DNA of 64,000 bases from Selaginella tamariscina. Taxonomy: Eukaryota; Streptophyta; Lycopodiopsida; Selaginellales; Selaginellaceae. This document shows positions 1-64,000 of the stretch, piece by piece (positions within the stretch are counted from its first letter, which is position 1; each line of letters begins with the position of its first letter). The notes beneath the pieces were generated by a model. The model did no database searches. It had not been told where the DNA came from and was given only the letters and a program-made list of their open reading frames with translations. The translations under genes and the position numbers were made by a program. The DNA is taken from NCBI GenBank assembly GCA_003024785.1, contig PUQB01000137.1:300854-364853 (forward strand), written 5' to 3'.

Positions 1-3000
1 GCAACCATTCAAATGGGATGCGCAATGCGAACAAGTTTCAATACGTTAAAGCAGGCATTAATGAAGGCTCCTATTTTAGCGAGTCCAAATTGGCAACAGG
101 AGTTTCATGTACAAGTGGATGCATCGTCATACGCTATTGGATGCATATTAACGCAAACCCAGAAGACGGGAAAGATCGACCATTATATTATGCAGTCGCG
201 GTTAGCACCTGCAGAAGAAAATTACACGACTACGGAAAAGGAGGCACTAGGAATGGTTTATGCAGCAAAGAAATTTCGCATTATTTACTGCAAACAAAGT
301 CAAGTTCATTGTCGATCATCAAGCTTTGACACATTTGTTAAGCAAGACTAAGCTCGAAGGAAGATTAGTACGTTGGTTTTTATTATTGCAGGAGTTCGAC
401 TTTCAAATCATTCACAAACCAGGCAAATTACACCAACAAGCAGATTTCTAAGTCGTATTACGAATGAAGAAGAAGGTGTTGGAGTGAATGATGAACTACC
501 AGATGCTAACTTATTTCAGATACAACAAGCAACAATCAAAACTAGAAATCACAAAGATATCTTCAAGATATTGAATACTTTTTAACTACTGGAACAGTAC
601 CAAATAAGTACGCAACAATGCAACAACGGAAACAACTCGTTACGATGTAAGCCATATTGCATGGTGTCAGGTATATTATATAAAAAGGGCAAAGATGAAG
701 TTTTAAGGAGATGTGTGCCAATGGAAGAAGTTCACCCGTATTACGAGAAGCTCATTCAGGGAAACATGTAGACATTTTGCAGAACGTTAACAGCATGAAA
801 AATTTACAGTCTGGATTATGGTGGCCTACGTTATTCAAGGATGCTATCGAATATTATCAAAAATGTTTGAAGTGCAACAACACCAACCAGCTCCCCACCA
901 TCAAGTTCAACCATTACATCCAACAGAACCATTAGCTCCATTTATGAAATGGGAATGGATTTTATGGGACCAATCAATCCTAAAAGCAGCAAGAGGAATC
1001 AGTATATATTGGTACTCACGGATTATGTTACTAAATGGGCAGAGCTATCGCATTACGGGATTGCCGTGCAACACATGTAGCTAAGTTTATCTACGAGAAT
1101 ATCGTAGTACGATTTGGCGCTCCAATGGAACTTATCAGTGACCAAGGAACTCATTTCGTCAACAATGTCATCAAAGTACTCTGCAACGAATATTTAGTAA
1201 AGCATTACACCTCTACTGCATATTATCCACAAGGAAATGGACAAGCAGAGGCTACTAACAAAATACTGAAGACCGTATTAACCAAGATAGTAAACACCAA
1301 TCGCAAAAACTGGGATGAAAAACTTCCATCGCATTATGGGCATACCGTACTACGTATAAAGTGGCGACAAAGTTTACTCCATTTCAACTTACATACGGAT
1401 TAGAAGCTATTACGCCTATAGAGTATATCATTCCATCATTGCGATGTCACTCGAATACGGCATTGGGGAAGCAGAGCAAGTTAAACAACGACTACTACAA
1501 CTGAAAAACTTGATGAGAAAGACAACAAGCATTTTTAATATACAAGCAATACAAACACGTATTAAGGCGTGGCACGATCGATTACGACGAGTACAACGAC
1601 GACCCATATTCCGAGTCAGAGAAATGGTATGGCATTATCAAGGGAATCTTCGACCTATTGGTCATAAATTCAAGTCCAAATGGTATGGACCATATATAAT
1701 TACCGACATACGAGATAACAACACCGTCACTCTGATGGACGCTACAACACGGGTTTTACTTACAACAAATACGAATCGCATACGGAAATATACATCTAAC
1801 AAGCCAGAGGAAGATCTCGACAATGATGGAGTACGAATGCACGATACGACGGACCCAGAAACATCTGCACTAAACAGTGGCTCGGAATACAATCAAAACC
1901 ATAAGTCGAGCAAGACATGGAAAAGCATGTGGCCACCTGGAGAGTGGAGTCAGTAGAATCTTCTCGAAACATCGACAGGATTACTCACACAAGCGAATGA
2001 CAGAATCCAAGAAATCGGCAAGTCCAAGGAATGCAAAATCCAATGATGAGATATTCCCTGCCAAATCTATCGAAAACCAAGGAATTCACACACCCAACCA
2101 ATTTGATATCGACACGTGGACGGCTGCACAGAAACTGACAAACCATAAATTCTCTATGTATAAGATAAGGGCTGACAGCATACATTAGGGTTTTGAATTC
2201 TTCTTCAGTTTCTTCCTCCTTCCCATCTTCAAGTCTTTCATCTTTTTCTTCCTTTATTTCATGGGTGCATATGGAATCCATGGATGAGTATGGATATGAC
2301 AAGTACTTCGGCAACAAGGGTCAATACGGCATCTCAATCTGAACCGGCGGTTTCAATTCCGCTTACGCTAGTCCTTATTGTCCGTCCGGCACCAACACTC
2401 ATCTCGGACATACGAGAATGGATCTAGAGGATGCAGCTGGACGATATTTCGAAACATTTGTACACAAACGATTGGATCAACAAGGTGAACACTTAGTCGA
2501 CCAGGCGATCAAGACATACATGCCGCAATACAAGGCTTTGCAACTACAGGGCAGTGCATTTGCGTTTACAAGTAAGCTTCATTCGAGATGTTTTTGAATT
2601 TCCAGATCCAGACATCTCCTATGATCCGATTCTGCAAGTCAACACATATGTCCATCATTACACCGATAATTTGGACAAGTTTTGCCAAGTTTGTGGACGA
2701 GGAGGATGACGACGATCGACTATTGCAGAGGAGACCTTTACCATGAGGAGACCAGAGGAGGATGCGGAACAGCCCACAACATCAACTCCAGTACCACACA
2801 CGGAGTGTGAGACACAGCACTACCAGATCCCAATCCGCCCACAGGACCGACTTCAACAACACACATGGAGTGTGGGGATTTTGCTCCATACAACAGTACG
2901 GGTCCTACCATAGTTTCGTCACCACCATCAGTTCAACATCAAACTACGGCAAGTACATCTTCTCATATCATACCCCCACAGGTAGTACCTTCAACACAGC

Positions 3001-4246
3001 AAGTACGGGAGTCAGCAGTACACAGTCAGGGCAAGAACCGGATTCAGCAGAATCGACACCTGGACAATCTGCCAAGAACAACATCTACGATAAAGAGCAG
3101 CACCAGCAACAGCCCTATTCATTAATACAACAGATGGGACATCACGCTTCGGATCGACAGGAGCGAGATATTTCGAGGAGTTCGAAGCGCACTCGTGATC
3201 AAACTGCTTCACCCGGACTACCACCGTAGGATCCACCACAGGATACGATACTTGAAGGTTAGCTTTCCCACCTTTGCAGTGTCATTGATTCTATTACACA
3301 GCAGGTAGCACTTCAACGAGCAGATGCTACTTTCAGTCAGCAACTTCATGACCGCTGTAATATGATCGACAAGCAGTTCTTGGAGTAGTTGAACATCATA
3401 CGCCGTTTATACGATCAAAACAAGGTACTCATGGACACTGTACACACATTAGTTGACCAAGTCTGTAATATCCATGAGAAGATGAGTGAGTTCAATCCGG
3501 CAGCTACTCCAACATCAGATGACGCAGACGAAGTACGTAAGTTACGCGAGGAGAACCTCAGGTTGAAGAAATTCGTCGCTTCTATGTGCAGAAGTGCGGG
3601 CACATCATAAGGTTGCATCGGGGCAATGCAACACTTTCAGTTTGGGGGGATGTTAGGATCATAGTTAGATATTGATAGAATTTCTTGTTATTTCATGGGC
3701 AATATAATGGGAAAATATCAAAAACAATATATATTGTGGAAAATCGAGAGTGGGAAGGATATATCGGAGTACAAGTTACTAACGCAATACGGATTATCAC
3801 CGCAATATGGTACCAGCGGAGTACAGCGTGTTTGGATAAGGATAAGAAGGAGTTACAGTAACTAAATGGATAAGGTTGAGAGGCAGTTATGATAACTGCT
3901 AGTATGGGACCTAGAGTACGGGTATAAATAGACTAGATTAGGACTAGAAGGGCATCCGAGTATACTGTTATTTGTATCATGTGCCGTGTGCGGACATAAT
4001 ATAAGTTTCCTTTCTCTCTCAATATGTCTAACTCTTACTCGTATTTCTGTGTAGATAATGATCTTCTTTCCAGTACTGTGACGGGATCCATAGTACTGCT
4101 GCCTGCTATACACCTTGCCATCCTTACCCTTTTCCCGACCTTCTGATATCTAATCTCTCCTTTATCTTATTCCGGCAGACCCTTAATACGGGTTTGTTGT
4201 AGGTAATCTTACCAATGTGGGGTGGGTAAGATTTTATGATTCAACA
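1..4246 (+). mobile_element. Ty3/gypsy retrotransposon fossil, 3' half
   Basis: The window opens inside pol. An RNase H segment (about 1-450, with VDASSYAIG) is followed by an integrase zinc-binding region near 870, the integrase core near 1100-1260 (ISDQGTHFVNN) and an integrase C-terminal domain near 1620-1800. A further 1.5 kb (about 2000-3640) holds extra weak coding segments, ending in a short coiled-coil-like protein. Athila- and Tat-type plant gypsy elements also carry extra sequence after integrase, so that placement is plausible but unproven. A purine-rich tract at 3642-3650 precedes the probable 3' LTR. The copy is broken by many lesions (roughly ten or more) and looks old. The 5' half and 5' LTR lie outside the window. 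Confidence 0.85.
3651..4246 (+). repeat. Probable 3' LTR of the gypsy fossil
   Basis: It starts with TGTTAGGATC directly after a G-rich polypurine tract. It contains a TATA-like motif (GGTATAAATAG, near 3920) and ends near TTCAACA, giving a short TGTT/AACA inverted terminus. Without the 5' LTR in view, the right boundary is a guess. Confidence 0.5.
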
Positions 4247-5015
4247 CCACACTATTTGTTGCAAACAAACACTCACAATAACTGGAAAAAAATAAAAAAT
4301 TAAGACTTGACTTACATGCTGGAGTATTCTGCAATGCCTGTTGTAGTGGACCCCTAGCATCAATCGTCATTTCCTCAAACTCCCCACTATCTTTGTACAT
4401 GTACATGAAGTTGACTTGTTGTCAGTTCTCATCATCTCGATATGTGGTGCCAAAAGACTGCCACTTGTTGTTTGCATATAGTTGGTTTTCCATTGTCTGC
4501 ATGGAAAGCATAAGTTTTATAAACATATCACATGTAATATATTCTCTAGTGTCGAGTGGAATAGCTGGAGAATGATTGAAGAGAAGATGCACCAAACAAA
4601 TTTGTTGGTACAAATGCAACTTTCTTAGCCAACCACACAAGTGTTGTTGGGCCTTCATCTTGTACTCATTCCAGGAAAACAATGTCATGTGGTGTGTTTG
4701 TCCTAGAAGATGCACACACTACCATTCCTACATCCTGCATTTGCACTAAAAACGTTCTAAGAAAATAGATGGTTGATTCATTGCTAATAGTACCACGCAT
4801 TCCCCTTTAGATATTGGTATTCTTTTGTCCATGCTATAGGCTTGCCATGAAAATCCCTTGGTATTTCCCCATTGTAATAAGGAAATCGATGATAACAAAC
4901 TCAAATGTAAGTTATCTTGGTGGTTCTCATCATACCAAATGAGGTTTAAGTAGCCTAACGAAAACCTCCTTGGATATATAATGCTTGAAAAATCTGCCTT
5001 GGATGTTGCTTGCAA
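4209..5015 (-). pseudogene. Unrecognised minus-strand exon-like sequence
   Basis: Minus-strand reading gives stretches such as MENQLYANNKWQSFGTTYR and EEMTIDARGPLQQALQNTPA. The second is followed by a good splice donor (GTAAGT) near 4313. I recognise no family. The frames shift several times between 4300 and 5015, so this is either a decayed gene or exons of a gene I cannot assemble. It lies just beyond the right end of the gypsy fossil. Confidence 0.25.
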
Positions 5016-6480
5016 TCTACTGTACCTTGCTATTGGTAAAACAAACCACCTTGATTTTTCTTTTAGGTTTGAGGATCCCCTCTAGGTCTATTTGACTAGG
5101 ACCAAGAGTTTCTAAGTATGCAACATATCCCTTACTTAAACAAGTATGTTGCAAAATAAAAACAATAAAAAATTAAGCATACATACTCTTATTCTTGGCT
5201 CTTGTAGTAATAAATCCCAAAAAATTTGATATCTCTTTCTAGAGATATTCAAAAGCAATAGCAAATAGAAACGTGCATACTAATAAACGATTGTTCATGC
5301 ATAAATTGCTTTCCTTGTTGTTGATAAGGATAATCAAATGTGTTTTGCTTGTTATATAAAAATTTATCTTATAACACATTGATGAAAAAAACAATGGCAT
5401 ACCTAGGTGCCACTGAAAAATTAAATAATGAAGTAACTCCATCGTTGACCAGGGAAAAACTCAATGAATTACAGCCCCATAATAAAAACAAATAAAAACA
5501 AAATAAATTAATGTCATACAAGTGTTATACGTACCTAACAAATGATTCTCATGCATCCATCAATTACAATCAAAACTTATTAAAACAAAGAATTAAATGT
5601 ATTTCATTTACACATTTGAATTCAATGCATATGCATTGCATAAGTATTATGTATTAACTCATGGAAACATGACAATAATTAAAAAGAATACATGCCACAG
5701 TGTAAAATACATTTTAATTTTTTGGTGGTCGACCCTATAGATTGAACGGCATAGCATGTTAGATGAAATCATTTTTGTTATGTTAAATGACTAATCACAA
5801 TTAAATATACTTAAACTAGTATATATGTGATGTACTATAGAACACACATAATGTATGTAATACATGTGTGAGAATCACTATTTCATTAACTTTTAAACAT
5901 TTCACATATAAATATTTATTATAAATGTTTCAAAATTTTGAATTATAGTATTAAATACAATTTGTATATAAATTTAAATTTAAAAATATAAAAACAATGT
6001 TAGCAAATGGAATGTGTGTGTGTGTATATATATATATATACACATGACCTTAACATTAAAAATAATCTTTAAAAAATAAATAAATATGATAAATATATTT
6101 TAAAAATCTAAAAAACATTTTATGATTTAAGTAATGTATTAAATTAATATAGAGAACAATATATTAATCTTCTCACTTAAATAAATATTATTTTGTATTT
6201 ATTATATATATCAAATTCCATTGAAAATGTGAAATATATCAACTTTAGGTGTGTGCAATTTATATTCCTTCGTGCACAAGCAACCTAAGTCATTTCTCAG
6301 CCGTCGGATACAATGTAGAAAATGAGAAAAAACACGTGGCTTCATCGATTTAGAGACCTTCACTATCTGGCGGCGACGGAAGAACCTACTAAGCTTTTTC
6401 TCTTACCGCCTTAAGTGGCCAATACATAGCTTATTGTCACTCTCATACCGACAAACCCAGGTTCTATTTTCCCTTCTCTA
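5016..6480. other. AT-rich intergenic DNA
   Basis: Very AT-rich, with a (TG)n(TA)n microsatellite at about 6012-6042. Base composition becomes more balanced from about 6250, just upstream of the next coding segment. No gene or RNA was recognised. Confidence 0.6.
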
Positions 6481-6495
6481 ATCTATACTCCTGTT

Positions 6496-7177
6496 GTGGT
6501 AGATAGATCCGAGGCAGAAGTCTGTTGTGTGAGAGATTCTCATGATGGCCAAACAACAGAAGGAGCCGATTGTCCGCCCCTGAAGCGTGTCCGTCCGGAT
6601 CCAAATGCTCTAGAGGCACAGTCACAGAAAGGGAAATCAAAAAGAAGAGCGCTATCGGACCATAGGAGTTATTCAGAGGATCTAAGCTATCTGCACATAC
6701 TCAATGAGGACCTGGGCATGGGTTCTAGTTCTACACAATCGGTGTGAGGTTTGTACGGCGGCCACGGAGCAAGCCCAATTACTGTGGAGTGAGGCAGCAA
6801 AAATGGAGGAAATGTAGATATACGACTCTAGACAAGAAGCAACGCCATATGCAATGGAGCAAAATGTAGAGTCCGAGGTGAACCAGACTTCAGAACTTGT
6901 GCCAAATTTGGAGACCGAGCAGGAGAACCAGGCTTCGGAACTTGTGCCAAATTTGGAGACCGATATTGAGTCTGAACAGGAGTGTGAGTTGCTTAAGTGC
7001 AGGACGAACTTTGGATTGGAAGATGACAGAGAACCTCACATTGAGATGTTGAAAGAGAATGACCCATTCTGGGATATATTGGATCATGTCCCTGTTGATT
7101 TGGAGGAGGCTTGCATTCGAGGAGATGAGACTCAGATCAAGTGGAACTCGGACTACTTGGAGGATACGGTATATTAG
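6496..7177 (+). CDS. Unrecognised acidic protein, 3' exons
   Basis: Two open segments are visible, at 6496-6747 and 6854-7177. The first has a basic nuclear-signal-like stretch (KGKSKRR). The second contains an exact internal repeat of SELVPNLET separated by a few acidic residues, then a hydrophobic/aromatic acidic patch (NDPFWDILDHVPVDLEE) before a stop near 7177. The patch weakly recalls AHA activator motifs of class A heat-shock factors, but no DNA-binding domain is visible, so I do not name it. A plausible 3' splice site (GTGGTAG) lies just before 6501, so the first segment may be an internal exon. The way the two segments join is unresolved. Composition differs clearly from the AT-rich flanks, which supports real coding sequence. 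Confidence 0.4.
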
Positions 7178-7415
7178 AAAAGGACCAATTTTGTGTTAAC
7201 GCCCTAAATAACTTACGGTCCTTTCTTCGTTGTCATTATTGAATCTTTCAAAATGGATGTTTTGCTAATCTTCTCACTCATTAACAATTTTTAAATAAAT
7301 TTGATGTTAAATTATGAAAACGATCGACTTCTATAAACTGAACGCCTTTTGTGTGTGAAGTTACAATGAAACCGTAGATTTTAATTTTTTATTTAAATAT
7401 ATACAAGATATCTAC

Positions 7416-7885
7416 TCAAGCTCCCGGAGCTGCTTCTTGTACTTTTGCTCCAGCATGTGCCCCGTACTCCCGCCCCTTCTCACCAGCCTGCTGAACAGAT
7501 CCCAGCAGTCTGTGCGAGGCTGCATCAAGCCTGTCGGATCCAACGGGGTGGCGTCCCTTGAAATAGTTGTACACCCATGACACGAAGGAAAGGAACATAA
7601 ACACTCCCCGATGGTGAGAGAGATGCCAGACACGGCCAAGAATGCAACAATCCCAAGTGGGACTAGCACAGGACTGAAAAACAGGAAAACGGGGACTCCA
7701 ATGACTAGTGTGAGAACGATTCCGCCGATTGTTAGCGCTCCAGCGGTGACAAGAGCGACCAAGAGGGCAATTAAGCCCAAAACTTGCTTAGCGTTTGGGA
7801 TCTCTTTCCCTGCGCTCTGTCCATGATTGCTCTGGATGAATGGATCATACAAAGGGATTATAACACGAACATTGCCTTTGTGCAT
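7416..7885 (-). pseudogene. Oleosin with one frameshift
   Basis: Oleosins coat oil bodies through a long hydrophobic hairpin. Starting at 7885, a short polar N-terminus is followed by a hydrophobic stretch of about 70 residues containing the diagnostic proline knot (PVFLFFSPVLVP, fitting P-x5-S-P-x3-P). The C-terminal amphipathic part (SWVYNYFKGRHPVG, then a Gly/Ala/Lys-rich tail) lies in the next frame. The switch falls at a run of four G on the coding strand (7606-7609); one more G would make a single frame of about 156 residues, the normal oleosin length. It is therefore a gene with a sequence error or a very young pseudogene. No intron is needed. It lies 126 bp downstream of the CR fossil on the same strand. 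Confidence 0.85.
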
Positions 7886-8010
7886 GCATTATGCTGACCG
7901 TTCACTTCTCCGCCCAACACGTACTTATCTATATATTATATGTATGTACGATTTTGTTTGTAATATGTGGCTTCCAGAGCTGTATTAAGGATTATACGTA
8001 GGAAACGATT

Positions 8011-9699
8011 CTAGAGGTAAGTTGACACAGCACATCGCACAACTCTGTGACAGCAAACATGCTCTTTAGAAAGAGCGACCTTGATCGTCTTCCTCATGTC
8101 TTCTGTAGCGCGGTTTGAAAATTCTTCCAGAATTTCAAGTTTCGATTCCAAACGTTCCGGGATACCCAAAAGATAAGCGAAGGTAAGTCCCAGCAAGAGC
8201 CAGTCATCCCGACAGCAATAATCGCCACCTTCGTCTAGCAGAGGTGAGCGGAACATGGGTGTTCCGACGTCAACGGTCACGGACTCGTCCCAGTGAGCCG
8301 CACAATCGAAGTCGTTCAAAACTAGCCTCTGCCTCGCTGTCCCCTGGTCCATGACGATGAAGTTGTCCGTGTGAAACACTTTGTGTCCGTGCTATGCTTT
8401 CACTGCCAAAGACGCTTCCGTCCAACACTTAAGTACCTGGTTCGCACTTGAAACGTGCTTCTTAGCGAAATGAATGCCCACTCCCTCAAGCTCCACGAAT
8501 CTCAGCCCTCGCCCTGCTCCAACTACTCGACCATGTCGGTCATCTTCCGTTCAGATGAGTCACCCCAAAAGTGTGTGCGGATATCAAGTTCGACGTAGTC
8601 TCCTGAAGATACTTTGATCACGCTAGACATTCCTGCTGTTGTAAAGACGCACGACTTGGGCCCAGAAGCTAGCACCCTTGAAACTTCAACGCTACTTGGC
8701 TGTAGCAGTGAGGTGCCACAGTTCTGAAATACTTGACCAGTGAATGGAAGCCCTCAGGTGGACAGGCGGGAAGCAGCTCTTGAAAACTGGTATTCTGTAG
8801 GCGATCCGCCAAAGAATCGGGCAAATCCATGTCCTGTAGCACCTCTACCGACCATTTCCTGTTCAGCCCAAACTTGCCGTTTATCACGTCTACCGTGTTA
8901 ACCAAGTTCACTTCTGATAGCCCCGCCTCTGCAGTCATCTGGCTACTTCCCCTTTTAAAGCCAGGAGCATATTCTAGCAGCTCCAAACTCCCTAGATCAT
9001 TCACACCATTCTTCCTGATGTTAAACCTCAGAAAGAACACACACTGGACGCGAATAATCAAGGCAGTCAGGCAGCTGTAGTTTCCCACCCTGTTCTTGTT
9101 GTAGTTGAGCACGTAGCCAAGCAGCTGCCTCAGAGCGTCTGAATTTGTGGCAATTCCATCTGGGTCGTCTACAATGCCATGAGCCCATACATCCTTCACC
9201 TCTAAAGGTACAACGTCCTTGCCATCAAAGGTTACCTGGACATCCGGAATGTTAGTTTTGTTCTTGTCTTGACCAGTTATTTCAACCCGACAGCGGCTGC
9301 CTGAAGAATTGCCAAGGCATAAGGATAATACTAGACTAGACAGTTGGTGAAGCCCCAAAAAGATGCAGATACAACCATAACCAGTTAAGAGCTGCCGTGG
9401 CGTCCGACCAGTGAGCTCCAATAAACTCTTGCAAGTGAAGGCATCCCTGGAGAAATGAAGCCTTCAACTTCTTGGAAGGTCGCAATGGTGATGAGAAATA
9501 TGGCAAAGCAGAAATCGCACCTGCAAACACTGAAATTTACCCCAAATGCCACGCACACAAACAATACGCTACCTTCTCGAGGCAGATTGAGACGAGGTGA
9601 TCTCCAGGAAAGACCATATCGACTAACAGAAACCCCATCCGCTTCGAGGCCTCCAGGAAGCCCATACTTCTCAAGAACTTCGAAAATGCTCTTCACCAA
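8011..9699 (-). pseudogene. CR (Crinkler-like) nuclease-kinase fossil
   Basis: Read on the minus strand, the central part (about 9250-8950) has the PD-(D/E)xK nuclease pattern, with PDV followed by LEVKD and a downstream LRQLLGYVLNYN helix like that of CR effector nucleases. The later part (8011-8379) resembles a protein kinase C-lobe: HTDNFIV in the catalytic-loop position, NDFDCA in the DFG position, then GTPMFRSP. The nuclease-plus-kinase order matches a known architecture of Crinkler/RHS-type proteins, which occur in oomycetes, fungi and some early-branching plants. The copy is broken by several lesions and looks like a relic of a gene family that also has an intact member at 46.1-48.0 kb. 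Confidence 0.65.
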
Positions 9700-10411
9700 C
9701 TTGAATATATATTTAAAATCTGGTTAAATATTGTTATATATACACAGCCTACACAAATATGTTTCTCACTCGCTAAACAGTCACACACACGCACAGTGGG
9801 TATGCATGTGTCTATGTTCGTACACAAAGAAAACAGGAAGCAATTGTATATACACACACATATGCTACAGTTTGAGGCATGTACGGCAACATGATGATAA
9901 AACTTGAACGAATGTTGCTCGTATATGTCATGATCAAAATGGTCTAAGCAACTGTATTCACTTTCAAAGTCATTTTAACTGGTTGTAAGAACCCATTAGA
10001 AGATTAAATTGCTGTTGAATCTAAACAATAAAGCCTGTGCTGGACCTTCAGAAAGCCCGCAGCATCTTATCAAGTGATAACAGCATTGACAATGTAAGTT
10101 GAGTGTGTATGTTTTTATTTGTATATATGTATGTATCTGTATACACACGCAGAACAAACAGATTTTTAAGATTTCGTATTATCTCTACTCACAAGAAACA
10201 CGCATTTGTCTCTTTATACACACACACATACACAATCTTTTCTTTTTAGGTGATGTAACATAGGGACCTAATCAGCTTGCAAGCTCGATTGGAACTATTG
10301 CTGCTATTTGTACAACTGGAATTCCCTATGATGTCTTTGCTCCATTGTCTATATATTATTTAGTAAAATAGCATAATGTGTTGACGATGAAGCTCATTCA
10401 CTTGCTGATAC
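9700..10411. other. Intergenic DNA with CA/TA microsatellites
   Basis: Contains several (AC)n and TATATG-rich tracts near 9735-9860 and 10130-10240. No coding or RNA gene seen. Confidence 0.6.
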
Positions 10412-10536
10412 TGTTAAACAAGGATCAGGTCAACAGGCAATTAGGTGGTCCGCACTTGTGTGTGTATATTTATGAGTAATTAATATTTGTAAGTTGTTTT
10501 TCTTTGTCATATAATTCTTGTTCTCATATTTTATTA
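10412..10536 (+). repeat. Left LTR of the copia fossil
   Basis: About 125 bp, starting TGTTAA and ending just before the primer-binding site. It shares ATTTATGAGTAAT-like, TTGTTCTCATAT and terminal sequences with the right LTR, with clear divergence. Confidence 0.7.
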
Positions 10537-13500
10537 TGGTATCAAAGCTCAATTCTTTATATCGATTTCTCCATAGTGATCCTAGTGATAGCCACATTGC
10601 AGCCACAAGGTTTCTTGAGTTTAAGGCCACCTATGTTTGATGGCAAGGGCTTCGATGGGTGGAAGTAGCTCGTGGCATTGTGTTTGAGGGCAGAGGGCAT
10701 CTATGAGATCGTGGATGGAAGTGAGTCAGAGCCACCATTGTCGAATGCCACCCACAATCGAGATGAGAAGGTGGCAAAGTAGAACACTCTACTCATGTGG
10801 AAGCAGAAGGACAATCTCGTGGCATTGTGTTTGAGGGCAGAGGGCATCTATGAGATCGTGGATGGAAGTGAGTCAGAGCCACCGTTGTCGAATGCCACCC
10901 ACAATCGAGATGAGAAGGTGGCAAAGTAGAAGACTCTACTCATGTGGAAGCAGAAGGACAATCGTGCCTTGGCATGTATTGCCATCTCCTTGGTAGCAAG
11001 GCAGTGGGAGATGTACAAATCCAAACTTGGGGCATGGCAGCAAGCACCTTTAGGATCTTATCCATGCCAAACATGGAATAGATGGGTTCAAGTACACTGA
11101 TGGTGAAGATCTCAAAGCACACATTCTTAAGATGTAGTAGTCATTTCGTATGCTTGTAGATGCTAGAGATGAGTATAAGCTTTCCGATTCTTAGAAGAAA
11201 CTTAAGCTCTACAAGTCTATGCCAAAGCCACAGAACAACACAATTGAGATATTATTGACTAGAATGAAGAGTTTAGCTTGGGATGAGGTCACGAGTCATA
11301 TCAAGCAGCTTGAGCTAATGCATGAGAGGCAGCACGAGGTACCAAATCGAGTTTGGTATGCATGACACAAATAACAACTTTAACAACAGCCTCATGGGAA
11401 ACAATAACAATCACAATAATTGTAGTAGCAAGGCAATTGCAAAAGGCTGAAGAAGAACCAATATCAAAAGTGTTGGCAATTTGGACATTGGGCCTTCCAT
11501 TATCCTAACAAAGGCAAAGGCAAGGAGGTTAACATGGTGGAGGCTTCATTTGTACAAGAAAAAAAACTGATTGAAGAAGTTGTTCATGTAAGTGAATTTC
11601 ATGTAATCATGATTATTGATTCTACATGTACCTTAGTGATGATTAAGTACAAGTGATTGGTACACGATTGTTAAGAGGGACATGAAAAAGTGCAGTTAAG
11701 CTCAAATATGAAGATTCCAATCAAAGCAAGGGAAACTTTCAATCTACCGTTGGTCCAAGGAGTAGTACAGCAAATGCCCAAGGCATTGCATATGCCAAGC
11801 CTAAGGAAGAACTTGTTGTTAGTTGCAAGACTTGCTAATGCAAGTTTGATGTGATAAGAACAATTGCACCTTCTATAAGCAAGGAGCACAAGTAGCTAGA
11901 GAAGCCACAACTCAAGGAAATTTGTACGAGATGCAAGTTCCAACTAATTTTGAGGCTTTGCTCACTATCAAGAAGCTAAAGGAGAAGGCTCTATTGTGGC
12001 ACAAAAGGCTCGCTCACGTCAACTTTTGCATTCTATACAAGATGCACCATGAAAAGCTTGTGGAAGGTCTACAACAAATCCCCAAGTTAACTCATCATCT
12101 TTGTGAGTCATGTATGCTTGGAAAGCATACAAGAAGGTCATACACTATTGCAGGAACACATGAGATCTCCTGGAGTTGGTGCACTCAGATATATATGGAG
12201 TAATGGAGGTTAACATCAAAACCAATTCAAAGTACTTCATCACATTCATTGATGACTTTAGTAGGAGGTTGTCTATGTTTTTTCTTAAGAAGAATAGTCA
12301 AGTTTTGAAAGCTTTTGTCACGTACAAAATAAACAGAGAACTAGCTTGGACGTAGATCAAGAAGCTATGCGTTGATGAAGGTGGAAGTACATTAGCAACC
12401 TCCTCAAGGGCATTTATTGGGCAATATGGATTTTGCAATAACAGACCACATGCCCACCCCTAAGCAAATTAGAGTGGCTAAGCATAAGAGCAAGACCTCG
12501 TGTGAAGCAACCAAAAGTTTTCTCATGGAAGGACACATGAGCAAGAATCTTGAGAGGACACTATGCTATTGCAGTCCATGTACAAAACAGGTTGCCAACT
12601 GTAGCTATTCCAAATGCTACTTCAGATGAGGTATGGACTTGTAAGAAGTATGATGTCTCTCATCTTCATATTTTTGGTTGTGTTATGTATGTGCAAGCGC
12701 TAAGACAAAAATTTAATAATAAAAGCATCTGATGTTGTTTTGTGGGATATGTTGTGAACCAAAAGGCTTACAAGTGTTGGAACCCTAGTTTTGATGTCGT
12801 GTTTGATGAATCTTCTACTCTAGGGCATGAGCAAAACGATACCTTTATTAATAAAAAATATCTTACTAATAATCCCATTATCTTGCCAAGTGTTGTAGAT
12901 GCCCAATATGAGGACGGCATGGGATGGCACTATGCCCAAGGAGAGCAGCATGAAGTAGTTTGCAAGATACATTGGTGCAAGGGGAGAATCATAGTGATGT
13001 ACCAGATGTTGTGCAAGCCCAAGATGTGCCTCATGAAGTTGTGGAAGTTATTGTTAGGAATACTTAGTTTCCACGTACCTCAATTTTTACTATTGTAGAT
13101 GCAAAAGCATTGACTGAGGCCAATGTACAGAATTTAGGATAGAAAAATGTTATTGTTCAACATCAATGCCCATCTACCAAGCCATTTGAGCCACTTCTTT
13201 CTCATACTTGTGCTCCAAGCCAAAAGGTAATTAAGAATGCAACAACATGATTGTATGTTGACTTGGAAGACTATTATCTTGTAATAGGAGATGAGCCGAT
13301 GACAATTGAAGTTCCAAGAAAGAGATGTGAATTAAAGTTGATGAGTGAAAATCAAGTTTAGGATTTGTGGATCTTCCAACAAGATGCAATGTGGTGGATT
13401 GTAAATGGGAAGAAGTGATCTAATGGTATTTTGGACAAGTGTAAAGCCAGGTTGGTGGCTCAAGGGTTCACACAAAAGGTAGGCATCGACTACAACAAGA

Positions 13501-14816
13501 CATTCTTACCAATGGTGCACATAAATAGCTTGAGAACAATTTTAGTGCTTGTAGCTCATGAGGATTGCGCATCCATTAGTTTGATGTGCAAACAATGTTC
13601 TTGGACTGGGATTTACAAAGAGATTTACATGCAGCAACTATCAAAATTTGTTGCAATAAGAGCAGAGTTCAAGGTTTGCCTCTTGAAAAAAGCTATTTAT
13701 GGTTTGAAGCAAACCAATATGGCTTGGTTTATGAAGTTTGATTCCACTACGAAGTGGAAGGGGTTTGTGAAATCAACAGCATATCCCAAATGTCTACATC
13801 AAGAGGATAGCAAATGCCATTGTGATCCTTGTGTTATACATTGATGACATGCTATTGTTAAGGTATAACATGGCTAGGATTGCAGCCACAAAGCATTTCC
13901 TTAGTAGCAAGTAGATTTGGGAGAAATTCATTTTTTCTTGGTATGAATATTGAACGTGACTATGAGCAAAAAATTCTTCACATTATTCAAGAGAAGTACA
14001 TGAGACAGGTGCTCTTATGTCTTGAAATGATGATTGTAAACCTGCCAAAGTTCCACTGGAGTTAAACTTGAAGCTTTTTCAAGAGAAACTTGAGCCAAGT
14101 AATATGGACTTTTCTTTATCTTACATGCAGTTGGCTGGAAACTTAATGTACTTAATGGTGTGCACACATCTTAACATTTGCTATATTATGATCACTCTCA
14201 ATCACTTCAACGACAAATACACCTAGAGACATTGGCCAATGACAAACAAGTTTTGAGATATCTCAAGGGTACTATTTCTTTTGGTATCTCTTACTCACCA
14301 ACAATTGATAAGTTTTTCATATGCCAGTTTGGCAACAACCACAAGTTTAAGTCTACTATAGGTTGCTGCCACCTTCTCCATAGTGGCATTGTTGGCTGAA
14401 CAACTAAAAGCAAGGTCTAATAGCTATCTCTTCAGCAAAAGCAGAATACTTAGCTTTGTCTTTGGGAGCTCGACAATTGGCATGTTTTAAAAGGTTAATT
14501 TAGATGTAGTTGAGTAAGTAAATGATGTTAACACGTGTGTGGACAACCAAAGTGCCATGAAGATCATTGAGCATCCTCAATTCAACTCCAAGTCCATCTA
14601 CATTTCTCTTCATTATTATTATGTGAGGCAAGTCAAGCAAGGCTTGATTTAGTAATAACTTTAAAAACACATTTTTATTTTTAACATGTTAAAACCCAGA
14701 TCAAGTTGAAGTACCTGTCTACTACAGAGATGCTGGCATATGTCTTTACAAAAGCATTACCTCCAAATCATTTTTTGAAGCATCGTCAAATAGCTAGGGT
14801 TACGAGCTTGAGGGAG

Positions 14817-14936
14817 TGTTAACAATCAATCTAGTGTGTGTGTGTGTATATATATATATTATAGCTTTATGAGTAGTTATATTTCTAAGCTATTTTTTTG
14901 TTCTCATATAATATTCATGTTCTCATTATTCTATCA
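14817..14936 (+). repeat. Right LTR of the copia fossil
   Basis: About 120 bp, starting TGTTAAC after the tract GAGGGAG and ending CTATCA. It contains a (TG)n(TA)n expansion absent from the left copy. Confidence 0.7.
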
Positions 14937-17900
14937 TAATGAAACTCACTCACACACAACACACACACTTGTTATAGTAGAGCATGGATACTTGTCTACT
15001 TAAGCATTTACTAATTTAATATACATATGGAGGATATAAAAAAAAAAAAGTTCAATGATCTAAAAAAAATTCTTAAATATTTTTTTCCCCCTTAGTTTCC
15101 TAGTTTAGTAAATTTTAAATAATTACAATTAATATAAAATCATTTGTATGAGCTAAAACATCATCAATGCCATTTAATTGGCATTTGTATGTTATTTTAA
15201 CACTTATGAGTTTAAGTTCCAGAAAAACACATAATACAACAAATGAGATTTTTAATTGAAATGTGAAAGAAATGCTGGCATTTTTAAAAGACTATTTTGA
15301 AATTTTAATTATTGAGTCCATTAATCTTAATCCAAAAGCATAAGATTTAAAAGTTTCAAACTAATGTTAATTTTATGTAAATAATCATAGTTTACAATTG
15401 GTTATATAGATTGGTTCAATACAAAAGAATTTGCCCATAACACACTTATATTGTGTGTGCATTAGTTTACACATGCACACATGCCTCACAATACCAGGGT
15501 GTGTTGAGAAAGTACCACTCACACACAAAGCTATAGTAAAATGGAATATGAACTTGATCACACTCTTACTAAATCCATATAGTATATATATATGTATTTG
15601 TAATCTCCCATGACACTAGGGTTATAAGCATGGAATACATGTGTTATACTTGTGATACATATTCATATATGGTATGGATGCATAGAAAGTGTTGTCTAAG
15701 AATTACTCTCTCTCTCTATTTATTTATTTATTTATCTATTGTCTCCAATTATAAATTAAACCCATGTATATATCGAAAACTAACTTGCATGAGTAGTGTG
15801 CATTGATTGTGTGCTTAAATTTATTGTTATCCTGCATCTAAAATTGTAATATTTGCACTTTATAATTTATGGTGTTGGAACACGTTTTAATTAGCACAAG
15901 CTAAGGTTATTAGTAAAGCAAACAAGAAAATGGGTTAAAAAACGAAAAAATATAAAGAAATGAAGAACCAAAAATAAACATAATGATCTTATAAACTTAT
16001 TAATTAAAAAACAAATTGAGTTGTTAAATCCCAAAATTAAGCTCTAAATAGAAAGAAATTCAAGAGAGACATAGCAGAAAAATAAATTGCATAAAAATGA
16101 TAATGAAACCCTACAATTTGGGATGTTCATGACATTTTCAATTTGTGGGTGAAATTTAATTTTGAAAGTTAACGAATGTGATTTAAATCTAAAATCACGA
16201 ATGTTATAATTTAGATTTGGGTTTGTCAGAATTCTTACATTATTTAATGAGTAATAATTATTAAATTATATTTATTGAATTCATAAAACAACTACATAAA
16301 TTTAAAAAATCTCAAAAAATTGGAGGAAACAAATTTAAATTATTATAAAAAAAATAGAGAGAGAAAGTCAACTAGTCAAAATAATAATTAATCACACATT
16401 TATCTCAACTAACACCACTCGAGCTCGAATATTGCTAATTACACAATTCACAATTCACATAGTAGTTATTTCTTTAACATTATAAAATTAAAATCGAATC
16501 ATTAAAAGTTTTGATATTTCTAAACATTTAATAACGAAAAGTTTTAACTCTCTTTTTAGTAGTGTCAAATTTGAATCATGTCAAATTCTTTTTATCATAT
16601 GCCTTAATAGAAATGTTTTTTTTTTTTTTTTTTTTTTTTTAAATGGAGAACTTTTTGTCTTTAACAAAAAGAGAGATAACATAAGAGCTTCAAGTATCTC
16701 ATACAAAAAGATCCTACATGCATGAAAAATAATTATATGACAAACATTAACGACTTTCAACTTCAAAAATTCACAAGTTTGTGATTGGACTAGTTTTATA
16801 TATTCTTAAAAATGTGATGATGTTGTATAATGATTTAGGAAAAACATTTTAAAAACATAGTTAAAAATAATTTCCAATCAATATTGAGCAAGAACAATTA
16901 AAACTAAAATACATATTAAATAAAAGTCTAAAACATGCAATTCAAATACAAAATTTTAATCAAATCAATGACGATGATTAACCTTGCAGTTCCTAAGTTA
17001 GAAACAATTAATATACATTGCATAAGATACATTTTAAAATTCAATGTCTATTGTTACAATAGTGCAATGCGTACTAATGAGTATTTACTTGATCAAGACA
17101 TGAAAATAATCTTTAAAACACTCATTACAAATATTTTTAAAATGGCAAATCAATGGACCAAGAACCACTAATACACCAACGAGCAATTTAAAAAGGAAAT
17201 AAACAAATGTTTTTTATGTTAATTAAGAAGCTTTCAAACATAGGTTTGCAACAAAAATAAATAAAACATATGGTAATGAATGTATAGTGTACAAAAGGAG
17301 ACAAACATGTTGAACATTCCAAATCGGATCCAACAATATACACCATTTAAAAATATGTAAATGCTAATGCCCTCATTCACAACTTCAGTTCCAAACGTAA
17401 CATCAACTTTGAAAAATAGCAATTAATATATGCAAAGTGATTACTAAAAAAATATTCATAAGGCAAAGTGGGCAATTCATAAAGTTTAAATAATCACAAG
17501 TGTATATTTAAAAGAAAATAAAGATTTTTGCAAATGTAAAATAAACACCATGTGTTATTTGTTCAACAATGTTTTAGTAAAAATAAGAATGTGGTTTTTT
17601 AAAAACGAGGTAATACATTCTTAAACACCTAAAAGATTCATTAATAAAGGTATTAATGGAGTGATTAATCACAACATGTACCAATTTAATTGATAATGAT
17701 AATATGGAACTTCAACAAAAAAGTTTTTATTTTAAAGAAGACTGTTGTAAAAGAATATGATAATTCACAATCAATTTTTACATGAAGACTTAAATAACAA
17801 ATGTGGTCAATGGTTCATCTTTGTAATAAACCACCAATAAAATGTGATGGTAAGACAACTTATAAAAGAAGAGTGCTTTAACAATAATTAAGGAGCATAT

Positions 17901-20130
17901 GGACAGAGCAATAAATTAATTGTAGAGGTTATTCATATTTGATGCATTAATGTGGGTAAAGGCAAAGAAGTCCACATTAACTCTAATACAAGAGTGTATA
18001 TAATATAGATTTGCCAATTTCTAACATGTAATTGCGAAGACTTTTTTTTAAAAAATAACAAAATAAGTTTCCAATCGTATAAGCACCTCATTTTTTTTTT
18101 CATCAACGTTATAAATTGTGCGCAATGAGTAATATTCGCAATTTTAACCCATCCTATCGTAAAAAGATGTAAATATCATTTTGAAAATAATAAACAAATA
18201 TTAATTTTGTATTTTAAAATAACTTTTCAACTTTAATTTTGTTATGAATTGAATACCAAATCTATTTTTCTTAAAAAAAAAAAGGAAAAATAGACTTCCA
18301 TTTAAATAGAATATACCAGATATTCTTCATGTTAAGAGGGAATATGCTGGCCGGGATACCTGACCCTAAGTAAGAACACACTCCATCTCCCATCGATAGA
18401 CATCACGTAATACAAACTATAGTTTTTAAAACGTATTAGGTACACCTAGATATTTTGCTGAGCATTAACCAACGTGGCAGTTCTCACATTATGTTCTATT
18501 TTCCGTTGTAGCCTTCAAGGTTGCAATGTCCCTCAACAAAGGTGCACTTGCATTGGCAGTCCCTTACTAAAGAGAGCTAGGCAAACACTCCCAAAGAGTG
18601 CTCCTCCACATAGGTAAGGGAATCTTTACAAACTTAAGAAATGCATATACATTAGATGCATAAGTAATATTTGAATGAGAAAAATTTAATATATTTATAT
18701 ATTTAAAATTAAGTAATATTCAAGCTAAAGTGTAAATAAACATATTTTAATTTCTTCAGATTGAATCTGATGATGAAGATGTGATAAAAAGATAGTTTTT
18801 TTTTCAAAAAGATATTAAAACTGAGCCTCAGAGAAGCGATTAGAAACAACGCAGACTTTACCAAATAAGAAAGACTGTTAATCTCTTGTAAAGGCACTGG
18901 CAAACTTTAACCACAAGTAAGAAATTTCATATATACATCCTAGTCTTTAACTATATAAAAAAATATGAAAACCAGTACATCTAATATAATATTCATTTAA
19001 TTGATATATTTATTACTAAACTATATATTATTGTTATTATAAGAGAATCCAAAGAAGCTAGATGCATAAATAAGGAATTGCATCAAAGCAAAACCAGCTG
19101 CTTACCTAAACCAATCCGAGTATTGGCAAGCTTATTCAGGTTACATTATAAAAGCTAATAATAAAAATGATCTATATAAGTTATTTTTATTATGATCGAG
19201 TTACAGTGTTAGCTATTTTTTTTGAGAAACAATATTAATTATATCTTGATATACACACATACTTATACATACATATATACATATTTAAAACTCATTTTAT
19301 ATATGTAATTAATTGAAAAAATATTATTTATTTAAGCAATTATACGTATATAGTTAATAGTTTTATTGATTTATTAATATAACTTACGTATTATAATATA
19401 CATAGTAGATACACGTATGCATACTCTCTCTCTCTATTTATAATATATATACATACACGATAAACTGCACTAATTAAATAAGTCGTTAATTCTTTGTGCA
19501 GGTACAAGAGTCGAATCGAGTCCCTTCATGTTATGTTTTCGTTTCTAGCGCTGAATAAAGCTGCAATAGCGGTGGAGATTGATTGGTGAGATCGGACGGC
19601 TAATGAATTAAAAATATAATGTTCTAGTTAATTATATCAGTTACCAAATGTTTGAAGTACTCGTTCATGGTTTATGGAGTTATCTTATAAATCTTAGTAT
19701 TAAAATAAATCCCAGGTTAAGAACATTAGTTTTAAATTTTTTAATTAAGCTCAATTCAGTTTTTTATATTAGTTTTGGTAATTTTTTATTTTTAAATTAT
19801 TTGCTTAAATTATTGTTACTATTATTAGAGATAAATACAACATTGAGTGAATTTCATGCAAACTGTAAGTATTTGACAAGTACTGATACTAACTTCTTAT
19901 ATATAATTTTAAATTTAAAAAACCATTAATATTTTTTTATTAAAACTTAAAAAATTTAAATGACTCCACTCTTCCATGGAATTCAGTATTTGAGTTTCTA
20001 CTAAATATTCATATATAATATAATTCAATATATTAATGAATAAGAACTAAAAGACTGTAATATTAAATATTTTCATTATTTTTGTTATTATTATTAACGT
20101 GATCAAGTTGTCAACGAAGAGATACTCAGT
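14937..20130. other. Long AT-rich intergenic region
   Basis: About 5 kb of strongly AT-rich DNA with a poly-T tract near 16617-16640, CT-rich tracts near 15705 and 19425, and a TTTA-type repeat near 15718. A less AT-rich island at 18340-18620 holds no open frame that I recognise. No gene supported. Confidence 0.6.
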
Positions 20131-20134
20131 TTTT

Positions 20135-20217
20135 CAACATGATCCTGCCGTCATGGTACAAAACTTAGATCCTTGTTTTTCAATCTAAGTTTTGTGCATG
20201 ACGGCAGGATCATGTTG
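20135..20217. repeat. 36-bp near-perfect inverted repeat (hairpin)
   Basis: The arms 20135-20170 and 20183-20217 pair along their whole length with one mismatch and one bulge, around a 12-nt loop. The arm sequence starts CAACATGATCCTGCCGTCAT. It is far more GC-rich than its AT-rich surroundings. Candidates are a young plant microRNA precursor, a foldback element, or an inverted duplication. The sequence matches no conserved plant microRNA family that I know. Confidence 0.6.
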
Positions 20218-20381
20218 CTACCATGTTTCTTTATTCCTTTGATATTAATATTAATGAAATCCTTTATGAACATTTAAGGGAATTATATGTTTTTTAAAAT
20301 AATATAATGTTTTACTAATTCAACCAATATTAATTTAGCTTAAATGAATTTAACGAATTATAGGTGCTTGACAGCAAGTAA

Positions 20382-20453
20382 GGATCATGTTCCCAATAAT
20401 TTAGCTACCTAACAAGCAGTTAACTACGGTGACGATATACATCGACATGATCC
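20382..20453. repeat. Second, weaker foldback sharing the hairpin motif
   Basis: GGATCATGT at 20382-20390 and ACATGATCC at 20445-20453 form a 9-bp inverted repeat around a 54-nt spacer. The left side (GACAGCAAGTAAGGATCATG) resembles the right arm of the 20135-20217 hairpin, suggesting a diverged second copy. Confidence 0.35.
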
Positions 20454-20660
20454 ACTTTGAAATATTTTAAAAATTCAAATATACCCGATTCTAGAGAATA
20501 TTCGGATTGACCCTACATTTCAGTTCAATCTTAAGCAAACTTGCTGACCCTTCTTGTGAGAGAGGGAGGCGACTAACCAAGTTTTAAGTCAAGTATTTAA
20601 GCATACCCTAGTTGAATTTCTCTCTCAGTTTTCATCACCAAAAATTTCCAACATAATCCA

Positions 20661-22451
20661 ATGAGTAATAATCTCAGAGGACGAGTTTTTCTTTTCCTTC
20701 TCGTAGCAAGTCTATCCTCTGCTGTAAGATCTCAGCTTTCTGAGAATTTCTACTCAGCAACATGCCAAATGCAGAGTCTATAATCACAAGCACTACTACC
20801 AGATTGTGTAATGAAAACAACGTGGTTCCTATTGCTCTCCTTCGTTTATTCGCGCACGATTGCTTTGTGGATGTAAGCTGTATTCAAAACTATGATTATA
20901 TGAATTTTGATTTCTAAATATATACATGAGTTCTTCAAACAGGGCTGTGATGGTTCCATTTTGATATCCTCAACGTCATCGAACACAGCAGAGAGAACGC
21001 AGAAGATAACAAGGATTTCCCACAGAATCCATTCGACGCTATCAACTCTATCAAAGATACAATAGGAGTGCATGTCCCGGGGTTGTTTCATGCGCTGATA
21101 TTCTGGCGATGGCCACTAGAGATGCACTGGTCTTTGTAAGTTGAATATCTATCTATCTTATCTATTTATTTATTTATGTATATGATGTTGGTTTCAGAGC
21201 GGAGGACCAACATATACAGTGCTAAAAGGGCGAAAGGATGGAACAGTTTCTCAAGCTTCGCGTGTTCAAGGGAATTTACCAGGTGCTAATATGGATGCTT
21301 CACAGCTGATTGCTAATTTTGCGACTATTGGGCTTTCACCTTTTGAGATGGTGGTGCTTTCAGGTAAACAAGTTATATCTCTGTGTATGTATGTGTGTGT
21401 GTTGTTGTCTATCTATGTGTGTGTGTACACAGCAATGCATTTCCTGTTTTAAGCCAAATTTTTTGCATAATTGGTTTCTTACTCCTACTGTCCAATTGAT
21501 TTCTTCTGTCTGATGCATCAAATTTAGATTTACTAATTAACAAAATGATATGCTTCGATACTAATCATTATAATCCCGGTAAATCATATTATTACTTATT
21601 AAATTAATAATTAATATTCTTTTTTTAAAATTCTTTTTAATTAAAAAAAACAAACCAAAAGTACTCCCATTTGTTCAATTTGGACTCTGATTCCTACTTT
21701 ACAAATATAAGCTGTTATTTCTTAAACATATATTAGTTATTTAAATACTAAATAATATTGTTTATCAAGTTAATAAGTTTTAAATATTATTTAAAAATCA
21801 GATTTCTAAAACTATCTCGTAATATTTTTAAAATAAAACTAAAGCGTTTATATATTAATGAATATATTTATAAATATTTGTTTTTCCTAAACATAGTAAT
21901 AGTCAGTCAAGTTAACTACTTTTATTATAAACTAAAGTTTAATATTAGTTTAACCCAAATAATAAACTGCAAGTTATCTCATGTAATACAAAGAGTTGGG
22001 TAACTCATACAAGTTGGGTATAGAGTTTGACACACTTACTATTCAGGTGCTCACACAATCGGATTCTCACACTGCCACCAGTTCACAAACCGTCTCTACG
22101 GTCCGTCCGGTCCGGACCCATCACTGAACCCGCGTTTGTAAACATCCTCAAAGCACAATGCCCGCGGTCCGGTGGAGATCCAGGCACGATACAAGCGTTC
22201 GATATAACAAGCCCATTCTTCTTTGACAATGCTTACTACAAACCTTACTTAACAACGAAGGCTTATTGATCTCGGATTCAACACTTACCGCAAGCAATGA
22301 GACGTTACCCATAGTTACCCAGTTTGCTAATAACCAACAAGCGTTCTTCGATGCATTTGCGGCAGCCATGACTAAACTTGGTACAGTCGGGGTTAAGACG
22401 GGTCCAGAAGGCGAGATTAGGAGAATTTGTACCAAGTTCAACAACTCATGA
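20661..22451 (+). pseudogene. Class III peroxidase, four exons, with frame lesions
   Basis: Class III peroxidases are secreted haem enzymes that use hydrogen peroxide to oxidise cell-wall phenolics. Exons are 20661-20872, 20943-21135, 21198-21363 and 22047-22451, with GT-AG introns in the classic three-intron layout. The start gives a signal peptide (GRVFLFLLVASLSSAVRSQL). The distal haem region (RLFAHDCFVD, GCDGSIL), the CADILAMATRDAL helix and the proximal histidine motif (VVLSGAHTIGFSHCHQF) are all present. The reading frame breaks five times, each explained by one missing base, near 20765, 21000, 21070, 22131 and 22259. Every functional motif survives, so it is either a very young pseudogene or poorly polished sequence. 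Confidence 0.9.
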
Positions 22452-23337
22452 CCAAATAGATATATGGGAAATCGCATAAGTTACCACAGTTAGAATAAAT
22501 GAAAGGCTTGTATTTTTATTCTTTTACGACAATAATCAACACAGAATTCATTTATTTATTGTATCATTATATGTAAGTAACAGTTTGATAAATAGTTTAT
22601 ACATGTATCAATCTTCCATTGGATAATCACTCACAAAAGCTTTCAAGTAATTGTAACTATCTGTGTACATATAATTATACATATGTATTCTAATCTGGCG
22701 GCGCATGCCAGCTTAGTCATTAATATACTTAATACATTTTTCTCTAATCAGTATTATAAGGCATTTATCCTGTTTAACTAAGAAAATAATTTTATTTAGT
22801 TATAAATTTGTAGTTGCATTTTTAAAATTATTTAAGTCAATTTATTATTAACAACAAACACAAAATGGAAATTTATTCATATAAGATTTTGTATCGATGT
22901 TAGAGAAATTTCCAGTTGACTTATTAAAGAAAAATACCATAATTAATCATTAGGTCAAACTTATCAAATGAATATTGAATTCTCATGAATTAAATATATT
23001 TAATAATTAATTATTTTATCTTTTTAAAAATAAACTGATAAACAATGGAAATTATCTGATTCATTACCTCAAATTAAGTTTTGACTCGCGACGAAGGCGA
23101 ACTTGTTAGAATGGACAAGTAGCAAATAGGAAGACGGAAGTGTATATATATAAAATAATTAATAAATTGATTTGTAGAGGAAAGTTATACAGTATGTATT
23201 CGAATAAGGCTACCATTTATCACATCACATTAGACAGGAACCTATATTACTTTAGTCACGGCATTGCATTAAGCAAGCAATATATATCTGATACCGCTCT
23301 GGATCCGCAATACCGTAGTCACGCTCGGCTAACTGGT
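22452..23337. other. AT-rich intergenic DNA
   Basis: Follows the peroxidase stop. Becomes less AT-rich near 23270, where the CR NTPase fossil begins. Nothing else recognised. Confidence 0.6.
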
Positions 23338-25326
23338 TCAGAAACTTTCTAACTCCACCAGCTGCTTTTTGGCAAACTTGTAAAGATCTCTCTTGGTTGA
23401 AGGCAAACTTGCCAACTGCTGCCGATACAAGTCGTGTTGGTTCCTTTTGGCAATCTTCCTTCTCTCCATTTCCTTCTCCCTCAACTGTGCCAGCTCTTGG
23501 ACAAGTGTAAGCTCATCCTGTCCTAAGCCCACGAAGCACTCGCTAAACCCATTTCATGCCTCTCGTAAGGCATCATGTCGGGTGTTGGTGCTGGCTGTGG
23601 CTTCCCACTCGGTGTTGCACAAAGGTAGACATAGTGTAAGCAACAAGGCACTGTACACCAGCGTTCCAACTCCGCTCGCAGCATAAACTTGTACTCAGTC
23701 TGCCTGTGTGTCTCGGGGCTCACCGTCACCTGAAGCGCGTAGATCACCACTCGACCGAGTCGTCCACAAACACTAACAGGCCATCCACGTACTTGAACGA
23801 GTATATGCCCGGGAGTAGAATAGATAATCTCATTACGCGGCCAGCCCTCACCGTTAAGCTGCTCGGCTTCACCGTGTAGAGCTCGCAGCACGAGGGTGCA
23901 GCTTCTTGTCTTTCAGCTTGAGCCCAACCGTCATGATAGCGTCTGAAACAAAGCCTTCGCAAGCCCATCCTATTTCCGGCCAAACGATCCCCGGCCTCCT
24001 CAGCTTGTCTTGACGTAAGCTACAAAATTTGGTGACCGAAAAAACACCGCTCTTTACCCGCTCCAAAGCCGCCTCCAATGAACTTGATACAAGTAATCTG
24101 TGCAAAAGCGATTCTTCACAACATAAGCACTAAACACCGACAAAGGATCTTGCAGCCGCTCCAGCTCCCCAGAGTATTTCGCCTTGATCTCATCCGTATC
24201 TCCATGAGGAAAGAAGCTCTTTTGAAGTTAGTCAGCACCGCCAGCCACTCCTCCTTATCATCCAGGTACGCCTCGGGATTTTTCATGTCTTCATCCACGA
24301 GACAAGGCCTGCTTCTTTTCTTTGGATCGTTCAGCAACCAATACCGAAACGCCCTGTCTCCTCGGACCAAGAGACCTTGCTGTCTACATGAGCTTCACTA
24401 TCTGCTTAGGTAGAACAAGGACAGGGGGTGCTTCCCAGCATACATGGCCACGTCTTCCTCTCGCTTGGGATGCCTCTTAAGCATCTTTCCGAGTGCTTTG
24501 TCGCCCAGAAACGTGTGGTACTCTTCCTGTGGATATGGTAGTAACAATAAGGAAGATATGGTAAGTAACAACATAAAATAAAGAGAGGCATACCTCACGA
24601 AACAACACATCCAAAGTGTACTTGTCATAGCGGAGAGGGAGCACTACCACATCAGTAGCTCCAGGTGACAACGTTTTGACTACGAAGCTTGACGAACGTT
24701 TCAAGAGCAGCCAGCCACTTCCTGGCCTGAGCTCGCCTCTCCGTTTCTTCAGAAATGCGCTTCCAGCCACCCTGTCCTTCCACATCGAACTTCTCTTCGC
24801 CATCGATCAGAACCACAATGTGCTCTCCTTCCAGTTTCCTCGCGTCCAAAAAGCTAGAAACGTCCTCCGGATCTTGGATGCACTCAATTTCTTCGATGAT
24901 ATCAGAAGCAGCATCGCAGTAGGCAAACAAAACATATCTTGAATCTGTGTTGCCAACTTCTTCCGGACATCGAAGCACCAAAGACACAAGACCCTTGGAG
25001 CATCTGATCGGGCAATGAACTCGACTCCAGCTGCCCGCAAGAGGGTGCTCTTGCCCGAGCCCTTTGCACTGTGATAATCAAACCCGATATGGAGCCGTCG
25101 CCATAAAGAATCTTCCTCATGATTTCATTGTACTGCGAGCGACCACAAAGTTGAACTCTCGCGGTGGCCTCTCACCTACCAAGCTGCTTTTAAAGCCAGG
25201 AAATGGCAACCATTGCACGGTACCCGCCTCCGGAAAATCACGACAACTACCGTGTATTCCAATTCTTCCCTTACTTCCCTCGCCTCCCTCAGCTTTCGCT
25301 GCAACCGATTTGACGGAATTCCGCAT
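23338..25326 (-). pseudogene. CR (Crinkler/RHS-type) P-loop NTPase fossil
   Basis: Read on the minus strand, a Gly/Glu-rich N-terminus (EGGEGSKGRIGIHGSCRDF) leads into a Walker A loop (KGSGKSTLLRA, near 25045) and a Walker B-like strand (HIVVLIDGEE, near 24815). Helical sequence such as RYWLLNDPKKRSRPCLVDED follows. This is the layout of the NTPase module found in Crinkler and trypanosome RHS proteins. A short intron of about 63 bp (24532-24594) fits the local gene style. The copy carries several frame breaks and is treated as a fossil. It is the third CR-type locus in the window. Confidence 0.6.
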
Positions 25327-26520
25327 CACTGCTTGTTGCCCTAACCCAATTAATTATTTATATAAATGGAATGACTCATTTCCACCTATTCTTAAAAAAA
25401 TTTCTGAGTAATAATCTCGTTGCGGGGATCGTCAACTCTCTTTTTCGCTCGACGTAGAAGGAATTTCTCCTATCTAGATCGTACTATTGCCTTGTAATTT
25501 GCCTCGTCTCATAGATAAATAAAGATGTTATGAAGTATAACACATGCATTTAGGTATATGTTAAAACTTAATCTTTAATGTGTTGTTAGATAACAAAACT
25601 TATATTTAAATAACCATCCGTGCAATACTAAGTTTAATGTTTATTGGTTAAGTGCAAGATAAGTATTCAAATCAAAAAAGTCAAAATTATAAAGTATTTT
25701 AATAATACTATATAGCAATGATCTAGATCACTGAATCAATTATGGTTAAATTAAAAAATTCAAAACAATTTACATAATGATTTTAAATTAAAATAAATAA
25801 ATAAATAAATTTAATATTATATTCTTTAGTTATTATTTATAAATAATAAAAAATTATGAACTAAGACAAAATTATTAATCCTTGTATATTAACAACTTAT
25901 ACCTTTGTCACACACTACCATAAGGACTACCCTCCACTGGAGATTTCAAGTAGATTCCTCTGGTATTTTCTATCCAATAAAACAATTCCTCCATACTTGC
26001 ATATCATATGCACTCCTTATGTAAAAAGACATTATGAAAGTGTTAAAAAAACATGGAACATACTTAGTTAACCCACGTTCACATTTAAGAACCGTCAACA
26101 ATTGCTTATACGATGACACTAAATCACTAGTCGGCAGGTTGTAGTATCTCCATGTGTGAACAACTAATAGCTCTAGCAATGTTTAGGAATCGAGTATGTG
26201 TCAACACTTGAAACTCTTTGCAATATCATGCACCTGGTCCATAGTATATGTCATGTCATCGACGTATCTTGGTTATACATTATATCCATAGTTTTGTCAC
26301 TACATTCAACAATTCCTGTCTATTTCTATTATCCTTGCATGTATGTAAGCTTTCGTATCTGGTCTCTTGTGTGTTGTGTGTGTGTGTGTGTGTGAGAGTG
26401 TGAGAGAGAGAGAGAGTGAGAGAGAGAAGAGAAGGTGCTTTTATAAATATCATATGTGCTTTGTGTATGCGTATAATAGTGACTGTTATTACTATTATTC
26501 ATGCATTTATTTGTTTCCGG
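25327..26520. other. Intergenic DNA upstream of the SDR exons
   Basis: AT-rich, with a (TG)n/(GA)n tract at about 26374-26430. I looked for the missing glycine-rich (TGxxxGIG) first exon of the short-chain dehydrogenase and did not find it. Confidence 0.5.
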
Positions 26521-26642
26521 GCAATGGAGTTTAATCTATCATCCTTCAAGTCAGTCCGCAGTTTCGCCAAACACTGGGAGGCACAGAATCGTTCGCTGCA
26601 TATCCTTGTCAACAACGCTGGAATATTCCACATGCCGGTATG

Positions 26643-26653
26643 CATATATAAGG
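26643..26653. repeat. Left target-site duplication of the MULE
   Basis: CATATATAAGG, identical to 34591-34601. The motif is AT-rich, so some chance similarity is possible, but it coincides with the end of the inverted-repeat similarity on both sides. Confidence 0.8.
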
Positions 26654-26845
26654 AGGATTAGCAAAAACCGGGCTTCGTACAACGGGCTTTTCGCATATTC
26701 CCGAATATCCAGGAATATTCTGTCAAATAAAAGGGAATATTCTAGAATATTCTGCCAAGTAGATTATCTTTAACTTTCATATAAAATGCCGACCAACAAG
26801 TGAAAAACGCTAATTATTTGCCGACTAGACTTTACTATACCGACT
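26654..26845. repeat. Left terminal region of the MULE
   Basis: The degenerate terminal repeat has GGGCTT twice (26670-26700). A cluster of GAATATTC-like palindromes follows (26702-26755), including GGAATATTCTAGAATATTC-type doublets. Then come TGCCGACC (26787), TGCCGACT (26819) and TACCGACT (26838), which match one half of the 16-bp palindrome repeated in the element's centre. Confidence 0.65.
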
Positions 26846-26849
26846 AAAC

Positions 26850-29800
26850 TTAAAAAGTCGCAGGTTCGACATTGCGCTTGCAACCAACCAATAACCGATG
26901 CACTTCTGCTGGAGTAAGGGTCCGCCTCTGTAAGAAGTAAGTAATCGTTGGGTCTAATCCAAGAACATGAGTGTACACAAAATACATGTGTTGGCAGGGG
27001 CTCCAGTTCTTGGCTTTCTGAAAAGTTGCACAAGTGCATGACGGAACAGAAATTGTTACCTTAGCAGATTGCATGCCTGCAGAGACAATGAAGGCCTCAG
27101 TCTTCCCTCTTTGAACCACCTCCACGTTGTTGATCCGACCTTGAAGAATCTTTGCCTGGTTGTAATGTTTCTCATGTTCCTTGGACATTCTTGTTGGTGT
27201 TCGCACACTCCGTCCATGGTATGTTGGTACTCTATGTGCTCCCTCTCCTCTTGGTGGTGATGGTGTTCGATCCATTCGGCTACTACTGTCGTCTACCATT
27301 TCTTCAAATCCCTCCAACTTGAATCCTGCTTTCAGAAGAGCTTCAACCTCATTTGCATTCAAGTTTGTTCCTTTTTGAACTGGCCAAACCTCTGGAACTT
27401 CTGGAATACTCTCAGGAGGAATCCCTGCATATGGTCGTCTGAAGCAACAAGAATCGCGTGGGCAGAACCATAGCATCTGATGAGTGAACTCAATGTTCCC
27501 AAATGCATTTGTATATTGCCGTCTACCGTGAAATCCTGGTGCCGGTACACGATGTGGATATCCTATGGGTCTGCCACACTTGCTGTTACCGTCCTGAGTG
27601 AGACCTAGACATTTCACCTGACTTGCCTCCCCAATGCGTCTGATGGCCCACTGAGTCATCAACGTCTCTCTTTCAGTGACATTGACATCTTGAAACTTGA
27701 GTTTTTTCCTGCGTGCATTTGGGATGACTTGTTCTGCATATTGTGTGTCATGTCTATGTGTACGAAGTGCATCAATCCCATGGTCCCCAGTTGACGGTTG
27801 ACGAACGGTTCGAACACGAACATTTGTTGTAGAGGCAAACTCTGGACTTGCAAGATGCTCTTCATCACTAACAAGATTTGCAAAAGTTGTTGGAGACACT
27901 GATTTTCCCGCTGAAAGTTTCTGCTGTGCACGTTTCAGAAGAGTTTCCATGGAAGGACCTGTGCCTGAATATCTCCCTTCAAATGATGCCTTGACCTTTG
28001 CACTTTGGAAAACAGCATCTGTTAAATCTAACATTGTTGCCTCCAACAAAGGAACACGCTTCGTCAGCCTTGCTCTTCGTGCTCTTGCATGAACAACTTC
28101 GGAGTTGTTAGTGGTAGGCACATTCGCAACACCATCTTCTGTCAAGTCAATTATCTCTGTCATGGAAATATGATCTTCATGTCTTGCCCACCATGACAGC
28201 CATGTTTGCAAAGCGCTAACGTTACTGGACCTGCCTTCCCAAAATGACTCCAACATTACTCGTCGTTCCAACTTATCTTGGTTGGTTAGTGCTGCAGGCC
28301 ATGAGCGTGCAAGGTTCATGTGCTCCTCCCTGTGTTCCTCAAGTATCCACTTCTTTGTAACTTGACGCACTGACTGCATGTAATGGAACAAACAACTCCT
28401 TTCTCTTCCTCTCATCTTTGACCCATTGTTGAAAACTTGACGCAATGCTAACCAAATTGCACCTGACTCATCTGACATGAACCCCGCAAAGTTCACATTA
28501 TGAAGTCCTTGCTTGCTGCACACTTGAAGCATAGTGTTCAAAAATTTGATCACCGCCACACTATCCTCCCTGATCATGTCACCATAAGCAAGTGTCACCA
28601 TCGACCTTAAACACACAAACATAAGTGCATTATATTAGTAAGTATTTTAAAACATAGATATGTTAATACTTACAATGGATCATAGAGATGTATTCCCAGT
28701 GTACACCAATCATCAATACGATATGTGTGGTCTAGCACCACCCACTGCTGTTCGAGATCACCTCCAGATTGACACCTTCTAATGTAGTCTATTCCGGATC
28801 CTGGGCCGGCAACGTCATTTTGAAGATTAAAGGCTGCTCTTCAGCTCCGTTGAGGTCCATTCCGGGTATGTGGATAACATGTATGAATGGGATTGATAGC
28901 TTCTTCTTTAACTGCAGAAGTCCTTCGTAACCTTCTTTGAAACGAGTGTCTGTTGTTCTAGCCTGAGATATCCATTCTCTTGTTCTACATTGGAAAGGTT
29001 AAGCATCTCCAAAAGGAAATAATAATTTTTTTGCTTACCGGCGGTGATTTGTGAGTGGTAGTAGATCTGACAGAACCTTGTCGTATGATACATCTCCAGA
29101 ATCTGTTACCAGTTTTTCCAAAATTATATTGCGTGCTGCTTGAAACTCTATGACACGTTGATTAGTTCTTGGGGTTGCAGCGACTGCTTTGTTGATTGTC
29201 TCCTTAGCTCTGTCTTTAGAGACCATGGATTCGGGTGGTCTACGTGGGTGTTGATGTTCTCCAAGATGGATGAAAAGCCTCGTGCATGTGATATCATCTG
29301 GAATTATGTAATATGCAACAACGGAGCATGTCTGCACTAGAAGGGGCTCATTGTTGCAATGCACACACTTCATTCCAAGCACTCTACCATCTGAAGATAA
29401 CTGGACTTTATCAATGGTGCCCTTAAATTGGCAGTCATTTGCTTTCTTACTGAAGCTGATGAACGGACATGTTTCCTTTACGCATTTCATGTGGCCAATA
29501 CATGAACTGCGACTAACACGAGCTGGAACATTCCAATGTGTTGTGCAGCGTTGAGTCCAGTAATCACACCCATCCTTCCTATTCATCCCTTTGTACTTGT
29601 CCTTCATTGTTTCGTGTGCTGGCAACTCGTAAATCACATTTCCGTTGCAATCTTCTGGGACCTCAGCAACTTGCTGAATCGATGACGAGACCACCAGTTG
29701 CTTCCCAATCCTACATCTCTGACTATTGCGAAGTATTGTTACCATAGAATTGTCCCGATCTGTTGTCTCCAACCGGAATAGCGGTCCTTTGGAAGGAAGA

Positions 29801-30018
29801 AGTGTGTAATACACAAAACTGCTAGCTCTTGCCCCTTCTGGTTCTACCTCAACATTCGCAGCATCTCCACCAACAACAGACATCAAATGCAGCACTTTAA
29901 AAGATTGCCAAGGTGGAATGTCAAATGCAGACCTGAGATCTGTTTCAAAGACAAATGCAATACCATCTTCATCTGCAGGGAAGTCCTTGTCAACACCATT
30001 GTAGCTGATTCTTGCCAT
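26850..30018 (-). CDS. MULE-type transposase
   Basis: Three exons: 30018-29039, 28984-28674 and 28605-26850, with GT-AG introns of about 54 and 68 bp. They encode about 1,015 residues if one base is restored in exon 2 (a run of C on the coding strand, 28803-28805). The N-terminal part has a Cys/His cluster (CVKETC, MKCVHC, GEHQHPRRP) resembling the WRKY/GCM-type zinc domain of plant MULE transposases. The catalytic RNase H-like core shows a first Asp in VVLDHTYRIDDW, a second in FAGFMSDESGAIW and the MULE C-x2-H signature (SCLFHYMQSV). The C-terminus carries a SWIM zinc finger (CTC near 26968 followed by CQH). It would bind the element's ends and excise and insert the element. Its start lies about 1 kb from the divergent partner gene. 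Confidence 0.85.
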
Positions 30019-30486
30019 GTAGCAAAAATGGAACAAACAAAAGTTAAAATTCAAAGACAATGAACATATTACACACGATGGTTAATGTGTTTGTCAGTCG
30101 TGAGGCAATCATTTCATTGACAAATATTAAAAATAATATTAATTGCGTGCGTCTGGGTAGAAGAGTGAAATTAATTTACTGCGTCTGGGTAGGTTTTTTG
30201 TAAATTAAAAAGTTTTACTATGTACAAGTGGCGATCATGCATGCAATATGTTTACAGAAATTAGGTTGGTTTTTAATTGATTTAGGGCGGCTAGGGTTTT
30301 GCAATTAGGGCGGCTAGGGGGAGCAGCGGCGCATTTGGGGGCATAGCGTGGAGCAAGTGTGGCTCCAGGGATTAATCACAATAGGCTTCCATTGAGGGGG
30401 TGAGTATTTTCTGATTTCTTCATGATCTGCTCATGATCTTTTCATGATCTGTTCATCTTTTTACATCTCTTCACAGTTGCAAGAAA

Positions 30487-30966
30487 TCCGAGTCGGCCTG
30501 CCGACTCGGACTGACTTCGTTGTCCGTCCCAGTCGGCAGGCCGACTGGGGTGGACTGTTCCAGATCCAGTCAACATTTTGACCGGGGTTGACTGTTCCAG
30601 CCCCAGTCAGCATTTTGACTAGGGTTGACTGTTCTAGTCCCACCTAGCATTTTGACTGGGCCTTGTTCGTTCCCAGTCCCAGACTGGGCCTCCCTGTTGT
30701 GCCAGTCCCAGTCGGCATGCCGACTGGGACTCCCTTTGTTGCCAGCCCAGTCGGCATGCCGACTGGGGGACTACTTTGATCGCCAGTCCCATCGGCATGC
30801 CGACTGGGCCTCCCTTTGTTGCCAGGCCCAGTCGGCATGCCGACTGGGACTCCCTTTGATGCCAGTCCCAGTCGGCATGCCGACTGGGACTCCCTTTGTG
30901 CCAGTCCCAGTCGGCATGCCGACTGGGACTTACAGCAACTGCTCTCTCAGTCGGCACGCCGACTGT
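30487..30966. repeat. Array of ~13 palindromes, 16-bp core, ~40-bp period
   Basis: The perfect palindrome AGTCGGCATGCCGACT occurs at 30710, 30749, 30830, 30870 and 30909. One-change versions lie at 30491, 30531 and 30949, and a 15-bp form at 30791. More diverged units (such as AGTCAGCATTTTGACT) lie at 30568, 30605, 30642 and about 30675. Spacing is 37-42 bp. The core is usually extended by CCC...GGG, giving stems of up to 22 bp, and the linkers are alike (ACTCCCTTTGTTGCCAGTC). The array lies between the divergent transposase and ParB-methyltransferase starts, where a shared promoter should be. Half-sites recur just inside both element ends. Confidence 0.9.
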
Positions 30967-31050
30967 GAGGGCTAGTATGTTTTTTTAATTTTTATTAAAC
31001 ATCTTTGAACATTTATTACAGTTTTTTGTTAAACCTTATTGCTTTTGTAG

Positions 31051-34000
31051 ATGCGCTCTTCACAACGTTTACAAGAAAAGAAGATGAAGGAGCCTACTGA
31101 GAGAGAAGCAGAAGCTAGAGCTGCAATTCAGAGAGGGCGTCGGGGTCGTGGGAGAGGAAGTAGGAAGCTGGCTGTGGTTCAGGAACAAGGACCTTCAAGT
31201 GATGCTCCAGTTGAACAGGCAAGCCAGCAGGACTGGTCAGGAGAGCAAGAGGATGTAGTTCAACCCCAACAAGAACAATCAGACTTTGTTGAAGAAGTTG
31301 AGGATGATGTCTTACCACAGGAGACACAGGAGCAGACAGAAGGCACACAAGCCTCATGCGCAGTGACTTTGTCGAGTGACGAAGAGGATGAACCCAAGAG
31401 CAAGAAGAGACGACGCAAAGCTGCTGGAGATTCAGAGGCTGCTAAGAAGAAGAAGAAGGGTAAAGCAGAAGTGCCAGATAATGAGGAAGTTTACAACATT
31501 GCAGCCAGCATGCATTCGGAGAGTGCAGTGCGTCTTCTCGCGAAGATCACAATCCGAGAATATGGAGAGGCACCGGATGTCCCTATTTGCCGAATTCTGG
31601 GAAATGAGCAGGTGCGGAGAGTCAATCCAGCGGATCTGGAATCTTTGACTAGGAGTTTCAAGAAGGCAGTTGGTTATTTGCGCAACACCACTCAGTTCAT
31701 CCTTCAAGTTGGGGACCCCATGACAGATGCAGATCTGGCAGCATTGAGAAGCGATGAAGCGATGTATGCTCAGCATTTGGCTTTTGAGGAGGAGCTTCAG
31801 TCCGACATGTTCCGGCAATGGGCACCAATGCTTTCGATGAAGAAGTTCATCTGTTGGGATGGTAATCACAGGCTAAAGGTGCTTCAGAAGCTGTACACAG
31901 AAGACACGGAAGATAAGAATCAGTGGGCAGTGAGAGTGCGTTCAGGCTTCATCCGTGCTGGGGTCATGGATAATCTTCAGCTTGTGACAATGTTTCAGCA
32001 AATTAATAGGTAAACATAGTGACCTCTAGATCATAGGATTAACTAACTTCGAGCTTTTCAAATATGCAGTTCCTCCGCAACGGCAGTGCAAACCACACTG
32101 CCACATCTTCTGCTATCTGTGAAGACATGTTGCACCAGTGAGGAGGGCACAGCGAAGATCTTGGCCAGGCTCAGTGACAAGGAACGAGATGACATAAGAA
32201 AGTGGAAGGAAAGCGCGACTGGACAACAAGCTTGGCATCCACTTCCGAATTTGATCTGTGCAAAGATCTTTTTTTGAGGTACCACGTCTCACACTTATAT
32301 ACTTAGTTGATTACGTCTGTGAATTACAGAGTGAGATTGAGGATGATCTTGAGAAGGCTGCAAGGGCATCCAAAGGCAACAAATACCAGGAGCAACAACA
32401 GGTCTACATTAAGCATGACAAGCGCATGATGAAGATCTTAGCCATCATCGATCCTGCATTGGGTGAAGAGTGGTTCGACAAGGTGACCCAAATCACATGG
32501 AAACAATGCAGATGGATGGGGTTGGAAAAGCTGTACGCGCTTTCAAGGGCGAGAATTCCAAACGAGACGAGAATCATGTACTTCAATAAACTGGTACGTC
32601 TCGATCTGAAGAGAGAGCAAGAGACACTTGGATTGCCGGGTGTTCAGGATAAGGAGTGGATAAGGTGGTTTACTATCGATTTGTATTGGCGGGCAATCAG
32701 AGAGGAGGCAGTACAGATTCTCACGGGACTCATCGAGGATGGCGAGTGGAGCAGGCCGGTTACAGATTTCACGACTTGGTACGATGAAGTGCGGGTAAAA
32801 TGCAAGAACGTGATGTTCCAGCCATTCCATGAGTGTGTGAAGTTCACTTACTCCATAGAGCCGAAAGAGTTCCTCGAACACGAAGAGACAGCAAGAAGGA
32901 TGATTTGGAGGTAAGGATGATCTTCTTGACATTGTTACATTCTGACACTACTATATGTTCATTACAGGTATGTCGCAGCGAGAAAGGTGCCTCACACACA
33001 GACTATGGTATTCTGGTCAGATTACATGGAAGCACCACACATGTGGTCGAAGACAAGATCTGGCCTGACAGAGTTCGAGCGTGTACACGTACCGTTCTGG
33101 CTTGATTATCCACCTGGGCAACCACCAACATGGGAGAAGGATCTCTACAATGAACACTCAAAAGATCTCCCATGCATCTCATGGGATCCGGCAGAGGTCG
33201 ACTTCATTAAGAAGACAAAGGCCAAGGCAAAGCGGCGTCAGCCTGTGCAGCAGTCAAAGAAGACCTCAGATACAGTAGCTGGCACCTCCACTACTCGCGA
33301 TCCAGCTGCCTTCTTCAATTTATCTGAAGTGCTACCATCGCAGGGAACCATGGACATCAAGGATGACTTGGTCACATTCGTCCCTTCACTTGCTACAACT
33401 CGAGGTGATAATTTCTTGGCGATTGATGACATCGAGGAGATGCAACAGGCCGTGCTCACGGATGAGAAGGAAGAGGAGGTTCCTGACGCTAGACTGGTTC
33501 CTTATAGAAAAGTTCAGACACAGGTGGCCAGGTACCATACAGCTGACAGCCAGACTCGCTACCAGCATATTGCGGGAGAATATGGTTTCAACTTGGTGAT
33601 CTTCGACCTTCCAAATGGGACCTTGCCAGGAAATACAACGAGTGATACGCCATACCTCTACCTTGATCCAGTGAAGTTCGATGAAGCACTCCAGTTTGCA
33701 GGTATGCATATGGCTGCAAATGGTTGGTTGGTTGTGTTTGCTGCAGCAAACACCTGGGATCAAGTTGTCCGAGCTGCAAGTGTGGTGGACCTTCAACTTG
33801 CTGCAACGTACTACATCTACAGAGGGCGTGGTTGGGGCTACCGCAACAAGATGAAGGTACTTTTTTCTTTATTCATGAAGTTCATTAATGATTTTTGATG
33901 TTTTAACAGGAGAGCATCCTGCTCCTTCTTGTCTTCCAAGATGCATCTAGAGGATTGCGCGATAATCCGCTGCGTTTGTCATCAACAATTCTTGTTGATA

Positions 34001-34372
34001 ATCCTGAGCGGTTCCAAGAACCATGGTAGGCATTTCATTTCAACAATTTAAGTATTTACCATTATCTTCACATGCAGGATGGACTACCAACCGAAGAGCA
34101 CTCGATTGATGCAGCTCGTGATAGAACGACTCACCCGGCCAGGTGATCTTATCTGGGATATAGGCAGTGGTACGGGGTCCTCAATGCTTGCAGCTATCGA
34201 GCTGGGGAGAAACATTGTTGGGACTGAGAAGAACCCTGAGCTCGGGAGAATTGCTATGAACAGGATTAAAGAGAACATCCAGCCAGAGGAAATCCCAACC
34301 CAACCAATAGCGACGTCAAGTAGGACTGGTGGTTCACGAATTGCAGCATTGCTCAATCGTAAGAAGAAGTGA
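31051..34372 (+). CDS. ParB-like domain fused to a beta-class DNA methyltransferase fold
   Basis: Six exons: 31051-32009, 32070-32278, 32330-32910, 32968-33856, 33910-34025 and 34078-34372, with GT-AG introns of 51-60 bp. They give about 1,015 residues, allowing for one extra T in a T7 run (32269-32275). Residues 1-130 are charged, with a nuclear signal (KSKKRRRK). Residues about 150-320 resemble the ParB/sulfiredoxin-like fold, with PICRILGNEQVRR, a LESLTRSFKKAVG helix and the hallmark CWDGNHRLKVLQKL. Near residue 795 lies motif IV (NLVIFDLPNG), where active N4/N6 methyltransferases have (D/N/S)PP(Y/F/W). Near 935-960 lie motif X-like PKSTRLMQLVIERL and the SAM-binding motif I WDIGSGTGSS. 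The IV-then-I order is that of beta-class enzymes. ParB-methyltransferase fusions are known from phages and bacteria. Binding is more likely than catalysis. Confidence 0.8.
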
Positions 34373-34459
34373 CAAGTGTTGAATTGTACTCTTTGGTGTT
34401 GAAATAAAACTTTAATAATACAGTATAAACATGGCTATGATTAAATATTTTTTGTTGTT

Positions 34460-34590
34460 AATTGCCGACTGAGCCAAAATCCTAAATTCTAAGAAATATT
34501 TAGGAATATTCTAAGAATATTTCTGGTAGATTCTTTAAATATTCCGGGTCCAAGCCCGGAAGCCCGGAAGCCCTCTTTTTTGTCGGGACT
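34460..34590. repeat. Right terminal region of the MULE
   Basis: It mirrors the left end. The half-site TGCCGACT lies at 34463-34470, GAATATTC-like palindromes at about 34490-34550, and repeated AAGCCCGG motifs at 34553-34575 before the terminal TTTTTTGTCGGGACT. Confidence 0.65.
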
Positions 34591-34601
34591 CATATATAAG
34601 G
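34591..34601. repeat. Right target-site duplication of the MULE
   Basis: CATATATAAGG, identical to the left copy and directly abutting the terminal AGTCCCGACAAAAAA (read on the minus strand). Confidence 0.8.
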
Positions 34602-35355
34602 TATCATAAATGTATAAAAGAACACATTGAGGATTTTCTTTCTTATCTATTTAGTTGTAAATTTATTTATGTATATATAGGTTCCGAGAAGGTTTCAGAA
34701 GATAACCTGGAAGAACACATGCAAGTTAATCACTTGACACCTTCACTGCTCACAGTGCTTTTTCCGTCCTTGCTAAGGAGTAAGTCTTCACGTGTCATCA
34801 ACGTCAACTCTGATATGTTTAAGATAATAATATAAAATAACCTTATTTTATGAAAATCATCTATTAACAGTTTGCATTTTATTGTACTGATTATTTTATT
34901 TTATTTAGATGCATTGTCTTGGTTCAATAGACTTTGAAGATCTCAATATACCGCAGGTTATTCTTCCAGCAAACTTGCTCAGGTATGTGTCTTCTGTGTG
35001 TGCAGATATAGACACGCACAAAATTAGCGTTATGTGTGAGTGTCTTACATATACACACTCACACACCACTTGTATATATATGTATACGTGTATGCGTCTA
35101 TTCTGTTGGTTACGTGTATGTTTCTTTATTTCAGTTGCTGTTTAGCAGCGTGCTTCATAGAACATTGCCAGCAAGAAGCATGTGTCGAGATATTTAGTAC
35201 ATCCAGGCGAAGGTGGTAATTATACTTATTTCGTGTATATGTTTGTTTAATTTAATTATTATTAATAAAATTATTTTTGCTATTGTGTGTAGGTTCGAAC
35301 TCTTCCAAAATGGCTCCAAGTAGCACACCGTTTCATTCCATTTTTTCCTCTTCAG

Positions 35356-36430
35356 GTAAACAAATGTGTGTGTGTGTGAGAGAGAGAGAGTGTGTGAGAG
35401 AGTGAGTGAGTGAGTGAGTGAGAGAGAGAGAGAGAGGATATAATATTATAAAGCTTAATAACTTGCACACATAGTGTCTTGCCTTAAGAAAAGGTTTATT
35501 TAAAAGTCTATGTCAACAATGATAATGACTTCATCACGGTTCCACTTGTTTATAAACCTGACCGTTCGCACACCCTCAAGAAACATATACAAGTACTCAA
35601 CTCAGGTTGAGTTAAATAGACCAAATTGAGCAGGTTATACGACACTTTAAACAGGACGGATGCTGAGGGTGAACTGTTCTTCACGTACCACTGCAGTTGT
35701 TTCTTGTTTGTTAATAACATTCAATTACTTTTAAACCCCCATTGTTTCTCAGTTTGTTACTCGTTTGTTAATAAAATTAATTATTTGAGACCCCGTTGTT
35801 GGAAGTAAATTACTTAATTATATCTCATATAAGAATATATTACATATATGAAGTAAATTATTTATCTTCTCATGTAAGAAATATAGTGTGAAATAAGATA
35901 GAAAGGTTACATATTTAAAAATCGTCATGATTTGTCTCTACGTTTCTGAACTCTTTGGACTCGTATATTGGAAGATACAACTGATGGTCAAAGTGGATAT
36001 TGGGGTGTTTAGGTGTTCTGCTAAGTTTATGAATTCTTTTAATGAATCCTCTAAGGTCTCATAAACTAGGAGATACAATTGATAGTCGAAGTGGATGTTG
36101 GGGTGTTCTCCTAAGTTCATAAACTTTTTCAGTGAATACTTGAAGGACTCGTAAATTGGGAGATACAATGGTAGAGTGCTTTGCGAAAGATGACTTACAT
36201 AAGTTTTAGAACTTTTGTATTGGCGCGTTTGATATCTGCCGTCACCATTGGCGCTAACTTGCGAGTGTGATTAATTATCTTTGTGTAACTCTCCTCAATC
36301 CCGCTGCGTGTGTGATCAACAAGCCACTCGATTGCTACACAAGTGTAATTGATAATATGCTCCATACAATAAACAATCTGATCTACACTTGATCTACAAG
36401 CCGCCCAGATGTTTCACAAGTATGATCAAT
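35356..36430. other. SDR intron with microsatellites and short tandem repeats
   Basis: This belongs to the long intron between the last two visible SDR exons. It starts with a (TG)n/(GA)n/(GTGA)n microsatellite (35365-35436). No gene recognised. Confidence 0.5.
35957..36172. repeat. Tandem repeat, period ~90-98 bp, 2.3 copies
   Basis: Units begin at 35957, 36055 and 36145. Each starts GGxCTCGTA/ATAxAxTxGGAGATACAA, and the first two share AAGTGGATxTTGGGGTG. They are moderately diverged. Confidence 0.6.
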
Positions 36431-37850
36431 AGTCTGATTTATAAATTGCTCAATATCACGGAGAACAACAGAAGGCAACCCAATGCAAATAGTTATGAAG
36501 CAAATCAGAAACTTGCAAAGATGAAAGAACACTCGACAATGACTTAACGAGAATGGATTTGTTGCATTTAATAGTAAGTAAATGAACGATTACGACATTT
36601 TGTAGAATGACAATGATAGGAAGAGATAAAAGAAAGACAACAACGAGCATATGAGAAGCAATATTTACAATAGCAAATTGTGATTGAGACACAGAGAAGA
36701 TAGGAAAAGCAAGAAGAACAGAGGCTTAAGAAACAATTAAAGCACGTAGAATAGTGCAACGATAACTGGGCAACGTGAGTCAACTGAAGAAGATGACAAC
36801 ATCAATCAAAACAAAGATATAGAAAGACGTGTACCTAACATGACATTATTGAGATTTGCTTCCGGTTAAGAAACCCGAAGTGATGGCACTAACAATCGTG
36901 ATAAAAGTAGTAACGTTTACCATTTCAGATTTAGAATACGAAGATACGAATCGACATATTTTAATAATTTGAGAAAGCATGTGAAATTAATAAAATTAAG
37001 AATAAACTTAAGAAGATTTAAATTTTCCTTTTCACAGTTAAGGGAGACGCTAGTGATTAATATCACAAGAATGTCATCGTAATTGATAAGTAATATACAT
37101 TACTTACATAACTCACATTATTTATAAATTATTATATTCAAAAGTATCATAAACAAGACCCAATAATACAGTTATAGGAAAGACTTATACAAGCAATCAA
37201 AAATTATATGCATAAGTTTTGAAGGATATACAATTGTTTGAAATAAGTGATGTCATTAATAAATTAATAAAGAAATAATATGTTAACGGATTATAACGAG
37301 AAAGCTTACAATTTCAAGTATGGTTAACAAAACTACATAACTTGAGAGATGCAATGAAAAAGATATAATAAATCAAAATATTAATACCACCAAGATACAG
37401 AGGATAAGAAATGTGAGTCATGGAGACTATATAAGAAAGAGACTGAAATACAAGTGACACCTAAAACAATATTTTATACAACATGTAAAAATGAGGAACA
37501 TAATGCTTTAGAATGCAAGATACCAAAATGTCATATGTGTGAGAGCAAGATAATGTATAAACCACAACCCATGATAGGCCGAGCTAAAGACTATCCACTA
37601 CCTCCCAGATGTGACACATATGACTATTCACAAACTCAGAATACCAACCCATACTATTATTCATAAAAGAAGCCATATAATGGGAACAAAGAACGGAAAT
37701 GAGAGGAAATATTCCCGTGAACCACAGTTGTATTACTGGTAAAATAATAATAAAGAGATACCACTGGGAGGACAATCTTGACTATCAGCAGAATTGGAGA
37801 ATGGAGAACAAATAAGCGGTGGTTTGAACAGCAGACCATTTGCGCTTGGA
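36430..37850 (+). mobile_element. Possible gag remnant of a retrotransposon
   Basis: Purine-rich plus-strand DNA without long open frames, containing a zinc-knuckle-like segment near 37490 (CKNEEHNALECKIPKCHMC) followed by Tyr/Pro/Asn-rich sequence. The composition resembles the gypsy fossil at the left of the window. No LTRs or pol were recognised. It is badly broken and looks old. It lies inside the long last SDR intron, so insertion there could explain that intron's length. Confidence 0.3.
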
Positions 37851-38353
37851 CAAGCCCTGAAGGTGCATGAGTGTGTAAAGCCAGAACAACATTTATATAT
37901 GCATCTATTCTATCGGACTACTGAGAGATCTATACATTGTGTGTGAAAGCAAACAATTACACACGCATGTACACACACACAAGCATCTCAGAATATGGAT
38001 ATGCTGTTGCTCTCTTTTAGTCTGTATTATTCATTCGCATATAACTAAAGATTATAGGTTCTGGTTACTAGCTTCTCCTCTCTCTCTCACTCACGCACGC
38101 GCACACACACACTCCAAGGAATCAGCAGCATATTCGGATCAGCGACTTCCACAATATGAAATCTATTATTTCGAGACATTGGAGAATCTAGAGGACTGCA
38201 ATAAGAAAGTAATTTAAGTTTGATGATACTGTATATCAATTACATCAATAAACAAAATATATATACAACTATATTGTTTTCACACACACATACTAGTCTT
38301 ATATCTCATATGAATTTGTTTATAGATAGGCTTATACTGTGTGTGTGTGTGTA

Positions 38354-38437
38354 CTTACCTTTGCAATTGGCCAAGCCTCCAGAGAGTTTCTTCAAATAAT
38401 AAATCGTAGCCGCTACTCCTCCTGAGTAGCATGCAAC
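38354..38437 (-). other. Unrecognised minus-strand exon
   Basis: An open segment reading GGVAATIYYLKKLSGGLANC ends at a consensus donor (AAAGGTAAGT on the minus strand, near 38356). It lies downstream of a separate minus-strand terminal exon. No family recognised. Confidence 0.3.
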
Positions 38438-38847
38438 ATCAGATATTAACATCAAACCAAAACATACATATACATAATACATACAGAAAGAAAAATCCAT
38501 ATATACACAGAATATATGTAGTAATGTGATTCATTCATTTATTTATATACACATTATATTATAACACATATACATCAGCTTGACAAATAGAAGATTTTCA
38601 GTTTCTACTTAGCTCGATTGTTGTAGCGACTCTCTCTCACACACACACACACAAAAAGGCATATATTAAGTATATTCTAAAGAACCTATATTGTAAATGA
38701 GAGGAAAGTACACATGCATGAGAGCTGGATCATAGATCATCTGCTAACAAATCAATAAATGGTTCAAACACACACATACACACACGGCTATATATATATA
38801 AGATTGCAAACTAGAATATTATGGAAGGATATTTTATATATTACGAT

Positions 38848-39075
38848 TTTACAGGCTTTATCTGAACGAGTGCTTTAGCCTTTTGAATAGCTGCTCCCCC
38901 TTTAGCAAACAAGATGACGACCCAGTGCTTGCTCCCACTGCCTTGCATCTGAACTACCTGATAGATGCACACACACACACAAATATGTATATACACAAAT
39001 AAATAACCATCTGTGTGTGTTATGTGTGTGCACATGAGTACTTACATCTGCTTGTTTACGTAAAAGAAACGTTCA
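38848..39075 (-). CDS. Unrecognised small gene, last two exons
   Basis: The last exon (about 38957-38848) follows an acceptor (CTATCAG) and encodes VVQMQGSGSKHWVVILFAKG, then AAIQKAKALVQIKPVKS and a stop. A short upstream exon encoding FLLRKQAD ends at a consensus donor (GATGTAAGT) near 39046. Exon upstream boundaries, and any 5' part beyond the plus-strand repeats at 39.1 kb, were not resolved. The conserved-looking Gly/Lys-rich tail does not match a family that I can name. Confidence 0.35.
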
Positions 39076-39102
39076 TAAGATATTGATTGCGCGCGCGTGT
39101 AG

Positions 39103-39243
39103 ATATATATCAGGCTCTTACCCTTAAAGGTGTTTATGTGTATATAAACATATATATCAGGCTCTTACCTTTAAAGGTTTTATGTGTTTATAAAGATATA
39201 TACCAGGCTCTTACCTTTAAAGGTTTTTATGTGTATATAAATC
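39103..39243. repeat. Three tandem ~47-bp repeats upstream of the small membrane gene
   Basis: Each unit contains ATATATATCAGGCTCTTACC, then TTAAAGG and TTTATGTGTATATAAA. CAGGCTCTTA lies at 39111, 39158 and 39204. Every unit ends in a TATA-like TATAAA, so the gene at 39273 may have tandemly repeated core promoters. Confidence 0.7.
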
Positions 39244-39272
39244 CATATTCGGCTAGGGTTCTTATTAGGAAG

Positions 39273-39689
39273 ATGGTTGCTTTACAATTCTTAATTTGTG
39301 TGGCAGCTATTTATTTGGCGCTGAAGTTCCTTCTTCGTGACCTTGAACGCTTTGTCAAGTTCTTCTTTGATGAGCTCGAGCAAGTTACAGATAGGATTGA
39401 GAAGAGCTCCACGAATATAATCGATCACACTCGTGAGGAAGCAGAAAGCACACTCAGATCGGCCAAGGAGCTTGTGAATCACATGCATGACCGTGAGGCA
39501 GCTGAACGCACATTCACGTCGCAGAGCTCCACGAAGATAATCGATCACACTCGTGAGGAAGCAGAAAGCACACTCAGATCGGCCGAGGAGCTTGTGGATC
39601 ACACACGTGAGGCAGCCGAACGCACACTCGTGTCGGCGGAGGAGTTCATGAACAGGATGGTGTATTTGATGCACGGAAATAATAGTTAA
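39273..39689 (+). CDS. Small membrane-anchored helical repeat protein
   Basis: 138 residues from the ATG at 39273, which sits right after the three promoter-like repeats. Residues 3-23 (ALQFLICVAAIYLALKFLL) form a signal anchor. The rest is charged and strongly helical, built from duplicated modules. The segment SSTxIIDHTREEAESTLRSA occurs twice almost exactly, and shorter DHTREAAERTLVSAEE-type copies follow. Alternating Glu/Arg/Ala with Leu spacing suggests an amphipathic or coiled-coil stalk. The repeats are nearly identical at the DNA level too, so the duplication is recent. No known family recognised. A longer in-frame start at 39087 would translate the promoter repeats and is less likely. 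Confidence 0.6.
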   Translation: MVALQFLICVAAIYLALKFLLRDLERFVKFFFDELEQVTDRIEKSSTNIIDHTREEAESTLRSAKELVNHMHDREAAERTFTSQSSTKIIDHTREEAESTLRSAEELVDHTREAAERTLVSAEEFMNRMVYLMHGNNS

Positions 39690-40173
39690 TTATGTTATTT
39701 AAAATTATTAATATTTAATATAAGTAAAATTGTAGTTGGATCTAATTAATATTATATTAAAACTATAACGTGATTGATATTTGAAGTTCCATATTTAGAG
39801 TGCAACAGGTGCCAATAGCATGACCAATCATTGTGACCCCTCATTTTCATAAGTTTAATCTTAAATACCTTGGAAGACATGGATTATTTATTAAATATAG
39901 TAAACAGACTTCCTGAGGGCAAAGAACAATGGATTTTAGGATTCAAGCATTAGAATTGCAGGGTTAGAACATTTGTATTTGCATAATATAAGATGCAAAG
40001 AATTTGAATAGGTGAGTAAAACATAAGTTAATTCATATAAATGGCTCATATCTTCGATTTAATAGTTTCTAATAAAACTTATTGAAAGATGCTTAAATTT
40101 GATTAGTAAGTGCATATCATTTTCCAATGTTATAACCTTGAATACTTTGATACCAATACAATAACTATATATG

Positions 40174-40240
<67 letters not shown>

Positions 40241-43004
40241 AAAGTAAATATTTATGTCATATATCAATTATACAATTTAATTTTTAAGTTTCTTCATGTT
40301 AATGTTTTTAATAAGGTTCATTTTTATACTCTTAACAAATCTATATACTCTTTAACCTAATAATATAACCTATAAATAAATAAAAGCAAATATTAGGGCA
40401 TACATTAGGACGAAACTTAATAATAAATTAAATAGATTATACATTACAAAATAGATTATATCAACATATGAACATTAACAAATTAATTTTAAATGTAAAT
40501 TATTACAAAAAAATTATTCTAGAACTTTATATTTTGATTTTAAATTAGTAATGTGTTTTTTATATATACTAATATATAATAATATAAATAGGAAGATGTA
40601 ATCTCTTTCTAAATTTGAAATTAATATAATGCACAAATATATTAGTATATTTGTTAACATGTGATAAATATGATAAAATAAACCAAGACTAATAATAAAT
40701 AAAATGATATTATAATTTATTAATTTAATTATCTAATCGTGTTGAACACTCATTTGATACATGAAGTTTACTATACATTTTATTTTTGTTAAGGTTAAAC
40801 AACTCCTTCCTCTTCTAGGTGGGTTTGATTATGTTTTAAATCTAACTTTGATTTTATAATTCATGTTATCTTTTTGTATTATTAATGCATGTTATTAACA
40901 AGCATTAATAACAAAAAAAAGAATCAATAAGATGTAATCTTTTTTTATAGAATGCATAGATAATTATTTTTCTTAATAAAAAGTGAGGCTATATGTAAAC
41001 AATATTATTTATTAATTATTTATTCTCATGATTTTATTAATTTCTCTAGATAATACATTTAAGAGTATATTTTTAAGTCATATTTAGAATATAGCATTTC
41101 CTAAAATGTTTTTTTAAAAATTATGTTTATTAAATTAGAAGTTATTAATTTATAATAAATGAAAAATATAGATTATAGTAACATAAATATTATTTAAGTA
41201 TTAATATTTCCTACATGCATGTAAATACTTTACATTATACTTTTCAATTTTGAAAATTGATTTAATATATTAAATTAATATTTTGGTACATGAAGGAGAT
41301 AATTCCTCATTATTAATAACATTTAACAAGCTTATTTAAATGAAAGTAAAATAATCCTTCTTGTTAAGTAATAAATTAGATTTCAATTTTCTTAAATAGA
41401 AAGAAAATTATCTTTCTTGTCAAATAATGAATCAAATTTTAATTTTTTTAATAAATTATTATTTTGAATTAATTTTTTCATAAGATTTTTCAATGTTTTA
41501 TTTTAAATATTAGATGTTGAAGCAACATGTTTTATGGTATAAATATGTTTATAATTTATATGATTTTTCTGCACATTCAATGTTAATCCAAAGTTAGAGT
41601 CTTTAATATTATGTATTACTAAATTTATCCTTAAAAGATCATTTAACTTATAAATATTTAAGTTATTCTTATTTTCATCTTCACCAATTTGATATAATTA
41701 AAACTTGATTAGTAATTTATTGGTTATAATATTAAATCATCAATTTTAAACAATTTCCCTTCCAAATGTGATGTGATCAAATCCTATTTTAAACATTTAA
41801 AATTATCACTCTTTAATTGTCAAATGGCATATTTACTTTATAAAACAATTTTATTTACCAAATATTTTATTAACTTACCATAAGTATTTAATCTTTTTTA
41901 TAAAAATCAACACTCGTCAACACTATATCTTTTTAAGTCTTTCCTAATTATAACTAAATTAAAAAGTGTCAAAACCTTCATCTTCAATCAAACTCCAGCC
42001 TTTACTTAAAATCCTTAAGCCTATTTTTTATACCATTAATTAGATTTTATCAAATTAATTTTATTCTCTTCTGCACAAATTTTCATCTTTTTAACAGTTT
42101 TTGCTATGACCTCCCCGGACATATATATAGTGTTTATGAATTTTACTCAAACGAAGGCACCTTACTCATTTTTTAAGTATAACTCTATCTATAGTTAGAA
42201 AAATAAGACAATAGAAAACGTATAACACATTAATAGTTAATTAATTAAATAATAAAGAAAAGTTTAATACAATTAAGGATTGATCAAGCATTCTTGTTTT
42301 AGCTCAAACTACTATGCCATCACAATAAAATTTAAGAAGATTACTTAAGCCCTTACCAAGGCATGTACTTATTGGATTCACAGATACTTTCTTTTATTTT
42401 GTATTAAATTAAAAATCATTCAACAAACAGGATTCAAATAATCTGTCCAATGTTGATTGTAAATACTATGAAATACTAATCTACTCATGTATTGGCATGT
42501 GCATGTGTGTACACACACACACACATTATATATATTTATATATACACAAATACATAACTTTATACTATTATGCATGTGCGTACACACACATACATATATA
42601 TGTATATACATTAATACATAACTTCATACTATTATGTAAAAACTAATTTTTGATTTATAAAATTGTTTGGTGAGTGTGAATGCACCGTTTAGATTTTTAA
42701 AATTTATGTTAAATTTAAACTTCTGAACCGGTTAATTTATTCAATATTCTAAGAGTTCAATAAAATAAAGTTTATATTGTGTATATAAGTATATAATAAA
42801 TTGACAATATATACACAAGAGGGCTGTCAAATTAATTACTATCAATATAATAATGATATGTAGTAATTATACGATCGCAATAGTACGTGTACTGAATCAA
42901 AATCCTACGTTAAAATGCAAAGCACTCCCCGCGGTACCAGGTTTGTTCTGTAATGCATACACCATGCAATGTGTATACGTACCCATGTGTGAACTATACA
43001 CGTA
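39690..43004. other. Long AT-rich region with microsatellites
   Basis: Very AT-rich. Contains a pure (AT)n run at about 40178-40237 and AC/TA tracts near 42505-42610. No coding sequence or RNA gene recognised. Confidence 0.6.
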
Positions 43005-43039
43005 TGTATTAACAACGTTTATGTGACGTTGTTAATACA
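43005..43039. repeat. Perfect 14-bp stem hairpin
   Basis: TGTATTAACAACGT and its exact reverse complement are separated by 7 nt. It is isolated in microsatellite-rich intergenic DNA. The function is unknown. Confidence 0.6.
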
Positions 43040-43815
43040 TCAGCACTTGTACAGGGTATATAATACTCTGTAAGCACAACGTAATATACTAAGGACAATT
43101 TATATAAACACCCTACACAGAATTTTTTATTAATATTTACTTTTAAAACACATACACAGACACACACACACACACATATATATATACACATACCACACAC
43201 ACACACTACCAAGTGCATTTAAGATTAACACAGTTAAGCAACATCCAGAGTATGGTACACAGTAGATGGCCAGTAGATGACCACAAAAACAAGGTATAGT
43301 TACAAGCAAGCATACACGTGTCATGAACAAAGTTACCAAATATCATGTATCTATGTCTACATGTATCACGAACACATACACATAATGTACGTTTTAAGTG
43401 GTGTGCACAACACTTTGCATGTACATCACAGTGGTCGTTAACAACCACAAAGAAAGGCAGGCACGGTGTTTGTCTATATACATGCTGTCTAAAACACATC
43501 ATACATACGTATCTATATACGTGTGTGCACAGACCACAGTTGGGGTGTAGTATGTACATAAAACAGTTACACTCAACATGCAGTACCTTACAATGGTGGT
43601 AACAAGACAAGGAAGTCCACGGGTATGGTGTTTATGTAAGTACGTATGTGTGACTTTGTAACACAATTGGACACATTAACTATAGGAACATCTATCCAGA
43701 TGGTCCTATATGAACTACCATAGCATGTATACTAAACACATACACTGCAATGTATATAAAATAAAACAATCGCACGTAAGGAGAGATTAAATGTATACGG
43801 AATACAAATGCACAT

Positions 43816-44043
43816 TGTAATTAAAATGGGCATGTATATAGTCTCATTTTTTAATAATATTAATAATTTTAAATATTTAATTAATATTTTTTAATATTAA
43901 AAAAATATTCTTTAGAATAATATATGTTTAAACAAAGATTTAAATAAATATTTATTAAATAATTAATTAAAAATTAGAACTTAAGTATTAATTAATATTT
44001 ATTTTTTATTCCCATTTTCTATATCATGCCCATTTTAATTACA
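43816..44043. mobile_element. MITE-like element, 228 bp
   Basis: The terminal inverted repeats of about 25 bp (TGTAATTAAAATGGGCATG at the left, its reverse complement at the right) differ by about one indel. The interior is almost pure AT with no coding capacity. The flanking ACAT on both sides could be a short target duplication, but is too short to assign a superfamily. Confidence 0.75.
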
Positions 44044-44490
44044 ACATGCATATAAATACCTTTGTGAACAAGGTCGTATATTGGTTTTATTGAATTTCTT
44101 ATGTATTTCTCATGAAAACAACGGAACTGTAGCCATGCAAAATAAAGGTACGTAGGTGAGGTAACAACACAGATATACGTGTGTTTAGGTCACACACACA
44201 CACGCACGCACACCTCCTACCAACAAAGACGTCACTTTTAAGTCTAGGACGCAATTTCAGCCCACGCATTCATGTTGTCGATGTAGTTACAGTAAAGACA
44301 CACGACTTAATGCATGTGAATGAGATAATCAAGAAATTAACAAGATTCTAAATATTGATATAAATTATGTGGTTTTAATATCCTATCACACGTGCTATTC
44401 TACCATTTTCCCCAGTACGATGCTTGTGAAAACCATAGCCCATAACCATTTGTTAGAAGAAAAAAACACAGCAATTACAATTTATAGAGA
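44044..44490. other. Intergenic DNA
   Basis: Contains an (AC)n tract near 44190-44212. Nothing coding recognised. Confidence 0.5.
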
Positions 44491-44494
44491 GAGA

Positions 44495-45345
44495 GAGAGA
44501 GATGCTTGCTATTACAATCTGCTCTTTTGAAGATATCTGCCATGCATAATGACCCGACGTGGCAAGTAGGCCAACATAAAAGTACAAACTTGTTCAAAAT
44601 AAAGACAATTGAATTTGTTTCTGTATATAGTGCATAAATGAATACAAAATAGGCAAGTAACCTCAATGCTGTAGATTTCACACATCATCCTCTTTATCCT
44701 GATACATAATAGCCAGTCACATGTGTTGTACATATACCTAAACTGTGATACATACACGTATGCAAATACATGTGAGTATATTGTATCTTATACTCGCACA
44801 ACGAGCATCACGTCATTACGACCGTACAATCACTACACGATACTATTAAACACCAAGGAATAGAAAAGAAAAACATGCTTACACCTTGTGTAAAATAGTG
44901 TAAAATATTCTTTAATATAAAGCTTATCTCGAAAAGTAGGCCTGCACTGAAGCCGTCAGTATTCCCTCACATTGAATATATATTTGTGTGTGTATGTATG
45001 CATTAGCACGCTCAAGCACACACACACACTTGAAGTTATTTAGCTGAAGAAGTATTTCGAGTCCTAATACTAGTTGACATCCAAGAAAACTGACACTTTG
45101 AATTGGTGTTAAAGCTCCTGAAGCGATTGGTTTAAACCTTGTTCTATGAACCAGAAATAAGAATACTTAGTATAATAGTTATGTATATACAGGACTGCAA
45201 ATACAGCATATTCCCAATGATAGAGATAATTAAATCACCGACCTTTCCATCGAATATCTCGATCAAGCACATCGTTCACTGTGCAGCCAGCACCATGCAA
45301 TAAGATCACACCAGTTTCAAATAAGACCATCATTTTTAGATCCGG
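44495..45345 (-). pseudogene. COQ2-like: COQ2-like 4-hydroxybenzoate polyprenyltransferase, exon remnants
   Basis: COQ2 attaches the polyprenyl tail to 4-hydroxybenzoate in mitochondrial ubiquinone synthesis. Minus-strand pieces match it in order. 45345-45243 encodes PDLKMMVLFETGVILLHGAG followed by CTVNDVLDRDI, the first Asp-rich substrate motif. 45143-45030 encodes RFKPIASGALTPIQSVSF and GLEILLQLNNF. About 44695-44660 matches the second Asp-rich motif (QDKEDDV) and KSTALR. About 44545-44505 matches RADCNSK near the C-terminus. The exons for the N-terminus and several membrane helices between the pieces were not found, and the third piece has frame disturbance. It is most likely a decayed or partial copy, though the AT-rich gaps could hide further exons. 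Confidence 0.65.
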
Positions 45346-46141
45346 GTGCTATGACCTGGAGAGACTATTAATATAGCAAATATTGCAGAAAAGCGTATAT
45401 AGAGATAGAACAGTACATTCATAAATGTTGTATACCTTCACGAGCATCGGCAAAAGAGTTGTTCCGGTCCGTGATGAAGTCCCCTGGAACTCGATGAGTG
45501 CACTGTAGGCCCGCAGGGGACCCGTCCCGGTTCAGACCGCCGAGGACAAGCGGCCATGCCCGAGCTGGACAAAGGAGCTGTTTGACGCAGTCACAGTGAC
45601 TTGTTCGATCCTGTACAACCCCTCGCAGCGCTCCCATTCCCCCCCGGCGGCACCCACCGGGTTGCTCGTGCATGTCTTTCTTCGGCTGGCTCTTAAGAAG
45701 GTGTTGTGGTTTAGAAGATCAAAAAGGGGGGTGCAGCACACCGGCGGGGGAACGAACGTCGGCCCCCGCAAACCAAGTGGAGAGTATGGTGTTTCAGACG
45801 ACTTTGTGCTTTCCTCATCACCGGGGACTGTCAAATAAAAGCAGGAGCATTCAACTGCATGGTTGATTCGCTGGAGGACTTGATCGCTGCAATGCCAAGT
45901 GTATATCTCCTATGTGCTGCTCGAATGCACGGAGCTGCTCAGAGAGTCATGTTGCTTTTGTCCTCTTCAGATTACGAGTTATTGCAGAAGACCTGCTTGT
46001 ATGCCAAGTTGAAACAAATCAAAACATGAATGACTGAAGTAAATATGAGCCTTACCTTTGAAGAAGCCAAAAATGATGCTCCAGGACAGCGTTGTGTAAA
46101 CATGTATACTCAGTCATTGACGTTTCTTGTAGAGTTGCTAA
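45346..46141. other. Unassigned GC-richer segment with a small ORF
   Basis: This segment is clearly less AT-rich than the DNA on its left. A plus-strand ORF of 56 codons (45859-46029, starting MVDSLEDLIAAMPSVYLLCA) and a longer open stretch at 45596-45838 are present, but neither matches a family. It may be debris from another member of the CR gene family, because a piece of it recurs on the other side of the CR gene. Confidence 0.35.
45564..45616 (+). repeat. Direct repeat left of the CR-type gene
   Basis: About 53 bp containing AGGAGCTGTTTGACGCAG and TGACTTGTTCGATCCTGTAC, matching 48168-48228 in the same orientation with several substitutions and small gaps. Confidence 0.65.
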
Positions 46142-48009
46142 CTAAGAGGCAGGTGATTGTGTACCTTGGATAGGCAACCGTGTGCCTTGGATCCATGAAT
46201 CAGCAAGAAGACTGTGGGCAGTCAATTTGGCACCTTTGCTCAGAAGCAACGTGATAAAAGCCAAACATTCCGTCGACTTCCGGTCCACCGTAGCACCGCA
46301 GTCACGGAGTAGAACGCCAAGCTGGTGCAAGTCCGAGAGCTTCGTATATTGATACTGATCGCCCACTCTGTCTAGAGTTTTTGGCTTCCAGCATTTAAAC
46401 TTGAACCCTGGTGCCAGATTCTCTTTACTCACGCTTTCCAGATCAATGAGCACGTACTTCTCTTCCGAGTAGTCGTACATAACATTCGAAAGCCTGATAT
46501 CCCGGTGGACCAAGCCTGCAAGAAACGCAAAAGGATTTTAAATACATGAAACGGAAAACGTTACCTGTACCATGCAGAGCCTTCAAGGCTTCCAAGACAG
46601 CAATTGCCATAGCCCGCAAGTCGTCCTCTGACGCAGGAGCTCTTTGAGCACAAAGTGGTGTGGTCTCCACTCGGTAAACCTTCTGCTTCACTGTTTTCGT
46701 CTGCCTTGTGGTGTCCTTTTTGAGGCATTTCTTTGGTTTCTTGTTGAGGGAGTTGGTGACGGTTGTTGTAGAATCTGATGATTTCCTCTTTCCCGTCGTC
46801 ACTTGTGTTTCCCAGACAGAGACTTCCACTTCCACTTCAACGTCTTCCTCTTGAAGCCGAGGTCCAAGAACACTGCCGATCAAGTAACCATCACACAAAC
46901 TGGCGGCATCATACGCGGTCACCAGGTCTTGAAAATCGACCAGAAAATCCTTGGAGAAGGTTTCGAAGTTGGGGATTTTCTTCTCTGCACCGTCCAGCGT
47001 AAGAGTGATCAAACTGTGACCGTGCTGGATTTCAGTGTGTAGCTTGTACCTGAAATTTGATAGCATTTCAGCAAGAGGCAACTATACTAACCCACTTACT
47101 TGAAGTCACTTCCACAGGCATCCATTCCCAAGAGGAGAAAGTAAAGCTTGATATAGCAAAGAACTATCCGAGGTTTGTCTTTGTTCATGTCAAGCACATC
47201 AGTCACCGGTGTTAGGATTGGAGCCCCATCCTGCAACATAGACAGATTAAGAATGTAGACTATGCAAGTGCTCACACACTTACCGCCTTCATAAGCTGGA
47301 ACATAAAAAACTGAATGTATTCGGCTGCTGCGGCGTAGCATATCACAAACTTGAGCTCCCTATACATTACGGGCGGCATTTCCACCATCTTCTCAGTTAA
47401 CTCCAGCCTTGCCATCTCGAATTCCGCGGCTTTTTCCTTCTCCTGACCATAAAAGTAAACCTTTCCCCGGATCATCACGATGTTATCTGGTCTTGCAGAT
47501 TTGATGAACAACTTCCAATTGTCGGATATGTTCTTCGATGGCCGATAGTTGAGCTGCTTTGGTCCACCATGATCGCTGAGATGCTCCCAGATTTGCTGGA
47601 AACTCATAGATTTCAAAGCTTTCGTTCCTGATATTAAGGAGCCGATACAGTTAGCAAAGCTCCCGATTTCTGTAGCGTACACGAAGTATTCCAGACTGGA
47701 GGTAGGAGGGTATGTTGTTGAAACGGTCCCTTGCAAGGGCCGGAAGTCGGAGAGGAAACGCTCGACATCAGCTTGGGAGTCGTGTCCAGTGACTTTGTAT
47801 GGAGAGCAGGCATCAAGAATTTTCTTTGTCTGCTCAAGTGAACGATCTGACACGAAATCGAGAGAGATCGAAATAATGTAGGATATTGAACAATTCTTAC
47901 CTTTCTTGAAGATGTTCTCTAGCTTCTCCGTCAACTGAATGCCGGATATCTGCTTTTCTTGATACAGCTTGATGGCGGTCTCAGCCGCTTTGTCCTCGTC
48001 CTGCGCCAT
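46142..48009 (-). CDS. Intact CR-type nuclease-fold plus kinase-fold protein
   Basis: Five exons: 48009-47901, 47846-47284, 47230-47100, 47049-46565 and 46515-46142. Introns are 49-54 bp, and the joined frame is open for 553 residues. The middle part fits a PD-(D/E)xK-like fold: KSARPDNIVMIRGKVYFYGQ followed by EKEKAAEFEMARLELTEK, so the usual ExK appears as QEK. Helices follow, then a linker with a nuclear-signal-like stretch (NSLNKKPKKCLKK). The C-terminal part is kinase-like: HRDIRLSNVM in the catalytic loop and LIDLES in the DFG position (DLE). No glycine loop is visible, so catalysis is doubtful. The order parallels known CR effector proteins and the fossil at 8.0-9.7 kb. In plants its function is unknown; a nuclear or defence role is inference. 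Confidence 0.75.
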
Positions 48010-48167
48010 AAACCCTAAACGCCAATTAGTATTTGGAATCTGGATTGGGACTTTGAAGCTGCCAAGGAGGAGGAACGCTTCAAGCGTATGTTTGACGAGA
48101 GCTCGGAAAAGAGTGTGATGAAGTTGTACGCTCAGAACAGAGCGGGTGAGGAGCTTCTATGAAGCAA

Positions 48168-48228
48168 TGCTGGACCGCGAAGGAGCTGCTTGACGCAGCC
48201 ACAGTACAGTGACTTGTCCAATCCTGTA
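48168..48228 (+). repeat. Direct repeat right of the CR-type gene
   Basis: Partner of 45564-45616. It contains AGGAGCTGCTTGACGCAG and TGACTTGTCCAATCCTGTAC. Together the copies bracket the CR-type gene. Confidence 0.65.
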
Positions 48229-48722
48229 CGGCTGGTGTTTCGGACTTTTTCCTGGCATGCAGTCACCAGGTGGTGTCGTTGTGCAAGATTCAACCGAACG
48301 GAGAACACATGCTACATTTTCACTTTGTGCAGCTCATCTTGACTGGAGATCCTCCAACGTTTCCTGCCGGTGCCATTTGATCAGTGTTCATGCAGTTTGA
48401 GCCACTCTCCTCCCGCGATGTTGTCTTTGGAAACAAAGACGTGCTTGAGTGCGAGTGCTGGATTTTTCAACTTCGTGAATATGGTTAAAATGTCTCGGTG
48501 TACAGCTTATTGTCGTAGTAGTGGAATAGTACTAGCACATGGCTGGGAGAAGTGTCTGGAGGAGAACTTTGTCACAAATTTGCTTCTTCCTCTGTTGTAA
48601 ACAGAGACGTCCCACTATAAGATTCCCAACCTCTGGCACTCAACACACATCGAAACTTCAAGACGTTACTGCAAAGTAGCATCTAATTTCAACAAGGTAT
48701 TGCAAATTCGAAGCATTGCAAC
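48229..48722. other. Spacer between the CR-type gene and AOX
   Basis: It separates two divergent genes. Weak plus-strand open segments (48209-48598) have no recognisable product. The stretch just before 48723 probably holds the AOX promoter and leader. Confidence 0.4.
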
Positions 48723-49901
48723 ATGAAGAGCAAGCTTATTGGAACACTGCTCTTGCGTCAGCAGGAGCTCAGATCTGGACGGATACTTTCCCAAAAGATG
48801 CACTACAGTTCAGTCACTCGTGCTAAGTCTCCGCTTTTCCTGGAGAATTGTCATAAGATTACCAGTGTACAAGTTGCTCAGTTCTCACCTCTGCGGGGCT
48901 GGTTCAGGCTGAGCAGCTCTGCTGCTGCTCAAGCCGTTGAAAGAAAAGAGGAGGTGAAGTTAGAGAGTGGACAGCAGTTTTCGGAGTACTGGGGAATAAT
49001 TCCACAGAAAGCTCTACGAGAGGATGGGACACCGTGGCCTTGGAACTGCTTCAGAGTAAGTTTTGTTCTCTTCACCCAACTCTTATATTTCCTTTCCTTT
49101 GTGTGTTGGAATCCCAGCCTTCTGACACGTACATCCCCGACACAAGCATTGATGTAAAGAAGCACCACATTCCCGATTCTTTGGTGGACAAGGTTGCCTT
49201 CCGAACTGTGAAGTTCCTTCGAAGACTATCCGACTTATTCTTTCAGGTGAGCTGCACGTCATGTCGTAGAATCATAAGTTGTACACTGTCTGTAACAGAG
49301 ACGGCACGGCTGCCATGCCGTGCTGCTGGAGACAGTCGCAGCGGTACCAGGCATGGTAGGAGGGATGCTCTTGCACTGTAAGTCAATTCGAAGGTTTGAG
49401 CATAGCGGTGGCTGGATCAAAGCACTCCTGGAGGAAGCAGAGAACGAGAGAATGCACCTGATGACGTTCATGGAGATGTACCAGCCAAAGTGGTATGAAC
49501 GTGCACTGGTTTTCACAGTCCAGGGAGTCTTCTTCAATGTCTACTTCCTCCTCTACATTCTTTACCCTCGGCTAGCTCACAGAGTGGTCGGTTACTTGGA
49601 AGAGGAAGCTGTCACGTCCTACACCGCGTTTCTCAAGGATCTCGATGACGGTACCATGCCAAACACTCCTGCACCTGCCATTGCCATTGACTACTGGCGC
49701 CTTCCAAAGGATGCTACACTCCGAGACGTGGTTTTTGTTGTCCGAGCAGATGAAGCACGCCATAGAGACGTCAACCACTTTGCTGCGGTAAGCAAGCTCA
49801 GGATACTTTTCATCTTCTTAGTCTTATATGGTATCTTACAGGACGTCCACCTGCAAGGAAAAGAGCTGCGACAATCACCTGCTCCCCTTCACTATCACTA
49901 G
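48723..49901 (+). CDS. AOX: Mitochondrial alternative oxidase
   Basis: AOX is a di-iron ubiquinol oxidase of the inner mitochondrial membrane that bypasses complexes III and IV. Exons 48723-49055, 49118-49246, 49299-49787 and 49842-49901 join in phase 0 to 336 residues, a normal length. The four-exon layout matches many plant AOX genes. The N-terminus is Arg/Ser/Leu-rich and lacks acidic residues, as in transit peptides. The di-iron ligand motifs are all present: [30 protein letters not shown] and [15 protein letters not shown]. The C-terminus is short and polar. The gene is intact and converges with the PPR gene, only 99 bp away. Confidence 0.95.
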
Positions 49902-50000
49902 TATATATATTCAACCACAGATCTGTTCTTCCGCTGCTATGCCTAGAGCACGACGAGCCCCACTAGAAGGATGTTAGCACCAGTTTCTATTCTAATATAC

Positions 50001-52295
50001 TTAGATTATGAATCGTTGAAACTCTTGCTCTGGCAGGAAACCTTCAAGCTGCATACCCCAAAGTATCTCTCGAATCCCCTCAGTCCCACCACCATTCAAA
50101 CAGGCCAAAGCCAAGGCATTCCATGATGAGCCATCTCTATATTGCATTAGATCAAACAAAACCCTTGCACTCTGGAAATCCCCACGAATCCCATACATGT
50201 TGAGCACATCACTCTGCATTCTGAAACTCATCCTCTTAAGTCCAAACCTCCGCTTAAGTCTAAACCTCCCTAAAACATGATAAACCAGGCTCTCATCGTC
50301 AGCAAATGCATTTACACACGCAGCTAACACACTGTGGTGGCTCTCATCGTCTGGCCTCACCTCCTTCCTCATAACCTCGTACAGCTTTAAACACTCGGTG
50401 AACTCCCCATGTTTAACATAAGCAGCCAGCATTGCGTTCCACGGTCGTATACTCTTCGTCTTCCTTGTCTCAAACACCAACTTTGCATCGTTTGAACTTC
50501 CGCAGTCTGAGTACATCTTCACAATGGCAGCAAGTAGTCCTGGCTTGTGTTTAACCAATGTAGCTATGGCTCTAGCATGAATACGTTTACCTTGTGAAAG
50601 AAATTCAGGAGAAGAACAGGCTGCGAGTGCCTTCTTGTAAGTTTCATTATCTGGATTTCTACCCCGTGCTCTCATTGCCTGGTAGAGCTCCAAAGCCTCT
50701 GTATTCAACCCTTGATTTACGTATATCGAAATGCATGAGTTCCTGCATACAGTAAATGGTGCGTGTGTTTTTGTGTGTGTGTGTGAGAGAGAGAGACAGA
50801 GACAGACAGACAGACAGACAGACAGAGGGATTTACCATGGAGAAATGTCGAGCTTTGCAGTCACATTCAGGATTTCTTTTCCACGCTCAAACATACGAGA
50901 CTCTGCATACACCTTTGCAAGAGCGTGAAGTAACTTCTTGCTACAAGTACGATCGTACCCTGTTGAGACTATCCTCTCTACAATGGATCGAGCGTATGAC
51001 AAATCCCTTATATGTAGGCATATCTCAAGCACATTTGAATATGTTATCTTGTCTGGCTGCTTTCCCTCAAGTACCATCTCCCTGTATAGCCCAAGAGCTC
51101 TAGGAAACAATCCAAATCTGCATATTCATGAACTTAAGCTGATCCCATCACACAATATACGTGTATGCTCTTTTTCACACACTCTCTTCTCTCTCTCTCT
51201 CACACACACACACAAGCGTATGTATAGAAAATGTGAACCTGCAAAGGGCGATTATCATCGCATTCCATGAAGCTGCCTCCTTGAATCTTACATCTGCGAA
51301 CACCTGCTCAGCCAAGTCCAGTCTGCCACATTTTCCATACATAAAAATGAGAGCACTCTGAAGAACATGGTCCTGCTCAATCTTGGTGTCAATGAGCTCG
51401 TGATGGAATGCTATCCCTTCCTGAAGATACCTATATAACATGTCCATACATTATACACACACCTACAAGCACAACGTACCTAAGTTGGCCGCAAGCACGT
51501 ATAGCATGAGTATACGATGTACAATCCGGCAAGCCGCCTTGTGTTTGCATTCTACGGAACCCACGGTACACCTTGCGATGCATGTTGTTCTCCGCAAGCA
51601 GACCGAGATAAGTATTCCAAGAAACACATTTCTATTGTCCATTGCCTCAAATACATCACATGCCCATTCCACATTTCCACACTTGCCATAGAATTTAATC
51701 AGTAAATTCCCCATGTACGTGTCTCTAAGGTACTTGGTAGCATCCATATGCCTGAACCAAAAACGTGTGTTCGTGTGATTACCCATGTCACACACACAAG
51801 CGGCTTGGAATACAACAATCGCTGCAAATGCAATTAATGGGCATATGCAGTGAACACTGTAGATCACGCACGCACTAATACACATGAAATCTAGTGACTT
51901 AATCACTACAAAAGAAGCAAATGCATTTCACAGACATATACAATGAGCATTGTACACATGGCAAACAAACACACACAGAGGCTGCTGTTTTGAATCACCA
52001 TAAGCGTGGCAAATGCCATTGACGGGCATATGCTGGGAACGTTAACACACTACCTGTGTACTCGAACACCAAATGAGAAGGCGCGCTCGTGGGTGCACTT
52101 GCGAATTAGATTTGCATAGATGGAAGAGCTTATACGCTGAGAAGAATAAGTCTTCTCTAGAGCGTCTACAACATCCGTTAGTTCCTGAGATACCCATGGC
52201 TCCTTTGGATACCGTATACGTCTCCGGTTCGTGAAGCTCAGCTTCTGGTTCTCCCTCCGCTTCTTCCTCCACACGCCCCTCAGAAACGCATTCAT
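50001..52295 (-). CDS. PPR protein with four introns
   Basis: PPR proteins bind organelle RNA, one base per repeat. Exons are 52295-52054, 51751-51480, 51430-51239, 51117-50836 and 50742-50001, with GT-AG introns. They give 576 residues if one T is restored in exon 2 (51622-51624). Repeats show typical helix pairs: MGNLLIKFYGKCGNVEWACD, LIFMYGKCGRLDLAEQVF, ASWNAMI, LYREMVLEGKQPDKITYSNV, LELYQAMRARGRNPDNETYK and PWNAMLAAYVKHGEFTECLK. Their mixed lengths point to the PLS subclass. No DYW, E or SMR domain follows, and the protein ends in GFLPEQEFQRFII. No clear transit peptide is visible. Intron-rich PPR genes are usual in mosses and lycophytes and rare in seed plants. It diverges from P5CR 198 bp away. 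Confidence 0.85.
50793..50826. repeat. (GACA)n microsatellite in a PPR intron
   Basis: A tract of GAGA then GACA units within the last PPR intron, adjoining a (TG)n tract at 50770-50784. Confidence 0.9.
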
Positions 52296-52493
52296 CCATA
52301 AACCCGTAAATTACTAGATTTGTAAAACGTTGGACATTCTAGGATATACTATGTTGATGAGCTTATCATACACATTTTAAGATGTATGCTCAATGAACAG
52401 TAATACATTAGTCTAAAAATGCTTATACTACACAATTGATACCATGGAATCTGATGATCTAGGTTTAGGGTTCTTGGGAGGTTTAGGAGGAAG
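52296..52493. promoter_or_regulatory. Divergent PPR/P5CR promoter region
   Basis: These 198 bp separate the start codons of two divergent genes and must contain both promoters and leaders. No confident TATA box was identified. It may act as a bidirectional promoter. Confidence 0.45.
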
Positions 52494-53925
52494 ATGGGAT
52501 GCAGAGTGGGATTTGTGGGAGCAGGAGCGATGGCGGAAGCGATCGCCCGGGGACTGCATCGTGCGGCTGTCGTTCCTGTCTCTCGTATGATCGCGGCCGA
52601 TGTGAACGAAGCCCGTTGCAAGGTATTTGAGCAGTTCGGCGTCCGCACTGTTAAATCAAACCACGAGGTAAGAAATACATTATATACATTATACATATAC
52701 GTATAATATATGTATGTGTATAATGTGGTTATGTATTTTCTTATTTGAGGAAGTAACTTTTATTAATAAAGACCAGAATGTATATAAATATTTTCTCACA
52801 TTACCACAGGTTGCATCTAGCAGTGATGTTATAATTCTAGCAGTCAAGCCACAGTTTGGTAATTTGTTCACACAATGTGTTGTGGAGAGAGAGGGCTTAT
52901 TGTGTTTTACAGCTAGTAAAGTGGTCAAAGACCTCAGACCCACTCTCACGAAAGAGCATCTACTTATATCCATCGCTGCTGGTGTGACTTTGGATAGCTT
53001 GCAGGTATTGGTTATATATGTACATGTTATGGAAAGATGCGTGTGTGTGTGCGTGCGTGCACGCGACCTAAAGAAACAACGCCTTATATACAGAAGCTTG
53101 TTATATGGCATCAAAGTGTAGCTCTCCCTCTCCACGTCTTTACTTAAGTGTATGATTGCATAGGAATGGGCAGGGGAGGCAAGAATAGTCAGAGTGATGC
53201 CTAACACGCCTTGTCTCGTGGGAGAGACAGCAGCCGGTAATGTAAAACCTTGGACATTAAGTTAATCGATTCTATTATGTTTAATTACTTCATTTGCAGC
53301 TATGAGCCTAGGGAAGCTGGCTACAAGCACGGATGCAGACCTTGTGAAGTCACTCTTTGAAGCAGTTGGGAGGATACACGTAGTGGAGGAGAAGCTGCTA
53401 AATGCTGTCACTGGCCTCAGGTAGAAAATGTGTGCGTGGCGTGTGTGTGTGTGTGAGTTTATATCTATACACCATACATGTACACCATACATGTATTTTG
53501 CAGTGGTAGTGGCCCCGCATATATATTTATTACCATTGAGGCTATGGCCGATGGTGGAGTAGCTGCCGGTTTGCCAAGGGATATCGCATTGTCACTGGCA
53601 GCACAAACGGTACACATATTACTAAATTTATAATACCCGGGCATTGTTACTATATACGTATTTTCGCTATTTTTACAGGTTTTGGGATCAGCTAAAATGG
53701 TGCTTGAAACTGGAAAGCATCCTGGACAATTGAAGGATGAGGTTGCATCACCTGGAGGTAACATACCGTGTGTGTGCGCGTGTGTAAAAGAGAGAGATTA
53801 ACTATCCTGTCGCTTCAGGCACCACAATAACGGGATTGCAGGAGCTTGAGTGTGCAGGTGTGAGGTCTGCTTTTATGAAAGCCGTGAAAGCTGCATCTGA
53901 GAAGAGTGAAAAGCTTTCGAGGTAA
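52494..53925 (+). CDS. P5CR: Pyrroline-5-carboxylate reductase
   Basis: P5CR makes the last step of proline synthesis, reducing pyrroline-5-carboxylate with NAD(P)H. Eight exons: 52494-52667, 52810-52858, 52913-53004, 53164-53236, 53300-53420, 53504-53609, 53679-53757 and 53819-53925. They sum to 266 residues, the usual length. The dinucleotide-binding motif ([16 protein letters not shown]) opens the protein. [51 protein letters not shown] and [17 protein letters not shown] are all recognisable and in order. The second intron (54 bp) could be retained without breaking frame, inserting 18 residues. The product has no targeting sequence and is probably cytosolic. The gene is intact and converges with the carrier gene, 126 bp away. 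Confidence 0.95.
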
Positions 53926-54051
53926 GGTTTTGATGTTTATTCGTCATTTTATATAACTCCTTAATAAAGTACATATAAATTCACTCTACGTATTACACTC
54001 GCTCTCGCGCACACACACACACAGACACACACAAACTGTTAACAAGTTCAT

Positions 54052-54878
54052 TTACTTTAGATATGTCTTAGCCATTTCGTAGACCAGATATGTGACACTC
54101 GATTGAGGAAGCACTTTAACGAGGCTAACTGATAAACCCTTGTAAAACCCTCTTAATCCCTCCTCTTTAAGAATCATCTTAAAAGCTTCACTCACCCCCC
54201 TGTAGCCATTGATCTGCAACCTAGTCCTCACCAGCTGCAAAGGAAACACAGACACTGCCCCGGTTGCACCCCCAACCATCCCACAACCGAGTGCCACTAA
54301 TGGGTGTGTATTTTCTCCCTCTTTGATAAACAAGCCTCTCAATACATGATAAGTTGCTAGATCGATTCCTGTATATGGAACCATTCCCATGAGAGAGGGT
54401 GTGAGACCTCTGTAAAACCCTCTCAAACCCTCTCGTTTCCATATACTTAGTGCTAGTTTAGCAGTAGAAGCTCTATCTTGAACCTGAAGCCTCGTCTTTA
54501 GGGTTTCAACCGGATAAACCGAAGCTAATGCAAACCCACCAGCTAAACCACCGGTGATAACCTTGGCACCATGTGAACTTGTTGTTCATTAGAGAACTTT
54601 CTCCCTAGAGCATTAAATGCATAAAACTTAATTGCACTCTCTGGTGTAGCTTTTAAAACGTTTAGACAGTTACCAACGTAATAGCTACGCATGCCTCCGT
54701 GTTTATATATAAACTTGATACCCTCAAGCATGCCTAGACGCTGCGTGTGGTGCATAGTCTTAGTTTGCTGTAAAACTTTGAGTCGATCTAACGGTGCTGT
54801 TGTTGTTCTTGAAATTAAACCTGCCAGCCCTCCAGCTATGAATTCCTTTCTTTCCCCCATACTGTACCCTAGAAACAT
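54052..54878 (-). CDS. Mitochondrial carrier, ATP-Mg/Pi (SCaMC/APC)-like
   Basis: Mitochondrial carriers move metabolites across the inner membrane through six helices in three repeats. All three signature motifs are present: PLDRLKVLQQ, PVETLKTRLQ and PLQLVRTRLQ, with GLRGFYRGL and GLRGFYKGL matrix helices. SRTTTAPLDRLKV is closest to calcium-dependent ATP-Mg/phosphate carriers, but no EF-hand region is visible upstream, so the substrate is unsure. A one-base shift occurs near 54569-54571, between QQVH and GAKVITGGLAGG. With one base restored the frame is open to the stop. An acceptor-like sequence (TTTCTAG) just after the first ATG suggests that upstream exons may exist and that the true start is uncertain. 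Confidence 0.85.
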
Positions 54879-54949
54879 TAATAGCTTTTTAAGTACAATG
54901 ACCCTAAAAATAACCCCAATTGTTTAGCCTTTAAATTTAATTAATTTAA

Positions 54950-56250
54950 CATATTCAAAAAAGGTAACCTAATACGTTGAATATCACATTAATAAAAAAG
55001 CATACAAGTACGACGTAAGGATTCTGATTCTGATTAAAAGCTTCGTCTTTTATATTTTGACATGCAGTCGGATTGCTGCACTGAGTCGGTACAATTCGTA
55101 CACAGAATCGAAATGGGAATATTAAATTATGGACATGAAGTCGGTTTAAAGAGTATGCTGTGCACTGAGTCGTCCAGTTTGTACACTGAATAGTGAATAT
55201 TATGAAATGGTAAACAGAATATAATAGGACGCTACACACTGCATTCGTGCAATTTATATACTAAATAATGAATATTATGAAATGGAAAAAATTTTAAATA
55301 TCCATACAAAATGTTATTCTTGGATCCCAATGTGTCATCCTCTGTGCCCATGGCCTCTTTATGCATATAAATATTGATTACTCAGCTATATTATAGTGGC
55401 AAAGGATATTTTGTAAAGTGAATGAATAAAATTTAGCAGAAGTATATTTGTGTTTTTTAAAAAAAAAGAGAAATGCTTACGTAAAATCGTGAAATGCAAT
55501 AAATAAGTTCTACTTTGAGTACAACGGATGTCATAGTTAGAAATAGCTCCACTTAATACATTTATGTGTTCAGGTGTAATCTAGCTGGCTATCACTAAAT
55601 ACCTCGAGAAACTTTATGTAAACTTATATTTTAAAAAAAATTCTTACCCTTATTTTTTTCATATCTACTAGGTTACTAATTAATTTTAATGAGTTTAACA
55701 TGTTAGGATTGACTTAACCCTAGGGTTTCCTTAACCCCTTTAAACCCCTCATATTAGCGTTTATGTGTCAATGAATTGTTAAGTTAAACTCACCAAGTAT
55801 ATTCTTATTAAGAATAAAATTTTGTGTTAACCCACTTTACAAGATAAGGGCTTCTATCACATATATTAAGTAGTATATATAAGGAGAGTTTCTAGGTTCA
55901 TAACTGAGCTCGTTATCTTCTATTACTACAAGGTATAACTTGTGTTGTCAAGACACAACCCTTTGTTGTGCTACCTTAACTTCCCATTCCACTTTCAGAT
56001 AACCTACCCTTAACATTGCAAATCCTTGTGTGAGAGGTCCTGTTAGAGTGCATGTTCCAAAGGGTTAAATGTTGAATCATATTTTTAGCCACATCAAGTT
56101 AAAAATAACACTCACAATTAAGTAAGGAATATTCGTGTCCTTGTGCATGAGATATTAACTGACAAGTTCTTTTTATCATGTTCTTAAGAATTGGGGCTCT
56201 AAAGTTGGCATCTACGAGCCACATTTGTGACACCATGTGTAGTTATTGAG
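54950..56250. other. AT-rich intergenic DNA
   Basis: Holds short duplicated phrases (AATGAATATTATGAAATGG-like near 55195 and 55265). No gene supported. Confidence 0.5.
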
Positions 56251-56282
56251 TTTGAGGGGCTATGGCGAGATAGCCCACATCT

Positions 56283-56480
56283 TGGAAAACAGTGTTACAT
56301 AAAGATGTGAGACTAGGCTAGATGATAAATTGAGGCATGCCCTTTGGGGTTGTCTCATGGGTTTAATTGAGATACTTTAATAAACATGCATGCTTATGGA
56401 AGGCAATGTCACATGGAGATGTGACACTGGGCTATATGTCACATGATACAACGCCCGAGGCATGCCCTTTGGGTCGTGTT
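56283..56480. repeat. Two-copy tandem repeat, period ~115 bp
   Basis: Copies from 56283 and about 56397 share GGxAxxCAxTGTxACATxxAGATGTGAxACTxGGCTA and GAGGCATGCCCTTTGGG, with clear divergence between them. Confidence 0.6.
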
Positions 56481-57339
56481 AATCCCATATGCCCATACAT
56501 GATGTAATTTATGCTTAGGCAAGGGTAAATAGGGTGATTTCTAAAAAAATCTGAATTGAGGGTGCTTAATAATATGCATATGCAATAATATATAATTATG
56601 TATAGGGATAATATGCTCGCATTAGGTGTTAAGCCTTGGGCATCCACTCAGGTCTCGTAACTAATTATGTTAATCAACACACTTAGCTAGGGGGACATGT
56701 TCAAGGGTTGAACAATCTAAGTTTGTTAACCTAAGCTCTTTCGTGAGGCACTTACAAGGTCTTATACTTAGGATTATCCAAACCTAACCTTAAGAAGTTT
56801 ACTTAACAAAACACTGGTGCATACTTGTGTCTTCACTAAATATTAACCCTAGGTTTAAGCTATAACTTGACCACTCAAACCCTTAAGGGTTAGTCATGGT
56901 TGAGGGTACCAAAGGGGTTGTACTCTTGGATGAAGGTGATTCCTTCAAGGGTAAGATATGATGTCTTGGCTCTATCATTAGGTATGTGCAAGGTGTGTCT
57001 CCTTACTAGGGTTAGAGCATGAGCCTATTTAAGTTTCTTGGGGCAGGATCCTAAAGTCTATTTGGATTCTCCTTTTAAGGTTTGTTAGGGCAAGACCCTA
57101 AGTTTCATGCTTATTTAAGTATCTGAGTCAGACTCTGGAAGTCATCATTAAAGACTTAGTGTTATTCACACAGAATGTTGATGTCGAATGACCACGTGTT
57201 GCCACATGTTGGCCTTTCACATTAAAATTCTACAATGGATATATATATTAAAGCTCATTTTTGACTAATTAGCCATTTCTGGCACCGAAGGTGTTTGTGT
57301 AGTCAAATTTTATATTCTAAAAATAGATAATAGAGCATT
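56481..57339. other. Intergenic DNA
   Basis: Moderately AT-rich, with many short phrases like CCTTAAGGGTT and AACCCTAGG but no open frame or RNA gene recognised. Confidence 0.45.
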
Positions 57340-57640
57340 GTCATAAAAGGTTGCAAGTTCATAGGGCCATGCACCATCCTTGGCGTCAAAGATGGAGTAT
57401 GGCCACAAAAGGTAGCAAGTTCGCACCTCCCTAGAGCCATGCATCATTGAAGATGAGGTAGAACTCATAGCCTTCTAAATTCATGCACCATCTTCAATGA
57501 CAAGGATGGGGTAGAACTCATAAAATTTTAAGGTTTTGCACCATCTTTGGTGTCGAGGATGGGATGGGGTAAGACTTGTAATATTTTGAGGTCATGTACC
57601 ACCTTCAATATTAGGATGGTACATAGACCGAAAGGTTTTG
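57340..57640. repeat. Degenerate tandem repeat, ~55-bp period
   Basis: The phrase CCATGCACCATCTTTGGTGT recurs in varied form near 57368, 57428, 57484, 57536 and 57594, usually followed by AGGATGGGGTAGAACTCATA. Confidence 0.6.
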
Positions 57641-58290
57641 AGTTATTAACCTCACCCTAAAAAGGAATCAAACTCACAACTTTATTAGCCATGCACTCTT
57701 ACTCAAAAGGTTGCAAGTTCAATTTTGTTTTACATACAATATTATTTTTGCCCTACTAAAATTTGATTATGGGACTCCTAGGAGGATGGTGCATTACCTT
57801 AGAAGGTTGGGAGTTTTGATTCCTTATCAAGACACAATATTAACCTTTTCCATAGTGAGGTTCGAACTCATGGGGTCATGCAATGACCTTGTTAGCATCA
57901 AGGCCACATAAGGATGTGAGTTCAATTTCTTTTCAAGGTAAGTATTAACCTCGCTTCAATAAGGTTCAAACTCATTTATTATGCATGACCATAGAAGGAT
58001 ATGAGTTTTATTTCTTTTTAAGGTAAAGTATTACCTTGCCTCAATGAGGTTTAAACTCATAACCTTCTAGGGCTATGTGCCGAGGATAATGAACGGCCCC
58101 AAAGAATTGTGAGTTTGATTCCTTTTCAAGGTATATTATTAAATAATGTTTCAACTTGTAGCCTTATGGGGCCATCCTCCTCCTCGGTGCCAAGAACAAT
58201 ACATGACTTTAGAAGACTACGAGTTTGATTTCTTTTTGAAGTACACTATTAATCTCGCCCCAATGATGTTCCAACTCATAGCCTTATGGG
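57640..58290. repeat. Degenerate tandem repeat, ~110-bp period
   Basis: GAGTTTGATTTCTTTTTAAG-type anchors lie near 57809, 57918, 58003, 58111 and 58221. Each is followed about 35 bp later by CAATGAGGTTCAAACTC-type sequence. GAGTTTGA and TCAAACTC make each unit partly self-complementary. The array ends exactly at the chromovirus LTR. Confidence 0.65.
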
Positions 58291-58889
58291 TGTCACGACC
58301 CGATATAGGATACAGGATACGGGTTGTAGGATATTCCTACAAGATATTCCTATCGAGATTCCGAATACAGGATATGATTGTAGGATATTCCTATAGGATA
58401 TGCCACAGGATATGCCTAGAGAATAAGGGACATGTGGACTCACCTTAGCCTCTGCATGCATGCAGCCACTTTTAGTTGCATGCAACCACTTTTAGCACTC
58501 ATGCCTAGATTAGCTCTTGGAGTTGTGAGCATAAAAGCTTCGACCTAATTGTTGTACAATCAGTTACTATTAACACCAGTCTTACTAGATCAATCTTGTT
58601 CTTGTTCTTGTCTTGCTCCTTGTTCTTGTTCTCTCTTTGTCTCGCTCTGGATGCTGTCCTGCTCCTGTCTTACTCCCGGATCTTGTCCTGTTCCTGTTTG
58701 TTCCTGGATCCTGTCTTGTACCCTATCTTGCTCCCAGATCCTATCCTGTTCCTGTCTTTTCCTGGATCATGTCATGCGCCTGGTCTTGCTCCTGAGTTCC
58801 TAGTTCCTGTCCTGCTCTCTCTCCTCTGAGTCAAGCCTTTTATTCTTGGAATCCTACTCTCTTCCTGGTTCCTGGATCGTGGCTTGACA
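58291..58889 (+). repeat. 5' LTR of the chromovirus fossil
   Basis: Starts TGTCACGACCCGATA and ends near GGCTTGACA. The first part repeats GGATACAGGAT and AGGATATTCCTA; the later part is built of TCCTGTTCCTG-like units (58585-58815). Confidence 0.8.
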
Positions 58890-61800
58890 GTTTGATAGTA
58901 ACTACTTTCATAGCTCTCCGTTTCCAGCTACTTTTTTTTCCTTGATTCTTTTCCTTCGTTTTCCTCCTTTTCTTTCATAGATCATGGCTGATTTTGAGCA
59001 CTTTCAACGCGAGCACCAAATGTTGCTTCATGAGCTGGCCACTTTGCGCCAAGTGGTCACCGATCTGCAAGGTTCCACCAATGCGGCACATGCAGCTGCT
59101 GATGCATCCTCCAAGGCTGCTGCACAGGCTCTCTCTCAGGCATCGGTGGTTCCTTTCATCGAACTTTTCTCGGAGCCGAAGATCAGCATGCCAGAAAAGT
59201 TCAGTGGCAATCGTGCCGATTTCCAAGGTTTCCTGAATCAGATCCGGCTCTTGATCCGCATGCAACCACGCCGCTACTCGACTGATGCAAAAGGTTGGCC
59301 TTTTGGCATCCTTACTAAGTGGATCTCCACGGGCTTGGGTTGCCCCCTTGCTGGAGCGTGACGACCCATTGATGGAAGACTTTGAAGGTTTCGTGGCTGC
59401 CTTTGAAGCCTGCTTTGGAGATCCTGATAAGTACCGTTCCATGCACGAAGTTACGGAAGCTCACTCAAGGATCCCGACCAGCTTCCGTCTATGCATCCGA
59501 ATTTCAGCAACTTTGCACGAACATTCCATGGGACGAGACTGCATTGATCGAACACTTCCGTTTTGGGTTGAGGGATGACGTGAAGGACCTTCTCCTTACG
59601 TTACCGGATGCCCAAACATTAGCGAGATCATGCAACAAGCTGTTCGTTGCGACAACCGTTTGTTCGAGCGTCGTCAGGAAAGATCCCGTCAGCAGTTCCT
59701 GCAAACCAATCCTGCAGTGGTACATGTTCCTGCACCACCTTCTGGAGTAGTTCCTATGGAGGTTGAGAAATCCAAGCGTGGCTCTCTTTCCGCTGCTGAG
59801 AAGCAACGTCGCCAGTGAGAACCTATGCTTGTATTGTGGTGAAGCAGGACACAAGGTGGCAGAATGTCCTATTAAAGCCAGGAAGTTCAAGACGCGTGAA
59901 GTTGAAGCTGAAGTTCAGTCGGAAAACTTCAATGTCCACTTCGTCTAGGAGCCGCGAAGTTGGACGTAGGTGCAGGCTCCATTGGTGCTGCTCATACCAT
60001 TCCATCACTTAAGTTTTGTACACATTCATCTTAATAATCGAGAGCTCAAGGAGTTTGCCTGTTAGACACTGGTGCAAATGCATGCTTCATGGATGACACT
60101 TTTCAACTCAACATGGCATTTCGGTGGTGAAGTTGAAGCGTGCAGTTCCTGTAGAGGTGGCCGATGGGCTGATTGCTTCTGGCGAGTTACCCATGCTACA
60201 ACCTCTCTCTTCAGTCATGGCACATTCAACTGTTCAATTTCCTTCAACTTGATCAAGACTCGGTCGACTCCCATCATTTTGGGCATGCCATGGTTCGTTG
60301 TTGCAAATCCGCAGATCGACTGGAGGTCTAGGACGCTCACGTTTTCCTCTCGGCACAGGATCAATCCTGTACCTTCCTGCGTGCAGGATACATCCTTAGT
60401 ATCTGAGGCAGTACAAGCTACAGGATTGACCGTGCCTGTTCCTGTACCAGTGTTGAAGACTCCTCCTCGACAGGATTCACCTCATGTCAGTTCCTCAGCA
60501 CATCCGCAGGCTCTCTCCACTCCTGTAAGTTTGCGGTTCCTGTACAGGGTTCTTCCAATCCTGTATCAGTGTCGAAGGTTCCTCCTCAACAGGATCCACC
60601 TCCTGTTGGTTCGTCAGCACATCGCAGGCTTTCCCACTCCTTGCAACCACGGACTCCTGTACAGGATTCTTCCAATCCTGTACACTCGTCAACATCCACA
60701 CAGGTTTTTCCAATCCTGCCTCTTTCTGTTACTGCTTCTGTTCCACCCCCAAGATCCTTCCTCTTTTTCAGTCACAGCTCCCTCCTTCTCCTCTCCGAGT
60801 TCTTACCACTACCATGCATGAACTTGCCACTGATCCTGCTCCTTTCCACCTTTTTGCCTTTCAAGTAACTCCTACGTCCTCTTCTACCTTTCCTGTATCT
60901 ACTCTCCTGTTTTTCAATCTCCTTCTCCTCTCCTTCTCCTTCTCCTCCTTCTTCCCTACCATCCAAGTATCACGACCTTTAAGGACGTTTTTGACAAGCA
61001 CAAGGCTGCAGTTCTTCCTGTTCACAGGTCCTACGACTGTCCTATTGATCTTGCGGAAGGAAAGACTCCACCATTCGGACCGATTTATGCATTGTCACCC
61101 ACAGAGTTGGAGGTTCTTCGTCAGTACATCGAGGACAACTTGGCATCCGGCTTCATTCGTCACTCAAAGTCCCCTGCAGGAGCACCTATCTTCTTTGTCA
61201 AGAAGAAGGATGGGAGTTTACGTTTGGTTGTGGACTACAGGGGTTTGAATCAAGTCACCATTCGGAATCGGTACCCGTTGCCATTGATCCCGGAACTTCT
61301 CGATCGGCTGCGAGGAGCAAAGGTGTTCACGAAGATCGACTTACGAGGGGCCTACAACCTTGTACGGATTCGTCCAGGCGATGAGTGGAAGACTGCCTTT
61401 CGTACAAGGTATGGACACTTCGAGTACACGGTGATGCCTTTCGGCCTTACCAATGCCCCAGCCGTGTTCCAACACATGGTGAACGACATCTTTCGTGACT
61501 TCTTGGACCAGTTTGTGGTGATCTACCTCGACGACATTTTGATTTTCTCCAAGGACCAGGCGGCACATGACAAGCATGTACGATTAGTTCTAGAGCGGCT
61601 TCGCGAGCATGGCCTGTACGAAGTTGGAGAAGTGTTTTTTCGATAGGGATTCGTGGAGTTCTTGGGCTACATCGTCTCTCCTGCTGGCGTTTCCATGGAC
61701 ATGCACAAGGTGAAGACCATCGTGGAGTGGGAGAGGCCCAAGTCTGTACGAGATGTACAATGTTTCCTTGGCTTTGCAAACTTCTACAGGCGGTTCATAC

Positions 61801-63919
61801 AGGACTTCTCCAAGCGTGTACTTCCACTCACGAACTCACCAAGCGCACAGGGTTTTCTCTTGGTCCGACAAGGCGGAACATGCATTCACAACACTCAAGG
61901 ACGCCTTCACGACAGCTCCGATTTTAGCACATCCTGACCCTTCTCGTCCTTTCTTCATTGAAGCAGATGCCTCGGATTTTGCAGTAGGATCCGTCCTATC
62001 ACAAGTTGGAGAGACAAGTTGCTTCATCCTGTAGCTTTTCACTCTCGTAAGTTCCTTTCGGCGGAGATCAATTACGAGATTCATGACAAGGAACTCAAGG
62101 CCATTGTGGATTCGTTCGAGGAGTGGCGGCATTTCCTGGAAGGTGCTGCACATCCTGTACAAGTTCTTACGGATCACAAGAACCTGGAGTATTTCAAACG
62201 GCTCGAGTTCTCAGTCGGCGACAGGCTAGGTGGGCGGAGTTCCTATCACGTTTTGATTTCGTCATCGTCTACAGGCCCGGTTTTCGGAATGGCAAGGCGG
62301 ACGCATTGTCTAGGCGCTCTTACCTTGCACCAAGCCCGGGCGATCCTGCATATGACTGTCAAAGGCAAGTGTTGTTGGGTCCTGATCGATTCCGGCTTGC
62401 GGCACTGCAGGTTCATCAGGCTCCAGCAAATTCAACACTCCTACAGGACGTCCGTTCGCAGTTGGCTACAGACGACTTGGCAAAGAATGTGTTCTCACAC
62501 ATTCATCCTGACATTGCAAGTTCCTCTTCCTCCAGTTCCCGTCAGACTACAAGTTGTTCACCATACAGGATGGACTCCTGTACCGGGAAGGTCTCCTGTA
62601 CGTTCCTGTTGGTATTTCCAGGACTCGTGTGGTACAGGATTGTCATGATACCCCGGCTACAGGACATTTTGGTGTGGCCAAGACAGTGGAGTTGGTGACT
62701 CGCAACTATTGGTGGCCTGGGTTGCGAGGTTTTGTGGAAAGGTTTGTACGGAGTTGTGACACTTGTAACAGGTCGAAGATGCCTCATCATGCACCCTCTG
62801 GTCTTCTTCGTCCTCTTCCTGTTCCTTCTGCTCCTTGGAGATCCATTTCTATGGATTTCCTCACAGATCTTCCTCCTTCTCGTGGATTCGATGCAGTTCT
62901 TGTGGTGGTTGACCGTTTCACCAAGCAGGCTCATTTCCTACCCTGCAACAAGACAGCTACAGGTCAGACAACTGCTGAGTTGGTGATCCGTGAAGTGTTC
63001 CGACATCATGGTCTTCCTGAGAGCATTGTTTCCGATCGAGGTCCACAATTCATGTCCAAGTTTTGGCGAGAGCTTCTTCGGAGTCTACAGGTTAAAGCGG
63101 ATCTTTCTTCAGGATATCACCAAACTGATGGAGTCCGAACGCACAATTCAGACCTTGGAACAGTATCTTCGTTGCTTCATCAGTTACCAAAGGACAACTG
63201 GTTGGACCTTCTTCCAATGGCGGAGTTTGCCTACAACAACTCCGTTCACATCTACAGGACAGACACCTTTCTTTGCTCTTACAGGCCACCATCCACGTTT
63301 TGACTTTGCTCCTCCCGCTTCTCCTTCTTCCGCTCCTGCAGTACAGGATCGTCTCAGCATCTTCGTCAGGTACAGGATGATCTCCGGTTCATCTTCAGCA
63401 GGCACAGGAACGATACAAGCATCATGCTGATGCTCACCGTCAGCCGGCACCTGCATACAAGATTGGTGATCTCGTGTGGCTTCTTCGTACACATTCGCAC
63501 CAACAGGCCTTCTTCTAAGTTGGATTTTCAACGATTGGGCCCTTACAGGATTGTGGCGGAGGTAATCCTGTAGCTTTCCGACTCGAGTTACCATCTACGG
63601 TGAAACTTCATCCTGTGTTTCACACCTCCTTGTTGGAGCCGTATCATCCTTCTTCTCTTCCCGGTCGTGCTTCTTCTCCTCCCCCTGTGGTCATTGACAC
63701 TGAACCTGAGTACGAAGTTGCAGCCATCCTTGATTCTCGTCTTCATCGCCACCAACTCCAATACTTGGTGGATTGGAAAGGTTATTTGCCTACTGATCGC
63801 ACTTGGGAACCTGCATCCAACTTACTCCATGCTTCTTCCAAGGTTGCTGCCTTCCATCGGCATTATCCTGCTAAACCAGGTCCCAAGACTCGTGGAACTC
63901 GTCTTTAGGGAGGAGGTGC

Positions 63920-64000
63920 TGTCACGACCCGATACAGGATACAGGATTCCGGATACAGGATACGGGTTGCAGGATATTCCTACAGGATTTCCGGATACAG
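63920..64000 (+). repeat. 3' LTR of the chromovirus fossil, cut by the window end
   Basis: Starts TGTCACGACCCGATACAGG just after a purine-rich tract (AGGGAGGAGG). It matches the 5' LTR start but has an extra repeat unit and a few substitutions. Confidence 0.85.

Follow-up and report, generated by a model that had tools for sequence, protein, structure and literature searches.

The transposon and its transposase

The window analysed here is a 64,000-nt stretch of contig PUQB01000137.1 of Selaginella tamariscina, positions 26654-34590 of which are a transposable element inserted into an intron of an SDR-family gene. An exact 11-bp target-site duplication, CATATATAAGG, brackets the element on both sides (26643-26653 and 34591-34601; direct-repeat family D13). 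Its left terminal region (26654-26773), which also contains GGGCTT and AATATTC repeats, shows imperfect inverted similarity to its counterpart at the right end (34471-34590) in local alignment. The local score for these 120-bp ends is 42, which none of 500 random window pairs reached, and together with the exact duplication this bears out the boundaries drawn in the first-pass annotation. In many MULEs the terminal inverted repeats are long, in others they are degenerate or absent, and those of the present element are short and imperfect. The accessible text of PMC6446971 describes the terminal inverted repeats of VANDAL-type MULEs as short, degenerate or absent, and gives the size of MULE target-site duplications as 8-11 bp, a range that includes the 11 bp found here. 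One copy of the element is known here, and a blastn search (E 1e-3) returned no second copy within the 64-kb window.

The element holds two divergent spliced genes, a transposase gene on the minus strand and a second gene, the partner, on the plus strand, and the GT-AG introns of both agree with the pair of spliced genes claimed previously. The five partner introns are 51-60 nt in length, while those of the transposase measure 54 and 68 nt. Exon 1 of the transposase gene (29039-30018, minus strand) encodes an N-terminal part with C and H residues conserved in P0001, an unnamed public protein. Exon 2 (28674-28984, minus strand) contains the first putative catalytic Asp (VLDHTYR) and a frame change near 28810, and exon 3 (26850-28605, minus strand) the second putative Asp (GFMSDES), a CLFH motif and a SWIM-type zinc finger. 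P0001 is homologous to the transposase across ~485 residues, on either side of the frame change, with exon 1 and the start of exon 2 aligning over 318 columns (BLASTP: 27%; pair E 5e-30) and the end of exon 2 and exon 3 over 194 columns (BLASTP: 39%).

The motif order D...D...CxxH is the signature of a DDE domain, and many MULEs carry a SWIM zinc finger. VLD, SDE and CLFH of the transposase correspond to FFD, ADE and CSFH in P0001, with only two acidic residues placed, and the SWIM finger follows the putative catalytic domain, scoring 20.4 bits on a cut-out piece (Pfam cut-off: 19.6) and 15.7 bits, below the cut-off, in the whole ORF. The Pfam MULE DDE model gave no match to the window pieces or to P0001; judging from these sequences, the transposase family would either be too divergent for this model or be no MULE proper. 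When P0001 was modelled together with two window pieces, confidence was low (mean pLDDT 39.8) and the model too poor for fold comparison; from the first Asp on it shows three strands and one helix. No relatives of the transposase could be confirmed in viral or prokaryote contigs. On its sequence features the minus-strand gene is identified as a divergent MULE-type transposase, and the element as a whole is very probably a MULE-like DNA transposon with two genes and the anatomy described here.

With the most plausible splicing, each gene shifts frame once in this copy, and neither appears to be intact. Enumeration on paper yields longer or odd GT-AG introns that bypass the breaks, with 45 alternatives in the partner and 19 in the transposase. 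Those of the transposase would delete stretches aligned with P0001 or measure only 35-38 nt, while those of the partner come without any relative to judge them by. On paper, splicing may rescue the reading frames, above all that of the partner.

The palindrome array

Between the two divergent start codons lies an array of 22-bp palindromes (30488-30967) with the consensus CCCAGTCGGCATGCCGACTGGG. It comprises 12 units that match the consensus at 15 or more of their 22 positions, five of them perfectly, and ten of the 11 spacings are 37-41 bp, while one is 68 bp. The array was absent from the first-pass annotation. Of the 21 GCCGACT half-sites in the window, 19 lie in the element, 17 of these in the array. 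Further half-sites are subterminal, with GCCGAC at 26788, GCCGACT at 26820 and CCGACT at 26840 on the left (26788-26846, plus strand), while a motif search located GCCGACT at 34464-34470 (plus strand) on the right. GCCGAC is present twice at the left end and once at the right, and at least once in 20 of 1108 overlapping background windows of 250 bp, a comparison for which the motif was picked after the array was known. By a weight matrix derived from the array, the left end is ordinary (87/1108 background windows score as high) and the right end tops all 1108.

That the partner, or the transposase, targets the element's own DNA through such sites is possible, and we hold this view with some doubt. 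It is distinctly unlikely that the array is an autoregulatory site of the transposase, with the partner as cargo acting on a target elsewhere (RNA, protein or host DNA), although a transposase would be expected to bind near the ends, and half-sites are present there too.

The partner gene and its C-terminal domain

The six partner exons lie on the plus strand. Exon 1 (31051-32009) encodes an acidic and basic low-complexity N-terminus, followed by the DGNHR part once called ParB-like, and exon 2 (32070-32278) contains an in-frame TGA at 32275-32277 and has no in-frame join to exon 3 (32330-32910), which is without known domain. Exon 4 (32968-33856) encodes the first half of the methyltransferase domain, with DLPN at the position of motif IV, exon 5 (33910-34025) comes next, and exon 6 (34078-34372) encodes the SAM-binding half (WDIGSGTGSS) and harbors the N6_N4_Mtase match. 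The product comprises ~1,000 residues, with four of the five introns joining in frame and the frames otherwise open, and contains the strings CWDGNHRLKVLQKL, FDLPN and WDIGSGTGSS, as reported earlier. Homologues of the partner protein were found in 0/7995 and 0/3334 candidates at E 10, and no relatives of exons 3-6 were confirmed in viral contigs.

A ParB/sulfiredoxin-like domain, which the first-pass annotation had assigned to this product, could not be substantiated, with no profile match in Pfam, PHROGs, NCBIfam, PDB, phages or plasmids. The HMM search proposed for it gave no Pfam ParB match, and exons 1-2 returned only CDC45 and THOC2_N, both far below the Pfam cut-offs; a tblastn search with the ParB-like region likewise gave no match in phages or plasmids. 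A ParB_N profile of five sequences scored -0.8 bits, a value that 195 of 501 control sequences, shuffled or reversed, equalled or bettered, and in hhalign only a 16-residue stretch with DGNHR pairs with ParB (probability: 0.12 on a 0-100 scale). DGNHR, a candidate for the GxxR box, is the only ParB-like trace. As the library searches were empty and the profile did no better than with shuffled sequences, the ParB domain was rejected as unsupported; a very remote kinship to ParB would not be excluded by so small a profile. For exon 1, a structure predicted without relatives was too poor for fold comparison (mean pLDDT 47.1). The source records for ParB consisted of a phage P1 stretch and plasmid starts, among which only L009 has an annotated ParB gene (RepB), while the phage P1 stretch and plasmid starts L010, L011 and L012 have no annotated ParB gene. 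The RepB of L009 has no relative in the viral contigs, and matched 17 phage records, which were left aside. The word ParB is absent from the accessible text of PMC12695648, which treats MT-A70 adenine methylases.

The C-terminal domain was matched by N6_N4_Mtase (PF01555), the other proposed HMM, at 37.3 bits (cut-off: 26.7; E 3.7e-9), the sole Pfam match above cut-off in the partner. It also matched phrog_67 of PHROGs (44.8 bits; E 1.9e-11), the PDB chains of MboIIA, DpnA and CcrM, which rank with the best (E 6e-4 to 5e-3), and a profile of seven phage and plasmid methylases (58.8 bits; aligned residues 66-225 of 227). The sequence matches provide good support for kinship of this domain with the bacterial and phage beta-class amino-methyltransferases (N6-adenine or N4-cytosine type), and the DNA methylase domain claimed earlier is confirmed. 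Together with the P0001 homology and the SWIM finger, the Pfam, PHROGs and profile matches likewise support the earlier view that a MULE-type element here carries a partner gene of the methyltransferase family. Ribosomal protein L11 methylase also matched in PDB (E 0.002), ranked between DNA methylases, and the best NCBIfam row is the corrinoid-protein methylase CpaM, far under its cut-off. These matches of the SAM-binding half would suit a cargo protein with a target elsewhere, but the sole above-cut-off Pfam match is a DNA methylase and the DNA methylase profile spans most of the domain.

In the beta class, the SAM-binding motif I is located downstream of motif IV, and the same order is observed here, with DLPN in exon 4 and WDIGSGTG downstream in exon 6. 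The SAM-binding motif is kept, its D and GxG columns being invariant among five aligned sequences. Motif IV departs from the pattern [D/N/S]-P-P-[Y/F/W], as the partner reads DLPN, while its seven relatives have DPAY, DPPY (four), DIPY and DLPY, with Tyr at the fourth place in 7/7; the motif was placed by multiple alignments only, the profile and the longest tblastn matches starting past it. Because DLPN lacks this Tyr, methyltransferase activity of the partner is doubtful. In the bdelloid N4CMT, replacement of Ser and Tyr of the SPPY motif by Ala abolished activity (PMC8885841, accessible text).

The missing aromatic residue is also what a catalytically dead methyltransferase relative would show, the partner then being a pure DNA-binding anti-silencing factor in which SAM binding is lost or structural. 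Precedent exists in the VANC proteins, whose targets in the non-coding DNA of VANDAL elements are often short motifs repeated in tandem (PMC5735166, accessible text). The conserved D and GxG of the SAM-binding motif would, however, be superfluous in a pure scaffold, and such a role is considered somewhat unlikely. A captured and decaying passenger of the Pack-MULE kind, without a role in transposition, might be expected to show the apparent frame break, the degenerate motif IV and the single known copy, yet five GT-AG introns, four of which join in frame, and open frames of ~1,000 codons speak against decay. The transposase also changes frame once, so the break does not single out the partner as neglected, and two divergent genes flanking an elaborate array that they share have the look of an evolved unit; a passenger is highly improbable.

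Proposed action on the array and comparison with other elements

The best explanation overall, which we put forward tentatively, is that the element encodes an accessory protein acting on its own array in a VANC-like manner, perhaps by methylation. One gene would encode the transposase and the divergent partner a large protein with a C-terminal domain of methyltransferase kin, and either the partner or the transposase would recognise the GCCGACT half-site in the shared promoter/leader array and near the ends. Binding would alter expression and transposition, with the element being methylated or host silencing held off. The boundaries, the gene layout, the methyltransferase domain, the array and the half-sites near the ends are observed, whereas the identity of the array-binding protein, any methyl transfer and a benefit to the element are inferred. 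The seemingly broken copy described here would rely on other copies.

Land plants are generally considered to mark their DNA mainly with C5-methylcytosine, and plant 6mA is disputed. The presence of 6mA in plants is questioned in the accessible text of PMC12695648. A plant MULE with its own sequence-specific amino-methylation system, which would place a private 6mA or 4mC mark on the array and the end half-sites, is unlikely. In such a system a bacterial-type domain would be joined to a large targeting region, and the mark, differing from host 5mC, would control silencing or the timing of transposition.

The likeness to the VANDAL MULEs of Arabidopsis lies in an accessory gene beside the transposase and, by comparison with the description of VANC, in a tandem motif array in non-coding DNA of the element. 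The present accessory protein differs from VANC in its methyltransferase-family domain, and the units are 22-bp palindromes, whereas the VANC21 motif is 9 nt long. An element with an amino-methyltransferase relative and a candidate target array would be another transposon answer to host silencing, beside VANC, and its consensus is a concrete motif open to testing. Should the protein bind DNA without being active, the transposon would still have converted an enzyme into a reader of sequence.

Among the matches listed, which come from the accessible text of the open-access literature, with subscription journals mostly outside, none describes a plant MULE with such a methyltransferase gene. Neither methyltransferase nor Selaginella occurs in the accessible text of PMC6446971, nor do the words methyltransferase or methylase occur in that of PMC13317346. 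Mobile elements that encode DNA methyltransferases include retrotransposons, namely DIRS elements with Dam-like enzymes, and the LINE and DIRS elements of Symbiodinium and elements of charophytes, both with DNMTs (PMC5890265, accessible text). In contrast to these retroelements with Dam-like or C5-cytosine enzymes, the present element is of the cut-and-paste type and its domain of the N6_N4_Mtase type. Methyltransferase genes are also carried by DNA transposons, as in a virus-borne Mariner with an endonuclease and a methyltransferase (PMC3627910, accessible text) and in MuDR and Harbinger elements of Phytophthora with SET histone methyltransferases (PMC12730594, accessible text), but these differ in superfamily or enzyme class (histone SET; Methyltransf_26, C5-cytosine). 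The N4CMT of bdelloid rotifers is likewise a bacterial-type amino-methyltransferase that acts on eukaryotic DNA, and the accessible text of PMC8885841 makes no mention of transposon carriage. As described there, N4CMT differs from the partner in its fusion to a chromodomain and its intact SPPY motif.

Boundaries and genomic context of the element

The element is 7,937 bp in length (positions 26654-34590) between both copies of an exact 11-bp direct repeat, the target-site duplication CATATATAAGG (26643-26653 and 34591-34601), with a G+C content of 45.6% compared to 39.1% for the window. Comparison of the first and last 120 bases in inverted orientation gave a local score of 42, which no pair among 500 drawn at random from the window attained, and the terminal repeats are imperfect, being built from GGGCTT and AATATTC blocks. 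The intact boundaries reported in the first-pass annotation are thus borne out by the direct repeat and the similarity of the ends. A second copy of the element was not found within the 64-kb window.

Two exons flank the element (26530-26640 and 34680-34820) and, when joined by X, match the Pfam adh_short model (40.1 bits; cut-off: 26.6). The joint match of this exon pair to short-chain dehydrogenases indicates that the element is an insertion in an intron of a predicted SDR-family gene. The insertion point lies a few bases 3′ of the apparent 5′ splice site of this gene. The wider setting is plant-like, with a host gene cluster encoding an alternative oxidase, a PPR protein and a mitochondrial carrier (49296-54585), and reverse transcriptase fragments nearby (RVT_1: 60834-61643, 114.6 bits; RVT_2: 13419-13841, 71.6 bits), which we take to be relics of two LTR element types. 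Introns as short as those of the element (51-68 nt) would be suggestive of Selaginella. A 147-bp unit is also duplicated in tandem (10669-10963; two copies, 98% matches).

The transposase gene

The transposase is encoded by three minus-strand exons (30018-29039, 28984-28674 and 28605-26850), separated by introns of 54 and 68 nt. Its sole homologue among 5848 candidates at E-values up to 10 is P0001 (E-value: 6.7e-18), a public protein of 644 amino acids which is open throughout and derives from a public contig of 4,971 bp. The two proteins align over 318 columns at 27% (301 window residues) and 194 columns at 39% (184 window residues), the alignment stopping and restarting on opposite sides of a frame change in the window transposase. 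As P0001 aligns on both sides, the shift most likely reflects damage to this copy or an assembly error, rather than an unknown intron; splices drawn on paper around the break would remove P0001-aligned residues or require introns of 35-38 nt.

Neither the window transposase nor P0001 reaches the Pfam MULE models, and the predicted P0001 structure (mean pLDDT: 39.8) is too weak to prove a fold. Three motifs are conserved between the window transposase and P0001 (VLD/FFD, SDE/ADE and CLFH/CSFH, respectively), and these are followed by a SWIM finger that passes its cut-off of 19.6 bits when the piece is cut out (20.4 bits) and scores 15.7 bits in the whole ORF. On sequence grounds, the SWIM finger, the conserved motifs and the 11-bp duplication place the element with the MULEs, in agreement with the spliced MULE transposase gene proposed initially.

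The partner gene and its methyltransferase-family domain

The partner gene comprises six plus-strand exons (31051-34372) with five introns of 51-60 nt; by eye, the introns of the alternative oxidase gene appear short as well. Exon 2 runs into a TGA at 32275-32277 and, as so spliced, its junction with exon 3 is out of frame, while the other four junctions are in frame. On paper, 45 choices of alternative GT-AG introns restore an open frame. As most plausibly spliced, both genes of the element are apparently frame-broken in the single copy at hand. No partner homologues were found among 7995 and 3334 scored candidates.

The C-terminal half of the partner matches N6_N4_Mtase (Pfam; 37.3 bits; E-value: 3.7e-9), the PHROGs DNA methyltransferases (phrog_67; E-value: 1.9e-11) and, in the PDB, MboIIA, DpnA and CcrM (E-values: 6e-4 to 5e-3), amid which a ribosomal protein L11 methylase also ranks (E-value: 0.002). 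A 626-residue piece yielded 452 matches at E-values up to 1 among 50,697 phage records, and a 227-residue piece 1587 matches among 72,556 plasmid records, none in either set covering more than 80% of the query. A profile built from seven methylases (4/20 phage and 3/40 plasmid rows among the matches listed) scores 58.8 bits on the window domain. Motif IV precedes motif I, which is the beta order. The methyltransferase domain noted earlier is upheld by these matches. Motif IV reads DLPN in the partner, against DPAY, DPPY (four), DIPY and DLPY in the seven relatives; the second-place change thus has precedent, while loss of the aromatic residue is seen in 0/7. In bdelloid N4CMT, replacement of the Ser and Tyr of the motif by Ala abolished activity (PMC8885841). 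Given this inactive mutant and the lost aromatic residue, the partner domain may or may not be catalytic.

The first-pass annotation had fused this domain to a ParB/sulfiredoxin-like domain, for which the sole support is the short motif CWDGNHRLKVLQKL. ParB was not found in the partner in Pfam, PHROGs, NCBIfam, PDB, phage or plasmid searches, although Pfam ParB_N recognises the positive control, RepB. A profile of RepB and four PDB chains scores -0.8 bits on the partner. Of the control set of 501, made up of 500 shuffled versions plus the reversed sequence, 195 did as well or better (364/502 sequences received a score), and hhalign aligned only 16 residues around the box (probability 0.12 on a 0-100 scale). 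With no library match and a profile score within the controls, the ParB domain call should be abandoned unless deeper alignments revive it.

The palindrome array and known relatives

An array of tandem 22-bp palindromes (unit CCCAGTCGGCATGCCGACTGGG; 30488-30967), overlooked in the initial reading, lies between both start codons. It comprises five perfect units and seven variants with at least 15/22 matches, one further 13-match row being excluded as an overlap artefact, and 10/11 spacings are 37-41 bp, the other being 68 bp. Sixty 22-mers in the window have at least 10/11 palindromic base pairs; a TA run (40184-40228) accounts for 45 of them and the array for seven, while eight lie elsewhere, including one near 33743 in partner exon 4. 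Across the 64 kb there are 21 copies of the half-site GCCGACT: 17 fall in the array, one close to each element end (26820 and 34464) and two outside, one of these slightly left of the element (26129). The shorter GCCGAC occurs two and one times in the 250-bp ends, against one or more in 20 of 1108 overlapping background windows, and the array weight matrix scores the right end above all 1108 windows while the left end is ordinary (87/1108 as high); these end statistics are merely suggestive, as the motif was picked once the array had been seen.

The simplest reading is that the partner would be an accessory protein directed at the element's own array, which it may methylate or read without writing. 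The VANC proteins of VANDAL MULEs act via short motifs, often tandem repeats in the non-coding parts of the element (PMC5735166). The likeness lies in the appearance of a tandem array beside an accessory gene, whereas here that gene carries a methyltransferase-family domain. Methyltransferases are known from both DNA transposons and retrotransposons: Mariner elements in viruses encode them (PMC3627910), Phytophthora MuDR and Harbinger elements carry SET (PMC12730594), and DIRS elements, LINEs and charophyte retrotransposons have enzymes of the Dam-like and C5 types (PMC5890265). No plant MULE with an N6_N4_Mtase-type domain was found among the matches listed in full-text searches of the open-access literature. 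Immediately 5′ of the partner ATG, the stretch TTTTGTAG (31030-31050) resembles a splice acceptor, and the array may thus lie within a 5′ leader intron of the partner gene.
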